From assembly GCF_003595195.1 (NCBI RefSeq), contig NZ_CP032418.1, positions 384,501 to 448,500 on the forward strand: a stretch of DNA of 64,000 nucleotides, written 5' to 3'. Numbering within the stretch: the first letter of the stretch is position 1; every line of letters begins with the position of its first letter. Position numbers and translations under genes: made by a program. The notes beneath the pieces are model-generated. The model worked only from the letters and a program-made list of their open reading frames with translations. It was not told the DNA's origin and made no database searches. Shown here piece after piece: positions 1 to 64,000 of this stretch. The stretch is from Paenisporosarcina cavernae (GTDB lineage Bacteria > Bacillota > Bacilli > Bacillales_A > Planococcaceae).

Positions 1-2
1 AA

Positions 3-386
3 ACAATCGAACTGGACCTAGAACGAGTCAATGCAGATATGGATTATTGGTTCGGAAAGGGCAGCTATATGTTGGGTAGCATAGGCTCAACGAAATTCGG
101 TTCGAAGGAAGCAATTGAGCGAATAGATCACCTCCATTCACGCAAACATGAAATTCTGCAGCGTAAAGTGCACTACGAAGAAATGAAGAGGGATTACGAG
201 AAAGCGTTAGGGAAATTAACGAGCAATGAATATACAATCATGAAAAAAGTAATCGTTGATCGCAAGTCCTTAAAAGAGATATCCGACGAATTAAATTTGT
301 CATATGGGTATGTTCGAAATGTTTCTTCGAAATGTGACAAAATATTACACACGTACTTGACGACTAGTGTGTTACTCTATAAATAA
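3..386 (+). CDS. Phage late transcription regulator, sigma-like/ArpU-RinA type (5' partial)
   Basis: The reading frame is open to the left window edge, so the first ATG at 39 is probably internal and the true start lies upstream. The C-terminal half holds a sigma-70 region-4-like helix-turn-helix (SNEYTIMKKVIVDRKSLKEI followed by a SYGYVRN recognition helix). Small proteins of this kind sit just before the terminase genes in many Gram-positive prophages and switch on late genes. The position here, immediately before the small terminase block, fits. The exact family (ArpU, RinA or a DUF1492-like group) cannot be settled from the sequence alone. Confidence 0.7.
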   Translation, partial: TIELDLERVNADMDYWFGKGSYMLGSIGSTKFGSKEAIERIDHLHSRKHEILQRKVHYEEMKRDYEKALGKLTSNEYTIMKKVIVDRKSLKEISDELNLSYGYVRNVSSKCDKILHTYLTTSVLLYK

Positions 387-457
387 GCAGTATTGAATCT
401 ACGCAGCCAGTGCATGTGTAGGGGATATACTAAGTTAGTAAAACTAAATAAGAATTT

Positions 458-491
458 AAAGCGCCTTTCCGAAAATGGAGTGGCGTTTTTT
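458..491 (+). terminator. Probable rho-independent terminator after late regulator
   Basis: AAAGCGCC pairs with GGCGTTTT, with one G-T pair, across a 16-base loop that can itself form a short inner stem. The 3' arm runs into a T tract. It would separate the regulator gene from the packaging genes. Confidence 0.6.
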
Positions 492-550
492 GATGGGAAA
501 AGAAGGAAATACCTTTTATTTGGCGAATTGTGTAAATAGGAGGTGTAAAT

Positions 551-769
551 ATGGAACTTTACAAAGAAGCGAGGCTTGAAGGTGATTCTGAAGGTTTTGA
601 TGGCGAGACTATCTTCGAATTGACGAATGGCGAAAGGTGGGAACAGGTAGAATATTATTATAGATATAGATACAAATATAGACCAACAGTTAAAATTTAT
701 AAGGATAGTATGAGCTATTACCTTGAATTAGAGGGCATTGAAAGAAAAGTTAGGGTTAGAAGAATATAA
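551..769 (+). CDS. Small tyrosine-rich phage protein, unknown function
   Basis: A 72-residue protein with a clear ribosome binding site (GGAGGTGTAAAT before the ATG). The middle is rich in tyrosine and arginine (VEYYYRYRYKYRP), followed by a short stretch with beta-strand-like alternation. No signal peptide or membrane segment is seen. It is bracketed by a terminator on each side, so it may be its own transcription unit. I do not recognise the family. Small genes in this slot of Bacillales prophages are often specific to one phage group. Confidence 0.6.
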   Translation: MELYKEARLEGDSEGFDGETIFELTNGERWEQVEYYYRYRYKYRPTVKIYKDSMSYYLELEGIERKVRVRRI

Positions 770-782
770 TAAATAGGTTTTT

Positions 783-806
783 AAGCATCCCATGTGGTGC
801 TTTTTT
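783..806 (+). terminator. Rho-independent terminator
   Basis: AAGCATCC and TGGTGCTT pair around a short CATG loop, followed by seven T residues. It ends the small gene upstream and precedes the terminase operon. Confidence 0.75.
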
Positions 807-845
807 TATATCTAAAAAAGCGAATAGCGTGAAAGTGGGTGAGAG

Positions 846-1280
846 ATGGTGAAACTGAATGAGAGACAGACAAGATTTGCCGATGAGTATATTCGTTTAG
901 GTGAAGTAACTAAAGCTGCAATTAATGCTGGGTATAGTCCAAAGACCGCATATGCGATAGGCAAAGAAAACCTCGAAAAACCTAGTATTAAAGCATATAT
1001 CGAGAAACGATTGCAGGATTTGCGAAAACAGTCAATTGCTGAGCAAGATGAAGTTTTGAAATATCTTACTTCTGTTATGCGAGGTGAGTTGAAAGATGAG
1101 ATGCTTTTAGTGGTCGGGGATGAAACAGGTGCAGCTGTAGAGACGCATGAAAAACGTTCTGATACGATGGCAAGAACTAAAGCAGCCGAACTTCTTGGTA
1201 AGCGCTATGCAATGTGGACAGACAAGCAACAGATTGAGGGAGTCCAACAGGTAGTGATTCAAAATGACCTTGAAGACTAA
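846..1280 (+). CDS. terS: Phage terminase small subunit (Terminase_2 family)
   Basis: A 144-residue DNA-recognition subunit of the packaging motor. The N-terminus has the hallmark LNERQTRFADEYI and AAINAGYSPKTAY segments of the Terminase_2 family helix-turn-helix, which bind the packaging-start site. The C-terminal half is charged and helical and is expected to mediate ring assembly and contact with the large subunit. It ends 17 bases inside the large terminase gene, so the two are translationally coupled. Length and order are normal for the family. Confidence 0.92.
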   Translation: MVKLNERQTRFADEYIRLGEVTKAAINAGYSPKTAYAIGKENLEKPSIKAYIEKRLQDLRKQSIAEQDEVLKYLTSVMRGELKDEMLLVVGDETGAAVETHEKRSDTMARTKAAELLGKRYAMWTDKQQIEGVQQVVIQNDLED

Positions 1281-2511
1281 TGTCAGTCTAAAAAAAGTAG
1301 TCGGTAAAGGCTATAAAGAGTTCTGGAATTACAAAGGTCGGTACAGAGTTGTAAAAGGTGGCCGTGGTTCTAAGAAATCAACTACAACTGCCTTGAACAT
1401 TATCACTCGAATGATGGAATATCCACTTGCTAATACACTTGTGGTACGTAAAGTATTCAAAGACCATAAAGATTCAACATACACTCAGCTAAAATGGGCA
1501 ACTAAACGTTTGCAAGTTGATCACTTATGGGAGTTTCGTTTAAGTCCTTTAGAAATTATTTATAAGCCTACAGGGCAGAAGATTCTTTTTAGAGGATTAG
1601 ACAATCCAATGAGTATCACGTCCATAACCGTGGAAGTAGGGTTTCTCTGTTGGGCTTGGTTTGAGGAAGCATACCAAATCGTGAATGAAGATGACTTCGA
1701 CAAAGTAGATATGTCCATTCGTGGAGAATTACCAGATGGATATTTCAAACAAATAACGCTTACCTTTAACCCGTGGAATGAACGCCATTGGTTGAAGAAG
1801 CGTTTTTTTGATGCCGTGAGTGCGAATGTATTAGCGATTACAACGAATTATTTATGCAATGAATTCCTTGGTCAAGACGACATCGAACTATTTGAGTGGA
1901 TGAAAGAGCATAACCCGAGACGATACAAAATCGAAGGTCTTGGCGAATGGGGTATCTCTGAAGGTGCAATCTTCACTAACTGGTATGTAAATGCTTTTGA
2001 CTATTCCGAAATTGCAAAACGCGAAGGTGTGAAATCTGCTTTCGGACTCGACTTTGGTTTTACTGTAGATCCATCTGCTATGCCAGCATCAATCGTTGAC
2101 GTCAAAAATTTAGAAATATACGTGTTCGATGAGATTTATGAAAAAGGATTACTTACAAGTGAAATAGCAGAGAAAATATTTGAAAAAGGCTATCAAAAAG
2201 AACTAATTGTTGCAGACTCTTCTGAACCTAGAACCATCATGGAACTTCGTAAATCAGGAGTGAGAAGAATTAAGGCGGCAGAAAAAGGACCAGACAGTGT
2301 TCGTGCAGGAATTCAGTTTATTCAACAGTTCAAAATCATCGTGCATCCATCATGTGTGAATTTTATCAATGAACTTTCCAACTATGTTTGGGATCGTAAC
2401 AAAGAAGGTCAAATGATTAATAAGCCTATTGATGAATTTAACCATTTAATCGATGCATTTAGGTACAGCTTAGAACCGATTCGAAAACGCACAAGAAAAT
2501 TAGGCAGGTGA
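1264..2511 (+). CDS. terL: Phage terminase large subunit (PBSX/Terminase_3 type)
   Basis: ATP-driven motor and nuclease that fills the capsid with DNA. The Walker A variant GGRGSKKST is at residues 32-40, and the Walker B acidic pair is in WAWFEEAYQI (E134-E135). A nuclease acidic residue lies in FGLDFGFTVDP (D263), with more conserved acidic positions toward the end (NHLIDAFRY). At 415 residues it is typical for PBSX/SPP1-like enzymes. It overlaps terS and is followed after four bases by the portal gene. The SPP1-like partners suggest headful packaging, which is an inference. Confidence 0.95.
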   Translation: MTLKTNVSLKKVVGKGYKEFWNYKGRYRVVKGGRGSKKSTTTALNIITRMMEYPLANTLVVRKVFKDHKDSTYTQLKWATKRLQVDHLWEFRLSPLEIIYKPTGQKILFRGLDNPMSITSITVEVGFLCWAWFEEAYQIVNEDDFDKVDMSIRGELPDGYFKQITLTFNPWNERHWLKKRFFDAVSANVLAITTNYLCNEFLGQDDIELFEWMKEHNPRRYKIEGLGEWGISEGAIFTNWYVNAFDYSEIAKREGVKSAFGLDFGFTVDPSAMPASIVDVKNLEIYVFDEIYEKGLLTSEIAEKIFEKGYQKELIVADSSEPRTIMELRKSGVRRIKAAEKGPDSVRAGIQFIQQFKIIVHPSCVNFINELSNYVWDRNKEGQMINKPIDEFNHLIDAFRYSLEPIRKRTRKLGR

Positions 2512-2515
2512 GTAG

Positions 2516-3886
2516 ATGCTACATTACAAAAAACTAATCGACGAAGTGGGAATATCAGCGAGTATCGTGAGCGATATCATCGACGCACATAAAAACGACA
2601 GAGATCGTATGTTCAAACTATATAAGCGGTATAAAGCTGATATAGATGGTCCAAAGATATTTAAGCGAGAGACAATTGAGTACGAAGATTTCGAGACTGG
2701 TGGAAATGTTCGTCGATTAGATGACAAGGTGAACAACTTACTTAACAATGCGTTCGATGTGGACATTGTGGATACGAAAGTTGGGTATATGTTTGGTCAT
2801 CCAATTAGTTACAACGTAGACAACAATAACGAATCGCTCAAAAATGAGATTGAAACGTTTTTATTACGTAACAATGCAGATGATGTTGATTCGGAGTATG
2901 GTAAAATGGCCGCAATTTGTGGTATCAGTGCAAGGCTCGCCTATGTCGATACTGAGGGTAACGAACGAATAAAGAATATCAATCCATGGGAAGTAGTTTT
3001 CATCGGTGAAGATGTGCATGAGCCAGAATATTCTATACGCTATTACAGTGTTGGAGAAACTATTTATGCAGAGTTCTATGACGATGCGCTTATCTATTTC
3101 TTCAAACAAGAAAAAGGAAAGCAATTTACAGAGTTAGAGCAACAACTGCACCTTTTTGAATATAATCCATTGTTTGGAGTAGCAAACAATATGGAGCTCA
3201 AAGGAGATGCGGAGAAAGTGTTAGCTTTAATCGATGCTTATGACCGAACACTGTCTGATGCCTCCAATGAGATAGAGCAGTATCGTCTCGCTTACCTCAT
3301 TCTTAAGGGTTTAGGAGCAGATGAGGAAACACTTCAAAACTTGAAGAAAACAGGCGTGTTTGAACTCTTTGAAAAAGATGACGATGTAAAATACCTGACG
3401 AAAGATATTAATGATCAAATGATTGAAAATCACTTGAATCGTTTAGAACAAAATATCTTGCGCTTTGCAAAGTCTGTGAATTTTGCAGACGAAGATTTTG
3501 CAGGAAACGCCTCAGGAATTGCAATGAAGTTTAAAGTAATGGCTCTCGAGAATAAATGTATCACGATGGAACGAAAGTTCGTGTCGTCACTTCGATACCA
3601 GTTCAAAGTATTATTTAGTGCTTGGGCATCTCGGAAAGGATTCAGCAAAGATGATTATCTCAAGGTGTGGTTTGGATTTAAACGGAATCTACCAGTAAAT
3701 ATTTTGGATGAAGCTCAAGCAACAACTTCACTCAAAGGTAATGTAAGTGAAAAGACTAGACTGTCGCTACTAACATTTGTTGACGATGTGCAGTTTGAGC
3801 TAGAAGAAATGACTAAAGACGAACTTCTCTATGGAACGAAATTAGAACCGTTAGACGGTGATGAAGATGAATCAACTCGAAATTGA
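2516..3886 (+). CDS. Phage portal protein (SPP1 Gp6-like)
   Basis: A 456-residue protein expected to form the twelve-subunit ring at the capsid vertex through which DNA enters and leaves. The segment VDIVDTKVGYMFGHPISY and the long C-terminal helical part (ENHLNRLEQNILRFAKSVNF, then NASGIAMKFK) are typical of the SPP1 Gp6-like family. The C-terminus is acidic (DGDEDESTRN), as in many portals. It lies directly after terL and overlaps the next gene by 29 bases. Confidence 0.93.
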   Translation: MLHYKKLIDEVGISASIVSDIIDAHKNDRDRMFKLYKRYKADIDGPKIFKRETIEYEDFETGGNVRRLDDKVNNLLNNAFDVDIVDTKVGYMFGHPISYNVDNNNESLKNEIETFLLRNNADDVDSEYGKMAAICGISARLAYVDTEGNERIKNINPWEVVFIGEDVHEPEYSIRYYSVGETIYAEFYDDALIYFFKQEKGKQFTELEQQLHLFEYNPLFGVANNMELKGDAEKVLALIDAYDRTLSDASNEIEQYRLAYLILKGLGADEETLQNLKKTGVFELFEKDDDVKYLTKDINDQMIENHLNRLEQNILRFAKSVNFADEDFAGNASGIAMKFKVMALENKCITMERKFVSSLRYQFKVLFSAWASRKGFSKDDYLKVWFGFKRNLPVNILDEAQATTSLKGNVSEKTRLSLLTFVDDVQFELEEMTKDELLYGTKLEPLDGDEDESTRN

Positions 3887-4889
3887 GGAGCTTTTAAATA
3901 AATCGCTTGCTAAAGCCGAAAGTGACATTGAAAAGGTGTTTAACAAACGATTAAAAACAATTCTGTTTCAGGTATCTGAAATGTTTCGTAAGTTTGAAAG
4001 GAATGGTGAATTAAGTTTCACTGAACTCAATAAGTACAATCGATATCAGAAAGAAATGAAATTAATTAGCGACTTGTTAACAGAACATTATCGTGACCTA
4101 GTGAAGATCATCCAGGAGCAAAACGAATATCAATATGTATCGAAATATTTAATGACTGCATACATCATCGAGCAGAGTGTAACACCAGCACCTAACATGG
4201 GTTTTAGTATTCCTTCTTCGGAGACTATAAAATCAGTTCTGTTAAATCCTATCGCTGAACTAACATTGCCAAAAGTATTGGAAGCACATCGCAATGAAAT
4301 TGTGCGGAAAATTAACATCGAAATAGCACAAGGACTAATTGCTGGTGAAGGTTATACAGACATTGCGAAGAGGATTGAAAGGCAAGTGGGATTCTCTTCT
4401 AAGAAAGCAAGACTAGTTGCTAGAACGGAAGCTGGAAGAAGTAGAAGTATTGCAGCAGAAAAAGTATTTGATCAAGCTACAAAGCATGCAACAATGACGA
4501 AGGTATGGGCATCGATGTTAGATTCTCGTGTCAGAATGTCGCACAGAAAGCTAGATGCTGATGAAGCTGATAAAGATGGGTATTTTCATTACAAGACATG
4601 GAAATCAAAAGGACCTCGACTATGGGGCATAGCAGAAATGGACATACAATGTCGCTGCGTAGTGATCATGAAAGTGAATGGCCAACTTCCTGAGTATCGT
4701 CGCGAACGCGATTACATGGATAGCGAGTATCAGCGCAAATTGGCTAACCGAATTGATGATTTAATGGCGAATGAGGCATTAACGTATATTCAGGCACTTA
4801 AGCGTGCTAAAAAGCAGATTCAGCCTCCTAGTAGGGTAATTCCTTACATCAGTTATGAGGAGTGGTCTAAAAAATTAAGTGAGGTGTGA
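3858..4889 (+). CDS. Phage minor head protein (SPP1 Gp7/Mu F-like)
   Basis: A 343-residue protein. The region after about residue 180 carries the Mu-F-like head morphogenesis signature: RLVARTEAGRSRS, then VWASMLDSRVRMSH, then DIQCRC with its two cysteines. In SPP1 the homologue enters the procapsid with the portal and affects DNA ejection. The start lies within the portal gene. ATGs at 3858 and 3864 are both possible and differ by only two codons. The order portal, minor head protein, scaffold, capsid is conserved in this phage group. Confidence 0.88.
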   Translation: MMKMNQLEIEELLNKSLAKAESDIEKVFNKRLKTILFQVSEMFRKFERNGELSFTELNKYNRYQKEMKLISDLLTEHYRDLVKIIQEQNEYQYVSKYLMTAYIIEQSVTPAPNMGFSIPSSETIKSVLLNPIAELTLPKVLEAHRNEIVRKINIEIAQGLIAGEGYTDIAKRIERQVGFSSKKARLVARTEAGRSRSIAAEKVFDQATKHATMTKVWASMLDSRVRMSHRKLDADEADKDGYFHYKTWKSKGPRLWGIAEMDIQCRCVVIMKVNGQLPEYRRERDYMDSEYQRKLANRIDDLMANEALTYIQALKRAKKQIQPPSRVIPYISYEEWSKKLSEV

Positions 4890-5080
4890 CAAAAGTGATT
4901 GATAAGAGTGAAAGGTATCTAAAATCAATAGACAATACACTTAGCGAGATTTTAATAGAATTGAAACGCCAAGGACGTAAAGAATCTACAACATATGTCA
5001 CTTTAGATGCAAAAAGCCTAAGTGATATTAAGAATTCCGAAAAGATTTTTGAAAGATCACCATCATCGGAGTATCTGTAG
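4886..5080 (+). CDS. Small phage protein, unknown
   Basis: A 64-residue charged protein that starts on GTG overlapping the stop of the minor head gene. A second GTG at 4895 is equally possible and has better spacing to the GAGG upstream. It is mostly predicted helix, with no membrane segment. Small genes between minor head protein and scaffold are common in SPP1-like phages and mostly have no known role. I do not recognise this one. Confidence 0.55.
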   Translation: MTKVIDKSERYLKSIDNTLSEILIELKRQGRKESTTYVTLDAKSLSDIKNSEKIFERSPSSEYL

Positions 5081-5267
5081 CACACAATTCTTAATAAAGG
5101 TGGTGGTGGACTTGAGTTTCAAGAAGTCAAATTCGAGAAAGTAAAGGTGATCCATCATCTCGCAACTATGCGTTAATTAGCGGACTTTGAGCAATAGTCC
5201 ATAAACAGGCTTATTTATTATGCGTTTTGTGGACGAAAGCGTGCAAAGGGCTAAGGAGGAAATAGGA

Positions 5268-5867
5268 ATGAAATACGAACTAGATCAGTTAAAAACATTA
5301 GTGGAAAAAGGCGATAAAGCAGCACTTGATACTTATCTTTTAAAAGGAATCGAAAAAAGTGACATGCCATCGGTATTGACGACTAATGCAGAAGTTAAAA
5401 GTTACATCGATAGTGAAAAGGACAAACATCATAGCACAGCACTGGAAACGTGGAAGTCAAACAATCTTGAATCTTTAGTAGAAGCTGAAGTACGAAAGCG
5501 TAACCCTGAAGAAACACCAGAGCAAAAACGTATTCGAGAACTTGAGGAGAAAATAGCTAACGGCGAAAAAGCTACTAAGCATGCTGAATTAAAATCAAAA
5601 GCTATGCAGTATGCGACAGATAACAATTTACCAGCAAAATTCGCTTCAAAGTACATTGATAAGTTTTTAGGTGACGATGAAAGTGCAACAACAGCAACAC
5701 TAGGTGAACTAAAAGAAGACTTAGACAACTTAGTACGTGAAGCAGTGGATAAAAAGTTTAAAGAGAATGGACGAAATCTACAGTCGGGATCTTCAGGTCA
5801 ACCGACGACAATCAAGTCCATTCAAGAAATGGCGGCAGCACACAACGTGCGCAATACAAACCAATAG
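5268..5867 (+). CDS. Phage capsid scaffold protein (DUF4355-like)
   Basis: A 199-residue, highly charged, coiled-coil-rich protein (EETPEQKRIRELEEKIANGE) placed just before the major capsid gene, the usual position of the internal scaffold that guides procapsid assembly. The ATG at 5268 is preferred because AGGAGG lies eight bases upstream. An in-frame ATG at 5220 has no good ribosome binding site. The 187 bases before it hold no convincing gene, only a short weak hairpin at 5182-5200. Confidence 0.85.
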   Translation: MKYELDQLKTLVEKGDKAALDTYLLKGIEKSDMPSVLTTNAEVKSYIDSEKDKHHSTALETWKSNNLESLVEAEVRKRNPEETPEQKRIRELEEKIANGEKATKHAELKSKAMQYATDNNLPAKFASKYIDKFLGDDESATTATLGELKEDLDNLVREAVDKKFKENGRNLQSGSSGQPTTIKSIQEMAAAHNVRNTNQ

Positions 5868-5879
5868 GAGGCAACACAC

Positions 5880-6872
5880 ATGGCAGAAAAAAATATTCAA
5901 TCGATTTTAACATTTCCACTTTCATTAGCAAACGACGGATTACAATTCTTCGCAACACAAACGTATACACCTGATGATGTGTTAATGTCGGATGCGAAAT
6001 CAGGTAACATCCCAGAAGAAACAGGCGGCTTAATCATTGAAGATGTTATTAAAGGGTCAACTGTGATGAAGTTAGCGAAGAATGAACCGATGACAAAACC
6101 GAAGAAAACTTTCTCCTTTAAAGCAAAAGGAGCAGGGGCTTACTGGGTTTCTGAAACAGAAGTTATTAAAACTTCTAAAGTGGAATGGTTAACAGCGTCA
6201 ATGACAGCAGAAAAGCTTGCAGTTATTATCCCGTTTTCGAAAGAATTTTTACGTTACACAGCGAAGGAGTTCTTTAACGAAGTGAAACCGTTAATTGCAG
6301 AAGCGTTTTATGAAACTTTCGATATCGCTGCTTTATTCGGTACAAATTCTCCATTTGCTACACATACAAGCGGAAAATCTATCTTTACTGGTGCGACAGA
6401 CGCAGGGAACTTAATCGCTCTTGGTTCTGGTGATGATTTACAAGATGAAGTATTTGATGCAATGGCATTGATTGAAGCTGGTGGTTTCAATCCAGATGGT
6501 GCAACAGCAACAAATACATTTAAACAGAACATGCGACGCGCTAAGAATGTAACAAATGGAGAACGATATTACACAAACTTGAACGACTTAGAAGGTATGG
6601 CGTTGACTTATGCGAAACCAGAAGCGTTCGATACGACGAAAGCAGCAGCATTAATTGGAGATTGGGACTATGCACGATATGGCATCTTACAGGGAATTGA
6701 ATACGCAGTTTCAGAAGACGCACAACTGTCTTCTGTAGTAGGTGCTGATGGAAAGCCTATCAATTTATTCGAACGAGACATGTTCGCATTACGAGCAACT
6801 ATGCATATTGGCTACATGAATGTTAAACCAGAAGCATTTGCTGCATTAACACCTGAAATTGTAACGCCATAA
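5880..6872 (+). CDS. Phage major capsid protein (HK97 fold)
   Basis: A 330-residue shell protein. Short N-terminal arm, then the segments NIPEETGGLIIEDVIKGSTV and YWVSETEVIKTSKVEW, which are characteristic of HK97-fold capsids with no long delta domain, and a C-terminal part ending FALRATMHIGYMNVKPEAFA that matches the family's closing motif. It follows the scaffold by 12 bases with an AGGAGG site. No protease gene is present, so capsid maturation probably does not use a separate protease. Confidence 0.94.
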   Translation: MAEKNIQSILTFPLSLANDGLQFFATQTYTPDDVLMSDAKSGNIPEETGGLIIEDVIKGSTVMKLAKNEPMTKPKKTFSFKAKGAGAYWVSETEVIKTSKVEWLTASMTAEKLAVIIPFSKEFLRYTAKEFFNEVKPLIAEAFYETFDIAALFGTNSPFATHTSGKSIFTGATDAGNLIALGSGDDLQDEVFDAMALIEAGGFNPDGATATNTFKQNMRRAKNVTNGERYYTNLNDLEGMALTYAKPEAFDTTKAAALIGDWDYARYGILQGIEYAVSEDAQLSSVVGADGKPINLFERDMFALRATMHIGYMNVKPEAFAALTPEIVTP

Positions 6873-6897
6873 TAAATAAATTTGGAGGTAATGATTG

Positions 6898-7203
6898 ATG
6901 ACAACTTATGTAAAAGCTTTAGATAGCATTATTAAAGTGGTTGATCTAAACGGGAAAGAACAACAGGTCACTCAACGCGCTTACGACGTCGTGTATAAGG
7001 CGAAAGGTTATAAACTTGTCGATGGTTCTCTTGATAATCAAAAGGGACAAGAGGGTGAGCTAGTTGATTATTTTACGCTATCTCGCGAAGAACTTGAGAA
7101 AGTGAAGAATGACGACTTGAAAGCATTCTTGGATCAAGAGGAAATTGAGTATCCATCAACTGCAAAAAAAGAGGAGCTAATAGACTTAGTACTCGGGGAG
7201 TAG
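6898..7203 (+). CDS. Phage protein with C-terminal SAP/HeH-like helix-extended-helix
   Basis: A 101-residue protein. The C-terminal 35 residues (VKNDDLKAFLDQEEIEYPST followed by KKEELIDLVLGE) look like the small helix-extended-loop-helix domain often called HeH/LEM or Rho N-like, commonly encoded between capsid and connector genes in Gram-positive phages. Its role there is not established. It could be a head decoration or DNA-associated protein. The start is at the ATG at 6898, nine bases after GGAGG. Confidence 0.7.
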   Translation: MTTYVKALDSIIKVVDLNGKEQQVTQRAYDVVYKAKGYKLVDGSLDNQKGQEGELVDYFTLSREELEKVKNDDLKAFLDQEEIEYPSTAKKEELIDLVLGE

Positions 7204-7563
7204 GTGAGCGATTTGATTCTAGAATACATTCCCACTACATCTGAAATCGAAGAAATCAAGGGCATCCTCCAATGGACAGACACGAAGCATGATGTGTATT
7301 TGCAAACCATGATGCCGATGATATTCGAAGATGTCCAAATTCAAACGAATAATGATTTTGGTGGTATTTTGGAAGACGGTACAATTCGAATACCTGGTGG
7401 AGTGAAAATCTATATGGCGAAAGTCATCGAGATGAACATGCAAAAGGCAAGTTTAAAATCTCGTTCTATGGGTTCTGTCTCTTATTCGTATAATTTAGAA
7501 GTGCCTGAAAGTGTCAAGCGCTTGATTCGGCCATATAGGAGGGCGAAATTCCGTGCATTCTAA
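7204..7563 (+). CDS. Phage head-tail connector (Gp15-like adaptor)
   Basis: A 119-residue protein in the position of the SPP1 Gp15/HK97 gp6-type adaptor that docks beneath the portal. The N-terminal helical segment TTSEIEEIKGILQWTDTKHD and the C-terminal arginine-rich PYRRAKFRAF fit this family. The GTG start at 7204 lies right after the previous stop. A TTG at 7213 is an alternative with better spacing to AGGTGAG. Confidence 0.8.
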   Translation: MSDLILEYIPTTSEIEEIKGILQWTDTKHDVYLQTMMPMIFEDVQIQTNNDFGGILEDGTIRIPGGVKIYMAKVIEMNMQKASLKSRSMGSVSYSYNLEVPESVKRLIRPYRRAKFRAF

Positions 7564-7879
7564 TGAATATCCACACCAAGTGACATTTTTGGAGCAAACG
7601 AAAATTCCTGACGGCTCAGGAGGTTATGAAATAGTATGGAAAGCTGTTCTAACTATTTCGGCTTTTATGGACACGCCATCGAGCGGTGAGATATTTCAAG
7701 CACAACAACTTCAAAACCCGTTGGATCGTAACCTTTACTATTCTTATCGCACTGACATTCACGAAAATATGCGTTGTGCTTTCCTGGCTGAAACATATGA
7801 ATTAGTGGGGAAACCACAAGATCAAGGCGGTCAGCATGAAGTCATGAAGGTATCGCTAAAGTTAGTTGCAAATGGCTAA
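7553..7879 (+). CDS. Phage head closure protein (Gp16/head-tail joining family)
   Basis: A 108-residue beta-rich protein with the opening signature HQVTFLEQTKIPDGSGGYE typical of the phage head-tail joining family (SPP1 Gp16). These proteins plug the portal channel after packaging. GTG start, with AGGAGGG eight bases before it. Overlaps the previous gene by 11 bases. Confidence 0.85.
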   Translation: MHSNEYPHQVTFLEQTKIPDGSGGYEIVWKAVLTISAFMDTPSSGEIFQAQQLQNPLDRNLYYSYRTDIHENMRCAFLAETYELVGKPQDQGGQHEVMKVSLKLVANG

Positions 7880-8300
7880 GAGTGGAAAGGTGTCATTTGG
7901 CCACAAAGCATTAGAGAGAGCACTGAAACGATATGGTGAGGACATCTTGGAAGAAGTTAGACGAATTATCATAGAAACAGCTTCCATCATCCGTGCAAGA
8001 GCAAAATTGTTAGCACCAGTAGATGACGGAAACTTGAGAGATTCGATTGAGATGGAAATTTCATCGGATGGGTTATCTGCAGTCGTTAAAGTAACAGCTC
8101 ATTATGCGGTATACGTGGAATTTGGCACTGGAATTTATGCAGTGGAGGGAAATGGTCGAAAAACGCCATGGACCTATTATAGCGAGAAGCTAGGTCGATT
8201 TGTTGTCACTTCTGGTATGCGAGCACAGCCTTATTGGTTTCCTGCAATCGATGAAGGACAACGATATTTTCGGTCGGAGATGAGAAAGCTTGGAAGGTGA
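7872..8300 (+). CDS. HK97 gp10-like tail-head neck protein
   Basis: A 142-residue protein with the HK97-gp10 family core: AKLLAPVDDGNLRDSIE, then YAVYVEFGTGIYA, then PYWFPAIDEG. Proteins of this family join the head neck to the tail tube. The ATG at 7872 overlaps the end of the previous gene. A TTG two codons upstream (7866) is possible but less likely. Confidence 0.87.
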   Translation: MAKSGKVSFGHKALERALKRYGEDILEEVRRIIIETASIIRARAKLLAPVDDGNLRDSIEMEISSDGLSAVVKVTAHYAVYVEFGTGIYAVEGNGRKTPWTYYSEKLGRFVVTSGMRAQPYWFPAIDEGQRYFRSEMRKLGR

Positions 8301-8304
8301 GTAA

Positions 8305-8706
8305 ATGATTCAAACAGCAATGGCAGAATTGCAAAAAGGCATATATGAACGTCTGTCTACTGATACAGCTTTGGCTAAAAAAGTAACGGGCGTTTTTGAT
8401 TATATTGGAGAAGATCAACTGCATCCATATGTCACTGTGAATGAGCCAATCTCACTGCCGTATAATACGAAACAATCTTTTGGCGAAGAACTTTCTATCG
8501 TCATCAATAGTTGGTCTACGTATGCAGGGAAAAAAGAAAGCTATGACATTTTAAACCATTGTTTATCAGCACTATCAAAGAAAATAGAAATGACTGGCTT
8601 TGTCATTAAGAAAGTGGATGTGGACACCATTCAAGTAATTGACGACGCAGATTCACGAATAAAACATGGAATACTTCGAATGAAATATGTTATTCAAAAC
8701 AATTAA
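8305..8706 (+). CDS. Tail completion protein (DUF3168/Gp17-like)
   Basis: A 133-residue protein with LQKGIYERLSTDTALAKKV, then PYVTVNEP, and a late VDVDTIQVIDDADSRIKHG segment, matching the DUF3168 tail completion family (SPP1 Gp17). It is expected to cap the head-proximal end of the tail tube. The start follows GGAAGGTGAGTAA. Confidence 0.85.
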   Translation: MIQTAMAELQKGIYERLSTDTALAKKVTGVFDYIGEDQLHPYVTVNEPISLPYNTKQSFGEELSIVINSWSTYAGKKESYDILNHCLSALSKKIEMTGFVIKKVDVDTIQVIDDADSRIKHGILRMKYVIQNN

Positions 8707-8721
8707 GGAGTTGAAGAGCAC

Positions 8722-9246
8722 ATGCAACAAGGTAAAGATACTATTCTTTTAGTGCAATCCACTGATGCAGCATTGGCTGCGAGTGGTTTGGTAATTGGTC
8801 ATTTGACTGAGAATAGCTATTCAATCGAAAACGAAATCATTGATGAACAAACAAAGTTTGGTCGTATTGTGGGTTATGGACAAAACAGTGAATCATTTGA
8901 ATTTACTGCATTTAGCCAATCTGATGATCCAGGACAAAAAGCAGTACTAGATGCCATTAAAAACAAAAAGCAATTAAAAATTTGGGAAGTAGATATTAAT
9001 TTAAATGCAAATGGTAAACATGATTCAGTGTTTGGGTATGTCATCGTTGAAAGTGTGGAAAAATCCTCACCACAAGATAATTTTGTTGAGATTTCTGCAA
9101 CAGTTCAAGTGATTGGGCAAACACAGGAAGGTGAAATTGAGCCATTACCAGCAGAAGTAATCGACTTCGCTCGATATGGATTTGAAGCACCGGGAACTTC
9201 CACGGGTGAGTTTCCTGATCAAGAACTGGCTCCAGTAACGCCATAA
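8722..9246 (+). CDS. Phage major tail protein (tail tube)
   Basis: A 174-residue protein in the tail tube position between the tail completion and chaperone genes. It begins QQGKDTILLVQS and has the beta-rich pattern with the ENSYSIENEIIDEQTKFG segment seen in TP901-1-type major tail proteins. The C-terminus ends in a short acidic, proline-rich tail. It is followed by a terminator, which fits its need for much higher expression than downstream genes. Confidence 0.88.
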   Translation: MQQGKDTILLVQSTDAALAASGLVIGHLTENSYSIENEIIDEQTKFGRIVGYGQNSESFEFTAFSQSDDPGQKAVLDAIKNKKQLKIWEVDINLNANGKHDSVFGYVIVESVEKSSPQDNFVEISATVQVIGQTQEGEIEPLPAEVIDFARYGFEAPGTSTGEFPDQELAPVTP

Positions 9247-9250
9247 CACT

Positions 9251-9279
9251 AAGAGTCACATTTAAGTGGCTCTTTTTTA
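9251..9279 (+). terminator. Rho-independent terminator after major tail gene
   Basis: AAGAGTCAC and GTGGCTCTT form a nine-pair stem with one G-T pair and a six-base loop, followed by T residues. It lies inside the morphogenesis operon and probably lets only part of transcription continue into the tail assembly genes. Confidence 0.8.
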
Positions 9280-9318
9280 TTTGATTATTAGTCTGAATTT
9301 CGGAGGAGGAAAAGGAAT

Positions 9319-9768
9319 ATGGCACGATTGACGATTAAAGGGCAAGAATATGAAGGGAAATGTACGTTTAAATTTGATCGGTTGGCAGATGAAAAGTATG
9401 GAGAAGCAGATAAGAATGGTAAAAAATCAAATGGGTTTATGACACTCTATATGTCACTTTTACAATATTCGAATGAACATCTCGTTGCATTTTGGGAATG
9501 TGCACTTGAGCATTTAAAAGTGAAGCCCAGCCTCTCGGATATTGAAGAAGCAATCGAAGAAAGATTGGAAAACGACGACGATCCTAAACAAATATTCCAA
9601 GAAGCGTTCCGTGCGGTGGATGAATCGGGTTTTTTCAAACTACGAGCAAAGACCTTCTGGAAGAATCTAGAGCTAATGAAGGACTCTGGCAAAACGGACG
9701 AAGAGAAAGCGGAGAACTTGAAAATGTACAACTTGATGATAGAGAGCCGAATCGAAATTCAGGGATAG
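9319..9768 (+). CDS. Tail assembly chaperone, short form (gpG-like)
   Basis: A 149-residue protein immediately before the tape measure region, beginning ARLTIKGQEYEGKCTFKFD as in the tail chaperone family of Gram-positive siphoviruses. The short form and its frameshifted long form coat the tape measure protein while the tube assembles. Its last part is read through in the -1 frame to give the extension annotated next. Confidence 0.82.
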   Translation: MARLTIKGQEYEGKCTFKFDRLADEKYGEADKNGKKSNGFMTLYMSLLQYSNEHLVAFWECALEHLKVKPSLSDIEEAIEERLENDDDPKQIFQEAFRAVDESGFFKLRAKTFWKNLELMKDSGKTDEEKAENLKMYNLMIESRIEIQG

Positions 9769-9800
9769 ACTATGACCAACTTCTAATAGATGCCGCTCAA

Positions 9801-10085
9801 ATGTTTGAGATATATGATACGGAAGTTATATATTCGTGGACTCCTCGGGAATTCAAGAATTTTGTGAAGGGTTATCAACTTCGCAAAATAGATAATTATG
9901 AAAGCCTAGCTATTCAAGTTATTTTTCAAGCTAAAGTGAAGGGCAAAAAACGAATTTCTTTAAAAGATGTATTTGATGCTGATAAAGCAAAAAAAGAGTT
10001 AGGGAAGAAAACTTCTAGCTCCAGTAAACTCCATGTCGAAAGATATATGAAAGCGAAAAAAGCTATGAAGAAATACAAACCATAG
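9801..10085 (+). CDS. Tail assembly chaperone extension (gpGT-like T domain, made by -1 frameshift)
   Basis: This frame is -1 relative to the chaperone upstream and is open well back into it. Read upstream of the ATG at 9801 it gives GIDYDQLLIDAAQMFEIYD, then SWTPREF, the standard T-domain pattern. The ATG is therefore probably not the real start, and the product is a fusion. A-rich slippery candidates in the correct phase are C AAA ACG at 9690-9696 and G AAA ATG at 9720-9726. Neither is canonical, so the slip site is unproven. Confidence 0.78.
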   Translation: MFEIYDTEVIYSWTPREFKNFVKGYQLRKIDNYESLAIQVIFQAKVKGKKRISLKDVFDADKAKKELGKKTSSSSKLHVERYMKAKKAMKKYKP

Positions 10086-10108
10086 CTCGTTAGAAAGGAG
10101 TGAGTAGG

Positions 10109-12754
10109 ATGGCAGAAAACTTTCAAGCCAACATAGGTGCCAAGATTAAAGATTTCATGAACAAAATGAGAGAAGTGGACAAGAAAGTTCGTGAAACTGC
10201 AATGGAAGCAAACAAACCGATAGGTGCTAACATCTCCGAGTTTATGAGAAAAGCAGCCGAAGTACAAAGTGAAGCGAAACGTGTTTTGAAGCGAAGTGAA
10301 AAAACAATTGGCGCCGATATTTCAGCCTTCATGCGCAAAGCTGCCGAAGTAGCAGTTGTAGCAAGAACGCTCAGTCGAGAGAGAATTATTGTTCCGATAA
10401 CGTCTTCATGGGTTAACTATCAAAACACGATGAGTAGAATCGCAAACTTCTCTCGAAGTATCGGAGAAGTAATGCAAATGACCAGTAGAGGTATTGGAAT
10501 AACTCTCAGTCCAGCATTGGTGCCAGTTATTGCATCCCTCGCAGGATTGATTGGGAATCTAGGACCAATGATTGGAACGCTTGCAGGATCCACATTTGCA
10601 TTAGGTTCTGCATTCGCCACAGCTGGAGTAGGTGCCGCTGCATTTGGAGCTCTCGCTGTTTCAAATTTAAAAGCAGTATTTGGTGCATCTTCTGATTTAA
10701 AGAAACTTCAAGAAAAGCTAGCTTTGGCTAATGGAGATAAAGAGCGAAATAAAATACTTGAAAAAATGACACGTATACAAAGTTCACTAAACGACGAGCA
10801 AACAAAAGCACTATCTGCAATGAGTAAGTTAAAGAGTGTTTGGAGTGGTATCGCGAATAGTTTACAGTCTGAGACTATCACTATTTACACAAAAGCACTT
10901 TCAATATTTGGCGCCACTTTAACGGCGTTAAAGCCTATGTTTTCAGTTGTGACAAGTGCAGTAGATAGATTAATGGATAGTCTATCTGTATCGATTAAGT
11001 CAGAAAGTGTACAAGCATTTTTCAACTACTTGAATACTTCTGCAGGACCTATGCTTGAAACCATAACCAAATCCATCGGAAACTTCGCAAAGGGAATTAT
11101 GAGCATGATGGTGGCATTTGGACCATTAGCCGAAAGCACATCAAATGGTTTCTTAGATATGTCAGAAAGCTTCGCACAATGGGCAGCAGGACTTGGTGAA
11201 AGCACGAAGTTTCAATCGTTTGTGAACTACGTAAAAGAAAACATGCCGAAAATACGATCTATTTTCAGTGATGCATTTCAAGGAATTATTAATGTTTTTG
11301 CAGCATTTGCTCCATCATCCTCGGACATGATGACTAGTTTACAAAACATGATGGAACGGTTTAAAGAGTGGTCGTCTACTCTATCCACAAATAAAGGTTT
11401 TCAAAATTTTATTGATTACGTACAAGCGAATGGTCCAGTGGTCGTCTCAGCAATTGGGAATATAGTAGGAGCAATTGTTAATATCGGAATTGCTCTTGCT
11501 CCAATGGGTGAAAAAGTTTTAACTTTAGCAAATGCAGTGATCGAGTGGACAAATGCAATGATAGAGAACCATCCTATCATCGGTAAAATTGGCGCTGCAG
11601 TTCTCGTGATGAGTGGTATTTTGCTAGCAATCGCACCAAACATTATTGCTTTAGGTACATTATTTAGCGGGTCAGCGACTGCAGTAATGACAGCAACCTC
11701 TTTGATGAGAGCGAAATTTGTAACTGGAATGGGCATGATGGTCAAATCTATGCTACAAACTAGCGCAAAAATGGTTGTTACATCAGCACAATTCGTCGCA
11801 AAGTGGACTTTAATTGGTGCTCAATCGTTAATTCATGCGGCTAAAGTTGCTGCAGCATGGACATTGGCAACAGGAAAAGCTATGGAAAAAGCAATTGCAA
11901 GCATGATCGTTACTTCTGCACAGTTTGTGGCCAAATGGGTGTTGATGGGTGTACAGGCATTATTACAAGCAGGGCGAATGGCAGCGGCTTGGCTTATTGC
12001 TATGGGACCTATTGGATGGGTAACAGCGGCAATAATTGGTCTAGCAATTCTAATTATTGCGAACTGGGACAAAATCAAAGCGAAAACGATTGAAATTTGG
12101 AATAAAGTTTCGAACGCAGTGAAAGATGCATGGGAAAAAGTAAAGACGAAAACAATTGAAGCTGTCTTGGAATTAGGGAAACAGATCGCCAAAATGCCTA
12201 GCAAAGTTCGCGAGTTTGTTGGTGACATGATTTCTGCAGGTGCAGCGTTAATCGATGGGGTTATTAAAGGGATTACTGGAAAGATTGGTGAAGGATTAGC
12301 GGCCATAGGAGGTTTTGCAAAGGGATTGCTAAACAGATTCAAGAAGGATACAGATACTCACTCTCCTTCAAGAGCGTTTGAAGATATATCAAAATGGTTT
12401 GCGCCAGGTGTAGTGAATGGAATCGATAAAACCAGTTATCTTGCTATCAATTCAGTATCGGATTTTGCAAATAAATTGACAGATGCCTTTGCTCCACAAT
12501 TGGCCATGCCAAGTTTATCTGGAATAACCATGAATCCTTTAGATACTCATTCTCAAATGGACTCATTGAAACGTCAGATTAAACAAGAATTGAGTGTGGA
12601 TATGTTAGTCAATCACAAAGGTCAATCAGGTATGAATAACGCAACCGGTGGAGCTAAAGCTGGTCCCATTTATGTAACGATTGATGCTAAAAACGTAAAA
12701 GAGTTTAACGATGTTGTGAAATTATTTGATCAACAAGCATGGAATGCAAATTAG
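10109..12754 (+). CDS. Phage tail tape measure protein
   Basis: An 881-residue protein that sets tail length. The N-terminal part has two similar repeats of a charged segment (GAKIKDFMNKMREVDKKV, then GANISEFMRKAAEVQ, then GADISAFMRKAAEV). The middle holds long hydrophobic, glycine- and alanine-rich stretches (around residues 135-190 and 460-670) typical of tape measure proteins that may form a channel at DNA entry. The C-terminus has the HSPSRAFEDISKWFAPGVVNG motif common in this family. The start at 10109 follows AAAGGAG. Its length implies a tail of roughly 130 nm, assuming 0.15 nm per residue. Confidence 0.93.
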   Translation: MAENFQANIGAKIKDFMNKMREVDKKVRETAMEANKPIGANISEFMRKAAEVQSEAKRVLKRSEKTIGADISAFMRKAAEVAVVARTLSRERIIVPITSSWVNYQNTMSRIANFSRSIGEVMQMTSRGIGITLSPALVPVIASLAGLIGNLGPMIGTLAGSTFALGSAFATAGVGAAAFGALAVSNLKAVFGASSDLKKLQEKLALANGDKERNKILEKMTRIQSSLNDEQTKALSAMSKLKSVWSGIANSLQSETITIYTKALSIFGATLTALKPMFSVVTSAVDRLMDSLSVSIKSESVQAFFNYLNTSAGPMLETITKSIGNFAKGIMSMMVAFGPLAESTSNGFLDMSESFAQWAAGLGESTKFQSFVNYVKENMPKIRSIFSDAFQGIINVFAAFAPSSSDMMTSLQNMMERFKEWSSTLSTNKGFQNFIDYVQANGPVVVSAIGNIVGAIVNIGIALAPMGEKVLTLANAVIEWTNAMIENHPIIGKIGAAVLVMSGILLAIAPNIIALGTLFSGSATAVMTATSLMRAKFVTGMGMMVKSMLQTSAKMVVTSAQFVAKWTLIGAQSLIHAAKVAAAWTLATGKAMEKAIASMIVTSAQFVAKWVLMGVQALLQAGRMAAAWLIAMGPIGWVTAAIIGLAILIIANWDKIKAKTIEIWNKVSNAVKDAWEKVKTKTIEAVLELGKQIAKMPSKVREFVGDMISAGAALIDGVIKGITGKIGEGLAAIGGFAKGLLNRFKKDTDTHSPSRAFEDISKWFAPGVVNGIDKTSYLAINSVSDFANKLTDAFAPQLAMPSLSGITMNPLDTHSQMDSLKRQIKQELSVDMLVNHKGQSGMNNATGGAKAGPIYVTIDAKNVKEFNDVVKLFDQQAWNAN

Positions 12755-12768
12755 GAAGTGGTGATTAG

Positions 12769-15700
12769 ATGCCAACAAACAATTTCAAAGTAGGGGAAAT
12801 GTTGAACAAACGTACTCCTAATTCTAAGACTTGGATGAATTTTGATGGTTCCTATACCACTGAAATTCATTCAGGTTTTGTTCATTTTGATGATGAAGAA
12901 GGAAATCTTCACAATATCAACACTGATTTATATGATGAAGCGGATTTTGATTTGATCGATGTGCCTGTTTCTAAGCATGCTAAGGGAAAATTCGATGAAG
13001 CTAAAAAATTAGCCAAAACTGCTAAGCAGAAGCAAGTAATGGACAGAGGACAGTTTGATTTTCAAGCACTCAAAGTGCCATTTGAAGCTAAAATACCAAA
13101 GAATTTCATGCGAGGGTATACTATTGGAAAAGGTGCAGACAAATTAACTTTCAAACCTGTTAAAGCTAGTCCATCAATGGGTTCGCTTTCTGAAAATGAT
13201 CGTTCAACAATTGTTTATCAAGATGTGTGGAATGATGCAGATGTTGAACTTAAAGTGACATCATCTGGAATTAAAGAAACTATCATCGTAAAAACTGATA
13301 AAGCACCAATAAATTTCTCATTCGAAGTGAAAGGATATTTATCCGAAGACTTAAAAAGTGAGAATGGTCAACTTAAGCTTGCACCTGCATGGTTGATAGA
13401 TGCGAACGGAATGGAACGAGATGTATCACAAACTTTAAGAACAGAAAGCAACGGGAAAGTATATCTTGATCTTGTTGCTGATTTAGTGGGACTTACTTTT
13501 CCTGTAGAAATTGACCCTACGGTTACGATTCAGCCAGGTACGGGAGGTAAAGATACTTACGTTGCCTCTTATTACTCTTCCACTAATTACGGTGGTGCGG
13601 ATACAATTTCAGCGGGCAGAATGGCAACGGCTGAAGTAGCAGCACTAATACGGTTTGATTTATCGGCTATTTCTTCAAATGTGCAAGTAAAAGATTCAAA
13701 ACTGACACTTGTTCAAGCAGGAAATGAATATCCGATACAAGTAGTATGTTATGAGGCAACCGCAACATGGGAAGAAAATATTGTTACTTACGCTAACAAA
13801 CCAACTTATAATATTTCGGAAAATTACGGAATTCAGTCCGGTTTAAATAACGGTGCGAAGGAATGGAACGTAACATCTTTAGTAAATTCATGGGTCGTTG
13901 GTTTAAAACAAAATCATGGTTTGTATTTAAGGGATGACGGTGGAACATACGGTTCAAATGATAGAGTTTATTATTATTCATCTGAATACACAGGAAATGT
14001 AGCAAATAGACCAAAACTATCTGTAACCTATAATCAACCACCAACCGCACCAACAGTTATTGCACCAAACGGGGGCGAAACGTGGAATAGTTCGCACACG
14101 GTGGAGTGGTTGGTTTCAGAAGATGAAAAATTGATTGAAATTGCTAAGAGTGCCACGTCTACGACAAATCCAACACCTACAACTTTTGGTCAGACTTATA
14201 TCGTAGAGAATACTGGAAGATTAAAAAGCGTTGCGATTAGGTCGGACATAGCAACTATAAGCATTACATTAGCAATCAAAACTGAAAATTCGGGGCTTCC
14301 CGGAGCTACGACATACGCAACAAAAACATTAACAAATTATACAGTTCCAAGTGATGGTTATATTGTTTTTTTACTTGATGAACCTTTGGATATATCGGCT
14401 GGTCAAAAATTGGCTTTTGAATTTAATGATGGCGGGCAGAATTCTTCATATTACATTTCCACTAGCAATCCATATTTAGGTGGAAATGTGTTTGCTGGTA
14501 CTAGTATTTCATCTACTTATGATTATGATATGAAAATCGTTGAACTAGCTTCGAATGACTTACAATATCAAATACAACTATCAACAGATGACGGAGTGAA
14601 TTGGTCTGATATAGTCGCATTAACGGCTGCAGGGGCAACACAGTTTGTACATGATTTTATTAATGCACCGCAAACTTCCACTGCCAAGATACGTATCCGT
14701 GCATTCGATGGCTCAGCATATGGACCGTGGGATGAATCAGATGGGGTATTTTCAATTATTCACAACGTGGCTCCTAGCGCACCAACTAATTTAACGCCAG
14801 TCACAACGAAAGATTGTGGAGAGATAATTCGGTTCGCATGGCAACATAACGATTCCAACGGAGATGCACAATCTAAATTCGATTTAGACTATCGTCTTCA
14901 GGGGTCTTCTACATGGAACACTGTCACGCTAAACTCAGTCAATCAATACTTTGATTTACCTGCTGGTACATTACCTAGAGGAACAATAGAATGGAGAGTT
15001 CGAACGTATGACCAAGCAGATTTAAGCGGTCCATATTCAGAACTTAAAACTTTCTTTGCTGGCGACAAACCTTCGAAGCCAACAACATTAAATCCTATCG
15101 ATGGTTCAATCGTTTCTGTATCAAATCCAACTGTTCAGTGGTCTAGTGTTGGACAAGTTGGGTACAACCTTAAAGTGTTAGATGCATCGGAAACTGAAAC
15201 TTTATGGGAAACCAATCAAACTTCCAATAATAAAGCACATACAATCGGTTACAGTCTAGAAAATGAAACTAATTACGTGATTCAACTCACAATTAAGAAT
15301 GTGGACGGCATTAATTCAGATGTTGAAAAATCATATATTCATGTTTCTTATACACCTCCTGCAATTCCGATAGTGGAAACACTTTCTGATGAAGTTAGAG
15401 GGTCGATTATTCTTAACATAACCAATCCTGAACCGACTGGGACTGAGCCATTAGTTATGTTAAATGAAGTTTATAGACGTTCTTTAAATAAAGATTGGAT
15501 ACGAATTTCATTTGATGTATTAACCGGTGCACCATTTACAGATTTCACACCTGCAAGTGGAAAAACATACGAATATTATGTTCGCTCTTGGGGATTGAAT
15601 GAAACATACCGTGATAGTCCAATATTTCAAGCATCAGTATCTTTTGAACACGCCCAGTTAGCCATTACTAGCGATTATTCGGAATGGGTGGAACTAGTCA

Positions 15701-16014
15701 ATAACAAAGATACTAATCGTCAAAAAACACGTGGCAGAACTCTTAATCAGTTTGTTGGACGTGCTTATCCTTTAGCAGATTTTAGCGATGAGCAAACGCA
15801 AAGTATTGAGCTATCTTACATCACACAAGATTATGCAGATGTTGAAAAATTTTATGCCATCGCTGACCGCCAAGAAACCATGCTTTATCGTGATCGAGAA
15901 GGAAGACGTGAATTCGTTACGATTGATGTAACAAGTGAGGTAGAGCAGTATCTTGGAGAAATATTTAATATTAGTTTTACAGTTGAAAAAGTTTGGTTTA
16001 AGGAGGACGTCTAA
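12769..16014 (+). CDS. Large tail protein with DNRLRE and fibronectin-like domains (distal tail/adhesin)
   Basis: A 1081-residue protein directly after the tape measure. Residues 1-255 resemble the N-terminal part of large cell-surface or wall-associated proteins (STIVYQDVWNDADVELKV). Residues 260-422 form a DNRLRE-type domain (DTYVASYYSSTNYGGADTIS to RPKLSVTYNQPP). Then come several fibronectin- or Ig-like modules opening with PSAPTNLTP or PSKPTTLNP. The last 110 residues (YSEWVELVNNKDTNRQKTRG onward) look like part of a distal tail protein. It probably combines the baseplate hub position with host-surface binding. The fusion of a DNRLRE module with a tail protein is unusual. Confidence 0.75.
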   Translation: MPTNNFKVGEMLNKRTPNSKTWMNFDGSYTTEIHSGFVHFDDEEGNLHNINTDLYDEADFDLIDVPVSKHAKGKFDEAKKLAKTAKQKQVMDRGQFDFQALKVPFEAKIPKNFMRGYTIGKGADKLTFKPVKASPSMGSLSENDRSTIVYQDVWNDADVELKVTSSGIKETIIVKTDKAPINFSFEVKGYLSEDLKSENGQLKLAPAWLIDANGMERDVSQTLRTESNGKVYLDLVADLVGLTFPVEIDPTVTIQPGTGGKDTYVASYYSSTNYGGADTISAGRMATAEVAALIRFDLSAISSNVQVKDSKLTLVQAGNEYPIQVVCYEATATWEENIVTYANKPTYNISENYGIQSGLNNGAKEWNVTSLVNSWVVGLKQNHGLYLRDDGGTYGSNDRVYYYSSEYTGNVANRPKLSVTYNQPPTAPTVIAPNGGETWNSSHTVEWLVSEDEKLIEIAKSATSTTNPTPTTFGQTYIVENTGRLKSVAIRSDIATISITLAIKTENSGLPGATTYATKTLTNYTVPSDGYIVFLLDEPLDISAGQKLAFEFNDGGQNSSYYISTSNPYLGGNVFAGTSISSTYDYDMKIVELASNDLQYQIQLSTDDGVNWSDIVALTAAGATQFVHDFINAPQTSTAKIRIRAFDGSAYGPWDESDGVFSIIHNVAPSAPTNLTPVTTKDCGEIIRFAWQHNDSNGDAQSKFDLDYRLQGSSTWNTVTLNSVNQYFDLPAGTLPRGTIEWRVRTYDQADLSGPYSELKTFFAGDKPSKPTTLNPIDGSIVSVSNPTVQWSSVGQVGYNLKVLDASETETLWETNQTSNNKAHTIGYSLENETNYVIQLTIKNVDGINSDVEKSYIHVSYTPPAIPIVETLSDEVRGSIILNITNPEPTGTEPLVMLNEVYRRSLNKDWIRISFDVLTGAPFTDFTPASGKTYEYYVRSWGLNETYRDSPIFQASVSFEHAQLAITSDYSEWVELVNNKDTNRQKTRGRTLNQFVGRAYPLADFSDEQTQSIELSYITQDYADVEKFYAIADRQETMLYRDREGRREFVTIDVTSEVEQYLGEIFNISFTVEKVWFKEDV

Positions 16015-17165
16015 TGCAGTCGTTTTCTCATCCTCTATATAGTAGAGAGGATTTACTTAATGTGATTCATGGTGTTCATGGAAGTCGTGCAATTTCATTT
16101 AGGTATGATTTATTGGACAAAAAGGATAACAAACTCAAAGAACTTTATTCAGTAATCGATGGTGAAGTAAGTATGTCTTCCTTAGCTCAAATTAAGCGGA
16201 CTGCTAAATTCACGATACAGGATCAAGGCGATATTGATTATTTATCAAATCGAATTCAACCATGGATCATATTTAAGATGCCTAAAATGATGAAAAGAAT
16301 TGATACCCAAACAGTGAATGTACCATCCCAAAACATCGAATTTCCCCTCGGTGTTTTTTTGTTGGGATCGCCTACAAGGAAGGAAGATAGCAACAGCGTT
16401 ATCCGACAAGTGGATGCTTACGATGGTCTACTTGTCTTAAGAGATGATAAGTTTGACTCGCGCTATTTCATAGCTGCAGGAACTAATTATAGAAACGCAG
16501 TAATAAGCATTTTAGAAAGTGCTGGAATTGATAAACATAATATTGAAGAAACAAATAACGTACTACCTACAGATCTGGAGTTTGAACCAGGTAAAGAAAA
16601 GCTATTTTCAATCAACGAACTATTAGGGGCTATTAACTTCACTCCCATACACGTTGATGTATACGGCTATTACACTAGCATTTATTATCGGAGTCCTTCG
16701 GTTCGTGCTGCTGAATACGTCTATGCAGATGATATAAAGAGTATTTTGTCTGCAGGTATGGAAGAAGAATTGAATTTAGTTGAAACACCAAACCGATGGG
16801 TTGTTACAGTTTCAAATCCCGAGCAAGAGCCTTTAATCAGTACCTATACCAATGACAATTCAAATAGTCCGACTAGTACTATAAATCGTGGGAGAAAAAT
16901 TACGGATTTCCGGCAAATTGAAAATATCGCTGATCAAAACTCCCTAAATGGTTATGTTCAACGTATTGCCTTTGAAGCATCGCAAGTATATGGCAAATTG
17001 AAATTTAGCACAGCAATAAATCCATTGCACGATTATGCAGATGTTTTGGAAATAATTTATTCTCCATTGGGAATTAAGGACAAGTATTCAGAAACATCAT
17101 GGACAATACCTTTAAGAGCAGGTGCGTTAATGTCTCATGAAGTTCGCAAGGTAGTTCAGATATAG
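16014..17165 (+). CDS. Phage tail/baseplate hub-like protein
   Basis: A 383-residue protein whose ATG overlaps the stop of the long tail protein by one base, so translation is coupled. It begins with HPLYSREDLLNVIHGVHGSR and contains FTIQDQGDIDYLSNRIQPW, a pattern seen in siphovirus tail hub proteins of the XkdQ/Tal kind. No protease or lysin domain is visible. Position after Dit-like and tape measure genes supports a baseplate role. The precise family is not clear to me. Confidence 0.65.
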   Translation: MQSFSHPLYSREDLLNVIHGVHGSRAISFRYDLLDKKDNKLKELYSVIDGEVSMSSLAQIKRTAKFTIQDQGDIDYLSNRIQPWIIFKMPKMMKRIDTQTVNVPSQNIEFPLGVFLLGSPTRKEDSNSVIRQVDAYDGLLVLRDDKFDSRYFIAAGTNYRNAVISILESAGIDKHNIEETNNVLPTDLEFEPGKEKLFSINELLGAINFTPIHVDVYGYYTSIYYRSPSVRAAEYVYADDIKSILSAGMEEELNLVETPNRWVVTVSNPEQEPLISTYTNDNSNSPTSTINRGRKITDFRQIENIADQNSLNGYVQRIAFEASQVYGKLKFSTAINPLHDYADVLEIIYSPLGIKDKYSETSWTIPLRAGALMSHEVRKVVQI

Positions 17166-17176
17166 GAGGTGAACTA

Positions 17177-17410
17177 ATGCCGATAATTAATCGTTCCACT
17201 TTTGCACAAAAAATAAATGCAAGTAAAGATTCATCAGCAATTAAATTCGCCAAAATTGAACCTGATTATACGGCCGGAAGACCAAGATTGATATTTGATG
17301 GAGAATTAATTCCCACCATAAAAAAATATCCTTTTTTAAGTAGCTATGCACCAAAAGCAAATGATAGGGTTATGATTATTTCGGGAGTAATTCAAGGGAA
17401 AATTGTTTAA
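17177..17410 (+). CDS. Small tail-module protein, unknown
   Basis: A 77-residue protein with a good ribosome binding site (GGAGGTGAACTA). It ends in a short beta-like segment (DRVMIISGVIQGKIV) that resembles a small OB or beta-barrel turn. It follows the baseplate gene by 11 bases. I do not recognise a family. Small proteins of this form are frequent next to tail genes and may be accessory baseplate parts. Confidence 0.6.
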   Translation: MPIINRSTFAQKINASKDSSAIKFAKIEPDYTAGRPRLIFDGELIPTIKKYPFLSSYAPKANDRVMIISGVIQGKIV

Positions 17411-17469
17411 TAAATATTAAAGGGTTCTTTTCTCTTTTGTCGAAATGTGTTTAAAAGAGGAGTGTATGT

Positions 17470-18012
17470 ATGAACGAAACTTTAACTTCAAGAGATTATT
17501 CTTATGAAATCCAAAGTCTAAAAGACTTAATCACAGTAATTCAATCAAATCTTAATTTTACTTTATCAATCTTCCTTGGAGTAATTAGCGTTGCAATCAC
17601 CATAGCGGGAGTAGCCTTGTTTCATCTTGCGAAGACATGGGTGCATAAACGTGTCGATACTGAAATAAAAACAATTGATGACAAAATTAAAGGGTTTTTG
17701 GCAGTGAATCCACCAATTCTTTGGGCGAGAGGGAGCGGTGTACTAATATCTTCTCAAGCCCTTGGTGAAGTAAGTACTGCGTATAAGCATGAGTATCAAG
17801 TTATAGGTTTAAAGGATTTTAGTAAAGAAGACATCATTTATATTGATGCCTATTATATTCATGGCGGTAAGAAAACAGCTATTGAAGATTCAAATGTCTC
17901 CTTAATGGAAAACGGAGTAAAAGTAAATGTTGTTGAAACTATTGGAACTCTTAGACCTAACTTTCAAGTCCATGTTTTCCTTTTATGGTCAAACCCGAGA
18001 TTAAAAAAATAA
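17470..18012 (+). CDS. Single-pass membrane protein in phage lysis region, unknown
   Basis: A 180-residue protein. One clear membrane segment (LSIFLGVISVAITIAGVALF, about residues 32-56) is followed by an alpha-helical linker and a soluble C-terminal domain of about 110 residues with many beta-strand-like stretches (ENGVKVNVVETIGTLRPNFQ). It lies between tail and holin genes. It could be a superinfection-exclusion or lysis accessory protein, but the sequence does not decide. A terminator follows at once. Confidence 0.6.
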   Translation: MNETLTSRDYSYEIQSLKDLITVIQSNLNFTLSIFLGVISVAITIAGVALFHLAKTWVHKRVDTEIKTIDDKIKGFLAVNPPILWARGSGVLISSQALGEVSTAYKHEYQVIGLKDFSKEDIIYIDAYYIHGGKKTAIEDSNVSLMENGVKVNVVETIGTLRPNFQVHVFLLWSNPRLKK

Positions 18013-18023
18013 TAGTATTATGG

Positions 18024-18048
18024 AGAACGTCCAAATGGTCGTTCTTTT
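18024..18048 (+). terminator. Rho-independent terminator before lysis genes
   Basis: AGAACG and CGTTCT pair, extended by an inner CCA/TGG stem, followed by five T residues. It separates the preceding membrane protein from the holin and amidase genes. Confidence 0.7.
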
Positions 18049-18073
18049 TGTTTTGCCAAGAAAGGGTGAGTTG

Positions 18074-18442
18074 ATGACAGAAGTACAAGTCGCAGAGAAA
18101 ATCGCGAGTTCAGAATACGTCTTTGCGATACTTTTTATTATTATGTTGTTTATCGCAGTCAGATGGTTTGCTGGACATTTAAAAGAAATGAAACAAGAAA
18201 ACCAGGAGCGTGAAAAAGAACTAAAGGATTTATATACCGAACATAAGGAAGAATCAAAAGAACGAGAGAAACTCTTGCTCCGCCACTTGGAAAACTCGAA
18301 TGAATCACAGGCAAAAACTGCTGAAGCGATAAAAAAGATGAGTGATAGTATGAAGTCCATTGAGCAACAGATGGATACAGGATTTAAAGAAGTATGGAGA
18401 GCATTTAAAGGAGGAAAACATAATGGCAACAGAAATGATTAA
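18074..18442 (+). CDS. BhlA/UviB-type holin-like protein
   Basis: A 122-residue protein with an N-terminal membrane segment (YVFAILFIIMLFIAVRWFAG) and a long charged coiled coil (QENQEREKELKDLYTEHKEE), the layout of BhlA/UviB bacteriocin-holin proteins. The start at 18074 has AAAGGGTGAG upstream. Another open start at 18020 would overlap the terminator hairpin. Overlaps the second holin by 20 bases. Confidence 0.82.
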   Translation: MTEVQVAEKIASSEYVFAILFIIMLFIAVRWFAGHLKEMKQENQEREKELKDLYTEHKEESKEREKLLLRHLENSNESQAKTAEAIKKMSDSMKSIEQQMDTGFKEVWRAFKGGKHNGNRND

Positions 18443-18704
18443 TGTAATATTGTTCGCAACAATTTTGGTACCGATCGTCTTAGCTTTAGTTCAATTATTG
18501 AAAATTACTTTTCCGCTGCACAAGAATTATATTCCGCTAATTGCATTATTGATAGGGATAATAATTGGAGCAGCAGCGTATCCATTCTCTGAACTTGAAA
18601 TAGTAACACGATTATGGGCTGGTGGATTCGCAGGACTGGCTTCCACAGGATTGTTTGAGTTAGGTAATTATCGTTCAGGGTTAACGAAGGCGAGTGATAA
18701 GTAA
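18423..18704 (+). CDS. Phage holin
   Basis: A 93-residue protein with two or three membrane segments (VILFATILVPIVLALVQLLK; IPLIALLIGIIIGAAAYPF; a third weaker glycine-rich stretch) and a short charged C-terminus, typical of small class II holins that open the membrane for the endolysin. ATG at 18423 with AAAGGAGG before it. Its stop overlaps the amidase start by one base. Confidence 0.85.
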   Translation: MATEMINVILFATILVPIVLALVQLLKITFPLHKNYIPLIALLIGIIIGAAAYPFSELEIVTRLWAGGFAGLASTGLFELGNYRSGLTKASDK

Positions 18705-19588
18705 TGGCATATGAAATCGAGAGACGTATTGTCAAAGCAATACCAAAAAACAGAGTAAAATCATACTCTTATATTCTTGCTCACGAATCAGGCAATGCAA
18801 AGAACACAGGTGAAGGATCACTTGAATCAGAAGTTAAATTCATGGCAAACAATTGGCGAAATGCCTTTACACATTTCTGGGTAGGTAATAAAGCGATTAT
18901 CCAGCTGGCAGAAGATGGCTATGTTGCATATGGAGCAGGCGGCTATCTTAATCCCCACTCACCAGCACAAGTAGAGTTAGCTCGTGTGGATACTCAAGAA
19001 GAGTTTGATGAATCCTATAAGCGATATATATGGTTACTCCGTCACCAGGCAGATAAATATGGCATTCCTAAAACGTTGGATAGTGATGACCGTAGAGGCG
19101 TTAAAACTCATTTATGGATATCGAAAAATTTAGGTGGTACTAATCATACAGATCCTTACGACTACCTTGCAAAATGGGGAATATCGAAAGAACAGTTTAA
19201 AAATGATGTTGAGAATGGAATTGACTTGAATTCGAAAGGAGCTGAATCAAGAGTGAATTACTTACAGTGTGGAGATAGCGGTGGAGAAGTAAAAGTCATG
19301 CAAGAATTATTAGTGGAAGCAGGATTAAAAATTTCAATTGATGGAAGTTATGGACCTGCAACTGAAAAAGCGGTTCGAGCATTCCAAACAACTAACAATT
19401 TATCTGTGGATGGTTATTACGGTCCCGTAACTAAAGCAAAGTTATTGGAAGTTCCGAAATCAAAGCCATCCAAAAAAGAATTGTACCGTTTAGTTACGGG
19501 GACATTTGGTAGCAAGGAAGCTGCTGAAAAGTCAGCAAATATACTGAAAAGGCAATTTGGCTGGACGGTTTATGTAAAAGAAAAATAA
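18704..19588 (+). CDS. Endolysin: N-acetylmuramoyl-L-alanine amidase with peptidoglycan-binding and SPOR-like domains
   Basis: A 294-residue endolysin. The N-terminal Amidase_2 domain spans residues about 15-165, with likely zinc ligands H27 (LAHESGN), H136 (KTHLWIS) and a third in NHTDPYDYL (H148 or D150). Residues 185-250 are a PG_binding_1 domain (NGYYGPVT-type repeat seen twice: IDGSYGPATEKAV and VDGYYGPVTKAKL). The last 37 residues look like a SPOR-type domain (LVTGTFGSKEAAEKSANILK). It cuts the bond between muramic acid and the peptide stem during lysis. It is the last gene of the late operon. Confidence 0.93.
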   Translation: MAYEIERRIVKAIPKNRVKSYSYILAHESGNAKNTGEGSLESEVKFMANNWRNAFTHFWVGNKAIIQLAEDGYVAYGAGGYLNPHSPAQVELARVDTQEEFDESYKRYIWLLRHQADKYGIPKTLDSDDRRGVKTHLWISKNLGGTNHTDPYDYLAKWGISKEQFKNDVENGIDLNSKGAESRVNYLQCGDSGGEVKVMQELLVEAGLKISIDGSYGPATEKAVRAFQTTNNLSVDGYYGPVTKAKLLEVPKSKPSKKELYRLVTGTFGSKEAAEKSANILKRQFGWTVYVKEK

Positions 19589-19597
19589 TTGTGTCTT

Positions 19598-19626
19598 AGC
19601 CTTGCTCAATGAGTAGGGCTTTTTTA
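19598..19626 (+). terminator. Rho-independent terminator ending phage late operon
   Basis: AGCCTTGCTC pairs with GAGTAGGGCT with two G-T pairs, followed by a T tract. It marks the end of structural and lysis genes. Cargo genes begin after it. Confidence 0.75.
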
Positions 19627-19645
19627 TTTTGTCTATTTTTGTCGA

Positions 19646-19678
19646 ATATTACATGAAAATGTCCGTCTGTAATATAAT
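19646..19678 (+). promoter_or_regulatory. Promoter with overlapping inverted repeat before the STAND gene
   Basis: A TATAAT -10 box lies at 19673-19678, with a weak TTACAT -35 at 19649-19654 and an 18-base spacer. An exact eight-base inverted repeat, ATATTACA (19646-19653) and TGTAATAT (19668-19675), with arms 14 bases apart, covers both boxes. This is a plausible repressor site and suggests the gene is expressed from the prophage independently of late transcription. Confidence 0.6.
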
Positions 19679-19705
19679 TGATGAAATAAAAATGGGGTGA
19701 ATTAA

Positions 19706-22315
19706 ATGAACAATTTAAATATTAATACAAGAATCTTAATGTTTTCTGTATGCACATCATTAGAATTCGATCTGAGAAAATTTATCTTAGAAAGTAATTT
19801 GGTTAAAAATATACCGGAACCTATTAAAAACAAAGCAAAAGAACGAAACAAAAAACTTAAGACCGAAGAGATAAATACAAATAATTTAGCTTTCCTAACT
19901 GAGTTAGACATGGGAGATTTAGTGGACATAATATCCAACAATATCTATGAATTTAAGTTAAACATTGAAAAGAAGAAATTGTTAGTAGATTATTTCACCA
20001 AAATAATTCCCATAAGAAATAGAGTCATGCATACCAGACCTTTAGAAATAGGAGATAGATCTATCTTAAACGAAGTAATAGAAACTGTGGACGAAAAACT
20101 ATTCTGGATTAATTGGAATGAAACTATTAAAACAAGAGAGAAAATTAGAACAAGTCCACATGAAATAATAAACCAGTCATATAAAAAAGTGATTGATTAT
20201 ACTAGTAATGTTTATCACAATCTCCCTATACCAGAATTTGATGATACTGGCTATATAGGTAGAAAGAATGAAATGAAAAATATTATCAATTTATTAAAAG
20301 ATAAAAAGAATCAAATCATTACAATAGTCGGAAACGGCGGAATTGGAAAAACGGCAACTGCAGTAAAAGCATTGTATGATTTAATAGATTTGGAAGATAA
20401 CCCTTTTGAAGCAATATTATGGGTGAGTCTTAAAACAAGAACCCTTTCTAACGGTGAATTTCAAAATATTAATAAGGCAATTATCGATATGAAAGGAATG
20501 TTTTCTAATTTAGAGAAATTAGTAATTAAAGAAGAAAATCTAGATAAACAAAATATTATAAATTTTATGAAAGAATTCAATACACTTTTGGTAGTAGACA
20601 ACCTTGAAACCATTAGTACTCCTGAAATTATGGGATTTCTAAAAGACATTCCTGAAAATTCCAAAGTGTTAATAACATCTCGACATGGAATAGGAGAACT
20701 CGAAAATAGAATCCAACTAGAAGGATTAGATATAAATGATGCACTGACTTATTTCAGAATTTTATCAAAACATTATGGATTAAAATTACACACCAGGTCA
20801 GACAATGATTTAAAAAGACTTATAGGGGAATTCCTTTATTCAAGTCCGTTGTCTATAAAGTGGTTTATATCTAGTATATATACCGGCCTAAGTGAATCTT
20901 CCATATTGGCAAATAAAGAAGATTTGATAGTGTTCTGTATGTCAAATGTAGTTAACAAACTGAATGATAATGAAAGAAAAATTCTTCAATTGCTTCTAGT
21001 GGAAGGGAAAAAATTAAGTTATGGAGAAATTGATTATTTCTTGCAATATCAGGAAGGAGAACTTGTAAAATATATTAATAATTTGGTTTCAACAAGTATG
21101 ATACAACTTATTAATGGAGAATATGAACTAAATCAAATGGCAAAAGATTATCTTTCTTTAAGCCATCCACCTAAAAATGATTTTATTAACAAGGTATTTA
21201 AACAAAGATCAAAGCTAAATACTATGATGCAAGAGATAAAAATAAAAAATGAAGTAGATCCATTTAATCCTAAATCCATTTATAAAAATTTAGAAAGTAG
21301 TAATAAAAAAATTGCTTCTTTTTATTTAATTGAAGCACTCGATTTTAGTTCCAAAAGACAATGGGAAATGTCCTTCGAAAAAATAAAAAAAGCCGCAAGT
21401 ATTGCACCTGATTATTTTGAGGTTTATAAAATTAAAGCATTTATAGCTGCAGAAAGCGGAGACTGGTATGAAGCCATAAATAGTTATCGAACTGCAATAG
21501 AGACTTGCCATAGTAATTTTGAAAAAGCTACTGTTTTGTATTTATTCAGCGTCTTTTATGTTGTTCGTATGGTAAACTACGACAACGCGAAAGACTTAAT
21601 TCTTAAAGCTAACGAATTATATCCAGAGAATAAAACATTGTTAATGGAAAAAGCAAGAGTTCTAACATATTTAGGAGAATTTAACGAAGCACAGGAGATA
21701 CTTGAATCTATAGTTATTGATGAGAGTTTCACACAAAAAGCATTAAATCTTTATACAACAAGAATAGCTGATTTATACCGTAGAATGGCGAGCAACTACG
21801 ATAATAGAGACAATTTGAAAAAATATGCTTTGTACAAACTAGCAATCGAGAGAATTGAAACACTAAGCGAAATTGACCCTATAACATATCAAACTCTACT
21901 AAAAGTATTAGTTGATTTATCATTTATACACCGAAATCCTGATGCCCTAAGTTTGTTACATGAGACTTTAATTAAACATTTTGATAATTTAGTTGGAGTT
22001 AAAAGTGCAAATATGAACAAATTAGTTAGGAGTATTGAGAACTTTAAACATGAAATTCCTTCGGATCTTTATGATTTAGTGAGAAAATTATCGAAAAATT
22101 ATCAACAGGAAGCAAAAACAATCAATAATCCTAATATTGGTCTAGTTGTAAGGGTAATTAACAATTTTGGATTCGTGCAAAATGCCATTGGTTCATATTA
22201 TTTTAATTTTAATCAATGCCTATATAATCCCGTTAGTGTTGGTGATCGTGTAAGTTTTAAACTTACTCAAAACGTGAAAGGACCCGTGGCAATAAAATTA
22301 AATTTAATTGACTAG
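19706..22315 (+). CDS. HEPN-STAND NTPase-TPR-cold-shock-domain protein, candidate antiphage defence
   Basis: An 869-residue protein. Residues 1-140 are an all-helical HEPN-like domain (Swt1 type) with the RNase motif R-N-x3-H at R104-H109. Residues 183-400 are a STAND/NB-ARC-like NTPase: Walker A G209-T216 (GNGGIGKT), Walker B LLVVD at D298, then VLITSRHG at 321-328. Residues 415-490 look like a winged helix. Residues 540-760 are TPR-like repeats. Residues 808-869 resemble a cold-shock/OB domain (NNFGFV, GDRVSF, KGPVAIKL). By analogy with Avs-type sensors, ligand binding would drive oligomerisation and RNA cleavage. The gene is visibly more AT-rich than the phage genes and sits in the cargo slot between lysin and attachment site. 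Domain calls come from motifs by eye; the defence role is inferred. Confidence 0.75.
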   Translation: MNNLNINTRILMFSVCTSLEFDLRKFILESNLVKNIPEPIKNKAKERNKKLKTEEINTNNLAFLTELDMGDLVDIISNNIYEFKLNIEKKKLLVDYFTKIIPIRNRVMHTRPLEIGDRSILNEVIETVDEKLFWINWNETIKTREKIRTSPHEIINQSYKKVIDYTSNVYHNLPIPEFDDTGYIGRKNEMKNIINLLKDKKNQIITIVGNGGIGKTATAVKALYDLIDLEDNPFEAILWVSLKTRTLSNGEFQNINKAIIDMKGMFSNLEKLVIKEENLDKQNIINFMKEFNTLLVVDNLETISTPEIMGFLKDIPENSKVLITSRHGIGELENRIQLEGLDINDALTYFRILSKHYGLKLHTRSDNDLKRLIGEFLYSSPLSIKWFISSIYTGLSESSILANKEDLIVFCMSNVVNKLNDNERKILQLLLVEGKKLSYGEIDYFLQYQEGELVKYINNLVSTSMIQLINGEYELNQMAKDYLSLSHPPKNDFINKVFKQRSKLNTMMQEIKIKNEVDPFNPKSIYKNLESSNKKIASFYLIEALDFSSKRQWEMSFEKIKKAASIAPDYFEVYKIKAFIAAESGDWYEAINSYRTAIETCHSNFEKATVLYLFSVFYVVRMVNYDNAKDLILKANELYPENKTLLMEKARVLTYLGEFNEAQEILESIVIDESFTQKALNLYTTRIADLYRRMASNYDNRDNLKKYALYKLAIERIETLSEIDPITYQTLLKVLVDLSFIHRNPDALSLLHETLIKHFDNLVGVKSANMNKLVRSIENFKHEIPSDLYDLVRKLSKNYQQEAKTINNPNIGLVVRVINNFGFVQNAIGSYYFNFNQCLYNPVSVGDRVSFKLTQNVKGPVAIKLNLID

Positions 22316-22361
22316 TATAATTCTCCAAATTATGTGGTAAAATAATATTAATTAAAAGTAT

Positions 22362-22393
22362 AAGATGCACCATTTGAGGTGCATCTTTTTTTG
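22362..22393 (+). terminator. Rho-independent terminator after STAND gene
   Basis: AAGATGCACC and GGTGCATCTT make a perfect ten-pair stem with a six-base loop, followed by a long T run. It isolates the STAND gene as a single-gene unit. Confidence 0.9.
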
Positions 22394-22423
22394 TTGCAAA
22401 AAGAACAAGTGTTCGCATATAAT
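22394..22423 (+). promoter_or_regulatory. LexA-controlled (SOS) promoter of the YolD cassette
   Basis: TTGCAA at 22394-22399 and TATAAT at 22418-22423 are 18 bases apart. Inside the spacer, AGAACAAGTGTTCG (22402-22415) matches the Gram-positive LexA box GAAC-N4-GTTC. LexA bound here would block RNA polymerase, so the two genes downstream should be induced by DNA damage. Confidence 0.8.
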
Positions 22424-22441
22424 TAGCAAAAAGGAGCGAAC

Positions 22442-22666
22442 ATGATGCGAGAACAAATTCGAAAATGTATGCAGCTGAATCAGATTGTTGAAATGATCTA
22501 CATGGATAAACATGGCCAACTGTCCAAACGTCGCGTGAAAGTAATAAAGATGAACTCCACATCGTTCCAGTCTTTCTGTATGACGAAGAACGCTAAGCGT
22601 ACATTTATTATCGATAATGTTCTCGCAAACGCTCCTGTCGTGAAAAGGGAACGAGTAGTGATATGA
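22442..22666 (+). CDS. Small basic protein upstream of YolD, WYL-like beta fold
   Basis: A 74-residue protein starting two bases after GGAGCGAAC. The pattern of short strands (IVEMIYMDKHGQLSKRRVKV, then SFQSFCMTKNAKRTFIID) resembles the small SH3-like barrel of WYL domains, which bind ligands or nucleic acid in transcription factors. There is no helix-turn-helix. It overlaps the YolD gene by four bases and shares the SOS promoter. Short genes of this kind commonly precede yolD in Bacillales. The function is unknown. Confidence 0.7.
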   Translation: MMREQIRKCMQLNQIVEMIYMDKHGQLSKRRVKVIKMNSTSFQSFCMTKNAKRTFIIDNVLANAPVVKRERVVI

Positions 22667-23022
22667 GGAAGATTAATCGAGCTATGCAGCTTCAAGGTGA
22701 TATTAAAGACCGCGGTAATATCAAATGGACTTCGTTATTTCTGCCGGAACATGTGAAAGCTATGCGTGAATGGCAAGAGGACATAGGGAAAGTAGATAAA
22801 CCTTTACTAGATGAATTCGACCTGCAGGTACTTCAGGAAGAATTGGAGATCGCAATCCAGACAGCAAATGAAGTTCGTATTAAAGAATGGAAAGACGGTA
22901 AATTTGTTTATCATAGAGGAATCATAACTCGAGCAAATAGTCAGAAACTAACTTACGAAGATCCTTTCGGGAAGCACGATATTTACGCGACAAATTTAAT
23001 TGAAATCATGTCATTGTATTAA
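22663..23022 (+). CDS. YolD-like family protein
   Basis: A 119-residue protein with the YolD signature DRGNIKWTSLFLPEHVKAM near the start and a WYL-like C-terminal part (GIITRANSQKLTYEDPFGKH). YolD proteins are usually encoded with Y-family polymerases of the UvrX/YqjW type in plasmids and prophages, under LexA. Here no polymerase gene is present in the window, so the pair stands alone. Its role may be as a polymerase accessory acting with a host enzyme, which is an inference. Confidence 0.85.
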   Translation: MRKINRAMQLQGDIKDRGNIKWTSLFLPEHVKAMREWQEDIGKVDKPLLDEFDLQVLQEELEIAIQTANEVRIKEWKDGKFVYHRGIITRANSQKLTYEDPFGKHDIYATNLIEIMSLY

Positions 23023-23054
23023 GAATAGACCTCCTTAAATGGAGATCTATTCTT
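23021..23054. terminator. Hairpin between convergent genes
   Basis: AAGAATAGA and TCTATTCTT pair, with an inner CCTCC/GGAG stem, between the converging ends of the YolD gene and the minus-strand membrane protein. It overlaps the end of the latter. There is no clear T tract on either side, so its terminator role is uncertain. Confidence 0.5.
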
Positions 23055-23697
23055 GTACAACTACAAAACTTTTATTTAATTGTTCTATGTTCTCGGCTGC
23101 AGAAAGCATATGAGTTTCAGAAGTCGATAAAATTGATTCTAATTCATCCATTTCAGCAGGGGAAAAGTCTCCTTTATTTAATACTGTTTGAATGTGATTT
23201 ACTGCGGCACCTCTAATCTTGGTAGCAGTTGAAAAGTTGGTTTTGAATTTATCAAATTGTTTCTTGTTGTAGCCAGTTAACTTTCCGGCGGATATTTCGT
23301 GTATTTGATTTTCCAGATCCTCGTAACTAACTTCTAGCAATATCATTCTTCCGTATGCTGTTGAAATGTTCGTAGTTGTTCCTATACCATTTAAAGTTGA
23401 TTTAAATTCTTCTTCCCATAATCTATCAAACTCTTTAACGACTTTGTCCATTTGTGGTTTAACATCATTAATATAAGATTCTTTTTCTACTGAATAAACT
23501 TCACTCTTTTCTTCTGTAACAAACGCCATTCCTAACCCTATAAATGAAACTATAAAAACATATAAAGATATCCCTGCTCGTTGCAATTTTTGCTTCGCTA
23601 ATTGTTTATCTGTTTTAATAAGTCTAAAATATCTATACATATAGACTAGAACTAATACAAATGAAACTGACGAAAGTAGTAATAAAAAATTATCCAT
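23047..23697 (-). CDS. Membrane-anchored protein with long helical domain, unknown
   Basis: A 216-residue protein on the strand opposite to the rest of the prophage. Two N-terminal membrane segments (FLLLLSSVSFVLVLVYMYRY; AGISLYVFIVSFIGLGMAFV) are followed by about 160 mostly helical, charged residues. The start follows a GGGGGGA ribosome binding site. Many such proteins in Bacillales prophages are of unknown function. A membrane plus helical-sensor layout would fit superinfection exclusion, but nothing in the sequence proves this. Confidence 0.65.
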   Translation of the reverse strand: MDNFLLLLSSVSFVLVLVYMYRYFRLIKTDKQLAKQKLQRAGISLYVFIVSFIGLGMAFVTEEKSEVYSVEKESYINDVKPQMDKVVKEFDRLWEEEFKSTLNGIGTTTNISTAYGRMILLEVSYEDLENQIHEISAGKLTGYNKKQFDKFKTNFSTATKIRGAAVNHIQTVLNKGDFSPAEMDELESILSTSETHMLSAAENIEQLNKSFVVVQE

Positions 23698-23891
23698 AAT
23701 CCCCCCCTAGTATCCTTTTACCTACATTATCAAAAATAAATATTTTAATATAGTTCAATCATTCGACACTTTTCGACAATGATTATTTAATAACACCCAC
23801 AATACACTTATGCGCCCTCCTCTAGCATCATGAGATTAGTGCAGTGAAAAGTGTGAAGCTTAAATATGATAAACAATTTGATAAGCACGAT

Positions 23892-23919
23892 ATATATCAT
23901 AAAAATATAATTGATATAT
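23892..23919. promoter_or_regulatory. Inverted repeat, possible operator
   Basis: ATATATCA (23892-23899) and TGATATAT (23912-23919) form an exact eight-base inverted repeat with a 12-base gap, in the 282-base space between two divergent genes. It could be an operator. The surrounding sequence is very AT-rich, so chance is possible. Confidence 0.35.
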
Positions 23920-23979
23920 GTTTCTTAAATAGAGGAAATCAAATTTTCGTGTCGAATAGAAATATTCGGGAGAGTGAGA

Positions 23980-24198
23980 ATGAAGTTGAAGAAGTATAGT
24001 GTTTATATAAAGTATGAAGATGATAGAGTACAGGAATTTGATACTGATATAGATGTCAGAACACTCAAAGTGCTGCCATTGAGTAGCCCGCGATTAATTA
24101 TTATGGAAGACTTGAACTTTATAGATGTTGGGAGAATTAAGGAATTTAAACTTACAGAAAATGAATTAGTCACAACATACAAAAGCCCCTCCATTTAG
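23980..24198 (+). CDS. Small phage cargo protein, unknown
   Basis: A 72-residue protein. Start at the ATG at 23980; a GTG two codons upstream is possible. Mostly short beta-like stretches, no membrane segment, no recognisable motif. The terminator stem begins within its last codons. It is divergent from the minus-strand membrane protein. I do not recognise it. Confidence 0.55.
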   Translation: MKLKKYSVYIKYEDDRVQEFDTDIDVRTLKVLPLSSPRLIIMEDLNFIDVGRIKEFKLTENELVTTYKSPSI

Positions 24199-24213
24199 GA
24201 AGGGCTTATTTTT
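24183..24213 (+). terminator. Rho-independent terminator
   Basis: AAGCCC and GGGCTT, extended by TCC/GGA inside, followed by a T-rich tract. It overlaps the last codons of the small gene upstream. Confidence 0.8.
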
Positions 24214-24309
24214 AATTAGAGAAACTAAATTTTTAGCTATTACCAAATATAGGTAGACTATATTCTTCCGAAAGTTTAGAATTTAACTAATACTTTTAGG
24301 AGGGCTCAA

Positions 24310-26007
24310 ATGAAGAAAATATTACTTTCTCTCGTTACTTTTGTCTTATTTTTCTCGTTTACAAGTTTTAAGAATGTGGATGCTGCAAGTTACTCTGATG
24401 TAACTCCGAGTCATAGATTTTATGAAGATATCATGCTTCTTTTAGACAGAGGAATTGTAAGCGATAGTCAGCGATATGGAATAGATAAACCTATAACGCG
24501 CGAAGAAGTAGCGATAATGGTTTCAAAAGCAGTTGGATTAAAAGGCGGAAATGCTACTACAGGCTTTCCAGATGTTCCATCAAATTTAAGTTCTTCGGGG
24601 TACATAAAATCTGCCGTCGATGCAGGAATAATTGCTGGGTATACCGATGGAACATTTAAGCCAAAGGAAATAGTAAACAGAGGGCAAATGGCAATCTTTG
24701 TTGCACGTGCTTTTCATCTTACAAACCAAAAAGAAGTGAAATTTAAAGATGTCTCTTCAAACATGTTTGCATATACTGCTATCCGTCAAATCTTAGCGGC
24801 AAATATTACAACTGGTTTTCCAGACAATACTTTTAAACCAAATGATAAATTGACAAAGGGTCAAATTTCCGCATTTTTAGCCAGAGCAATTCGAAATGCT
24901 CAAGCTTCCATTGGAAACGCGAAAGTTCATTTCATAGATGTCGGTCAAGGAGATTCTATTTTAATTCAATCGGCAAGTGGAAAAACAATGCTGATTGATG
25001 GCGGCCCAAAATCAGCAGGAACTAAGGTGGTTAGTTACCTTAAATCTAAAGGCGTTACTAAACTAGACTATGTGGTTGCAACTCATCCAGACGCGGATCA
25101 CATTGGCGGATTGATTTCTGTGTTGAATTCTATCTCCATCGGCACATTTTTAGATTCTGGAAAATCACATACTACTGATACGTACTTAGAAATGCTTCAA
25201 TTAATTGATTCGAAAAATATTAAGTACGAAATTCCAGTGGAAAAAGAAGTTATCAATTTAGACGATAATTTCAAGTTTACAGTTCTGAATGCTGGAAAAG
25301 AATCTGATGATAACAATGAAGCATCTATCGTTTTGAAAGGTGTTTTCGGAACACAATCATTTTTATTTATGGCGGATGCTGATAAAAATACTGAGTTAGA
25401 TATTATGAGTAAGTATAATGTTTCAGCTAATGTGCTAAAAGCTGGTCACCATGGTTCCGATACTTCTTCTGGACTATCATTCTTACAAGCAGTAAAACCT
25501 CAAACGACTATTTTATCATATGGAAAGGATAACTCGTATGGACATCCAATGGCATCCGTCCTGGCAAATTTAAAATTATTAAATACTAGGGTTTATAACA
25601 CAGTTGATAGTTGCAATGTCGTTGTTGATACAGATGGGAAAACACATTCAGTTTCCACTAGCTGTACTGGATCAACATCTCCACAAACACCAGAACCTGC
25701 ACCTGTTAATAACAACTTAAGCATCACAAGCAAAGATTTGTCTACTGAGATTTTAGCTATCAAAAATACTAGCACAGCAACAATTAATTTAAGTGGTTGG
25801 AAATTAGTATCCGTGCAAGGTAATCAAATATATGAATTTCCAAATGTAAATTTATTAGCTGGTAAAACAATTTATGTAACAAGTGGGCCAAACGCTAAAT
25901 CAGGTAATGAATACTTAAAATGGACTACGGCTAACATTTGGCTAAATAGCGGAGATCCAGCAAAACTTATCAATCCTCAGGGAGCTGTAATAAGTGAATT
26001 CAAATAA
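24310..26007 (+). CDS. Secreted SLH-metallo-beta-lactamase (ComEC-like)-lamin-tail protein
   Basis: A 565-residue secreted protein. Signal peptide residues 1-26 (cut near VDA-AS). Three SLH domains (27-195) would tether it to the wall. Residues 205-445 are a metallo-beta-lactamase fold like the extracellular ComEC/Rec2 domain: FIDVGQGDSILI, metal motif H259-P-D261-A-D263-H264, GHHGSD at 379-384, and YGHP with H412. A PEPAP linker leads to a lamin-tail domain (468-565: KNTSTATINLSGWKLVS), often found with extracellular nucleases. It is likely a cell-surface phosphodiesterase or nuclease. It is phage cargo, or a chromosomal gene captured at the attachment site. Confidence 0.88.
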   Translation: MKKILLSLVTFVLFFSFTSFKNVDAASYSDVTPSHRFYEDIMLLLDRGIVSDSQRYGIDKPITREEVAIMVSKAVGLKGGNATTGFPDVPSNLSSSGYIKSAVDAGIIAGYTDGTFKPKEIVNRGQMAIFVARAFHLTNQKEVKFKDVSSNMFAYTAIRQILAANITTGFPDNTFKPNDKLTKGQISAFLARAIRNAQASIGNAKVHFIDVGQGDSILIQSASGKTMLIDGGPKSAGTKVVSYLKSKGVTKLDYVVATHPDADHIGGLISVLNSISIGTFLDSGKSHTTDTYLEMLQLIDSKNIKYEIPVEKEVINLDDNFKFTVLNAGKESDDNNEASIVLKGVFGTQSFLFMADADKNTELDIMSKYNVSANVLKAGHHGSDTSSGLSFLQAVKPQTTILSYGKDNSYGHPMASVLANLKLLNTRVYNTVDSCNVVVDTDGKTHSVSTSCTGSTSPQTPEPAPVNNNLSITSKDLSTEILAIKNTSTATINLSGWKLVSVQGNQIYEFPNVNLLAGKTIYVTSGPNAKSGNEYLKWTTANIWLNSGDPAKLINPQGAVISEFK

Positions 26008-26239
26008 ATACACGTTGGATCGTTTTGAAGACGGAAAGGCTGTTTTTTTATCTAAAGAAGATGAGAGTAAACAAGTATTACTTGATGATAAAATTGTGAG
26101 CGACCTATCCGAGGGGGACATTGTTAAATTACATGTTGATCCTGAAGGCAAATGGGCAGTCCAATGTAAGTTAGAGGATGAAACTGCTGAACGTAAAAAA
26201 GAAGTGAACGACCTTATAGAAAAATTAAAGAATAAGTAA
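25994..26239 (+). CDS. DUF3006 domain protein
   Basis: An 81-residue protein with the DUF3006 pattern: YTLDRFEDGKAVFLSKED, then a beta-rich middle (VKLHVDPEGKWAV) and a short helical end. Starts on GTG and overlaps the metallo-beta-lactamase gene by 14 bases. DUF3006 genes commonly follow ComEC-like metallo-beta-lactamase genes in Firmicutes, so the two probably act together. The biochemical role is not known. Confidence 0.85.
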   Translation: MNSNKYTLDRFEDGKAVFLSKEDESKQVLLDDKIVSDLSEGDIVKLHVDPEGKWAVQCKLEDETAERKKEVNDLIEKLKNK

Positions 26240-26241
26240 TT

Positions 26242-26279
26242 AAAATCCCTCCAAATTCGTTCGGAGGGATTTTGTTTTT
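26242..26279 (+). terminator. Rho-independent terminator
   Basis: AAAATCCCTCC and GGAGGGATTTT make a perfect 11-pair stem with a ten-base loop and a T-rich tail. It ends the metallo-beta-lactamase/DUF3006 pair. Confidence 0.9.
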
Positions 26280-26290
26280 GCTCGAATTGT

Positions 26291-26310
26291 AGTGACCAAA
26301 AAGTGACCAA
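26291..26310 (+). repeat. Direct repeat near right attachment site
   Basis: AGTGACCAA occurs at 26291-26299 and again at 26302-26310. Short direct repeats beside an attachment site are often integrase arm-binding sites. The segment 26280-26435 between terminator and tRNA fragment is otherwise AT-rich and gene-free. Confidence 0.4.
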
Positions 26311-26435
26311 CTAATGATAGTTGAATAAAAAACAAGTACATTAATGATAAAACGAGACAACTAAAAAACCTAAGGATATAGATAAATATTGATGTTGATT
26401 AACATATAGAAATAGTGATAGTTTAATCTATAACC

Positions 26436-26477
26436 CTGGCAGTGTGAAGGTCGTCGGTTCGAACCCGATAGTCTCCA
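26436..26477 (+). other. Right attachment site (attR): 3' half of a tRNA, tRNA-Ala(GGC)-like
   Basis: The sequence reads as anticodon loop CTGGCAG, stem arm TGTGA, variable loop AGGTC, a complete T arm (GTCGG, TTCGAAC, CCGAT), acceptor arm AGTCTCC and discriminator A. The 5' half is missing: bases upstream do not pair with TGTGA. This is what remains when a phage integrates into a tRNA 3' end. The full tRNA should be restored at the left junction outside the window. The CTGGCAG loop fits anticodon GGC (Ala). The CCA end is not encoded. Bases 26478-26668 beyond it hold no gene. Confidence 0.8.
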
Positions 26478-26668
26478 TCATAGTTTATTGCAATAGGTAG
26501 ATTTAAGTCCCATAGACAATAAAGCCTCTACTTCTCTCTAGTATATTGTTTGAGCGTCTAAACTGGTTTCTTATAAGGTACCTTGTATCTTCACAACGTA
26601 TTCACTTAGTACTCCTTCTGTATATACAGCATGATTTTCTCATAGGTTAAGGCAAAGGAGGAATGCGT

Positions 26669-27145
26669 ATGTACGACAGGGAAAAAGCAGTTGCTTATGC
26701 AGATCGGTGGTGGAATTCTGCGAATCCCGCGTATCCTACATTTGCAGTCGATTGTACGAACTACATTTCCCAATGCTTGCGAGCTGGAGGGGGAGAAACT
26801 TGGGGCTATCCTGACCGCTCGAAAGGTTGGTGGAACCGAGGGGGGACTTGGAGTTTTAGTTGGAGTGTCGCTCATTCTTTTCGATGGTACCTTGGGACGT
26901 CTAAAAGAGGGTTACATGCTGTGGAGCGTCAGGCAGCTACAGAATTAGAGCTTGGGGATGTTATTTGTTACGACTTTGCAGGAGATGGGAGATTCGATCA
27001 TTCCACGATTATTACTGGGTTTCGAGACGGGGAGCCGCTTGTCAATGCGCATACGGCAAGTTCGTATCATCGAGATTGGCGATATAAGACTTCACCCGCG
27101 TTTGAAGACGCTACCACCTATAAATTTTTTCATATTATCTCGTAA
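26669..27145 (+). CDS. Amidase_6 domain protein
   Basis: A 158-residue protein matching the putative amidase domain family: YDREKAVAYADRWWNSANPA, DCTNYISQCLRAGG with the likely catalytic cysteine, and a histidine in FDHSTIITG. Related domains are NlpC/P60-like cysteine hydrolases acting on cell wall or small amides. No signal peptide is seen, so it is probably intracellular or a domain-only version. The ATG at 26669 is seven bases from AAAGGAGG; an ATG at 26663 is too close. It is the first chromosomal gene after attR. Confidence 0.85.
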   Translation: MYDREKAVAYADRWWNSANPAYPTFAVDCTNYISQCLRAGGGETWGYPDRSKGWWNRGGTWSFSWSVAHSFRWYLGTSKRGLHAVERQAATELELGDVICYDFAGDGRFDHSTIITGFRDGEPLVNAHTASSYHRDWRYKTSPAFEDATTYKFFHIIS

Positions 27146-27150
27146 ACGAC

Positions 27151-27185
27151 AAAAAGCTTCTCGCACTTAGCGAAAAGCTTTTTTT
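27151..27185 (+). terminator. Rho-independent terminator
   Basis: AAAGCTT and AAGCTTT arms with an inner CGC/GCG stem and a T run. The stem is A-rich on its other side too, so it may serve the convergent degV gene as well. Confidence 0.8.
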
Positions 27186-27207
27186 AGTTATTAGGTGATT
27201 AATCGTT

Positions 27208-28068
27208 TTAAGCTTTAGGTGGTGCGTAATATAACGCTCCTAGAGTACCTTCGCCTGCATGCACTGCTAAAACTGAACTTATTTCCCCAATGGAAACCGT
27301 CATGTCAGGAGCTTTTTCGAGAATCAATTTTTTGACTTCTTCTGCTTGAGAGACATTGTTTCCATGCATAATATTTACTTCTCGCACATCTTCCTTTTGG
27401 TACGATTCCACGATACGATCCACCAAATATGTCATGGCTTTTTTTATCGATCGTACTTTATCGAGTGCGGTTAATTCTCCTTCAGGAGTAATTTGTACAA
27501 TTGGTTTGATTTGTAAAACACTACCTATGTAAAACTGAAGGCCGCTCATTCTGCCGCCTTTATAAAGTTGTTGCAGATTCCCAATCACAATGTAATTGCG
27601 GAAGTTCGCAGTATAATCACGCATTTTCTGCGCAATTTCTTGATACCCCAAACCAGATTTTTCGAGTGAGATGCCATATTCCACGAGTTTTGTAATTCCC
27701 GTTGATAACGACATAGAGTCAACCGCTTCAAAAGGAATTCCAGCAATTTCTGCTCCAGAGACGGAAGACAAAATTGTGCCAGATAACTTTCCGCTCACGT
27801 GAACGCCAATAATCGCTTCGTAGTCTTCTGCAAGTTGTGTATATAAAGTGGCAAACTCACCAGCAGGTGGTTGTGAAGTTTTTGGAAAAACTTCCGAATG
27901 TCGGATACGGTCGTATAAAGCTTCCGTTGTTAAGTCGACTCCGTCGGCAAATTGGTCCTCTCCAAAATGGATATAGAGTGGTACAATGTGAACATCAGGC
28001 TGACTAAGTAGGTAGTCATTTACATCGGCTGTACTATCAACAACCCAAGCAATCGGTTTTTTCGTCAT
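27208..28068 (-). CDS. DegV family fatty-acid-binding protein
   Basis: A 286-residue DegV protein. Members (FakB in Staphylococcus) hold a fatty acid and present it to the kinase FakA, giving acyl phosphate for phospholipid synthesis. Visible signatures: WVVDSTADV at the start, FPKTSQPPAGEF, HVSGKLSGTILSS, and the conserved histidine of HAGEGTLG near the end. The neighbour plsY uses acyl phosphate as its substrate, so the two fit one pathway. AAGGATGG ribosome binding site. Confidence 0.92.
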   Translation of the reverse strand: MTKKPIAWVVDSTADVNDYLLSQPDVHIVPLYIHFGEDQFADGVDLTTEALYDRIRHSEVFPKTSQPPAGEFATLYTQLAEDYEAIIGVHVSGKLSGTILSSVSGAEIAGIPFEAVDSMSLSTGITKLVEYGISLEKSGLGYQEIAQKMRDYTANFRNYIVIGNLQQLYKGGRMSGLQFYIGSVLQIKPIVQITPEGELTALDKVRSIKKAMTYLVDRIVESYQKEDVREVNIMHGNNVSQAEEVKKLILEKAPDMTVSIGEISSVLAVHAGEGTLGALYYAPPKA

Positions 28069-28162
28069 GAAGAACCATCCTTATAAAGTGAAATTTCGTT
28101 TAAATTAGTATAACACTAAAAGTAATTTGTTCCGCTTTTTATTCAAAAAAGGCGAATTAATA

Positions 28163-28741
28163 CTATTCTAATGATAATTTCTTTTTGTTCCGTTCGTCTA
28201 ACGATTCACGAATATCAAAGCGATGACGATATAAAATGAAAAGAGCTGCAATCATCATTGGCCACGACTCAAATTGACTAGTGGTGAACCACAAAGAGAT
28301 CAAATAGAAGACGTATGCCACCGCTACAGAAAGTGTTGCACTTCGTAAGAATAGAAAGAACAAGCCAAATGTCGCGCCGAATATCAAAGAACTTGGTAAA
28401 AATAACACGAGACCAACGCCGATAAATGTGGCAATTCCTTTCCCGCCTCTTCCTTTTAACCAAAATGGGTAGAGATGTCCAAGGATGACAAATAATCCTC
28501 CTAAAGCGATGACAACAGTTGGGAATGAAAAATAATACCCTAATCCGATGATGGCTATTCCTTTTATGGCGTCACCAAAAAAGGTGAGGAAAAAAGCAGG
28601 CAAACCGATGACAGCACCAGCATTTCTAGCACCTAGATTTCCACTTCGCTCCACTCGTAGATCCTTGTTATAATATTTCCCTACCCACCATGCCGTCAAT
28701 AATGTTCCCGCAAGATAAGCAACAACAAGATATAAAGCCAT
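28163..28741 (-). CDS. plsY: Glycerol-3-phosphate acyltransferase PlsY
   Basis: A 192-residue membrane enzyme that moves the acyl group of acyl phosphate to glycerol-3-phosphate, the first step of phospholipid synthesis. The family motifs are visible: SGNLGARNAGAV (motif 1, here RSGNLGARNAG), KGIATFIGVG preceded by GRGGKG (motif 2) and a C-terminal RHRFDIRE segment. About five membrane segments. Length is normal. It lies upstream of degV on the same strand with an AAGGAG site. Confidence 0.93.
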   Translation of the reverse strand: MALYLVVAYLAGTLLTAWWVGKYYNKDLRVERSGNLGARNAGAVIGLPAFFLTFFGDAIKGIAIIGLGYYFSFPTVVIALGGLFVILGHLYPFWLKGRGGKGIATFIGVGLVLFLPSSLIFGATFGLFFLFLRSATLSVAVAYVFYLISLWFTTSQFESWPMMIAALFILYRHRFDIRESLDERNKKKLSLE

Positions 28742-28825
28742 CTATCGAACACTCCTTCGAGCTTTTCTATTTATTATGGAGAAAGAAACGAGATGGGACA
28801 ATACTTTTTTAAGAGGTGAGAAAAG

Positions 28826-30637
28826 ATGAAACGATTTATTGGTATATTAATCCTAGTACTTTTCGTTTTATCCGCTTGCCATGTGACATCTCAATCTCAC
28901 TCTGGAGAAAGTATCTTTTCCGGAGGAACAGGCTCTTTGGAGCAAGTAACATTTACAAATAAAACAATCGTGCCTTTAAACGGAGAATGGAAATTTCATT
29001 GGAAAAAGTTTTTATCTCCAACTGGAGAGAGTCCGGATGACGCTTCTACTTACATGGCATCGGTACCGAGTAATTGGAAAGAGATTACTGGTCAATCGTA
29101 TGGCTACGCGACTTATGAAGCCACACTAACTATTCCTCCACAACTAATTGGCAATGCTTTAAGCATTTACATTCCGTATGAGTATACTGCTTATACACTT
29201 TACATAGATGGGAAATTCGTCGCGTCCAATGGCTACGTCGGAAAAACAGCCAATGTGACAGAACCGGAATTTTCTCCAAAAGTAGCCTATTTCCATGTGA
29301 ATGATCCGGATATGAAAATTGTCATGCATGTCTCTAACTTTTCACATCCAAAAGGTGGGTTTAATAGACCTATTCTCTTTGGAAAAAGTAGCGCGGTAGA
29401 AGATTATGCTTCTATGCTGTTGGCAAGGTCGATGTTTCTAATCGGCGGACTGCTCTTTATGGGGATTTATTTCCTATCGATTCAGTTCTTTCGTCGACAA
29501 GAAAAAACATTTTTATTTTTCGGTCTTATGAGTTTATTTATAGCTGTTCGTTCCCTATTGATCGAACCAATTTACTTTACGGAGCTTGTGCATAATGTTC
29601 CTTGGATTTGGCAGCACCGGCTAGAGTATGTCATTTTATTCCTCGGAGCAATTTTGTTCGTCGCATTCATTAGAAATTTATATCCTCGAGATATGAATAT
29701 CTATTTTGCGTATGCAATTTACATATTTTCAGCGATTGCGGCTATCGTAACACTGTTTACAGCCCCAATTTTATATGTCACCTTGTTTAATTATTTCCTA
29801 ATCTTGTATGCAATAGCCATGCTTTACTTAGGGTATATTTTAGTGATCGCCACGATACGAAAACGTAGAACGGCAACATTAAATTTAGTTGCAAGTAGTA
29901 TATTCTTTTTAACAGTGATTAATGACACGTTTGTATCCTTAGAGTGGAGTCGAAACATTGAATTTTCGACGATGGGATTCTTTATGTATATGGTCATCCA
30001 ATCGATCAATTTAAGTAAAAACTATGCAAGGAAGTATGAAGAATCAGAAGAGCTCACGGCAGAATTAACGGAACTTGCAAATTCATTGGACGAAAAAATA
30101 ACGTTACGAACAGCAGAGTTAGAAATGATGAATGCAAAACTAGTAGAGCTCACGTTAGTCGATGGATTGACGGGTGTGAACAATCGACGTTTTATTAACC
30201 AACGGCTTGAAGAGTTGATAGTAGAAGAGAAACTTTTCAGTTTGTTATTAATCGATTTAGATCATTACAAACAATTCAATGATTTGTACGGGCACATTAA
30301 AGGTGACGAATTGCTACAGCAAGTAGCGAGTTTCTTTAAAGAGTTTATTGGCAATGAAGGGACCGTCGCTCGTTACGGGGGAGAAGAGTTTCTTATTATA
30401 CTCCCCGAAACAAATCGTGAAGATGGCGCAGCTTTAGCGACTAAATTGTGTCACCAACTAGAAAATCGTCAATGGGAGCATAAAGGAAATAGCGCTTCTC
30501 CATTTGTTACAATCAGTATTGGCGGAGCATCAAGCGAACAGTTCCATTGGATTACGAAAGAAGAGGCCCTTTCTTCGGTAGACACAGCTCTCTATACGTC
30601 GAAAGAAAAAGGAAGAAATACAATCACGTTTTTGTGA
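28826..30637 (+). CDS. Membrane diguanylate cyclase with extracellular 7TMR-DISM sensor
   Basis: A 603-residue protein predicted to make cyclic di-GMP. The N-terminus has a lipoprotein-type signal (VLSAC, Cys18). Residues 40-190 are a beta-rich extracellular domain of the 7TMR-DISM kind (PLNGEWKFHWKKF, TYEATLTIPP). Seven membrane segments follow (about 200-405), then a short coiled coil and a GGDEF domain (435-603) with an active GGEEF at 518-522. The RxxD inhibitory site is replaced (GNEG), so product inhibition is probably absent. Likely senses an outside ligand. Confidence 0.9.
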   Translation: MKRFIGILILVLFVLSACHVTSQSHSGESIFSGGTGSLEQVTFTNKTIVPLNGEWKFHWKKFLSPTGESPDDASTYMASVPSNWKEITGQSYGYATYEATLTIPPQLIGNALSIYIPYEYTAYTLYIDGKFVASNGYVGKTANVTEPEFSPKVAYFHVNDPDMKIVMHVSNFSHPKGGFNRPILFGKSSAVEDYASMLLARSMFLIGGLLFMGIYFLSIQFFRRQEKTFLFFGLMSLFIAVRSLLIEPIYFTELVHNVPWIWQHRLEYVILFLGAILFVAFIRNLYPRDMNIYFAYAIYIFSAIAAIVTLFTAPILYVTLFNYFLILYAIAMLYLGYILVIATIRKRRTATLNLVASSIFFLTVINDTFVSLEWSRNIEFSTMGFFMYMVIQSINLSKNYARKYEESEELTAELTELANSLDEKITLRTAELEMMNAKLVELTLVDGLTGVNNRRFINQRLEELIVEEKLFSLLLIDLDHYKQFNDLYGHIKGDELLQQVASFFKEFIGNEGTVARYGGEEFLIILPETNREDGAALATKLCHQLENRQWEHKGNSASPFVTISIGGASSEQFHWITKEEALSSVDTALYTSKEKGRNTITFL

Positions 30638-30680
30638 TATGATAAAACTTCTAGTAGAAAAAAAGGAGCACGACATACGT

Positions 30681-31262
30681 ATGATAGAACAAGCATTATC
30701 GATTCGAGAAGCTATTACTTCTCGTCGATCCATCAAAAACTTCAACGGGCAACCCGTAGACAGAGAATCTTTACTCCAAGTATTGGATGACGCAAAATGG
30801 GCGCCAAACCACGGAAACCGCGAACCATGGCGAGTCGTTATGGCATGCGGAAAAGAATTAGACGCACTCTACGAATTACTGAAAGAATTCGGAGTGGCAA
30901 AGTGGCGTGAACTTTCGGAAGAAGACTTAGCGAAGCAAATGAAAAAGTTTGTTACCCCTGGCGGCTATGCCTTCATTATAGTAAAAGAAGATGTTCGCCA
31001 AAAAGAGCGGCTAGAAGACTTTGCGGCGGCTAGTTGTTACAGCCAAAACGTGCAACTCCTTGCATGGGATGCTGGAATTGGCTCTTGTTGGAAAACACCA
31101 CCTTTCATTGATAACCCAAAATTTCGTGATGCATTAGGTGTAGAAAATGGCGAGCGAATCATCGGAATGCTCCAGTTTGGATACTTTGATGAGCTTCCAA
31201 AAGCGAAACCAAGACGCGAAGTAGACCAATTCGTCACTCGATTTGGCCAAACAGAAGAATAA
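30681..31262 (+). CDS. Nitroreductase family protein
   Basis: A 193-residue FMN-dependent oxidoreductase of the nitroreductase fold (EAITSRRSIKNFNGQPVDRE; DAKWAPNHGNREPWRVVM; AWDAGIGSCWKTPPF; GMLQFGYFDE). Substrates of this family range from nitro compounds to flavins and quinones and cannot be told from the sequence. The ATG at 30681 is preferred because AAAAGGAG lies just upstream. A longer frame from 30639 lacks a site. Confidence 0.9.
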   Translation: MIEQALSIREAITSRRSIKNFNGQPVDRESLLQVLDDAKWAPNHGNREPWRVVMACGKELDALYELLKEFGVAKWRELSEEDLAKQMKKFVTPGGYAFIIVKEDVRQKERLEDFAAASCYSQNVQLLAWDAGIGSCWKTPPFIDNPKFRDALGVENGERIIGMLQFGYFDELPKAKPRREVDQFVTRFGQTEE

Positions 31263-31270
31263 AAAGTAAG

Positions 31271-31308
31271 ATGCACCCCCGCTTTCTGACAGCAGGGGTG
31301 CATTTTTA
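31271..31308 (+). terminator. Rho-independent terminator after nitroreductase
   Basis: ATGCACCCC and GGGGTGCAT form a nine-pair stem with a 15-base loop that contains a further GC/GC pair, then T residues. Confidence 0.9.
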
Positions 31309-31350
31309 TGCAGAGGAAAGGAGAGTGGAAAAGGATAGGGGATCAGGCGA

Positions 31351-31615
31351 AGTGTCTCGAAGTATCGTTAGAGTGTCCCAATGATGTAGCGAAGTGTCTC
31401 AATGTATGCCGAAAGTGTCCTAATGAAACGACGGAGTGTCCCAAAGTTTGATGAATGTGTCTCAATGTTTGCCGAAAGTGTCCCAATGATTCAAAAAAGT
31501 GTCCTAATGTTTCGGGAAAGTGTCCTAATGTTTCAGGAAAGTGTCCCAATGATTCAAAAAAGTGTCCTAATGTCTTCGAAGAGTGTCTCAATGTTTTGTA
31601 AGAGTGTCCCAATCC
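31351..31615. repeat. 21-bp tandem repeat array, copy 1 left part
   Basis: Thirteen units in exact 21-base register (starts 31351, 31372, 31393 and so on to 31603; the last is partial). Each unit opens AGTGTCCCAATG or AGTGTCCTAATG (variants TCTCAATG), and the last nine bases vary. The 677-base gap 31263-31939 holds no convincing gene. Open frames on both strands here are translations of the repeat. The same unit makes the arrays near 51.1-51.6 kb. Confidence 0.9.
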
Positions 31616-31627
31616 TACCAATCGGAT

Positions 31628-31649
31628 GATTTTCGGTTGGCCGAAAATC
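31628..31649. repeat. Palindrome inside repeat element, copy 1
   Basis: GATTTTCGG and CCGAAAATC with a four-base centre TTGG form a nine-pair stem. The same stem, with centre CTAG making it a perfect palindrome, is at 51233-51254. After it, both copies share a spacer of about 45 bases (TAC, TTTT, AAAAAAG, ACTTCA, TAAAT, GAAAGA in order). Confidence 0.85.
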
Positions 31650-31723
31650 TACGTTTTTAAAAAAGCACTTCATTAAATTGAAAGAGTCTTGAATCCTGAA
31701 TATAGTGCCGCAATAATCATGTA

Positions 31724-31860
31724 AATGTCTCGAAGTTCTGGGGAAGTGTCCTAATGATGTGGCGAAGTGTCCCAATGTTTGGTAAAAGTGTCTCAATGTT
31801 TCGAAAAAGTGACCTGAACACCCGCGTAATGTGTCCTGAAAATCCAGTAGTGTGCCCTTA
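31724..31860. repeat. 21-bp tandem repeat array, copy 1 right part
   Basis: Units start at 31724, 31745, 31766, 31787 and 31808 in 21-base register. Two further, more decayed units follow to about 31860 (TGTGTCCTGAAAAT and AGTGTGCCC). It is the same repeat as the left part and is separated from it by the palindrome and spacer. Confidence 0.8.
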
Positions 31861-31897
31861 TTATCATTTTCCTCTCTCGACCACACGCTCATCCCAA

Positions 31898-31932
31898 TAA
31901 AAAAGCTCAAATGTCCGTGAAGACATTTGAGC
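31898..31932 (-). terminator. Rho-independent terminator of the M20 dipeptidase gene
   Basis: On the minus strand GCTCAAATGTC and GACATTTGAGC make a perfect 11-pair stem with a six-base loop, followed by six T residues. Confidence 0.9.
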
Positions 31933-31939
31933 ATGTGAC

Positions 31940-33337
31940 TTATTTCTTTAGTTCATCAGGTTTGAATCCTGCGATAGATTCATAGTAATCTCCAATAACG
32001 CGTAATCCCTGATCGAAGTTTTCTAAATGGAAGTGTTCGTTTGGCGCGTGGAAGTTTTCTTCCGCTAAACCAAATCCCATTAAGATTACGGGTACTTGGA
32101 GGATGTCGTCGAACGCTGCCACGATAGGGATAGATCCTCCACCGCGGATGTAGGCAGTCGGTACGTTGTATACTTTTTCATATGATGCACCAGCTGCTTG
32201 AATTGCTGGGTGATCAAATGGTGTTAAGAATGGCTTGCCTTTGTCAAATTCGGTGACGGAAATTGTGACACCAGGTAGTGTATTTTTATCAATATGTGCT
32301 TTTAGAAGTTGAACAATTTCATCCGGTTCTTGATTTGGCACTAATCGACAAGTGATTTTTGCACCAGCTTCGTTTGGAAGAACGGTTTTAATCCCTTCGC
32401 CTGAAAATCCGCCGAATACTCCGTTTATTTCTAATGTTGGACGAGTCCAAGTACGTTCTAAGTGGCTGTATCCTTCTTCACCAAATAGAGCAGGAACTTG
32501 AAGTTCTTTTTTAATCGCTTCTTCATCTACATTCAGCGCTTTATAAGCTTCTTTTTCTTCTTCTGTAGCTTCTAAAACGGAATCATAAAAACCATCAACT
32601 AAAATCTTTCCGTTTTCAGCGCGGAATGAATCTAATACTTGAACAAGCGCATGAATGGCGTTTTGCACGCTTCCGCCGTATAAGCCAGAATGGAGATCGC
32701 CTTTTGCACCTTTGACGTCAATTTGTACACCAGCAAGACCACGTAGACCATAGCATACCGCTGGTTTTCCTTTCGCTTGCATACCTGTATCTGAAATAAC
32801 GATAATATCCGAAGCTAATTTTTCTTTGTTTTCTTCAATGAAGGCTTCTAAGCTTGGACTGCCAATTTCCTCTTCTCCTTCAATGATAAACTTCATGTTT
32901 ACTGGTAAGGACCCAGTCGTCTTCATCCATGCTTCTACTGCTTTAATGTGCATGAAAACTTGACCTTTGTCATCACTTGCACCACGTGCGAATAATTTGT
33001 TCTCCCGAATTTGAGGGTCAAATGGTTCTGTTTCCCATAGATTTAATGGGTCAACTGGTTGGACGTCATAGTGACCATAAAATAAGATTGTCGGTTTTCC
33101 TTTAGCGTGCATCCATTCTCCGTAAACAACAGGATGACCTTTTGTCGGAAGAACTTCCACTTTTTCAATTCCTGCAGTTGTTAATGAATCTTTTAACCAA
33201 TCTGCGGCTTTTTGCATATCGGCTTTATGTTCAGATAATGCACTAATACTTGGTATACGTAAAAATTCTTTCAATTCTTCTAAATGAGTTTCTCTGTTTT
33301 CCGTAAAATACGTATCTAGCTCTTGTAAATTAGACAA
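31940..33337 (-). CDS. M20 family dipeptidase
   Basis: A 465-residue zinc dipeptidase. Metal ligand motifs of the M20 family are present: FYGHYDVQPVDP, ARGASDDKGQ, EGEEEIGSPS, and the late FHAPNEHFHLENF with a ligand histidine. The lid domain includes the substrate histidine in GDLHSGLYGG. It hydrolyses peptides imported into the cell. The frame is open further up to 33376, but a TTG at 33335-33337 with AGAGGGA just before it gives the family's usual length and N-terminus (SNLQELDTYFTE). Confidence 0.9.
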   Translation of the reverse strand: MSNLQELDTYFTENRETHLEELKEFLRIPSISALSEHKADMQKAADWLKDSLTTAGIEKVEVLPTKGHPVVYGEWMHAKGKPTILFYGHYDVQPVDPLNLWETEPFDPQIRENKLFARGASDDKGQVFMHIKAVEAWMKTTGSLPVNMKFIIEGEEEIGSPSLEAFIEENKEKLASDIIVISDTGMQAKGKPAVCYGLRGLAGVQIDVKGAKGDLHSGLYGGSVQNAIHALVQVLDSFRAENGKILVDGFYDSVLEATEEEKEAYKALNVDEEAIKKELQVPALFGEEGYSHLERTWTRPTLEINGVFGGFSGEGIKTVLPNEAGAKITCRLVPNQEPDEIVQLLKAHIDKNTLPGVTISVTEFDKGKPFLTPFDHPAIQAAGASYEKVYNVPTAYIRGGGSIPIVAAFDDILQVPVILMGFGLAEENFHAPNEHFHLENFDQGLRVIGDYYESIAGFKPDELKK

Positions 33338-33457
33338 ACAATCCCTCTTTTCTAAGTATTTGAATAATAGGGTCATTATAGCACGGAATGAAGGAAATTA
33401 TGCTATAGTAGAAGAGACATAGATGAACGGTCATATACATATTAGGAGGATACACTG

Positions 33458-34723
33458 TTGGAATTTATTGCACTTGCTATTTGTTTAGCGCTGTCATTCT
33501 TTTTCTCTGGAAGTGAGACAGCTTTAACGGCTATTAATAGGATGAAGGTCCAGCTTAGGGCGGAACAAGGAGATCGGATGTCACAGAAGCTCTTAGTGCT
33601 GATCGCTAAGCCGGACCGCATGATTACGACGATTTTAATTGGAAACAATATCGTGAATATTTTGCTGCCAACTTTATTAACCATCATAGCTCTTCGGTAT
33701 GATTGGGAAATCACAATTGCAACAACTATTCTTACGGTTATTATCATCATTTTCGGAGAAGTATTGCCTAAGACGATTGCCGCTACTTTTTCGGATAAAA
33801 TCGCGTATGTTGTAGCTCCAGCCATTGCATTTTTAGTGCAGCTTTTGAGACCATTAACTTGGTTATTATCTCGCTTTACGAATATTTTTATTCGTATTAT
33901 TTCAAAAGGTGCGGTGAAAGAAGCGACTTTAACGAAGGAAGAACTTCGTACGATGGTGGATATCGCTTCCACGGAAGGTACGTTTGAAGAAGAGGAATCA
34001 GAACGCTTAAAAGGTGTGCTTGATTTTCCGCATAAAGACGTGCAAGATGTTCTCGAAACGCATCGAACAGAAATTATTGGTATTCCTGTACAAGCCTCTT
34101 ACGAGGAAGTCCGAGATATTATTTTGGAACATTATTATACAAGATATCCTGTTTATGAAGAAAGTATGGACCATATTGTGGGGATGTTTTATTCCAAAAC
34201 CCTGATTGAATGGAGCATGGATCCATCCATGGAGTTGGAAGAGTTAATCGACCGTGAGCCGCTATTTGTCGTTCAATCTGTCAGCGTAGAAAAAGTCTTT
34301 AAACAGATGATGGCGAAGAAGAAGCATATGGCAATCGTGCTTGATGAGTATGGTGGAACGCTTGGTATCGTGACGCATGAAGACATTATTGAAGAAATGA
34401 TTGGGCAAGAAATTGAGGACGAATCTGATGAGGAAGAAGACATTTTAGTATACGAAATGACAGATACGCATCTGATTTGTCACGGCCGCTTGGAAATCGT
34501 GGATGTCAATGAAATGTTCAAATTGGATATTCCAAATGACCATGATACAATCGGTGGTTTTGTTTTACAACAACTCGGACATATGCCTGATGATGGCGAA
34601 CAATTTACGTATGAAAATCTCCATTTTGAAGTAAACACAATGGACCGAAACCGAATATTACAGCTGACCATTACTCGACGTGAAGTAGAGGAGCCAGAGA
34701 ACGAAACACAGGACGACGAATAG
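33458..34723 (+). CDS. CNNM/CorC-type (hemolysin C family) transporter
   Basis: A 421-residue membrane protein: DUF21/CNNM domain with four hydrophobic segments (FIALAICLALSFFFSGSETA first, containing the SGSETALTAINR signature), two CBS-type domains (TRYPVYEESMDHIVGMFYSK; KHMAIVLDEYGGTLGIVTHE) and a C-terminal CorC_HlyC domain. Bacterial members such as MpfA export magnesium or cobalt and protect against metal overload. Starts on TTG at 33458, with AGGAGGA seven bases upstream. Confidence 0.92.
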   Translation: MEFIALAICLALSFFFSGSETALTAINRMKVQLRAEQGDRMSQKLLVLIAKPDRMITTILIGNNIVNILLPTLLTIIALRYDWEITIATTILTVIIIIFGEVLPKTIAATFSDKIAYVVAPAIAFLVQLLRPLTWLLSRFTNIFIRIISKGAVKEATLTKEELRTMVDIASTEGTFEEEESERLKGVLDFPHKDVQDVLETHRTEIIGIPVQASYEEVRDIILEHYYTRYPVYEESMDHIVGMFYSKTLIEWSMDPSMELEELIDREPLFVVQSVSVEKVFKQMMAKKKHMAIVLDEYGGTLGIVTHEDIIEEMIGQEIEDESDEEEDILVYEMTDTHLICHGRLEIVDVNEMFKLDIPNDHDTIGGFVLQQLGHMPDDGEQFTYENLHFEVNTMDRNRILQLTITRREVEEPENETQDDE

Positions 34724-34736
34724 TCCTGTGTTTTTT
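34705..34736 (+). terminator. Rho-independent terminator
   Basis: AACACAGGAC and GTCCTGTGTT form a ten-pair stem; the stem begins inside the last codons of the CNNM gene and is followed by six T residues. Confidence 0.9.
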
Positions 34737-34836
34737 CTTACACGTTTGTAAGATAACTGAAAGTGATTCCGATAGAGCGTAAGATTCCCATTTGGCAAAA
34801 TAAGTATAAGAGAACAAAGCCGAATGGAGGATTCAC

Positions 34837-35382
34837 ATGCAAGTTCAAATAGATGCTTTATATGACGAATATAACCGATATATGTACCACCTTTGCTTGA
34901 AATTAACTCGAAATCCGAATGAAGCGGAAGATTTACTACAAGAAGTGTGGTTAAAGGTAGTACGTTACGAGTCGTACATGAAAGATGTGGAGCATGTTCG
35001 GGCGTGGTTAACAACAATTTGTATGAACACGTTCCGCGATCGTTACCGGAAAAATGTTCGACGTAGCAAATATGTTGCCAATCAACCGGATCAGTTAGAT
35101 GTTCCTTTACTCGATTTGATTCCAAGTGACCGCCCAGCAACGGAAGATCAGTTAGAAAAAGAAGATTTATCTGTCGTTATTCAAGGGAAAATTCGTGAGT
35201 TAGACTGTATTTACCGTAAGACAGTAGAATACTTTTATATTCACCAATATTCTCTGATCGAAATTGCGGAGCTAATGAAAGTTTCTATTGGAACAGTGAA
35301 ATCTCGCTTATTCCGAGCAAAACAACGTTTAAAAGAAATGTTAATCGACGATCCTTCCGCGCTGGAATATTTGCCGGCGTAA
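34837..35382 (+). CDS. ECF-type RNA polymerase sigma factor
   Basis: A 181-residue sigma factor. Region 2 is DEYNRYMYHLCLKLTRNPNE, then EDLLQEVWLKV; region 4 is IAELMKVSIGTVKSRLFRAK. Regions 1 and 3 are absent, as in ECF factors. No anti-sigma gene lies next to it: upstream is a terminated transporter gene and downstream, 73 bases on, a phospholipase D-like gene on the same strand. That gene is a likely target. Control may be by a distant anti-sigma or by transcription alone. Confidence 0.92.
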   Translation: MQVQIDALYDEYNRYMYHLCLKLTRNPNEAEDLLQEVWLKVVRYESYMKDVEHVRAWLTTICMNTFRDRYRKNVRRSKYVANQPDQLDVPLLDLIPSDRPATEDQLEKEDLSVVIQGKIRELDCIYRKTVEYFYIHQYSLIEIAELMKVSIGTVKSRLFRAKQRLKEMLIDDPSALEYLPA

Positions 35383-35455
35383 CCTTTAGATGGTTTGAGA
35401 AACTGGTGTAATGGGAATAATCTACTACACTAGTAATCTTCTGGGGGAATGAAAA

Positions 35456-36910
35456 ATGAACAACAAGAAACGCAAAGAATGGAGCACACGCAAACGTATT
35501 GTGATGGGCTCCATTGGTGTGTTCGCACTTATTTATATAGCGGTCATTTTATATAATACATATCGACCATTACCAGAAGGTGTCTCTTACAAAGGGGAGA
35601 TGCATTCCTTAGATAATGTGACGTTTTTAACTGATCTAACGTTTGCGGACGATCAAAAAGGAACTAATCGTCGGTCGGAGCAAGAAATATTTGAACATCT
35701 TTATCAAATGATTGACGAAGCGAATGATTTCATTGTTTTAGATATGTTCTTGATGGATGGGTATAACGATGATGAGGAAAGCTTCCCGAAAATAGCAGAG
35801 ACATTATCGAGCAAATTAGCGGAGAAGAAGAAAGAAAATCCCGATATGAAAATCGTCTACATTACAGATCCGATCAATAAGGGATACGGATCGTATGAAA
35901 GTAAGTGGTTTGATAAACTAGATGAAGCAGGAGTTGAGATTGTCTATACGGATTTAGACAAACTTCGCGATTCGACACCTATTTATTCAGGCGTTTATCG
36001 TATTTTCTTTCAGTGGTTTGAAACGGGTACGAATGGCTGGATAAAAAACTTAATGGCAGATGAAGCGCCAGATATGACCGCACACTCTTATTTAAAGCTA
36101 TTAAATATTAAAGCGAATCACCGTAAAGTGGTAATCACAGATAAAGAAGCACTTGTCACTTCTTCTAATCCTCATAATGCAAGTGGATTGCATGGAAATA
36201 TTGCATTAGCAGTCAACGGGCCAATTATGAACGATATATTAGAAGCGGAAGAAGCTGTTTCCATCTTTTCTGGCGGTCCAAAATTACCTAGAGTCGATGC
36301 GAAAGAACAAAAAGGAGAATACAAAGCGCAGTATGTAACGGAACGCAAAATTCTAAAAGCTTTGCTGAAAGATATCGAAGCGACGAAAAAAGGCGATACA
36401 ATTCGATTAGAGATGTTTTTTGTCGCGAAACGAGATATCGTGAATGCGTTAGTAGACGCTTCTAATCGAGGCGTGGATGTTAAGATGATTTTAGATCCAA
36501 ATGCCAACTCCTTTGGACAAGAAAAATCTGGTTTACCAAATAGACCAATGGCACAAGAACTAATGGAAGACTCGCAAAACAAAATTGATATTCGCTGGTA
36601 TAATACCGTTGTTGGGCAATACCATACAAAAATGATTATGATTCAAACAGACGAGAAGACGGTTTTCTCTAGTGGTTCTGCGAACTACACAGAACGTACG
36701 TTGGATGATTACAATTTAGAAGCAAATCTTCGTGTGGAAGCACCAAATGACAGTAAACTCGTCAACGAAATGACCACGTATTTTGACCGACTCTGGAACA
36801 ATGAAGATGCGATGTACACATTAGACGTGGAAGAATATCAAGATGACTTTACATTTTGGCAGCGCTGGATTTATACCATTCAGAAAATCTTGAAAGTTAC
36901 CACGTATTAA
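35456..36910 (+). CDS. Phospholipase D-like protein (cardiolipin synthase family)
   Basis: A 484-residue protein with one N-terminal membrane segment (VMGSIGVFALIYIAVILYNT) and two HKD motifs. The first is complete (NHRKVVITDKEALVTSSN). The second has H and K but glutamine where aspartate is usual (YHTKMIMIQTDEKTVFSSGS). Members transfer phosphatidyl groups, for example in cardiolipin synthesis, or cut phosphodiesters outside the membrane. The catalytic part should face outward or the membrane. It may belong to the regulon of the ECF sigma factor just upstream. Confidence 0.87.
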   Translation: MNNKKRKEWSTRKRIVMGSIGVFALIYIAVILYNTYRPLPEGVSYKGEMHSLDNVTFLTDLTFADDQKGTNRRSEQEIFEHLYQMIDEANDFIVLDMFLMDGYNDDEESFPKIAETLSSKLAEKKKENPDMKIVYITDPINKGYGSYESKWFDKLDEAGVEIVYTDLDKLRDSTPIYSGVYRIFFQWFETGTNGWIKNLMADEAPDMTAHSYLKLLNIKANHRKVVITDKEALVTSSNPHNASGLHGNIALAVNGPIMNDILEAEEAVSIFSGGPKLPRVDAKEQKGEYKAQYVTERKILKALLKDIEATKKGDTIRLEMFFVAKRDIVNALVDASNRGVDVKMILDPNANSFGQEKSGLPNRPMAQELMEDSQNKIDIRWYNTVVGQYHTKMIMIQTDEKTVFSSGSANYTERTLDDYNLEANLRVEAPNDSKLVNEMTTYFDRLWNNEDAMYTLDVEEYQDDFTFWQRWIYTIQKILKVTTY

Positions 36911-36953
36911 AAAAGGACAATTGCTCGGCGTATGCCAAGTAATTGTCCTTTTT
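36910..36953. terminator. Bidirectional terminator
   Basis: AAAAAGGACAATT and AATTGTCCTTTTT arms around an 18-base loop lie between the converging phospholipase and ABC-F genes. A and T tracts on both sides let it work in both directions. Confidence 0.9.
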
Positions 36954-36960
36954 CTCTGCC

Positions 36961-38514
36961 TTATTCTTGATGACCAGTTTGGAACCAATCTTCGACATTC
37001 CAAACTTTTGTTACTAAGCCTTCGTAAAAATCCGGTTCGTGACTAACGAGCACGATCGTTCCTTTGTATTCACTCATGGCACGTTTCAATTCTTCTTTGG
37101 CGAAAATATCTAAATGGTTAGTTGGCTCGTCAAAAAGTAACCAGTTGGACTCTTCCATCATAAGTTTACAAATACGCACTTTTGCTTGTTCTCCACCACT
37201 AAGCTGGCTCATTGGACGAGAGATATGCTCATTTTTTAAGCCTGTTCGTGCAAGTAAGGCACGCACTTGGTTTTGATCCATACTTGGAAACGAGTTCCAT
37301 ACTTCATCGATTGGTGTTGTGTTGCCGGCTTTCACTTCTTGTTCGAAATACGAAGGGAATAAGAAGTCTCCTCGAGAAACTTTTCCACCTAGGGAAGGGA
37401 TTTTCCCGAGCATCGTTTTCAGTAACGTCGATTTTCCGACGCCATTCATTCCGACGAGCGCGATTTTTTCTCCACGTTCGATGGTAAACGACAATGGAGG
37501 GAGTAAAGGTTTGTCATAACCAATTAAGACATTTTCTGCTTCGATAACGAAACGACTTGATCCACGCGATTCTTTAAAGTCGAACTGCGGTTTTGCTGCA
37601 GTTTCCGGACGATCAATTCGCTCAATACGATCTAATTGTTTTTGACGAGATTTTGCACGCCCAGTTGTGGAATAACGCGCCTTATTTTTGGCGATGAAAT
37701 CTTCTTGCTTTTTAATGAATTCTTGCTGTTTTTCATAAGCATCAATATGTTGGCGTTTATTTATCTCTGCTAACTCTAGGAATTTTTCGTACGTTGCGGT
37801 ATAACGAGACAGTTTCGAAAACTCTAAATGGAAAATAACATCTACGACGCCATTCATAAATTCAGTGTCATGTGAGATAAGTAAAAAAGCATACGGGTAA
37901 TCTTTTAAATAATTTGATAACCACGTTACATGCTCTTCGTCTAGATAGTTTGTTGGCTCATCAAGTAATAGCACTTTCGGTTTTTCTAATAATAATTTCG
38001 CCAAGAGTACTTTCGTGCGTTGTCCACCTGACAGTGCTGATACATCACGATCTAAACCGATTGCATCTAATCCTAGTCCGCGAGCTACTTCTTCAATTTT
38101 CATATCTAACGTGTAAAAATCACCCGCATCAAGTGCATCTTGAATCGAGGCCATTTGATCTAATAACTCATCCAATTCTTCCGGTGTTGCTTCTGCCATT
38201 TTCCCTGCAATCTCGTTCATCTCTTCTTCTTTTTTGTAAAGTGGAAGAAAGGCATCTTGTAATGTTTCGCGCATTGTTCTTCCAGGTGTAAGACGGGTAT
38301 GTTGATCCAAATATCCGTATTGTGCATGAGGTAGCCACTCAACTTTTCCCGTATCGTGGATCAGTTCGCCCGTTAAAATACTCATTAGCGTGGATTTTCC
38401 AACGCCGTTAGCGCCGACAAGTCCTACGTGTTCTCCTTCAACGATTCGGAATGAAACCTCTTTAAAAAGGGTTCGATCTCCAAATGTATGTGCTAAATTT
38501 TCAACTAATAACAT
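36961..38514 (-). CDS. yfmM: ABC-F family ATPase (YfmM-like)
   Basis: A 517-residue protein with two ABC ATPase domains and no membrane part. Walker A GANGVGKST near residue 34 and GMNGVGKST near 358; signatures LSGGQRTKVLLAKL and LSGGEQAKVRICKL; Walker B LLLDEPTNYLD and LLFDEPTNHLD. The linker between them is charged and helical (YEKQQEFIKKQEDFIAKNKA). ABC-F proteins act on the ribosome, in translation or antibiotic protection. Length and N-terminal sequence resemble the YfmM group of B. subtilis, which I assign from memory. Confidence 0.9.
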   Translation of the reverse strand: MLLVENLAHTFGDRTLFKEVSFRIVEGEHVGLVGANGVGKSTLMSILTGELIHDTGKVEWLPHAQYGYLDQHTRLTPGRTMRETLQDAFLPLYKKEEEMNEIAGKMAEATPEELDELLDQMASIQDALDAGDFYTLDMKIEEVARGLGLDAIGLDRDVSALSGGQRTKVLLAKLLLEKPKVLLLDEPTNYLDEEHVTWLSNYLKDYPYAFLLISHDTEFMNGVVDVIFHLEFSKLSRYTATYEKFLELAEINKRQHIDAYEKQQEFIKKQEDFIAKNKARYSTTGRAKSRQKQLDRIERIDRPETAAKPQFDFKESRGSSRFVIEAENVLIGYDKPLLPPLSFTIERGEKIALVGMNGVGKSTLLKTMLGKIPSLGGKVSRGDFLFPSYFEQEVKAGNTTPIDEVWNSFPSMDQNQVRALLARTGLKNEHISRPMSQLSGGEQAKVRICKLMMEESNWLLFDEPTNHLDIFAKEELKRAMSEYKGTIVLVSHEPDFYEGLVTKVWNVEDWFQTGHQE

Positions 38515-38581
38515 GTTGTTTCCTCCGATTATTGCAGCATTATCTTGTATGTGTTTTTTCCATAAGAAAAACCCCCGGCAA

Positions 38582-38764
38582 CTACATCGCCGCGAGCTGT
38601 TTGTTAAGATCTGCGAGTTGTACTTCCATATTGGCTAAGCGTTGTTCTGCTTGCTCAATCATTGCAGGATGACCGGTCGATTCCAGCTTTTCGATATCTC
38701 CTTGCAAGCGTATATAGTCCATTTTAAGTTCAGCAATTTGGTATTCTAGCTGTTTGCGATCCAT
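38582..38764 (-). CDS. Small coiled-coil protein (SE1832/SE1561 family-like)
   Basis: A 60-residue, mostly helical protein (LEYQIAELKMDYIRLQGDIE, then LANMEVQLADLNKQL) like the short conserved Firmicutes family named after Staphylococcus SE1832. The function is not known. The ATG at 38764 has GGAG upstream; a longer frame to 38821 lacks a site and would overlap the neighbour. It lies just upstream of the ABC-F gene on the same strand. Confidence 0.75.
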   Translation of the reverse strand: MDRKQLEYQIAELKMDYIRLQGDIEKLESTGHPAMIEQAEQRLANMEVQLADLNKQLAAM

Positions 38765-38789
38765 CAGTCGAGCTCCTTCAATTTTCCCT

Positions 38790-39698
38790 CTATTGTAGCA
38801 CTGATAGCCTTCTTGTCGCAAATGTCACGAAATCTTCTCCACTACGTTTTTCTTTCCAGCGTTCTTGTAATTCTACTTGTTTTTGTGCTTTTTTAGGATG
38901 CAAGTAGAGTTCCATTAGAGCGTTTTGAAGATGCGATTGCTTTACTTTTCTTCCAAGACCAAGATGACTGATTCCGTACATTTCAAGCTCGAGCATTTGA
39001 TCAAATTCCGCATCTGTTTGAGAAAGCGCAATATATGCTTTTTTCAAATAGGCACTGATGAATGCTCCATATGAACCATCTCCAATGACGATGGTGCTAG
39101 AAGCAATTTCTGCATAAGGATGCTTTACTTCTTTTACGGTGGCTGAACTTTTTCCGAGTGCTAATAACTTTAAGGAGGTTATATCTCCCTTGTAATCTGG
39201 CGTTAGACACACGACTACTTCTAACGGTATCGCAAGTTGAACTAAATGACGTAACACTCGATACGAAAGATTATGCCGATCTTCATCCCCAAAATGAACG
39301 ACTACTTTGGGGTGATGTGAAGTGCTCGGCACATCAAGGTGAATTGGTGCTAAAAAAAAGTCCCATCCAAATGGTCTATCTGAAGCAAATGGGGATAAAG
39401 CGAATGTCGAAAAACAATCATAATTGTCCGGTAAAACCTCATGATTTGGAGAGCAATCGAGTTCCAGGACAGATCTTGCACAAGTTGCTAGTTCTTTTCG
39501 GTTAAATCGATCCAGTGTGACATTGTCCATAATAAGTAAATCCGCTTTTGCTTTTTTTAACTCCTCCAACGTTGTTGCTCGTGAAGTGGACGTAGGTTGA
39601 AACTTCTCACACGTTACTTTTTGTAATAATTGTTCAAATGACTGTCGACGCTCATGTGCATACGTTATATCTCCACACCAATAAATAATGTCACTCAT
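38790..39698 (-). CDS. Conserved hypothetical protein, glycosyltransferase-like layout
   Basis: A 302-residue protein with no signal or membrane segment. Alternating strands and helices (PKVVVHFGDEDRHNLSYRVL; IPLEVVVCLTPDY; AEIASSTIVIGDGSYGAFIS; LKKAYIALSQTDAEF) look like a Rossmann-type or PseG-like nucleotide-sugar fold, but no known catalytic motif is visible. Start at the second ATG (39698), six codons into the open frame, which has AAGGGG upstream. I do not recognise the family. It runs with the two genes downstream. Confidence 0.6.
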   Translation of the reverse strand: MSDIIYWCGDITYAHERRQSFEQLLQKVTCEKFQPTSTSRATTLEELKKAKADLLIMDNVTLDRFNRKELATCARSVLELDCSPNHEVLPDNYDCFSTFALSPFASDRPFGWDFFLAPIHLDVPSTSHHPKVVVHFGDEDRHNLSYRVLRHLVQLAIPLEVVVCLTPDYKGDITSLKLLALGKSSATVKEVKHPYAEIASSTIVIGDGSYGAFISAYLKKAYIALSQTDAEFDQMLELEMYGISHLGLGRKVKQSHLQNALMELYLHPKKAQKQVELQERWKEKRSGEDFVTFATRRLSVLQ

Positions 39699-39817
39699 CC
39701 CATCAACCCCTTTCAAAAAATTCTATGGGAAAACACAACCGAATATGCATCGAAAGGAGGAACAATTCGGTTCCTATGGTAAACTGTTACTACGATTTAG
39801 ATGAGTGAGGTTGAAAC

Positions 39818-40582
39818 ATGAAAAAGAAAGCTGCATTGCTCGTGGGAGCAACTGGATTAGTTGGGAATGAAGTGTTGCACCTTTTATGTGAACGAGAAGA
39901 ATACGCGGCAATTCACGTGCTATCGAGAAGGGAACTGGCCTTTTCCCATCCGAAGATGGATGTACTCGTGAAAGATTTTGATGCGATTGAAGTAGAAGAC
40001 GTGGAAATAGCAGATGACTTTTTTTGCTGCATCGGGACAACGATTAAAAAAGCAGGATCAGAAGATGCATTTGAAGAAGTAGATGTCACATTTCCAGTGA
40101 AACTTGCTTCATTCGCAAAGAAAAAGGGCATGCAACATATGCTCGTCATTTCAGCGATGGGGGCAAACGCAGAATCGCCTATATTTTATAATCAGATGAA
40201 AGGGAAATTAGAGCAGCAATTGACAGAGCTGTCAATTTCTCGATTATCGATTTTCCGGCCATCCTTATTAAAAGGAGAGCGGGATGAATTTCGTTTAGGA
40301 GAAACGATTGGCAACAAATTGCTTACTGGGTTGCGACCGTTTTTACTTGGACCCATGAAAAAGTACAGGGCGATAGAAGCAAAACAAGTCGCAATTGCGA
40401 TGGTTTCTACAGCTTTACGGGCAAATCGAAAAGTCGTGAGTGTGTATACGTCGGACCAGTTGGCGAAAATGTCTATACCGGTTAAAAAAGAAGAAGCTCC
40501 GATTCCGAGAGAAGCACTTTTCAATTGGGAATCGAGAAAAGAGATATTTATCGAAGAAGAAAGAGGGGAAGAAGATGCTTGA
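39818..40582 (+). CDS. NAD(P)-binding oxidoreductase (HTATIP2/TIP30-like SDR)
   Basis: A 254-residue protein with the nucleotide-binding motif GATGLVGNEVLHLL at the start, then CCIGTTIKKAGSEDAFEEVD and YNQMKGKLEQQL, which are typical of the atypical short-chain dehydrogenases related to human HTATIP2. The tyrosine and lysine of YNQMKGK are in the catalytic YxxxK place. Substrate unknown. It overlaps the antiporter gene that follows by eight bases, so they are translated together. Confidence 0.85.
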   Translation: MKKKAALLVGATGLVGNEVLHLLCEREEYAAIHVLSRRELAFSHPKMDVLVKDFDAIEVEDVEIADDFFCCIGTTIKKAGSEDAFEEVDVTFPVKLASFAKKKGMQHMLVISAMGANAESPIFYNQMKGKLEQQLTELSISRLSIFRPSLLKGERDEFRLGETIGNKLLTGLRPFLLGPMKKYRAIEAKQVAIAMVSTALRANRKVVSVYTSDQLAKMSIPVKKEEAPIPREALFNWESRKEIFIEEERGEEDA

Positions 40583-42425
40583 TACGGTTATGTTTACACT
40601 AATGTTTGTGGTTGTGTTAGGAATCGCTTCCCAATGGTTTGCTTGGCGGTTTCAAATGCCTGCTATTGTACTTATGTCCATTGCAGGTTTACTTGTTGGA
40701 CCTATTTTCGGTTGGATTGATCCATCCGAAAGTTTTGGAGAAATGTTTAGTCCCATTATTTCACTTGCAGTTGCCATTATATTATTCGAAGGTAGTTTAA
40801 ATTTAGATTTCCGTGAAATAAGAGGGTTTAATAAACCGCTTTATCGCATTGTTACTTTTGGTGCATTTATCGCATGGGTTGCTGGTTCACTTGCCGCGCA
40901 TTATGTTGCAGGTTTATCGTTCTCCGTAGCATTTGTTATCGGTGGATTGTTTATCGTTACTGGACCAACGGTTATTTTACCGTTACTTCGTCAAGCGAAG
41001 TTAAAGCCAAGACCTGCCGCTATTTTAAAGTGGGAAGGTATTATTGTGGACCCATTTGGTGCGTTACTTGCTTTGTTCGCATTTGAGGCAGTGATGTTTA
41101 TCGATGGGGAAGTGTCGTTACATGCCTTTCTACTATTTTTTGCCGCTGCTGCATTTGCAGTTGCCATCGGTTGGGCGGCTGGCTGGGGTCTGGGATGGAT
41201 GTTTGAAAACGGAAATGTACCGGAATATTTAAAGTCTCCAATTGTCTTTGCCACTGTAATTTTAGCGTTTGTGGTCGCAAACTCAGTGATGCACGAAACG
41301 GGATTACTTGCTGTCACGGCAATGGGGATTGTCATGGCGAACATGCATATTGCGTCGATTGGCGATATGCGTCATTTTAAAGAAAATATTTCCGTACTAC
41401 TCATCTCCAGTATATTTGTCATGTTAACCGCCTCGCTAGAACGAGAAACATTGCTACAAATATTTAGTTTACCAATCGTATTGTTTGTTCTTACCATGAT
41501 CTTTATCGTTCGACCATTGTCCATTTGGCTATCGACGATTGGAACGGATATAACGTGGAGAGAAAAAATGCTCATTGGTTGGATTGCCCCTAGAGGGATC
41601 GTGGCATTAACTGTTTCTGGATATTTCGCTTCTGTTTTACAGGAAAGTGGCTTTCCGGATGCGGAAATTTTAATTGCTCTCACGTTTGCTTTAGCATTTT
41701 CTACCGTCATTGTGCACGGGTTCACGATAGGTCCATTTGCGAAAAAATTGAATCTTGCCTCCTCTGAAAAACCTGGAGTGCTCTTAATTGGCGGGAACAT
41801 ATTTACAACAGAACTAGCAAAATCGATTCATGAACTTGGACATGAAGTGTGCATCATGGATCAATCATGGCAGCATTTAAGTTTAGCTCGTCAGCAAGGG
41901 ATTCCGACAAAGGTCGGAGAGATTTTATCCGAACAAACGGAGTATAATATGGACTTAACACCGTATCCTATTCTTGTCGCCGCTACAGAGGTCGATTCTT
42001 ACAATGCGCTAGTTTGTACGAATTTTGTGCCCGAATTAGGACGTGATGCCCTTTACCAAACGGCGCTTCAACATGCTGACATGAAGGATTTTCATCAATC
42101 ACTTGGTGGTAAAATGTTATTTGATGAAACGTCCACGATCTTTCATTTAAATGAGCGAATTATCCGTGGGCAAGTTTTTCGAAAAACGCAAATCACGGAG
42201 CAATATACATTTACACAATATTTACGAGAACGAGCTGAAGAAGCTTTGTTGCTCTATATTTTACGAGCAAATGAGAAGCTCGAGTTTTTCACGGCGAATA
42301 AAGAATTGCAAGCCTCTCCTGGAGATACGGTAGTTAGTTTGACGCCACCTGTAAAGGAAATGGCGAAACGACAAGAACGAATTGAAGCAGATCGATTAAA
42401 AGTAATCGAGGAGGAAAACGAATGA
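40575..42425 (+). CDS. CPA1 family Na+(K+)/H+ antiporter with C-terminal TrkA-type domain
   Basis: A 616-residue protein. The first 400 residues form about 12 membrane segments with CPA1 features (AIILFEGSLNLDFREIRGFN; ITGPTVILPLLRQAKL is a variant of the ND-motif region; GWIAPRGIVALTVSG). The last 200 residues have a TrkA-N-like nucleotide-binding fold (VLLIGGNIFTTELAKSIHEL) and a TrkA-C-like end (AEEALLLYILRANEKLEFFT, PGDTVVSLTPP). It exchanges monovalent cations for protons. ATG at 40575 after GGGGAAGAAG; a longer open frame lies within the previous gene. Confidence 0.9.
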   Translation: MLDTVMFTLMFVVVLGIASQWFAWRFQMPAIVLMSIAGLLVGPIFGWIDPSESFGEMFSPIISLAVAIILFEGSLNLDFREIRGFNKPLYRIVTFGAFIAWVAGSLAAHYVAGLSFSVAFVIGGLFIVTGPTVILPLLRQAKLKPRPAAILKWEGIIVDPFGALLALFAFEAVMFIDGEVSLHAFLLFFAAAAFAVAIGWAAGWGLGWMFENGNVPEYLKSPIVFATVILAFVVANSVMHETGLLAVTAMGIVMANMHIASIGDMRHFKENISVLLISSIFVMLTASLERETLLQIFSLPIVLFVLTMIFIVRPLSIWLSTIGTDITWREKMLIGWIAPRGIVALTVSGYFASVLQESGFPDAEILIALTFALAFSTVIVHGFTIGPFAKKLNLASSEKPGVLLIGGNIFTTELAKSIHELGHEVCIMDQSWQHLSLARQQGIPTKVGEILSEQTEYNMDLTPYPILVAATEVDSYNALVCTNFVPELGRDALYQTALQHADMKDFHQSLGGKMLFDETSTIFHLNERIIRGQVFRKTQITEQYTFTQYLRERAEEALLLYILRANEKLEFFTANKELQASPGDTVVSLTPPVKEMAKRQERIEADRLKVIEEENE

Positions 42426-42985
42426 AAATTTTGTTAGTCGATGGAACCATCATCGGTCAAAAAACAAGTGCCATTCTGGAACAAACAAGATTATATTTAC
42501 TCGAAGCCTCACCAGAAGTAGAAGTAACCATCTTAAAATTGGCTGACTATCAACATCAATTTGTCGATGGACGGCCATTAGGCGAATACAATGAAGACAT
42601 GCAACATATTGCGCGAGAATTTGAAGAGGCAGATGGCTATATTATTGCTAGTCCTATTTTCCAAGGTTCGATTCCAGGAGTATTGAAAAACGTGTTTGAT
42701 TTACTCCATCCTCGAACAATGCGCTATAAAGCAGTATCCATTGTCGCAAATGGTGGCACGTACCAGCATCACTTAGTAATTGAAAACCAATTAAAACCGA
42801 TACTCGATTACTTCCGTTGTTTTGTCACACCCAACTACGTTTACACGCATACGAGTCACTTTGACGAGCAAAATCGAATTACCGAGGAAGATGTGCACGA
42901 TCGGTTACGTGAATTAGCTCGCGTTTTTGTGAAATACATGGAAATGGGCTGTACCCTTTCCAAAGAGACGCTGGATACACATTAA
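42422..42985 (+). CDS. NAD(P)H-dependent FMN reductase family protein
   Basis: A 187-residue flavodoxin-fold protein (LLVDGTIIGQKTSAILEQTR; DGYIIASPIFQGSIPGVLKN; KAVSIVANGGTYQHHLVIEN). Such enzymes reduce flavins, quinones or azo dyes with NAD(P)H. The ATG overlaps the antiporter stop by four bases, so the three genes from 39818 form one coupled operon. A redox enzyme, a cation antiporter and a dehydrogenase-like protein together may serve stress tolerance, which is an inference. Confidence 0.88.
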   Translation: MKILLVDGTIIGQKTSAILEQTRLYLLEASPEVEVTILKLADYQHQFVDGRPLGEYNEDMQHIAREFEEADGYIIASPIFQGSIPGVLKNVFDLLHPRTMRYKAVSIVANGGTYQHHLVIENQLKPILDYFRCFVTPNYVYTHTSHFDEQNRITEEDVHDRLRELARVFVKYMEMGCTLSKETLDTH

Positions 42986-43002
42986 TGAGCTATCATCTGA
43001 AG

Positions 43003-43039
43003 AATCGTTCTTAGAAATCTATTCTGAGGACGATTTTTT
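43003..43039 (+). terminator. Rho-independent terminator
   Basis: AATCGTTCTTAGAA and TTCTGAGGACGATT form a 14-pair stem with two G-T pairs and a five-base loop, then T residues. The rest of 43040-43253 contains no gene that I can support. Confidence 0.85.
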
Positions 43040-43253
43040 ATGTTCCAATTAACTGATAGAAGCGGCTTTTTCATATTATTTTTAGGAACAAAGACCTTTT
43101 TTGACCCGTTCCCACGCTCATTAAATCGATCGCTAATTGCCGTCGTTTTGTAACTTTTCCCCATGACGGGATAAACTAAAAAGAATGATAGGCTTTCGTG
43201 ATTTCTTACAAGTGAAGGGAAGGAAGTGGATTTTTCGATTCGACAAGTATATA

Positions 43254-43269
43254 ATACCCCTAAGGGTAT
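43254..43269 (+). promoter_or_regulatory. CsoR/CstR-type operator upstream of TauE-like gene
   Basis: ATACCCCTAAGGGTAT, 16 bases, is a near-perfect palindrome of the form ATACCC-N4-GGGTAT, the operator type of the CsoR/RcnR/CstR repressors. It ends 20 bases before the start of the sulfite-exporter-like gene, overlapping the likely promoter. In Staphylococcus, CstR represses a tauE gene in response to sulfane sulfur. No repressor gene is seen nearby. Confidence 0.75.
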
Positions 43270-43289
43270 AATGAAATTGAGGTGCTTGT

Positions 43290-44072
43290 ATGGAGATTTC
43301 GATTATGTTTGTGATCGTCTTATTTAGTATCGGGTTTGTCGGATCATTTTTGTCTGGAATGGTTGGTGTCGGTGGAGCGATTGTAAAATATCCCATGTTG
43401 TTATTTATCCCGCCATTGTTTGGAATAACGGCATTTAGTGCCCATCAAGTATCAGGTATAAGTGCGGTAGAAATTTTGTTTGCGACGCTTGCTGGTGTAC
43501 TTGCTTATCGAAAAGGCGGTTTTTTAAACAAGCAATTGATCATTTATATGGGTACAGCGATCTTAATCGGAAGCTTTATCGGTAGTTTTGGCTCGCGCCA
43601 GATGTCTGAAGATATGGTGAACATTGTTTATGGGATTCTTGCATTAATCGCTGCTGTTATGATGTTTATTCCAAAAAAATTGGTGGAAGATCGTCCAAGT
43701 GAAGAGATTCAATTTAACAAAGTGTTAGCTGTGTCTCTTGCATTCATTATTGGAATTGGTTCTGGTATCGTTGGGGCGGCAGGTGGCTTCCTTCTTGTTC
43801 CAATATTGCTTGTCATTTTGAAAATACCAACTCGTATTACGATTGCGACGAGTTTAGCCATCACTTTTATTTCTTCTATTGGAAGTGCATTTGGCAAAAT
43901 CGTGACGGGTCAAGTGGAGTTTGCTCCAGCCATCATTATGATTATTGCGAGTCTAATTGCAGCTCCTCTTGGTGCGAAATTTGGTAATAAAATGAACACA
44001 AAAGTACTCCAAGGAATTCTTGCGGTTCTTATTTTAGCTACTGCGATAAAAATTTGGATGGATATTTTATAA
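43290..44072 (+). CDS. TauE/SafE family sulfite/sulfur-anion exporter (TSUP)
   Basis: A 260-residue membrane protein with about eight hydrophobic segments and two repeats of the TSUP signature (GFVGSFLSGMVGVGGAIVKY and IGIGSGIVGAAGGFLLVPIL). TSUP transporters move sulfite, thiosulfate or related organic anions. The CstR-like operator 20 bases upstream makes sulfur compounds the likely substrate. Single-gene unit on present evidence. Confidence 0.9.
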   Translation: MEISIMFVIVLFSIGFVGSFLSGMVGVGGAIVKYPMLLFIPPLFGITAFSAHQVSGISAVEILFATLAGVLAYRKGGFLNKQLIIYMGTAILIGSFIGSFGSRQMSEDMVNIVYGILALIAAVMMFIPKKLVEDRPSEEIQFNKVLAVSLAFIIGIGSGIVGAAGGFLLVPILLVILKIPTRITIATSLAITFISSIGSAFGKIVTGQVEFAPAIIMIIASLIAAPLGAKFGNKMNTKVLQGILAVLILATAIKIWMDIL

Positions 44073-44178
44073 TTTTTCTTTGAAAACTCCTATTCCTATT
44101 TGCTTATCTATTTGCACACTCTGCAGAGTTTCGCCTCAGAGTATATAATAGAAGGACTTATAGGTTAGGAGTTTTGTT

Positions 44179-46350
44179 ATGTCTAAATCAGTTGTATTAG
44201 CAGAAAAGCCATCCGTGGCGAGAGATATCGCACGAGTATTAGGGTGTACAAAAAAAGGAAACGGGTTTCTAGAGGGACCTCAATATATTGTCACGTGGGC
44301 GCTTGGACATTTAGTGACACATGCAGATCCGGAAGGATACAAACAAGAATACAAAGAATGGAACTTAGATACACTTCCGATTTTGCCAAATCCTTTCAAA
44401 TTAGTACCAATTAAACAAACGATGAAGCAGTTCCAAGCAGTAAAAACCTTGTTACATCGAAATGACGTGAATGAAATTATTATTGCGACAGATGCTGGTC
44501 GTGAAGGAGAACTTGTCGCACGATGGATCTTAGAAAAGACGAATGTGAAAAAGCCAGTGAAACGATTATGGATTTCTTCTGTAACAGATAAAGCGATACA
44601 ACAAGGCTTTCGCCAGTTAAAGCCAGGAAAGGCATACGAGAATTTGTTTCAGTCAGCAGTAGCGCGAGCAGAAGCGGATTGGATTGTTGGGATAAATGCG
44701 ACAAGAGCGTTAACGGTTAAATACAATGCGCAATTATCCGCCGGTCGCGTGCAAACTCCAACACTATTTATGATCGCGGAACGGGAACGTCAAATTCAAG
44801 CGTTTAATCCAAAAACCTATTATGGTTTAGAAGCTTCCATCGAAGGAACGACATATACTTGGGTGTCACACGATAACCAGAAGTCGGTGTTTGATGAAAA
44901 GAAAGTGGACGACGTTTTTCACCATGTGCAAGCGATTCAAACAGCTACGGTCACATCGGTCCAAACAAAAGAAAAGAAACAACTGGCGCCTCCTCTTTTT
45001 GATTTAACAGAACTTCAAAAAGAAGGACATCGACGCTTCGGGTGGTCAGCCAAGGAGACACTTTCGGCACTCCAAGGCTTATACGAACGACATAAAATCG
45101 TGACGTATCCACGTACGGATTCGAAGCACTTGTCGAGTGATATGAAGTCGACGTTGATAGAACGCGTAAAAGCGGTGGATTTGTCCGACTACCGGACGTT
45201 AACAACTCCACTTCTTCGCGCAGAAACGTTGAATGTGCAAAAAGGGGTCATTGACGATGCGAAGGTGAGTGATCATCATGCCATCATTCCAACGGAAGAA
45301 GCGGCAAGGTGGAGTGAACTGTCCGATAAGGAAAGAAAGTTATATGATCTCATTGTTCGACGTTTCCTTGCAGTGTTAATGGCGCCGTATGTTTACGATG
45401 AAACACAACTGACACTGACTGTAGGTAAAGAGACGTTTCAAACAAAAGGGAAAAGCATTCGAGAAATTGGGTGGAAAGCTGCGCTAGGAAAGGCGGATGA
45501 AGAACTCCGCACTTCATTGCCAAAAGCAACAAAAGGACAAGTAATGGACGTGTCCCATGTTCGGAAGACGAGTGGTGAAACGAAGCCGCCAGCTCGTTTT
45601 AACGAAGGGACGTTACTTGCTGCGATGGAAAATCCTGCCGCGTTCATGAAAGGGGAGAACCCTGAACTGATCCAACAAGCGGTGGAGTCTGGTGGTTTGG
45701 GAACAGTTGCGACGCGAGCGGATATCATTGAGAAATTATTTTCTAGTTTTGTCGTGGAGAAAAAAGGACAAGATATTTTTACGACATCTAAAGGGCGTCA
45801 GTTATTGTCACTTGTTCCTGAGGCACTGACCTCTCCAGCGTTAACTGGAGAATGGGAGTTAAAACTTAGTCAAATTGCGAATGGGAAATTAAGCAAAGAG
45901 ACGTTTATGAAGCCAATGGTCGGTTTTACGCAAGAGATTGTCCGAGAAATTAAGTCGAGTGATGCAAAGTTTAAGCATGATAATGTAACTGGAAAAACGT
46001 GTCCAGAGTGCGGCAAGGCATTACTTGAAGTGAATGGAAAACGTGGGAAGATGTTGGTTTGCCAAGACCGTTCGTGTGGGTATAAAAAGAATATTGCGAT
46101 GCAGACGAATGCCAGATGTACCGTTTGTCATAAACGGATGGAACTTCGGGGCGAAGGAGACGGAAGAATTTTCACATGTTCGTGTGGACATCGAGAGAAA
46201 TTATCGGTATTTGAAAAACGGAAAAACCAATCTGGTTCGTCCAAGGCAGGAAAGAAAGATGTACAAAAATATTTAAAGAAGCAAGAAGAACCACAAAATA
46301 CAGCGATGGCCGAAGCGTTGAAAAAAATGCTTGGTCAAAATGAGTCGTAA
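44179..46350 (+). CDS. topB: DNA topoisomerase III
   Basis: A 723-residue type IA topoisomerase that unlinks DNA and acts in recombination intermediates. TOPRIM acidic residues are in VLAEKPSVARDIAR and ATDAGREGELVARW; the catalytic tyrosine is in HKIVTYPRTDSKHL; ARFNEGTLLAAMENP is the late conserved motif. The C-terminus has two zinc-finger-like units (CPECGKALLEVNG with CQDRSCGYK, and CTVCHKRMEL with CSCGHREKL). Length is normal for TopB. GGAG site before the ATG. Confidence 0.95.
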   Translation: MSKSVVLAEKPSVARDIARVLGCTKKGNGFLEGPQYIVTWALGHLVTHADPEGYKQEYKEWNLDTLPILPNPFKLVPIKQTMKQFQAVKTLLHRNDVNEIIIATDAGREGELVARWILEKTNVKKPVKRLWISSVTDKAIQQGFRQLKPGKAYENLFQSAVARAEADWIVGINATRALTVKYNAQLSAGRVQTPTLFMIAERERQIQAFNPKTYYGLEASIEGTTYTWVSHDNQKSVFDEKKVDDVFHHVQAIQTATVTSVQTKEKKQLAPPLFDLTELQKEGHRRFGWSAKETLSALQGLYERHKIVTYPRTDSKHLSSDMKSTLIERVKAVDLSDYRTLTTPLLRAETLNVQKGVIDDAKVSDHHAIIPTEEAARWSELSDKERKLYDLIVRRFLAVLMAPYVYDETQLTLTVGKETFQTKGKSIREIGWKAALGKADEELRTSLPKATKGQVMDVSHVRKTSGETKPPARFNEGTLLAAMENPAAFMKGENPELIQQAVESGGLGTVATRADIIEKLFSSFVVEKKGQDIFTTSKGRQLLSLVPEALTSPALTGEWELKLSQIANGKLSKETFMKPMVGFTQEIVREIKSSDAKFKHDNVTGKTCPECGKALLEVNGKRGKMLVCQDRSCGYKKNIAMQTNARCTVCHKRMELRGEGDGRIFTCSCGHREKLSVFEKRKNQSGSSKAGKKDVQKYLKKQEEPQNTAMAEALKKMLGQNES

Positions 46351-46450
46351 GAACTAGAAATAACTGTTGCAAATAAAGGTCTTTTAATCGTATGTATTTT
46401 CAGAAAATAATGGTATACTACCTTCAATATTTCGAGCGGGGGTGATGGTG

Positions 46451-47071
46451 ATGTCGATGCGTTTGGCTGCAGAGCAATCTGTGCAAGATCGTTCTGTTCA
46501 ACAGGAATTTCGGAAACGACTTATTCAGCGGAAAGACGCGACGAATTCGTATAAAAAGCAAGCAGAACTTTTTCAAACAAAAAAACCAAGTTTGCAGGAT
46601 TTAGAAGATTTGTTGCTTGGAAAAAAAGAACAAGAACAGCAGCCCCATACGTTAAAGTTTGGTACAACGCCTGTTCACGCCATCGCTGGGAATAATTTAG
46701 AAGAAACCATTGATTTACTGGAGCAAGTGAAAGAAGCGGCTTTAGCATCGGTAGAGCCTTCCGATCAAGATTTAAGAGTGGCTGCGACAGCGTCGAACCG
46801 AATTTCTCAAGTCCGTGCGCAACTGTCGTTACATGAATTAGCGAATAGTCGTATTAAAGAGGAAAGTTTCACCCAAGAACAACTTCGGGCAAGTGTGACA
46901 AATCGTTCCTCGTTAGTGGACTTCCAAGATAATAAGGATGCAAATAGTCAGAGGGAGCAGCTTGCAAGAATGCGATTGTTTGAAAAAGCGAGACAAAGTT
47001 ACGATTACCAAGTGCAATTAAAACAAGCTGGTTTCCAAGTGAAAGAACCAAGTTTTTACCGAATTGCCTAG
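46451..47071 (+). CDS. Conserved hypothetical protein, possibly SprA-related
   Basis: A 206-residue, glutamine-rich, charged, mostly helical protein. The stretch EETIDLLEQVKEAALASVEP to RVAATASNRISQVRAQL resembles the segment found before the HExxH site of SprA-related putative metalloproteases. The zinc-binding HExxH itself is absent, so it should not be a protease. Start at 46451 is chosen for a GGGGGTGA site five bases upstream; two other in-frame starts lie within 12 bases. Function unknown. Confidence 0.6.
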   Translation: MSMRLAAEQSVQDRSVQQEFRKRLIQRKDATNSYKKQAELFQTKKPSLQDLEDLLLGKKEQEQQPHTLKFGTTPVHAIAGNNLEETIDLLEQVKEAALASVEPSDQDLRVAATASNRISQVRAQLSLHELANSRIKEESFTQEQLRASVTNRSSLVDFQDNKDANSQREQLARMRLFEKARQSYDYQVQLKQAGFQVKEPSFYRIA

Positions 47072-47087
47072 GAAGGTTGTTTTAATC

Positions 47088-47579
47088 GTGAGCAAGAAGG
47101 AAAAGCCAGCAAAGACAAACGCTGTTCGGTTATTAGATCAAGAGAATATCCCTTACGAGTTGACAACGTACTCAAAGGAAGACGGCAAAATAGATGGTGT
47201 GTCAGTCGCACAAAAGATTGGGATTCCACCAGCTAATGTCTTTAAGACGCTTGTCGCGATGAATGGCAAAGGGGCATATTTTGTTTATTTACTACCGGTG
47301 GCAGATGAATTAGATCTGAAAAAAGCTGCACAAGCAGCTGATGAGAAAAAAGTGGAGTTGCTTCCTGTGAAGGAACTTGTCAAAATCACAGGATACGAAC
47401 GTGGTGGATGTTCTCCCTATGCGATGAAAAAGCTGTTTCCAACCTTTGTGGATGAGAAAGTGAAAGAGTTAGATTTTTTAGTCGTTAGTGCTGGGAAAAT
47501 AGGTCTCCAATTAAAACTAACCGTAGAGGATTTTTTAACATCGAGTAATGCTCGTGTTCATTCATTAACACACTCGTAA
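47088..47579 (+). CDS. ybaK: YbaK-family aminoacyl-tRNA deacylase (Cys-tRNA(Pro)-type)
   Basis: A 163-residue protein of the YbaK/ProX editing family: KTNAVRLLDQENIPYELTTY, then KTLVAMNGKGAYFVYLLPV, and GGCSPYAMKK with the GXXXP motif. Members remove wrongly attached amino acids, mainly cysteine from tRNA-Pro. GTG start at 47088 follows AGGAAGG by ten bases; the open frame begins eight codons earlier without a site and inside the previous gene. Confidence 0.9.
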   Translation: MSKKEKPAKTNAVRLLDQENIPYELTTYSKEDGKIDGVSVAQKIGIPPANVFKTLVAMNGKGAYFVYLLPVADELDLKKAAQAADEKKVELLPVKELVKITGYERGGCSPYAMKKLFPTFVDEKVKELDFLVVSAGKIGLQLKLTVEDFLTSSNARVHSLTHS

Positions 47580-47605
47580 ACCTGCCGATTGGCAGGTTTT
47601 TTTTG
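47580..47605 (+). terminator. Rho-independent terminator
   Basis: ACCTGCC and GGCAGGT with loop GATT, followed by eight T residues, directly after the ybaK stop codon. Confidence 0.92.
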
Positions 47606-47756
47606 ATGCGTAAATGTAGAGCACGCATTATAGCTCGTCGCGTTATGACCATCAGGTTTTCGTGTGAGATAGAGGGTGGTGCATGAGAAAGTGTTGAATG
47701 ATTTGATTCGCTCCGTCATACAGTAGGTTAGATGTTGATGGAAAGGAAGCGAGACG

Positions 47757-48824
47757 ATGACAGGAACAATCACGTATCAATACGGAAGAACACATACGGG
47801 ACAAGGATTACGTTCCATTTATCACGAGTTAATTGAAGAGGCTTCAAGTGTGTACTTTATCAAGTCCCCACCGACACTTTTGCTATCGGAACTTTTTCGC
47901 CAGATCGGCTTTTTTTATGTGAAGCGAGGGTATGACATTGAATGGTTTTTAGATCCGTATGTCGAGGGAGCGTTAGAGGCGGTCTTTATAAGAGGTTGTA
48001 AAAAATTATTTGTCCAAGCATCGTATCCTATTTCGATTGAGCCCCAATTTGTTGGGTCTACGCATCATATTCTTTCTTTTTACGAGGCGTATGATGCGAC
48101 GAAATTGAAAAATGCGGGACCCTTCATTCGTGAAAAAAGCATGCATCGAGATCAGTGGATGAAAAAATTCCAGGATGAAATAGCGAAAGTGAAGGCGTTA
48201 CATGATGAGTGGGAAGTCCCATATGTGACACACATGAAGTGGTCCAAAGTCGATGAAGCGGTCGAAAAACTAAGAAATGATGTGTTTTCGACCATTCAAT
48301 TAGCCAAAAAAGCGAAACGGACACATCGGCTTTTAGGGTCAATAACGCCAGACGGAGCAAAAGATAACTATGCCTCAATTGCAAAAAGTGTCAAAAGACG
48401 CATCTATTTAAAAGGGTATCCAGGAAGCGGAAAATCTACTTTGATGAAGAAGATTGCCACCTATGCGGAAAGCGTGGGACTTGATACCCAATGGGGATGG
48501 TGTGGTCTTGATCGAGACAGCATCGACTTTGTATATATACCTGAACTAAGTTGGATGATTTTTGATAGCACTGCACCCCATGAGTATGCACCAGAACGAG
48601 ATGCAGACGAAGTATTCTCCGTGCAAGAATTTTGCGAATTAACAACCGAAGAAACAGAAAAAGTGGAATCGATAAAAAAGCAGTACAAGGATTATCTTCA
48701 ATGCGCTATCGATTATTTATGCATGTTTGTAGAAGAAGATAAGGTGGTAAAAGAGACATTTGACTCATGTGTAAATACCTATAAATGGGCGGATTTAGAA
48801 AATAAAGTGTACCAAATGTTATAA
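47757..48824 (+). CDS. P-loop ATPase/nucleotide-binding protein (PRK06851-like)
   Basis: A 355-residue protein with a Walker A motif GYPGSGKST (residues 220-228) in its C-terminal half and a degenerate P-loop-like fold in the N-terminal half (YFIKSPPTLLLSELFRQIGF). A tandem P-loop layout of this kind is seen in a Firmicutes family of unknown function. No membrane segment. The start has GGAAGCGAG upstream. Family assignment is from memory and moderate. Confidence 0.7.
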   Translation: MTGTITYQYGRTHTGQGLRSIYHELIEEASSVYFIKSPPTLLLSELFRQIGFFYVKRGYDIEWFLDPYVEGALEAVFIRGCKKLFVQASYPISIEPQFVGSTHHILSFYEAYDATKLKNAGPFIREKSMHRDQWMKKFQDEIAKVKALHDEWEVPYVTHMKWSKVDEAVEKLRNDVFSTIQLAKKAKRTHRLLGSITPDGAKDNYASIAKSVKRRIYLKGYPGSGKSTLMKKIATYAESVGLDTQWGWCGLDRDSIDFVYIPELSWMIFDSTAPHEYAPERDADEVFSVQEFCELTTEETEKVESIKKQYKDYLQCAIDYLCMFVEEDKVVKETFDSCVNTYKWADLENKVYQML

Positions 48825-48935
48825 AAACACCATTATCGAAATTGAACCAATCATCGTATTTTTCTGATAATTTACAAATGTTACACTTAGGGAGTCGAAA
48901 TATTTCTGAAAATTATGGAAGAGAGGGAATTTATT

Positions 48936-51044
48936 ATGAAAAAGAAAACATGGTTAAAAGTGCTTTCTACTGGAGCGCTTGCAGCATCTTTATTCGCACC
49001 AGCAGCAGTAGCACCTGTTGAAGCATCGAGCCAGTATGCGAATTTCAATACGGAAAAATATGGTGATCGAATGGAGATTGATCAGTATTTACACAATCTT
49101 TCACAAGATCCAGAATTCCAAAAAGATGCAGATAGCATCATTAAGAAACAAGCTCCTGGGCTTGCAGATGAAACAGAAGCATCCGCAGAGGCATCTGCAG
49201 ATAGCAATTTTACGTACGACGGTGGAACAAAAATGTTCCTAGACCAAGAACTAGGATTTAAAGACTTTACACTTAGAAGCGTTGGGGACAATGTCGAAGT
49301 TTGGGTAGCAAATGATTTATCATTCCCGGATGGAGATCCACGACCTGCTCATGTGGTCACGCAAGAACAAGTAGATAAACTGAGAGACGAATTTGAATCA
49401 AATATTTATCCAAAAGTAACGGACTTCTTCGGAACACCAGATGCACTAGACGGTTCTAATGCGCCACTTCCTGGAATGGTTGGACTTCCGGACGATTATT
49501 ATGAAGGATCCGATAAAGTAATCATGTTAGTAGACAACATTATTGATGATAACTTCTACGATCCAACATACCCATTCTTTGTAGCAGGATTTTTCTGGCA
49601 AACATTTGAAAATTATATCGATCGGAACATCGTAACAATTGATACTACTTCATGGGACACTCGATTAGAAAACACGTTCTTCGGTACGACTATTCATGAA
49701 TTACAACATTTAATTCAAGCGGATAAAGATGGTGCTGAAGAGTCATTTATTAATGAAGGCTTCTCTACTTTTTCTGAATTTTTAGGAGGATATGGCTCGG
49801 ATGCTTCTTCTATTAATTTCTATTTAGATCACCCAGAAAACTCGTTAGTAAACTGGGATGAGCATGCGGGAGTAACTACACCACCTACTGGTCCAGAAAC
49901 AATTGCAGACTATGGTCAAACCTATTTGTTCACGCTTTATATGTATGAGCAATTTGGGCAAGATTTCATTAAAGCTCTAGCAGAAGATGGAGATGCTCAA
50001 GGAGTCACTTCCATTGATCATCAATTAAAAGCGTTCAATACAGGATTAACATTCCAAGAGCTATACTCTAACTTTATGGCTGCGTTAGCATTAGATGATG
50101 GTAAAGAAGGATCGATTTATGATTTCCATAACGTCGATTTACGTGACCTTCCAGTAAATGCAGATGGAGACGTTCGTGGGAAAACAGTTGATTTCGAAAA
50201 AGCGTTAACTTTTGAAAAAGAAGGCGTTCCTGCATGGGGTGGAGACTTTAAAGAATTCGAGCTTGGAACAAATGTGAAAAACATTAAATTTGATGGAGTC
50301 GATTTCTTACCATTACAATGGGACACTGTAGCTAATCCATTTGACGACAGTGAGCAAGTTCTTCATAATAATGCAGGATCTGAAGCTGACCAAGCACTTA
50401 TTTTCGGTGCAACAGTTCCAGAAGACAATGCAACATTAACATTTGATCACTATTACAACATGGAAGAGCAATGGGATTTCGGAATGGTCCAAGTTTCTAC
50501 AGATAATGGAGAAACATGGACGTCTCTTGAAAATGAAAACACTCGATCTGATGTCGTAGATGAAGGATATCCTACTATTAAAGAAAACGTTCCTGGATTT
50601 ACTGGAACAAATGATGACTGGTCAACAGAATCATTCGATTTATCCGCATATGCTGGTCAAGACGTGCTCGTTTCATTCCGTAACTTAACGGACTGGGGAT
50701 ATGAAGAAGCTGGTTGGTACATTAAAAACATCCAACTAGGAGATTTTTCTTCTGATGGTTCGTCAGTAGATGCATTTAAATCATTAGGCCAAGTGAAAGG
50801 TGACTATGTCAACTTCATCGTGACATTCATCCACACTATGGCTAATGGAAACCAAAAAGTGATCAATGTTGATCCATTTAACGTAACAGAACAAGATGTA
50901 TTGAAAATGAAACAAGTGTTGAAAAAAGGAAACTTAAAAATGATTACATCATATGCGGCGAAAGAAGGGCAAAAAACAACGGCTGACTTCACATATGAAT
51001 TAGTAACAAAAGACAACGGTGGTAAAGCAAAAGGTAAAAAGTAA
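48936..51044 (+). CDS. Secreted metalloprotease, immune inhibitor A/M6-M30 type
   Basis: A 702-residue secreted protease. Signal peptide residues 1-31 (ends VAPVEASS). A propeptide-like stretch follows (to about 75). The zinc site is HELQH at H254-E255-H258, with a downstream glutamate in FINEGF (E274), typical of the M30/M6 gluzincin-like group. Residues about 440-610 form an immune-inhibitor-A-like beta domain (WDFGMVQVSTDNGETWTSLE; GWYIKNIQLGDF). The start at 48936 has GAGAGGGA upstream; a longer frame to 48915 lacks this. It may degrade host or environmental proteins. Confidence 0.87.
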   Translation: MKKKTWLKVLSTGALAASLFAPAAVAPVEASSQYANFNTEKYGDRMEIDQYLHNLSQDPEFQKDADSIIKKQAPGLADETEASAEASADSNFTYDGGTKMFLDQELGFKDFTLRSVGDNVEVWVANDLSFPDGDPRPAHVVTQEQVDKLRDEFESNIYPKVTDFFGTPDALDGSNAPLPGMVGLPDDYYEGSDKVIMLVDNIIDDNFYDPTYPFFVAGFFWQTFENYIDRNIVTIDTTSWDTRLENTFFGTTIHELQHLIQADKDGAEESFINEGFSTFSEFLGGYGSDASSINFYLDHPENSLVNWDEHAGVTTPPTGPETIADYGQTYLFTLYMYEQFGQDFIKALAEDGDAQGVTSIDHQLKAFNTGLTFQELYSNFMAALALDDGKEGSIYDFHNVDLRDLPVNADGDVRGKTVDFEKALTFEKEGVPAWGGDFKEFELGTNVKNIKFDGVDFLPLQWDTVANPFDDSEQVLHNNAGSEADQALIFGATVPEDNATLTFDHYYNMEEQWDFGMVQVSTDNGETWTSLENENTRSDVVDEGYPTIKENVPGFTGTNDDWSTESFDLSAYAGQDVLVSFRNLTDWGYEEAGWYIKNIQLGDFSSDGSSVDAFKSLGQVKGDYVNFIVTFIHTMANGNQKVINVDPFNVTEQDVLKMKQVLKKGNLKMITSYAAKEGQKTTADFTYELVTKDNGGKAKGKK

Positions 51045-51060
51045 TAAGTGGGAGAAAATG

Positions 51061-51086
51061 GGGGCCAGAGATGGCTCCTATTTTTA
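51061..51086 (+). terminator. Rho-independent terminator after metalloprotease
   Basis: GGGGCCA and TGGCTCC with loop GAGA and one G-T pair, followed by a T-rich tail. Confidence 0.85.
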
Positions 51087-51123
51087 TTGGACAAAAATGT
51101 GGGAGTCGGGTGTGGGGTAGAGA

Positions 51124-51207
51124 AGTGTCCCAAAGTCCGCGCAAAGTGTCCCAATGTTTGACGAAAGTGTCTCAATGTCCGTGGAAACTGTCCTAATGCC
51201 AACGCCG
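51124..51207. repeat. 21-bp tandem repeat array, copy 2 left part
   Basis: Four units in 21-base register (51124, 51145, 51166, 51187) opening AGTGTCCCAA, AGTGTCTCAA or ACTGTCCTAA. They are the same repeat as at 31351-31860. The 631-base gap between the metalloprotease and kbl genes holds this composite element and no gene I can support. Confidence 0.88.
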
Positions 51208-51232
51208 AGTTTATTGATCTCACCAAGCAGAT

Positions 51233-51254
51233 GATTTTCGGCTAGCCGAAAATC
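51233..51254. repeat. Perfect 22-bp palindrome in repeat element, copy 2
   Basis: GATTTTCGG, CTAG, CCGAAAATC: the whole 22 bases read the same on both strands. The left copy at 31628-31649 has the same nine-base arms and a different centre. After it comes the shared spacer (AAAAAAG, ACTTCA, TAAAT, GAAAGA) and the second array. Confidence 0.88.
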
Positions 51255-51309
51255 TACCTTTTAGAAAAAAGAACTTCAATAAATAGAAAGAATCCGGATT
51301 CAGGAGCTA

Positions 51310-51600
51310 AGTGTCCCAATGTTTCACAAAAGTGTCCCAATATCGTCGGAAAGTGTCCTAATGTCGTCGGAAAGTGTCCCAATGTTTCACGAAAGTGTCC
51401 CAATGTCGTCGGAAAGTGTCCTAATGTCCCGGCTAAGTGTCCCAATGTTTCACAAAAGTGTCCCAATATCGCGGCAAAGTGTCCCAATGTTTCACGAAAG
51501 TGTCCCAATGTTTGACGGAACTGTCTCAATGTCGCGGCAAAGTGTCCCAATGTCGTCGGAAAGTGTCCTAATGTCCGCGCGAAACTTTCCCAATAACCTT
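51310..51600. repeat. 21-bp tandem repeat array, copy 2 right part
   Basis: Thirteen full units from 51310 to 51582 in exact 21-base register, then a decayed one. Openings alternate AGTGTCCCAATG and AGTGTCCTAATG. Endings recur in a few types (TTTCACAAA, TTTCACGAA, TCGTCGGAA, TCGCGGCAA). This array is more regular than copy 1, which suggests more recent expansion. Confidence 0.9.
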
Positions 51601-51675
51601 CCGCTTCCTTCACATGTGTCTTCTACTTTTGGCTATGATAAGATAGAAACATCGAATGCAGAAAGGAAGAGACCG

Positions 51676-52866
51676 ATGGCAGCAATTCTCGATCAATTTC
51701 TCGATCAAAATTTAACAGAACTAAAAGAACAAGGTCTTTATAATGAAATCGATCCTGTTCAAGGGGCGAATGGTCCAATCATTCAAGTGAATGGGCAGTC
51801 GCTTATCAATTTATCGTCTAATAATTATCTTGGTTTAGCAACGAATGATGAGCTGAAAAAAATTGCGCAAACGACGATTGAACGTTATGGCGTTGGCGCT
51901 GGTGCAGTTCGTACCATTAATGGAACGCTAGATTTACACGTCAAGCTTGAAGAAAAACTTGCGGAGTTCAAAGGAACTGAAGCTGCTATTTCGTATCAAT
52001 CTGGTTTTAATTGTAATATGGCGGCTATTTCGGCTGTGATGGATAAAAATGATGCGATTTTGTCGGATCAATTAAATCATGCGTCTATTATTGACGGATG
52101 CCGTTTGTCGAAGGCAAAGATTATTCCTTTCCTTCATTCAGACATGGAGGACTTGCGCAAGAAAGCGAAAGAAGCGAAGGAGTCCGGTCAATATAACAAG
52201 ATTATGGTCATCACAGATGGCGTGTTTTCGATGGATGGGGATATTGCGAAGCTTCCTGAAATCGTGGAAATTGCAAAAGAATTTGACTTAATTACGTATG
52301 TGGATGATGCCCACGGATCTGGTGTTACAGGTAAAGGTAAAGGGACGGTTAAGCACTTCGGTTTAGAAAAAGAAATCGATTTCCAAATCGGAACTTTGTC
52401 AAAAGCAATCGGAGTAGTTGGTGGATATGTTGCCGGCAAGCAAAAGCTGATTGACTGGCTGAAAGTTCGCTCACGTCCGTTTTTATTCTCGACGGCATTG
52501 CCACCAGGAGACGTTGCGGCAATTACTGCAGCCATTCAAATGCTGATTGATTCTACAGAGCTGCATGACAAGCTTTGGGAGAACGGTGACTATTTGAAAG
52601 CTGGCTTAAAAAAGCTAGGGTTCGATATTGGCGCATCTGAAACGCCTATAACTCCATGTATTATAGGGGATGAAAAGCTCACGCAAACATTCTCGAAGCG
52701 GTTGTTTGAAGAAGGCGTGTATGCAAAATCGATCGTGTTCCCGACAGTTCCTAAAGGAACGGGGCGTGTTCGTAACATGCCTACAGCTGCTCATACGAAA
52801 GAAATGTTAGACGAAGCCATTGCGACGTATGAAAAAGTCGGCAAGGAGCTTGGCGTTATATCGTAA
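51676..52866 (+). CDS. kbl: Glycine C-acetyltransferase (2-amino-3-ketobutyrate CoA ligase)
   Basis: A 396-residue PLP enzyme that splits 2-amino-3-ketobutyrate with CoA into glycine and acetyl-CoA, the second step of threonine breakdown. The PLP lysine is K243 in [21 protein letters not shown] and [11 protein letters not shown] are family signatures, as are the C-terminal [19 protein letters not shown] motifs. ATG at 51676, GAAAGGAAG upstream. The frame is open 119 codons further up through the repeat array, which is not coding by composition. It is followed by tdh. Confidence 0.92.
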
Positions 52867-52872
52867 TTTCAT

Positions 52873-52914
52873 CACACGCATGACAAGGTTATTCTCTTGT
52901 TGTGCGTGTTTTTT
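52873..52914 (+). terminator. Rho-independent terminator after kbl
   Basis: ACACGCA and TGCGTGT arms with an inner ACAA/TTGT stem, then six T residues. It separates kbl from tdh, which has its own promoter. Confidence 0.85.
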
Positions 52915-53003
52915 CATCGCAATAAAGTGCGGTATACCGTTTCTGTTCATAGGTGCGATTTTGGCCGGATAATCTGACACATGGACATCTTATTTGTCCG
53001 ATG

Positions 53004-53032
53004 TTGTGTTAACGCTATTCTCCCCGTATAAT
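53004..53032 (+). promoter_or_regulatory. SigA-type promoter of tdh
   Basis: TTGTGT at 53004-53009 and TATAAT at 53027-53032 with a 17-base spacer, 34 bases before the tdh start. Confidence 0.7.
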
Positions 53033-53066
53033 GACGAGGGGAATAATTAATTGGGAGGAAACTCTT

Positions 53067-54008
53067 TTGAAAAAGATTATTGTAACTGGTGCACTCGGTC
53101 AAATTGGATCTGAGTTAATTGTTAAATTGAGAGAAACATACGGTGCAGAAAATGTCTTGGCAACCGATATTCGCCAAACAGATTCACCTGTTGTACAAGG
53201 TGGACCTTTTGAAGTTTTAGATGTCATGGATGCTGAAAAAATGTTTGATAGTGCCAAACGTTTTGGTGCAGATACGATGATGCATATGGCGGCTTTGTTA
53301 TCGGCTACTGCTGAAGCGAAACCTCAACTTGCGTGGAATTTGAATATGGGTGGATTGCTTAATTCCTTAGAAGCTTCTCGGGAATTAAATATGCAGTATT
53401 TCACGCCAAGCTCGATTGGAGCGTTTGGTCCATCGACACCGAAAAAAAATACACCGCAAGACACGTTGCAACGCCCAACGACAATGTACGGTGTCAACAA
53501 AGTGTCTGGCGAGTTATTATGTGATTATTACTTCGACCGTTTTGGAGTAGATACACGTGGCGTTCGCTTCCCAGGACTTATTTCGTATGTGACTCCGCCT
53601 GGTGGTGGCACGACAGATTACGCCGTCGATATTTATTATAAAGCGTTAGAAAAAGGTTCATATACGTCGTATATTGCAGAACGAACATACATGGATATGA
53701 TGTATATGCCGGATGCACTTCAAGCAATCGTTGATTTAATGGAAGCAGATCCCGCAAAATTTAAACATCGAAATGCCTTTAACGTGACTGCCATGAGCTT
53801 TGAACCTGAACAAATTGCGGCGAGTATTCGCAAAGAAATTCCAACGTTTACGATGGATTATGACGTAGATCCAGTACGTCAAAAGATTGCCAATAGCTGG
53901 CCAGATTCCATCGATGCAACTGCTGCAAAAGAAGAGTGGGGCTTTACGTACAAATATGATTTAGACGCAATGACGCGTGATATGTTAGAAAAGTTAAAGC
54001 AAAAATAA
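53067..54008 (+). CDS. tdh: L-threonine 3-dehydrogenase, SDR/epimerase type
   Basis: A 313-residue NAD-dependent short-chain dehydrogenase that oxidises threonine to 2-amino-3-ketobutyrate, the substrate of Kbl. Rossmann motif [12 protein letters not shown] at the start; catalytic pattern YGVNKVSGE (Y and K); the conserved [13 protein letters not shown] and [14 protein letters not shown] segments typify the epimerase-like threonine dehydrogenases. TTG start at 53067, with GGGAGGAAA upstream; an ORF start 12 codons earlier has no site. The order kbl-tdh with a terminator between is a common Bacillales layout. Confidence 0.92.
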
Positions 54009-54056
54009 AAGAAGACTAGCTTTTCCTGGAAATCTCCAGGAAGCTAGTCTTTTTCT
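54008..54056 (+). terminator. Rho-independent terminator after tdh
   Basis: AAGACTAGCTTTTCCTGG pairs with CCAGGAAGCTAGTCTT with a small mismatch and a six-base loop, followed by T residues. Confidence 0.92.
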
Positions 54057-54098
54057 TTAGATCGGTGTTTCCAATCAAGAATCTTCCTACATAGGGGA

Positions 54099-54160
54099 AC
54101 AATCGTCCCGGTTCAAAAATAATCGCAAATTCTTCTCGAGAATCGCATACTTCTTCTGTA
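54099..54160. repeat. Degenerate ~20-bp repeats left of IS3 element
   Basis: Two imperfect units begin AATCGCAAATTCTTCTCGAG and AATCGCATACTTCTTCTGTA. Related sequence resumes right of the insertion (TTCTCGCG, AATCGCTCACTTCTACTCC, TATCGCACACG). The IS seems to have landed within this repeat region. Confidence 0.5.
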
Positions 54161-54241
54161 CTATGAACCTAAAGTAGACAGTTTAATTCCGCTCAACTGT
54201 TATTCTTTAACTATATTATAAGCATAGGAGCGGTGAAAGTG

Positions 54242-54532
54242 ATGTCTACAAATTACAAACGATATGATTTTACGACAAAAAAGATTGCAGTGGAGCGGTA
54301 TTTATCTGGTGAGTCTGCTCAAAGTGTTGCAGTCGAGTTAGAAATAAGTAACAGAAGAAGAGTTCAGGATTGGGCTGAATTAGTTCGTACAGCGGGAAGC
54401 TTTGAAGTATTACACGGTAAACAAGGAAAAAAACCAAAAACACAGCGAGAGAAATTATATGTACTTGAAATTGAGAAATTGAAAAGAGAGATAGCAGTTT
54501 TAAAAAAGAGAATGGATTCAGTGGGGAGGTGA
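54242..54532 (+). CDS. IS3-family transposase OrfA
   Basis: A 96-residue DNA-binding part with a helix-turn-helix (SAQSVAVELEISNRRRVQDW) and a C-terminal leucine-zipper-like helix (LEIEKLKREIAVLKKRMD) typical of IS3 OrfA. It ends in the -1 frame relative to OrfB, with a canonical A AAA AAG slippery site at 54502-54508, so OrfAB fusion transposase should be made by frameshift. ATG at 54242 preferred; a GTG lies three codons upstream. Confidence 0.9.
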   Translation: MSTNYKRYDFTTKKIAVERYLSGESAQSVAVELEISNRRRVQDWAELVRTAGSFEVLHGKQGKKPKTQREKLYVLEIEKLKREIAVLKKRMDSVGR

Positions 54533-55401
54533 AATATTACGAAGAAAAGTGCTTGTATGTAACGAACTATAAAGGTTTCTTGTCCATTGTAGAGCTTTGT
54601 TTAATGGTCGGGATCTCCCGATCCGGTTATTACAAGTGGATGAAAAATTCCCATAAAGAAAGAAAAGCAGAAAAGGATAAAACACTTCTTAACAAGATGT
54701 TGAGTATCTACAATACTCATGCAGGTACATTAGGGAATGAACGAATGAAAAATGAATTAGAAAAGGCTGGAATTAAGGTCAGTGTAAAGCGAATTGCGAG
54801 AATGCGAAGAGATTATCATATGCCATTAAAAACAAGTCATAATTGGAAACAAAAATCAAAACCACACGCGATAATCGGAAATCTTTTAAACCGTAACTTT
54901 AAAGCTAAACGTCCAGGAATTAAACTATGTATTGACATTACTTATCTAGAGGTCGAGAGACCTTATAGACATTTTTTATATCTATGTGCCATTAAAGATT
55001 TGTGCCATGGAGAGGTAGTCGCCTACTCGATCAGCGATACGATGACGACATCGATGGTTTTACAAGCAGTTGATCAATTGTTGGAGAAAGGTCTTATGGA
55101 AAAGAATGCGATTCTACATAGTGATCAGGGATCGCAATTTACTAGTGCAAGATATTTAAATTACCTTTACCAAAACTCCATAACTCCCTCTATGTCGCGT
55201 AGAGGAAACTGTTGGGATAATGCATGCATCGAAAGCTTTTTTGGGAAGCTTAAAGTAGAAATGCCATGTTTTATAATCCCTAAAACAGATGAAGAAATGA
55301 TAAAGGCAGTTGAAAATTACATCTCTTATTATAACAATGTTCGACCGCAATTAAAATCAAAGAAGACTCCTAAAGAGCTTTTACTAGAAATGGCTTCTTA
55401 A
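54529..55401 (+). CDS. IS3-family transposase OrfB (DDE integrase domain)
   Basis: A 290-residue catalytic part. The DDE triad is D136 (CIDITYLEVE), D199 (LHSDQGSQFTS) and E235 (CWDNACIESFFGKLK), with the standard 35-residue spacing between the last two. After the slip at 54502-54508 the frame continues without a stop into OrfB, so the GTG at 54529 may be used rarely or only for the regulator form. Intact, so the element may be active. Confidence 0.93.
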   Translation: MKYYEEKCLYVTNYKGFLSIVELCLMVGISRSGYYKWMKNSHKERKAEKDKTLLNKMLSIYNTHAGTLGNERMKNELEKAGIKVSVKRIARMRRDYHMPLKTSHNWKQKSKPHAIIGNLLNRNFKAKRPGIKLCIDITYLEVERPYRHFLYLCAIKDLCHGEVVAYSISDTMTTSMVLQAVDQLLEKGLMEKNAILHSDQGSQFTSARYLNYLYQNSITPSMSRRGNCWDNACIESFFGKLKVEMPCFIIPKTDEEMIKAVENYISYYNNVRPQLKSKKTPKELLLEMAS

Positions 55402-55474
55402 GTAGAAAATGCCTAGGGCGGAAATGAGCGGAATTTGAGCGGACTACTTGTCTACTTGACAGGTAGTAGGTCAT

Positions 55475-55540
55475 TCTCGCGAATCGCTCACTTCTACTCC
55501 TTTATCGCACACGTCATAGTTCTTTGTTCACAACTTTCGA
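55475..55540. repeat. Degenerate repeats right of IS3 element
   Basis: TTCTCGCGAATCGCTCACTTCTAC and TATCGCACACGTCATAG resemble the units at 54099-54160. They probably belonged to one array before the insertion. The remaining 55541-55622 contains nothing I can name. Confidence 0.45.
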
Positions 55541-55622
55541 GCCTTGATTTCTCGCTTTTAATATATTTATACGAATCAACGTAAAGTTGCCAAAACAAAA
55601 GGGAACTATCTCCATTATCCTC

Positions 55623-56531
55623 TTACACTTTTCGATTCGAATCGCGCATCAAAGCCATTAACACAATCATGAGGAGAATGAAAAGCGTTCCGAGCCACTG
55701 GAATGTGCCAAACGGTTCGTGTAACCAGAAGACAGTGGAAAGAACTGCCGCTAAAGGTTCAATCATTCCAATTAGTGTCGATTCTTTTGGTGTCAACGTT
55801 TGGAGGCTTTCGATAAAAAACCAAAAGGATAAAAGCGTTCCAAAAACAATGACGAAAGCAAGATACATCCAACTTTCAAAGGTGAAACTTGACCACTGGA
55901 CGTCCCAAGGTTGCTTATATAAACTAAGCACGACCCCACCAATAATCATTGACCAACCTACTACTACTAATGAATCGTAATATTTGAGAAGCGGTACAGC
56001 AGCTAATGTATAATACGCGAGGGCGACAGCGGACAGCAACCCCCACACAACGGCAAGCACTGGCACTGAGAGTGTTTGAATGGAACCATTTGTCACGAGA
56101 AAAAAGCATCCTGTTAAGGCTAGGGAAACGGTGATGCCATCCTTTTTGGAAAACGTTGCTTCTTTTCGAAATAAACTATATAAAATAATCATGACAGGTG
56201 CCATATACTGTAATAAAGTAGCAATTGCCGCATTTCCGACTTCAATCGCAATCATTTATGTATATTGCACCGCAAGCATTCCAAAAATCCCGTAAACAAT
56301 TAGTGTGCGAGCAGTTTGCGGTGTTTTCCAAATGGAGAAAATGGAATTTTTCCCTTTTCGAAAAAATTGTATGCCTAGCAGTGCGAACCCAGCAACGATC
56401 AAACGAATAACGACTAGCCATGCAACGTCAATATGCGTTTCATCAAATAATTTTTTCGCAACTGTTCCGCCTAAACCCCAAAAAGTTGCGCCTAACAAGA
56501 CGAGGTACAGCCCTTTTTTTCTCCACATCAT
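55623..56531 (-). pseudogene. EamA/DMT-family transporter broken by an in-frame stop
   Basis: Two open frames in the same phase together make a complete ten-segment EamA drug/metabolite exporter (start LYLVLLGATFWGLGGTVAKK; later VVFGTLLSFWFFIESLQTLT; end ESTLIGMIEPLAAVLSTVFW). They are separated only by TAA at 56256-56258, between ...LAVQYT and MIAIEVGNAAIATLL, where the family usually has tyrosine. A single base change explains it. ATG right after the stop could allow restart of a truncated protein, but export function is probably lost. Confidence 0.85.
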
Positions 56532-56617
56532 CGACTACACCTTTCTCCACTAATTTGTTTCTATTCTATCAAAAAAATCACGACTAGAAGCGGAGAATTC
56601 CAATCTTTTCCCAAATG

Positions 56618-56648
56618 AAAAACCCGATTCGAGTTTTCTGGAAACGGG
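56618..56648 (-). terminator. Rho-independent terminator of the YjiH gene
   Basis: On the minus strand CCCG and CGGG arms with further GT-rich pairing around a long loop are followed by five T residues. Confidence 0.65.
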
Positions 56649-56665
56649 CGATAACACTGTAATTA

Positions 56666-58021
56666 TTAAAAAAGTAAATGCGCAATTCCTGCAATGATTG
56701 GCAATGAAATAATTGTGCGGAGTAAGAAAATAATAATTAAGTCCTTCATTCCAACAGGGATTTTCGAACCTAATAGCAATCCCCCAACTTCGGACATGTA
56801 GATCAATTGAGTAACGGAAACTGCAGCAATGACAAAGCGTGTCATTTCAGACTCAATTCCGCCACCAACAATTGCTGGTAAGAACATATCAGCAAATCCA
56901 ATCACCATGGTTTGTGCAGCTTCTGCTGCTTCAGGAATGCCGAGCACCATTAAAAATGGTTCAAACGGTTTTCCTAACCACGTGAAAAGCGGGGTATATT
57001 CAGCTAAGATTAGCGCGATTGTACCAAACGCCATAACAACTGGCGCAACACCAATCCACATATCGAGTACGTTTTTCAAACCATCTTTGATGAATTTAGA
57101 AACGGACCGATTTTTATTTGCTTGAATCAGCGCATTTTCGGCACCGTGTGTCACCACATTATAGCCCTCTGGCAACTCTTCGCCCTGTGTATCTAAAGGA
57201 CGTTGATCAATATAGACATCTTCTTTTTTCGAAAGTGGATAAATGCGTGGCATGATAAAAGCCAACACAACACCTGCAAAAACGACTGTCGCATAGTATG
57301 GCAAGAAATACTCGCCTAAATTCAGCTCTTCGATGACCACAATCGAAAAAGTGATCGATACAACGGAGAATGTCGTCCCGATAATCGCTGCTTCTTTTTT
57401 CGTGTAATGACCTTCTTCGTATTGCTTGTTTGTTAATAAAACACCAATCGTTCCATCGCCAATCCAAGAAGCTAATGCATCAATGGAAGAACGTCCTGGA
57501 AGCTTAAAGAGTGGACGCATAATTTTCACCATCATCGTTCCGAAAAACTCCAGTAATCCGAAGTTAAGTAATAATGGCAAAAACAGACCTGCAAATAAGA
57601 AAATCGTGAATAAAAATGCTAATAAACCAGTCGGTGATAGCAGTAATCCGCCTGTGTATTCATTATAAACAGCTTCGATTCCTCGGTTAAATACCACCAT
57701 CCAGGCAAAAATTGCCCCGACGATTCGCGTGATTGTCCAAAAGGCATTAACTTGGAACAGCTTTTCCGCAAATGTTTGTTCTAGCGGATCTGCATCTTTC
57801 TTGAAAAAATAAAGAATCGATCCAATTGCTCCCACTGTTAATGTAATCGCTACTACCCAAATGATAAAGGGCTCAACAAGTACCGCGACTTTGTTTGCTA
57901 AAATCGCGACTGGAATTTTCGTTCCATCTTCTGTAGCTACCGGAATCATAAACAAGAAAATACCGATAATAGAAGGAATTAAAAAGAGTAACCAAGATGA
58001 CAGTGAAAATTTCTTCAACAT
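56666..58021 (-). CDS. YjiH family membrane protein (nucleoside recognition/Gate domain)
   Basis: A 451-residue membrane protein with about ten segments. Two Gate-type regions are visible: FGLLEFFGTMMVKIMRPLFK with RSSIDALASWIGDGTIGVLL, and the late SVTQLIYMSEVGGLLLGSKI. This layout matches E. coli YjiH, whose substrate is unknown; related Gate proteins carry nucleosides or divalent ions. ATG at 58021 with GGGGGAG upstream on its strand. Confidence 0.87.
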   Translation of the reverse strand: MLKKFSLSSWLLFLIPSIIGIFLFMIPVATEDGTKIPVAILANKVAVLVEPFIIWVVAITLTVGAIGSILYFFKKDADPLEQTFAEKLFQVNAFWTITRIVGAIFAWMVVFNRGIEAVYNEYTGGLLLSPTGLLAFLFTIFLFAGLFLPLLLNFGLLEFFGTMMVKIMRPLFKLPGRSSIDALASWIGDGTIGVLLTNKQYEEGHYTKKEAAIIGTTFSVVSITFSIVVIEELNLGEYFLPYYATVVFAGVVLAFIMPRIYPLSKKEDVYIDQRPLDTQGEELPEGYNVVTHGAENALIQANKNRSVSKFIKDGLKNVLDMWIGVAPVVMAFGTIALILAEYTPLFTWLGKPFEPFLMVLGIPEAAEAAQTMVIGFADMFLPAIVGGGIESEMTRFVIAAVSVTQLIYMSEVGGLLLGSKIPVGMKDLIIIFLLRTIISLPIIAGIAHLLF

Positions 58022-58121
58022 AACTCCCCCTCAATATGAATATTTATTCATCAAAATGACACCATCTTATCATAATGGGAAGAGGGGGAAATTGTCTAGA
58101 AACCTTCGAACAACGGAATAA

Positions 58122-58817
58122 TTAAAACGATTCCTCAAAATCTTGATTCCATTTATACGTATAAAAACGTTCATACGTAAACCAGTTTTCTGCTTCTGGT
58201 TCACCTTCAGCTAGTCGTTTATCCATTTCTTCTAACATCCATGCTGTTTGAGAAATGTGGGCACGCATTGCGCCCATTTTCGCGTCACGCATATGTTGAA
58301 TGTCATGAATGACATCCGGTTCTCCTAAATTGTCTACCGTGTTATTGGCGAAAGCAACCGCATATAATTTTGGACGGTCCGCTGCGTCCATACGACGAAT
58401 TGCACGAACAACCGCTCTTGCAGTCGCTTCATGATCCGGGTGGACCGCGTAATTTGGATAAAACGTAATGACAAGTGATGGATTCGTCTCATCAATTAAT
58501 GTCGTCATCATTTGAACCATTTCTTCATCGTCCTCAAATTCGACGGTTTTATCGCGAAGTCCCATCATACGAAGATCGTCTAATCCCATAGCTTTAGCAG
58601 AAGCCTGTAATTCCTTTTTTCGAATTTCAGGAAGGGATTCTCTTGTCGCAAATGGCGGATTTCCTAAATTCCTACCCATTTCACCTAATGTTAAGCATGC
58701 ATATGTCACCGGCGTGCCTTCTTGTCTAAAATGGGAAATCGTACCCGAAACACCAAATGCTTCATCATCAGGATGTGGAAAAACTACTAATACGTGTCGT
58801 TCTGATTGAATTGTCAT
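58122..58817 (-). CDS. bshB2: Bacillithiol biosynthesis deacetylase BshB2
   Basis: A 231-residue PIG-L-family zinc deacetylase that removes acetyl from GlcNAc-malate, the second step of bacillithiol synthesis. Zinc motif PHPDDEAFG near the start and the late HPDHEATARAV histidine are present, and the central LTLGEMGRNLGNP and YAVAFANNTVDNLG segments fit BshB2. It follows yojF by 12 bases on the same strand, the conserved Bacillales pair. Confidence 0.93.
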   Translation of the reverse strand: MTIQSERHVLVVFPHPDDEAFGVSGTISHFRQEGTPVTYACLTLGEMGRNLGNPPFATRESLPEIRKKELQASAKAMGLDDLRMMGLRDKTVEFEDDEEMVQMMTTLIDETNPSLVITFYPNYAVHPDHEATARAVVRAIRRMDAADRPKLYAVAFANNTVDNLGEPDVIHDIQHMRDAKMGAMRAHISQTAWMLEEMDKRLAEGEPEAENWFTYERFYTYKWNQDFEESF

Positions 58818-58829
58818 GTATATTACCTC

Positions 58830-59180
58830 CTAATACGAAAACGGCGTGCGACTAATTTGAAGCGCAACCGCAAGCTTTCCAGATTGATCGTGACCTGCCA
58901 TCAGTAGGCGTCCTTCATTGTCCATTTCAAAATGAGTAATTCCTTGTGCGTACACCCAACCATGCGTCATTTTCAGTCCAACGCGGTGTGGAGATTCTCC
59001 CACTACTTTTGCGAGCTCGTACGTTATTTGAACATTTCGAACGAAAGCTCCCGAGTTAAATACATTTTCATTAAAATGGGAGGCATATGCTCCGTTTGTT
59101 GTTTCTAAATGTATGTAAACAGCTTCATTCTCAAAAGACGATAAATGTGTTTGCAATGTCGTGACATCTACTAATTCCAT
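58830..59180 (-). CDS. yojF: YojF family protein
   Basis: A 116-residue protein matching YojF (DUF1806): ENEAVYIHLETTNGAYASHF, then NVQITYELAKVVGESPHRVG and GWVYAQGITHFEMD. Function is not known, but it is regularly encoded just before bshB2, so it may take part in bacillithiol synthesis or its control. Ribosome binding site AGGAGG upstream. Confidence 0.9.
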   Translation of the reverse strand: MELVDVTTLQTHLSSFENEAVYIHLETTNGAYASHFNENVFNSGAFVRNVQITYELAKVVGESPHRVGLKMTHGWVYAQGITHFEMDNEGRLLMAGHDQSGKLAVALQISRTPFSY

Positions 59181-59340
59181 GTTGACTCCTCCTTTAAAAC
59201 TTCTATCTTTCAGTATAATGAAAGAACGGACAAATTTCCGTTTATCTGCTTTGAAACTTTTTCCTAATTCTTCCGTCTAATGAAACATTGTTATGGTAGA
59301 ATAAGTTATCAGAATTTTAGAACACCAGGGGGAGAGAGAG

Positions 59341-60228
59341 ATGAGGGGTTTCGTAAAATGGCTGATTCAGCTCGTCGTTGCACTGGTCGCTATCTTATTA
59401 GTTAGTGGCATGAATGTGTTAATTAGAGGTTCTCAAAGAGGGGAATTTGCTTGGCAAGAATACATAGACACACTAAAAAGTGTCATTGAACGCGTTTTTC
59501 CAATACAAGATTTTTATGTGGAAGTGTTTTTAGGAAGACAAGGAATTGTGCAAATTCCTTTTTTCCCGAAGATTTATGAATATATCGAGTATTCACTTCA
59601 ATTATTATTTTTAGCGATGATTTTTTCGATCATTGTCGCATTAACCGCAACAATTGGAACGATGTTATTGTCGGAGAAAGCACGATCTCGCGTAAAAATT
59701 GTGTCCTATTTCTTCGAGTCATTGCCGGATATTTTGATCATTTTATTAGCCCAAATAACCGTCGTGCTTATTTATAAACAAACTGGGCACCTTGTTTCCA
59801 AAATAGCCGTACTCGGAGATGAGCGAATTTATTGGTTACCTATTTTATGTTTAATGATCCTTCCGACTATTCAGCTGTATCGCTTAAGTATGTTAACATT
59901 CGAAGCGGAAGAGCGCGCGATGTACGTGGAGTTAGCGCGTTCACTTGGATTCACGAAAACATTCGTGCTACTTCGTCACGTCTTCCGCAACGCGATTATA
60001 AGCGTATTCTTTCAATCGAAGAAAACAATGTGGTTTATGCTTTCCAACTTATTTGTACTTGAACTCATGTTTAATATTCCCGGTATCATGTATTTCTTGT
60101 CGGAACGATTAAGCAGTGAATTATTTTTTGTCACGATTCTTAGTTTCTTTTTACCAGTCTTCTTTTTATATAGTTTTGGGGAATGGTACTTCATTCGCCG
60201 AATCAATAGAGGGGGGGCACGAGGGTAA
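59341..60228 (+). CDS. ABC transporter permease, OppB-like
   Basis: A 295-residue permease with six membrane segments and a BPD_transp_1 core containing the EAA-type loop (YVELARSLGFTKTFVLLRHV). This resembles the DppB/OppB half of peptide or nickel importers, though the N-terminal part is short. GTG-free ATG start after GGGGGAGAG. It overlaps the next permease by one base. Confidence 0.85.
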   Translation: MRGFVKWLIQLVVALVAILLVSGMNVLIRGSQRGEFAWQEYIDTLKSVIERVFPIQDFYVEVFLGRQGIVQIPFFPKIYEYIEYSLQLLFLAMIFSIIVALTATIGTMLLSEKARSRVKIVSYFFESLPDILIILLAQITVVLIYKQTGHLVSKIAVLGDERIYWLPILCLMILPTIQLYRLSMLTFEAEERAMYVELARSLGFTKTFVLLRHVFRNAIISVFFQSKKTMWFMLSNLFVLELMFNIPGIMYFLSERLSSELFFVTILSFFLPVFFLYSFGEWYFIRRINRGGARG

Positions 60229-61256
60229 TGAAAATCTTTAAACAACCATTTTTTGTTGTCGGCTTTCTCATCATCCTCTTTTTCTTACTCGGAAGCTTCG
60301 TTTTTGAAGCGATGTATGGTAATGAGCCGAAACAAACATTTTTCATCGAAGAAAATGGCAGAGCAGTAGAAGGACCACCGATTTCACCTCGAATAAGTGA
60401 TCCTGTTCATCTACTTGGAACAGATCAATTCGGGTACGATCAGTTTGCGAAAATTATGCTTGGCGCAAAATATACAATATTAGCTGCAATGGCAGTTGCG
60501 CTTCTCAGAATGCTGATTGCTGTTCCTATTGGCTTTATCCTAGGGACGTATTTACAAAAACAACGCGCTTGGATTAACGGACTTATTGATCCGTTTCATT
60601 ATGTACCTATGACGATCTTTGCCTATCTCATGCTCTATCCGATATTGTGGGAACCAATGGAAGGCTTTTCCACTACTCAATTTGAACGAATCGTTTATCA
60701 AGTAATTATTATGGCAATTATAACGGCACCAATTGTAGCCTCACTCATTGGGAATGAAGCCAATTTGTATTACCACAATGAATACATTCTAGCTGCACGG
60801 ACACTTGGAGCATCGAGAAGACGAATTATTAGGAAGCATTTATTCCCTCAAATGAGAGAAAAAATATTCGTGCTATACGGGCAACAGCTTGTTGAAACAC
60901 TAATTGTGTTCGGGCATCTAGGGCTACTACAATTGTACCTCGGGGGAACCGACGTTAGTTATGATCCATTATTTGGCGATCCACCAAAATCGATTGCATA
61001 CGAATGGGCAGGTTTATTTGGAGGGAACTTCCGCTATTTACAAGGAGCTCCTTGGCTACCGCTAGGACCAGCAATAGCGTTTGCGCTCGTTATCACCGCA
61101 GTTGCTGCTATGATTGAAGGATACACTCGACACGTTAATGGCAATGTGAAAATTCCAAAACGTCGCAAATCGACCGCTTTTGTGAATGAAGAAACCGTCC
61201 AGTGGAATCAAGAGCAATTTAAAGAAAAACTACAACTGTTACAAAAAGAGAAATAA
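60228..61256 (+). CDS. ABC transporter permease, OppC-like
   Basis: A 342-residue permease partner with an N-terminal OppC_N-type segment (FVVGFLIILFFLLGSFVFEA), the conserved RISDPVHLLGTDQFGYDQF motif and the EAA loop (ILAARTLGASRRRIIRKHLF). Together with the OppB-like protein it would form the membrane channel. No ATPase or binding-protein gene is next to the pair, so partners must be encoded elsewhere. Confidence 0.87.
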   Translation: MKIFKQPFFVVGFLIILFFLLGSFVFEAMYGNEPKQTFFIEENGRAVEGPPISPRISDPVHLLGTDQFGYDQFAKIMLGAKYTILAAMAVALLRMLIAVPIGFILGTYLQKQRAWINGLIDPFHYVPMTIFAYLMLYPILWEPMEGFSTTQFERIVYQVIIMAIITAPIVASLIGNEANLYYHNEYILAARTLGASRRRIIRKHLFPQMREKIFVLYGQQLVETLIVFGHLGLLQLYLGGTDVSYDPLFGDPPKSIAYEWAGLFGGNFRYLQGAPWLPLGPAIAFALVITAVAAMIEGYTRHVNGNVKIPKRRKSTAFVNEETVQWNQEQFKEKLQLLQKEK

Positions 61257-61261
61257 TTGAA

Positions 61262-61296
61262 CCCCTTCCGGCAACGGGAGGGGCTTTTTGTGTTGT
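61262..61296 (+). terminator. Rho-independent terminator after OppC-like gene
   Basis: CCCCTTCCG and CGGGAGGGG pair with one mismatch-like G-T and loop GCAA, followed by T residues. Confidence 0.9.
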
Positions 61297-61356
61297 GATG
61301 AATTCATTCTCGCAATGGAAGTGTCGGAATAAAATCGCACTTGGAAGCGATTCCAC

Positions 61357-61438
61357 ATTCCGCAAGCAACAACCGAATCTGACAAAACAATCACCGCATT
61401 CCACGAGCAACAACCGAATTCGACAAAACAACCACCTA
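61357..61438. repeat. 41-bp tandem duplication
   Basis: Two copies start at 61357 and 61398 (ATTCCGCAAGCAACAACC and ATTCCACGAGCAACAACC, then GAAT, GACAAAACAA and CACC), differing at a few bases. Lies between convergent genes; no coding role is apparent. The translation on either strand is a shadow. Confidence 0.75.
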
Positions 61439-61457
61439 AACGCACCCATACGGTCCC

Positions 61458-61501
61458 TAAAAAAAGACTATCTCCAAAGAATGCTTCTTCGAAGATAGTC
61501 T
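61458..61501 (-). terminator. Rho-independent terminator of pdxK
   Basis: On the minus strand AGACTATCT and AGATAGTCT pair around a 19-base loop that can extend the stem, followed by seven T residues. Confidence 0.8.
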
Positions 61502-61506
61502 ATTTA

Positions 61507-62340
61507 CTAAATCGTTGTAACGCTCACATCAGGTGCGCCGAATTTGTTTTTCGCACCATGCATGACTGGTCCAACGTATTGGTTTAATTTCCATCCGTGT
61601 TCGATCGCAGCGGAGACAAATTTCTTCGCTTCAACGACTGCTTCACGAACGTCTAGTCCGTTTGCTAAGTTCGCTGTAATTGCTGCTGCAAACGTACATC
61701 CTGCTCCGTGGTTGTAAGTTGTATCTGATTTTTCTGCTTCGAGCAGTAAGAATTCATTGCCATCGTAAAAAAGGTCTGCAGCTTTTTCGTGTGCGAGCTG
61801 TTTTCCGCCTTTAATCACAACATACTTTGCACCGCGTTCATGTAATTTTTTTGCAGCTTCTTTCATGTCGTCAACAGTTCGTAAGTTTCCAACACCTGAT
61901 AATTGGCCAGCTTCAAATAAGTTCGGTGTGACGACGAGTGCTACTGGCAATAAATGCTTGACCATTGCATCAATGTTTTCAGGGAATAGTGCTTCGTCTT
62001 CTCCTTTACATACAAGTACTGGGTCAATGACGACATTCTTGACGCCTGATTCTTGAATCCCTTTTGCAGCTGCTTCGATGATTTCTACCGTTGGAAGCAT
62101 CCCAGTTTTCAAGGCATCGATTCCTGTGGAAAATGCTGTTTTCATTTGAGGAATTAACGTTTCAACAGGTAGTGGATGCACACCGTGACTCCAGCCCTTA
62201 TCCGGATCCATCGTCACGATAACTGTTAACGCATTCATGCCGTAAGTGCCATGTTCTTGGAATGTTTTTAAATCTGCTTGTATTCCTGCGCCACCAGATG
62301 TGTCAGATCCAGCGATTGTTAATGTCTTTTTCAATGTCAT
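61507..62340 (-). CDS. pdxK: Pyridoxine/pyridoxal/pyridoxamine kinase
   Basis: A 277-residue ThiD-like kinase that phosphorylates vitamin B6 forms (and possibly hydroxymethylpyrimidine). Signatures: LTIAGSDTSGGAGIQADLKT at the start, TGMLPTVEIIEAAAKG, VIDPVLVCKG, and the ATP-site HGAGCTFAAAI near the end. It resembles B. subtilis PdxK closely. ATG at 62340 with AAAGGAAG upstream; the frame opens 16 codons earlier without a site. Confidence 0.92.
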   Translation of the reverse strand: MTLKKTLTIAGSDTSGGAGIQADLKTFQEHGTYGMNALTVIVTMDPDKGWSHGVHPLPVETLIPQMKTAFSTGIDALKTGMLPTVEIIEAAAKGIQESGVKNVVIDPVLVCKGEDEALFPENIDAMVKHLLPVALVVTPNLFEAGQLSGVGNLRTVDDMKEAAKKLHERGAKYVVIKGGKQLAHEKAADLFYDGNEFLLLEAEKSDTTYNHGAGCTFAAAITANLANGLDVREAVVEAKKFVSAAIEHGWKLNQYVGPVMHGAKNKFGAPDVSVTTI

Positions 62341-62407
62341 AAAAATCTTCCTTTCTATGCGAACAATCTCTATTTTTAATCGTATCAAAATGGTGTTAAA
62401 TTACAAC

Positions 62408-62677
62408 TTATTCAAACTGATCGTTGCCTTTCGCACGCCAAAGATTCCATACAATCCATAGAAGCCCGACAGAAAAAATACTTAACAAAATCCCTCCAAG
62501 CCATACATGTTGCACGAGTAAGCCTACTGCTAACATGCCAAAAAAGACCGCGGCGATCAAAAGTCCTATCAAAAAGCACCCAGTACCTAGCGATTTCGCT
62601 CGGTCCGACACGGGTAGTTCCTCCATTTTTGCTTCTTGCAGCTTTCGTAACTTCGCTTGTTTTTCCCAATCTGCCAT
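62408..62677 (-). CDS. Small membrane protein, unknown
   Basis: An 89-residue protein with a charged helical N-terminus (WEKQAKLRKLQEAKMEELPV) and two membrane segments (FLIGLLIAAVFFGMLAVGLL; LGGILLSIFSVGLLWIVWNL). The ATG at 62677 has AGGTGGG upstream. A longer frame to 62725 has no site. I do not recognise a family; it runs toward pdxK. Confidence 0.65.
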   Translation of the reverse strand: MADWEKQAKLRKLQEAKMEELPVSDRAKSLGTGCFLIGLLIAAVFFGMLAVGLLVQHVWLGGILLSIFSVGLLWIVWNLWRAKGNDQFE

Positions 62678-62789
62678 TTTCCCACCTCTATCTCGTACAA
62701 TACCAAACGCACTGGACTTGTACAACGCGAAACTTTCTACTAATCTGAACGTATACTTAAAGTAGAAATTGCTCGAAAGGGAGGGTACT

Positions 62790-63392
62790 ATGTCGAAAAA
62801 AATCGGATGGGGAATCGTAGGATTTCTCCTTGCAGTCGCTATTTTTGTGCCACTTGTCTTACGTGAATTTAAAATAGATAGTCAAATGACTGAAAGTAAG
62901 TCGGTCTTTATTGAACAAATCAAAGGATTAAACGAGTTATCGACTGTTGAGGTTTTTTCAAAGGCGGTTATTAAGCGGGAAGACACGAAAAGTTTCTTTG
63001 GGAATGAATTGCCGGGTACAAAGCGACAATTATTATTCGTGATTCCAGGAACGGTGCGAGCGGGGATTGATCTCACCAATGTGAATGAAGGAGATATCAC
63101 GCTAAATGATGAAAAAAAGGAAGCGACCTTAACATTACCAAAAGCAGAATTTCTTGGGAAACCATCTCTCGACTTCGACAAACGACAAATCTTTTCCCAC
63201 GAAGAGATTTTTCGAGAAAAAGCGGATCTCGATGAAGCGTTTGACTTAGCGGAAGAAGCGGAACAAATTATTATGGAAGAAGCTACTTCTCAAGGTATTT
63301 TAGAACTCGCAGAAGAAAATGCGGAGAAATCGATCCAAAGCATGTTTCGACTTGTTGACTACAATGTAAAGGTGGTCTTTGAAGAAGAATGA
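62790..63392 (+). CDS. DUF4230 domain protein
   Basis: A 200-residue protein with an N-terminal membrane segment (IGWGIVGFLLAVAIFVPLVL) and a DUF4230-like extracellular domain (LSTVEVFSKAVIKRED; IPGTVRAGIDLTNVNEGDIT; EATLTLPKAEFL). Members of this family are membrane-anchored proteins of unknown role. ATG at 62790 with GAAAGGGAGG upstream. Its stop overlaps the ung start by four bases. Confidence 0.8.
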   Translation: MSKKIGWGIVGFLLAVAIFVPLVLREFKIDSQMTESKSVFIEQIKGLNELSTVEVFSKAVIKREDTKSFFGNELPGTKRQLLFVIPGTVRAGIDLTNVNEGDITLNDEKKEATLTLPKAEFLGKPSLDFDKRQIFSHEEIFREKADLDEAFDLAEEAEQIIMEEATSQGILELAEENAEKSIQSMFRLVDYNVKVVFEEE

Positions 63393-64000
63393 CACTTGAA
63401 GACGCACTCATCGGCAACGACTGGCACGACGTACTGCAAAACGAATGGTCGAAACCGTATTGGCATCAACTCAACCAGTTCGTAGACGAAGAATATTCGA
63501 CACATACTATCTACCCTGAGCGAGAGGACATATTCGCTTGCTTCCGCCGCACTTCATTCCAAAAAACGTCCGTCGTCATCCTCGGGCAAGATCCTTACCA
63601 CGGGGCAGGACAAGCACACGGCTTGAGTTTTTCGGTTGCGGGGAATGAAACACTCCCCCCGAGCTTGCGAAATATGTACAAAGAAATGCGGGAGGACATA
63701 GGTTGCGCTCCGTCCACGGGAGACTTAGGAGCATGGGCGGACCAAGGAGTGCTCCTGTTGAACACGGTTTTAACGGTGCGCGAAGGACAAGCGCATTCGC
63801 ATGCCAATCGCGGGTGGGAAGTCTTAACAGACGCCGTTATTACGCATCTCTCCGAAAGGGAAGACCCGGTTGTTTTTGTATTGTGGGGAAATTTTGCGCG
63901 TAAAAAGAAACGGCTCATCGATCCCGCGAAAAATGTCATCATCGAAGGGGCACATCCGAGTCCACTAAGTGCGTATCGAGGGTTTTTTGGAAGTAAACCA
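63389..64000 (+). CDS. ung: Uracil-DNA glycosylase (3' partial)
   Basis: The first 204 residues of a family-1 uracil-DNA glycosylase, running off the window edge with no stop. Motif GQDPYHGAGQAHGLSFSV carries the catalytic aspartate (D68); PPSLRNMYKEM and the late GAHPSPLS loop are also present. It removes uracil from DNA in base-excision repair. The ATG overlaps the DUF4230 stop (ATGA), so the genes are translationally coupled. About 15-25 residues are missing from the end. Confidence 0.95.
   Translation, partial: MTLEDALIGNDWHDVLQNEWSKPYWHQLNQFVDEEYSTHTIYPEREDIFACFRRTSFQKTSVVILGQDPYHGAGQAHGLSFSVAGNETLPPSLRNMYKEMREDIGCAPSTGDLGAWADQGVLLLNTVLTVREGQAHSHANRGWEVLTDAVITHLSEREDPVVFVLWGNFARKKKRLIDPAKNVIIEGAHPSPLSAYRGFFGSKP

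Follow-up and report, generated by a model that had tools for sequence, protein, structure and literature searches.

An intact 869-aa open reading frame (ORF) in the window, the 64,000-nt stretch of Paenisporosarcina cavernae DNA that was analyzed, encodes a protein in which a HEPN domain is followed by an NB-ARC/STAND NTPase, TPR-like repeats, and a cold-shock domain (CSD). Based on its predicted domains and genomic position, we propose, with a probability of roughly 0.7, that this protein is a single-gene, prophage-carried anti-phage defense of the HEPN–STAND type that would act by abortive infection. We favor a defense role because the slot that holds the gene is exchangeable and is occupied by a known defense system elsewhere in the same genome, and because the same fusion is predicted for conflict roles in the sections of Anantharaman et al. 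(2013; PMC3710099) that treat it. The features of the protein are as follows.

19706–22315, plus strand: the whole HEPN–NB-ARC/STAND–TPR-like–CSD ORF, 869 aa, intact (ORF calling and domain search)
19706–20200, plus strand: HEPN domain of Abi2/Swt1 type, about aa 1–165 (hhalign against HEPN_Swt1 and Abi_2)
20015–20032, plus strand: Rx4H motif, R104–H109
20264–20686, plus strand: NB-ARC/STAND NTPase domain, aa 187–327 (Pfam NB-ARC, E 6.6e-13; 41 of 41 members of alignment A3)
20330–20353, plus strand: Walker A, aa 209–216 (G209–T216)
20597–20599, plus strand: Walker B aspartate, D298
21293–21805, plus strand: TPR-like helical repeats, about aa 530–700 (Pfam TPR_19 in 34 of 41 members; profile matches to solved TPR proteins)
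22127–22312, plus strand: C-terminal CSD, aa 808–869 (Pfam and family profile)

The ORF, the four domains, and the positions of R104/H109, Walker A, and D298 agree with the initial annotation; homology confirms the domain assignments, and the motif residues are conserved across relatives. Because the motifs are kept across relatives at 20–50% identity, we consider them to be above chance. Conservation was read from a 76-row alignment, before which L003 (a minus-strand copy), L008 (close to L007), and L017 (the same match as L002) were left out; two fragments (L081 and L083) and the unaligned L004, L005, and L084–L087 also lie outside it.

Profile comparisons using hhalign place the N-terminus in register with HEPN_Swt1 (probability 95.4%, E 1.9e-8; alignment A7, 10 of 13 HEPN_Swt1 loci) and with Abi_2 (66%, E 5.7e-5; alignment A8, 12 of 18 Abi_2 loci). 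Five controls reached only 0.1–0.4%; two of the first three were single sequences, and two more of like alignment depth were added. These results support the assignment of the N-terminus, by sequence profiles, to a predicted HEPN fold of the Abi2/Swt1 family. In the single protein the Pfam HEPN_Swt1 match falls under the cut-off (E 0.0019), and the model matches 17 of the 41 members of alignment A3 at E 0.01 or better; the HEPN alignment profile retrieved no solved chain from the PDB even at E 10. The catalytic motif of HEPN domains, R-x4-6-H and often with a polar residue after the arginine, is present as R104-N105...H109, and its columns are filled in 72 of the 76 aligned rows, with R in all 72, N105 in 69, and H in 70. 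One of the two fetching patterns contains RN.VM, and conservation of the motif is therefore partly selected in its 16 matching rows; the other 54 of the 70 rows were examined separately, and in rows outside the pattern R is kept in 50/50 and H in 48/50.

The hallmarks of STAND NTPases of the NB-ARC class, namely Walker A, Walker B, the TSR motif, and a conserved proline, are all found: K215, T324, R326, and P381 are each kept in 76 of 76 aligned rows, and the aspartate at 298 in 75 of the 75 rows that have this column. The stretch between the TPR-like repeats and the CSD (aa 701–805) is the least conserved domain-sized part of the protein in each of the four comparison sets (32%, 51%, 29%, and 13%). 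The TPR part itself was considered as the least conserved region and rejected, as only 701–805 holds that position.

The Pfam CSD match at 819–866 of the single protein is weak and under the Pfam cut-off (E 0.0054). With E 0.01 as the limit, the same model finds 25 of the 41 members of A3, and the family profile matches solved cold-shock proteins over positions 803–867 (1g6p, E 5e-11). Aromatic residues of the RNP1/RNP2 type accompany these profile matches: F occupies column 823 in 61 of the 63 filled rows, all 61 filled rows have F or Y at column 832, and at column 834 the usual H is replaced by N in the 869-aa protein. Because 61 of the 72 family proteins whose C-terminus is not cut short carry one to three CSDs (L057, L068, L069, and L082, all cut short, are outside this count and the tree), we regard the CSD as a core part of the family rather than an oddity; none was found in 76 shuffled control proteins. 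Presence or absence of the CSD changes four times on the tree. Nine of the 11 uncut proteins that lack a CSD have the HEPN stretch with its full motif; of the other two, L079 keeps R and H, and the ORF of L059 is without the HEPN stretch. A split system, in which a separate CSD gene lies beside the CSD-less relatives, was rejected, since none is found at these 11 loci; among 56 control loci there is one extra CSD ORF (L013), by eye RNase R. Given that the HEPN motif is kept in most of these CSD-less proteins and no separate CSD gene accompanies them, the CSD is dispensable in their lineages.

The gene is part of a prophage of about 40.8 kb that is located at tRNA-Ala(GGC), and occupies a slot after the lysin gene. 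The features of this region are as follows.

18704–19588, plus strand: prophage endolysin with Amidase_2, PG-binding, and weak SPOR domains (Pfam; phrog_1110 endolysin, E 9e-63)
19545–19649, plus strand: left slot flank common to the sibling prophages (19596–19646, 88% to L101; 19545–19649, 79% to L102)
19598–19620, plus strand: terminator-like site in the left slot flank, downstream of the lysin gene (scan; aligned with both sibling prophages)
19673–19678, plus strand: -10-like TATAAT inside the cassette with no scoring -35 (read from the sequence; absent from the promoter scan list)
22362–22387, plus strand: terminator-like site downstream of the gene, with the right arm in the common right slot flank (scan)
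22377–23026, plus strand: right slot flank common to the sibling prophages (22377–23012, 91% to L101; 22377–23026, 84% to L102)
22442–22666, plus strand: 74-aa ORF in the right slot flank (ORF list)
22663–23022, plus strand: YolD ORF in the right slot flank (domain search)
23047–23697, minus strand: ORF with a membrane-bound look by eye
from 23974: second 74-aa ORF between the gene and attR
24310–26007: SLH/metallo-beta-lactamase/LTD ORF
25994–26239: DUF3006 ORF
26433–26478, plus strand: attR, a 46-bp copy of the 3' part of tRNA-Ala(GGC) (attL at G000:C1:370137-370182)

The same genome contains two sibling prophages that have both slot flanks in common with this one and differ in cargo, and the cargo of one sibling is a complete PD-Lambda-5 system (A, E 8.5e-282; B, E 3.3e-115). 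The slot argument comprises these three prophages of one genome, the third cargo being without assigned function. PD-Lambda-5 protected E. coli against phages in the experiments described in PMC9519451, and its presence in the same slot lends indirect support to the defense role that the initial annotation had claimed. The flanks give the cassette natural borders, within which lies one gene in 2.73 kb. The gene is AT-rich, as first read, with a GC content of 28.7% compared to 38.1% for window positions 1–19650; the corresponding values are 28.5% for the cassette, 28.6% for the PD-Lambda-5 genes, and 32.7% for the third cargo. A terminator behind the gene was likewise predicted correctly, at least as a terminator-like site. 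The promoter proposed for the gene is putative: the TATAAT hexamer is present, but the scan of 19621–19705 gave no promoter-like site (19 such sites were found in the scanned region, compared to 17.3 expected). The gene is not alone between the lysin gene and attR, as had been stated, since attR lies 4.1 kb beyond the gene end and the additional ORFs listed above lie between. An Rfam scan of 17000–28000 returned nothing at gathering scores, and a megablast search of window positions 1–19600 against phages gave no match.

The domain order, first thought to be undescribed, was already described in 2013, and the 869-aa protein is a further member of a known architecture. Anantharaman et al. (2013; PMC3710099) list fusions to STAND ATPases, TPR, and S1 within the Abi2/Swt1 HEPN family, note C-terminal cold-shock-like OB domains in some HEPN–STAND proteins, and predict computationally that HEPN–STAND–TPR(–OB) proteins are mostly active and conflict-related. 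Our protein has the same N-terminal HEPN domain, STAND NTPase, TPR repeats, and C-terminal OB domain (S1 or cold-shock-like in that work), and corresponds to these fusions in domain architecture; the portions of the paper that describe these fusions do not, however, give a prophage cargo position or the distribution of the CSD. The literature searched yielded no experimental test of this architecture. The PHROG family phrog_24039 matches over aa 7–704 (E 3e-118), but the match stops before the CSD and the family is without assigned function.

Avs, bNACHT, and Rst_TIR-NLR are STAND defense systems, and the PADLOC library includes Avs models. The 869-aa protein shares with these systems the logic of an effector, a STAND NTPase, and C-terminal repeats, but has a HEPN effector, an NB-ARC-type NTPase, and a CSD tail. 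Membership in Avs (AVAST) was rejected, as no Avs-named model is among the five PADLOC matches at E up to 1 (two PDC-M34B models, mad8, CSD_V, and PDC-M13A). Below E 0.001, PADLOC yields no named system but one candidate, PDC-M34B, which covers the HEPN part alone (aa 32–117, E 4e-8) and also matches 23 of the 41 members. A TIR–STAND–TPR layout is mentioned in a passage of PMC9122126. CoCoNuT type IV restriction systems, in the sections of PMC11090510 that describe them, also combine HEPN RNases with CSD-like OB folds and are predicted to target RNA, but they are multi-gene systems with a McrBC-like GTPase, whereas the cassette described here is one gene without McrB or McrC. Retron Se72 and type V CSD effectors resemble the protein weakly in the CSD (NCBIfam retron_eff_Se72, E 0.015; PADLOC CSD_V, E 0.027); unlike these, the one-gene cassette is without a reverse transcriptase and its CSD is fused to HEPN–STAND.

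For the proposed abortive infection, we hypothesize that the STAND module would keep the protein inactive at rest, that a phage-derived trigger would be met by the repeat or C-terminal part and lead to ATP-dependent oligomerization, and that the HEPN domains would thereby be brought together. Cleavage of host and/or phage RNA by the assembled HEPN RNase would then stop the cell before it releases phage, to the benefit of both the resident prophage and the population of lysogens. The probable ligand of the CSD is single-stranded RNA or ssDNA, whose binding would either contribute to the trigger or keep RNA close to the HEPN sites. The compact cassette and its slot, elsewhere filled by PD-Lambda-5, make this gene a convenient starting point for tests of the architecture predicted in 2013, and natural variants with zero, one, two, or three CSDs offer a direct test of whether the CSD is a sensor or a substrate binder.

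We tentatively consider that the CSD may hold or unwind RNA for the HEPN nuclease and that the TPR part and the stretch that follows it would detect a phage protein in the manner of Avs. The low conservation of 701–805 in all four sets is expected of a diversifying protein sensor, and the link of CSD-like OB folds and HEPN RNases to RNA targeting in the described CoCoNuTs (PMC11090510) fits this role; this reading is opposed by the conservation of the TPR part (530–700), which is not below that of the CSD except slightly in Bacillota (CSD and TPR, respectively, 56% vs 64% in Streptomyces/Kitasatospora, 41% vs 48% in the rhizobial group, and 42% vs 40% in Bacillota). It is somewhat unlikely that the CSD is instead the sensor, such that CSD-bound single-stranded phage RNA or ssDNA, together with the TPR arm, would trigger the STAND switch of a nucleic-acid-sensing bacterial NLR. 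STAND proteins usually carry the sensor at the C-terminus, where the CSD is found; its aromatics are conserved at RNP-like positions in one to three copies per protein, and a diversifying sensor could explain why its conservation falls below that of the TPR part in two of the three clades. However, the CSD is dispensable in the lineages of the 11 CSD-less proteins, with no separate gene to supply it. The broader proposal, that this is a widespread bacterial and archaeal NLR-like family in which one C-terminal CSD, sometimes two or three, senses phage ssRNA or ssDNA and switches on the HEPN RNase, and which serves here as a swappable prophage weapon, is unlikely as a whole; if true, the protein would be a STAND immune receptor sensing nucleic acid.

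Relatives of the protein are distributed over 13 bacterial phyla and Asgard archaea. Those in genome and viral contigs were found with an alignment query, as the single-protein query gave no match in genome contigs, viral contigs, or phage records; most of the relatives are from genome contigs (73 loci) or plasmids, two are from viral contigs, and four family queries against 50,697 phage records had no match. In their neighborhoods, for which ORFs were called with a crude ORF caller, the commonest Pfam family occurs in three of 150 scanned ORFs (of 259 near ORFs), and the sampled neighbors show no partner gene that recurs. Near ORFs include defense-type matches such as PtuA, SduA, and AbiEii, each in one, and far ORFs (126 of 126 scanned) include them too, for example type I specificity subunits in two; among the families listed, no defense-island enrichment is thus shown. 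When the post-lysin slot was sought in other genomes, upstream ORFs looked ordinary chromosomal by eye in eight of nine relatives' regions, and only L169 (G260) had the look of a prophage end.

These distributions bear on a further explanation, that the protein is a prophage regulatory or stress factor with no part in phage defense, controlling for instance superinfection or lysogeny through RNA. CSD proteins often work as RNA chaperones and the gene follows the lysin gene of a prophage, both as this explanation would have it, but we consider it improbable based on the predominance of relatives outside viral contigs and phage records and on the exchange of the slot with PD-Lambda-5. That the gene is decayed or inactive cargo is highly improbable: the related loci L003 and L005 are apparently truncated or interrupted, but the prophage copy is complete, retains every motif, and can be aligned along its full length with WP_341963577.1, a relative on a Planococcus maritimus plasmid that is 52% identical over query positions 1–867.

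The gene 3' to the prophage lysin gene is real and intact, and the residues singled out in the initial annotation lie in its 869-residue product where they were placed. The domain reading made there was likewise correct. In Pfam searches with the single protein, NB-ARC is matched at residues 187–327 (E = 6.6e-13), whereas HEPN_Swt1 (residues 23–114, E = 0.0019), the cold-shock domain (CSD; residues 819–866, E = 0.0054), and TPR models are matched below the curated Pfam cut-offs. In PHROGs, residues 7–704 match phrog_24039, of unknown function (E = 3e-118), and in PADLOC the HEPN part matches the candidate PDC-M34B (E = 4e-8) and the protein matches no named defence system. The suggestion that this domain order was undescribed does not hold, given that proteins joining HEPN, STAND, and TPR, some of them ending in an S1- or cold-shock-like OB domain, are already reported (Anantharaman et al. 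2013, PMC3710099). The HEPN-STAND-TPR-CSD protein is thus of a known kind, apparently without experimental study: none appears among the papers listed for the literature searched, which excludes most subscription papers. HEPN and CSD also occur together in CoCoNuTs, within a different framework, and the case has been made that RNA is the target of those systems (PMC11090510).

The features of the prophage and of two sibling prophage ends (L101 and L102) in the same genome (G000) are as follows.

G000:C1:384501-448500, the window
G000:C1 370137-370182, attL, 3' part of tRNA-Ala(GGC), beside tyrosine integrase and S24-type repressor genes
Window 846-17162, terminase, portal, head, tail, and tape-measure genes
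Window 19598-19620 and 22362-22387, terminator-like sites bracketing the HEPN-STAND gene
Window 19706-22315, + strand, HEPN-STAND ORF, 869 aa
Window 26433-26478, attR
Window 19596-19646 (88%) and 22377-23012 (91%), flanks shared with L101
Window 19545-19649 (79%) and 22377-23026 (84%), flanks shared with L102
L101:4789-7439 (G000:C1 ~1.757 Mb), PD-Lambda-5 A+B cassette
L102:4835-6136 (G000:C1 ~1.371 Mb), 433-aa protein without confident family, same slot

The positions of attL and attR therefore define a prophage of ~40.8 kb. Both flanks of the slot holding the HEPN-STAND gene are common to this prophage and to L101 and L102, which were called prophage from reading of their ORFs. The L101 slot, between lysin and YolD, holds a complete PD-Lambda-5 (A, E = 8.5e-282; B, E = 3.3e-115), an experimentally shown defence system that has been characterized as what seems to be a condensed prophage form of an RM+Abi system (PMC9519451). 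The L102 protein, a candidate defence gene, matches only PrsW-protease in Pfam (E = 0.0025), and its start recalls an Ntn hydrolase by eye. GC content is 28.5% in the HEPN-STAND cassette, 28.6% in the PD-Lambda-5 genes, 32.7% in the L102 cargo, and 38.1% in window 1-19650. Of the contextual evidence for a role in defence, this exchange of cargo with PD-Lambda-5 in a common slot is the strongest, but the comparison covers three prophages, all from a single genome.

The HEPN motif columns are present in 72 of 76 aligned family rows (R in 72, N in 69, H in 70). One of the patterns used to retrieve relatives included RN.VM, so the rows it does not match, 54 of the 70 retrieved, were examined separately; the motif columns are present in 50 of these (R in 50, N in 47, H in 48). 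In two relatives, L062 and L068, lysine replaces the histidine, and these are perhaps inactive or altered. In profile comparisons, the N-terminal family alignment (43 rows) aligns in register with HEPN_Swt1 proteins (10 rows; probability 95.4%, E = 1.9e-8) and Abi_2 proteins (12 rows; 66%, E = 5.7e-5) taken from genomes. Controls gave 0.2% (YolD alignment, 3 rows) and 0.1% for each of two single-sequence comparisons, one with the integrase and one with a protein encoded in the window; those of like depth, 12 rows each, gave 0.4% (the family's own TPR part) and 0.1% (the part after the NTPase core). Even with an E cut-off of 10, the same profile matched nothing in PDB, which counts against the HEPN assignment. 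NB-ARC is found in 41/41 members of another family alignment at E of 0.01 or better and TPR_19 in 34 of them; K215, T324, R326, and P381 are each kept in 76/76 rows, and D298 in all 75 having the column.

Pfam CSD is matched in 25 of the 41 members (best E = 3.6e-14), and a 52-row family profile matches, over its C-terminus, the solved cold-shock proteins 1g6p (E = 5e-11) and 8h1i (E = 1.2e-10). By a partly circular model built from 50 family C-termini, which matched 0/76 shuffled proteins, 61 of 72 proteins uncut at the C-terminus carry a CSD, the 869-residue protein included, with one copy in 52, two in 8, and three in 1. The tandem copies are C-terminal (L028, L029, L033, L045, L051, L053, L054, L056, and L063). 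The remaining 11 have no CSD, and at none of their loci did a stand-alone CSD gene turn up. On a quick, arbitrarily rooted tree (residues 1–560; 72 rows, 26 with unusual letter make-up; long branches L071 and L079 joining), CSD presence requires four changes, and losses are the simplest reading.

By homology to STAND receptors and HEPN RNases, a trigger would cause oligomerization of the protein, and the oligomer would cleave RNA through its HEPN domain, with abortive infection as the outcome.

Mean pairwise identity (%) by set (rows), in the order NBD, HEPN, CSD, TPR, residues 701–805
Bacillota (7): 55, 46, 42, 40, 32
Streptomyces/Kitasatospora (5): 88, 58, 56, 64, 51
Rhizobial group (5): 72, 49, 41, 48, 29
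All CSD rows (61): 41, 26, 25, 25, 13

Residues 701–805, directly before the CSD, are thus the most variable in all sets, a pattern that, from sequence, fits a diversifying sensor there. TPR and CSD identities show no consistent difference across the four sets. The CSD may itself be the sensor or may act as a substrate hand.

The gene family is rare by whole-genome searches, with matches in 5/261 genomes of the same family (at E 1e-8), 5/398 of the same class, and 1/299 of the same phylum (both at E 1e-12); in each count the genome holding the window is included, as are some incomplete matches. Two relatives from the same bacterial family appear degraded (L003 and L005), one matching only query 373–868 and the other with an in-match stop. 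With a five-sequence alignment as query, genome_contigs yielded 73 loci and viral_contigs 2, and the rows of the tree represent 13 phyla of bacteria and a single group of Asgard archaea. The Asgard relatives, L057 (cut short and left out of the tree) and L071 (a long branch), lie on Heimdall- and Lokiarchaeota MAG contigs, for which binning errors are possible. Near relatives, the commonest Pfam family was phage integrase, at 3 of the 150 ORFs sampled from 259, and therefore no recurrent partner was seen in that sample; PADLOC matches (E of 1e-8 or better) occurred among both these 150 and all 126 far ORFs, so that enrichment nearby was not shown. By tblastn, 17 plasmid records matched, among them one full-length relative in Planococcus maritimus (52% identity) and three in Rhizobium (~28%). 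One Rhizobium relative (L007:5824-13824), on a plasmid typed as conjugative, lies one gene from a type I restriction-modification operon. Near attR, window 24310-26239 encodes a protein with SLH, metallo-beta-lactamase, and LTD domains in that order and, after it, DUF3006, and the Planococcus plasmid relative is likewise close to a ComEC/Rec2-like gene with DUF3006 (L006:13233-14302).
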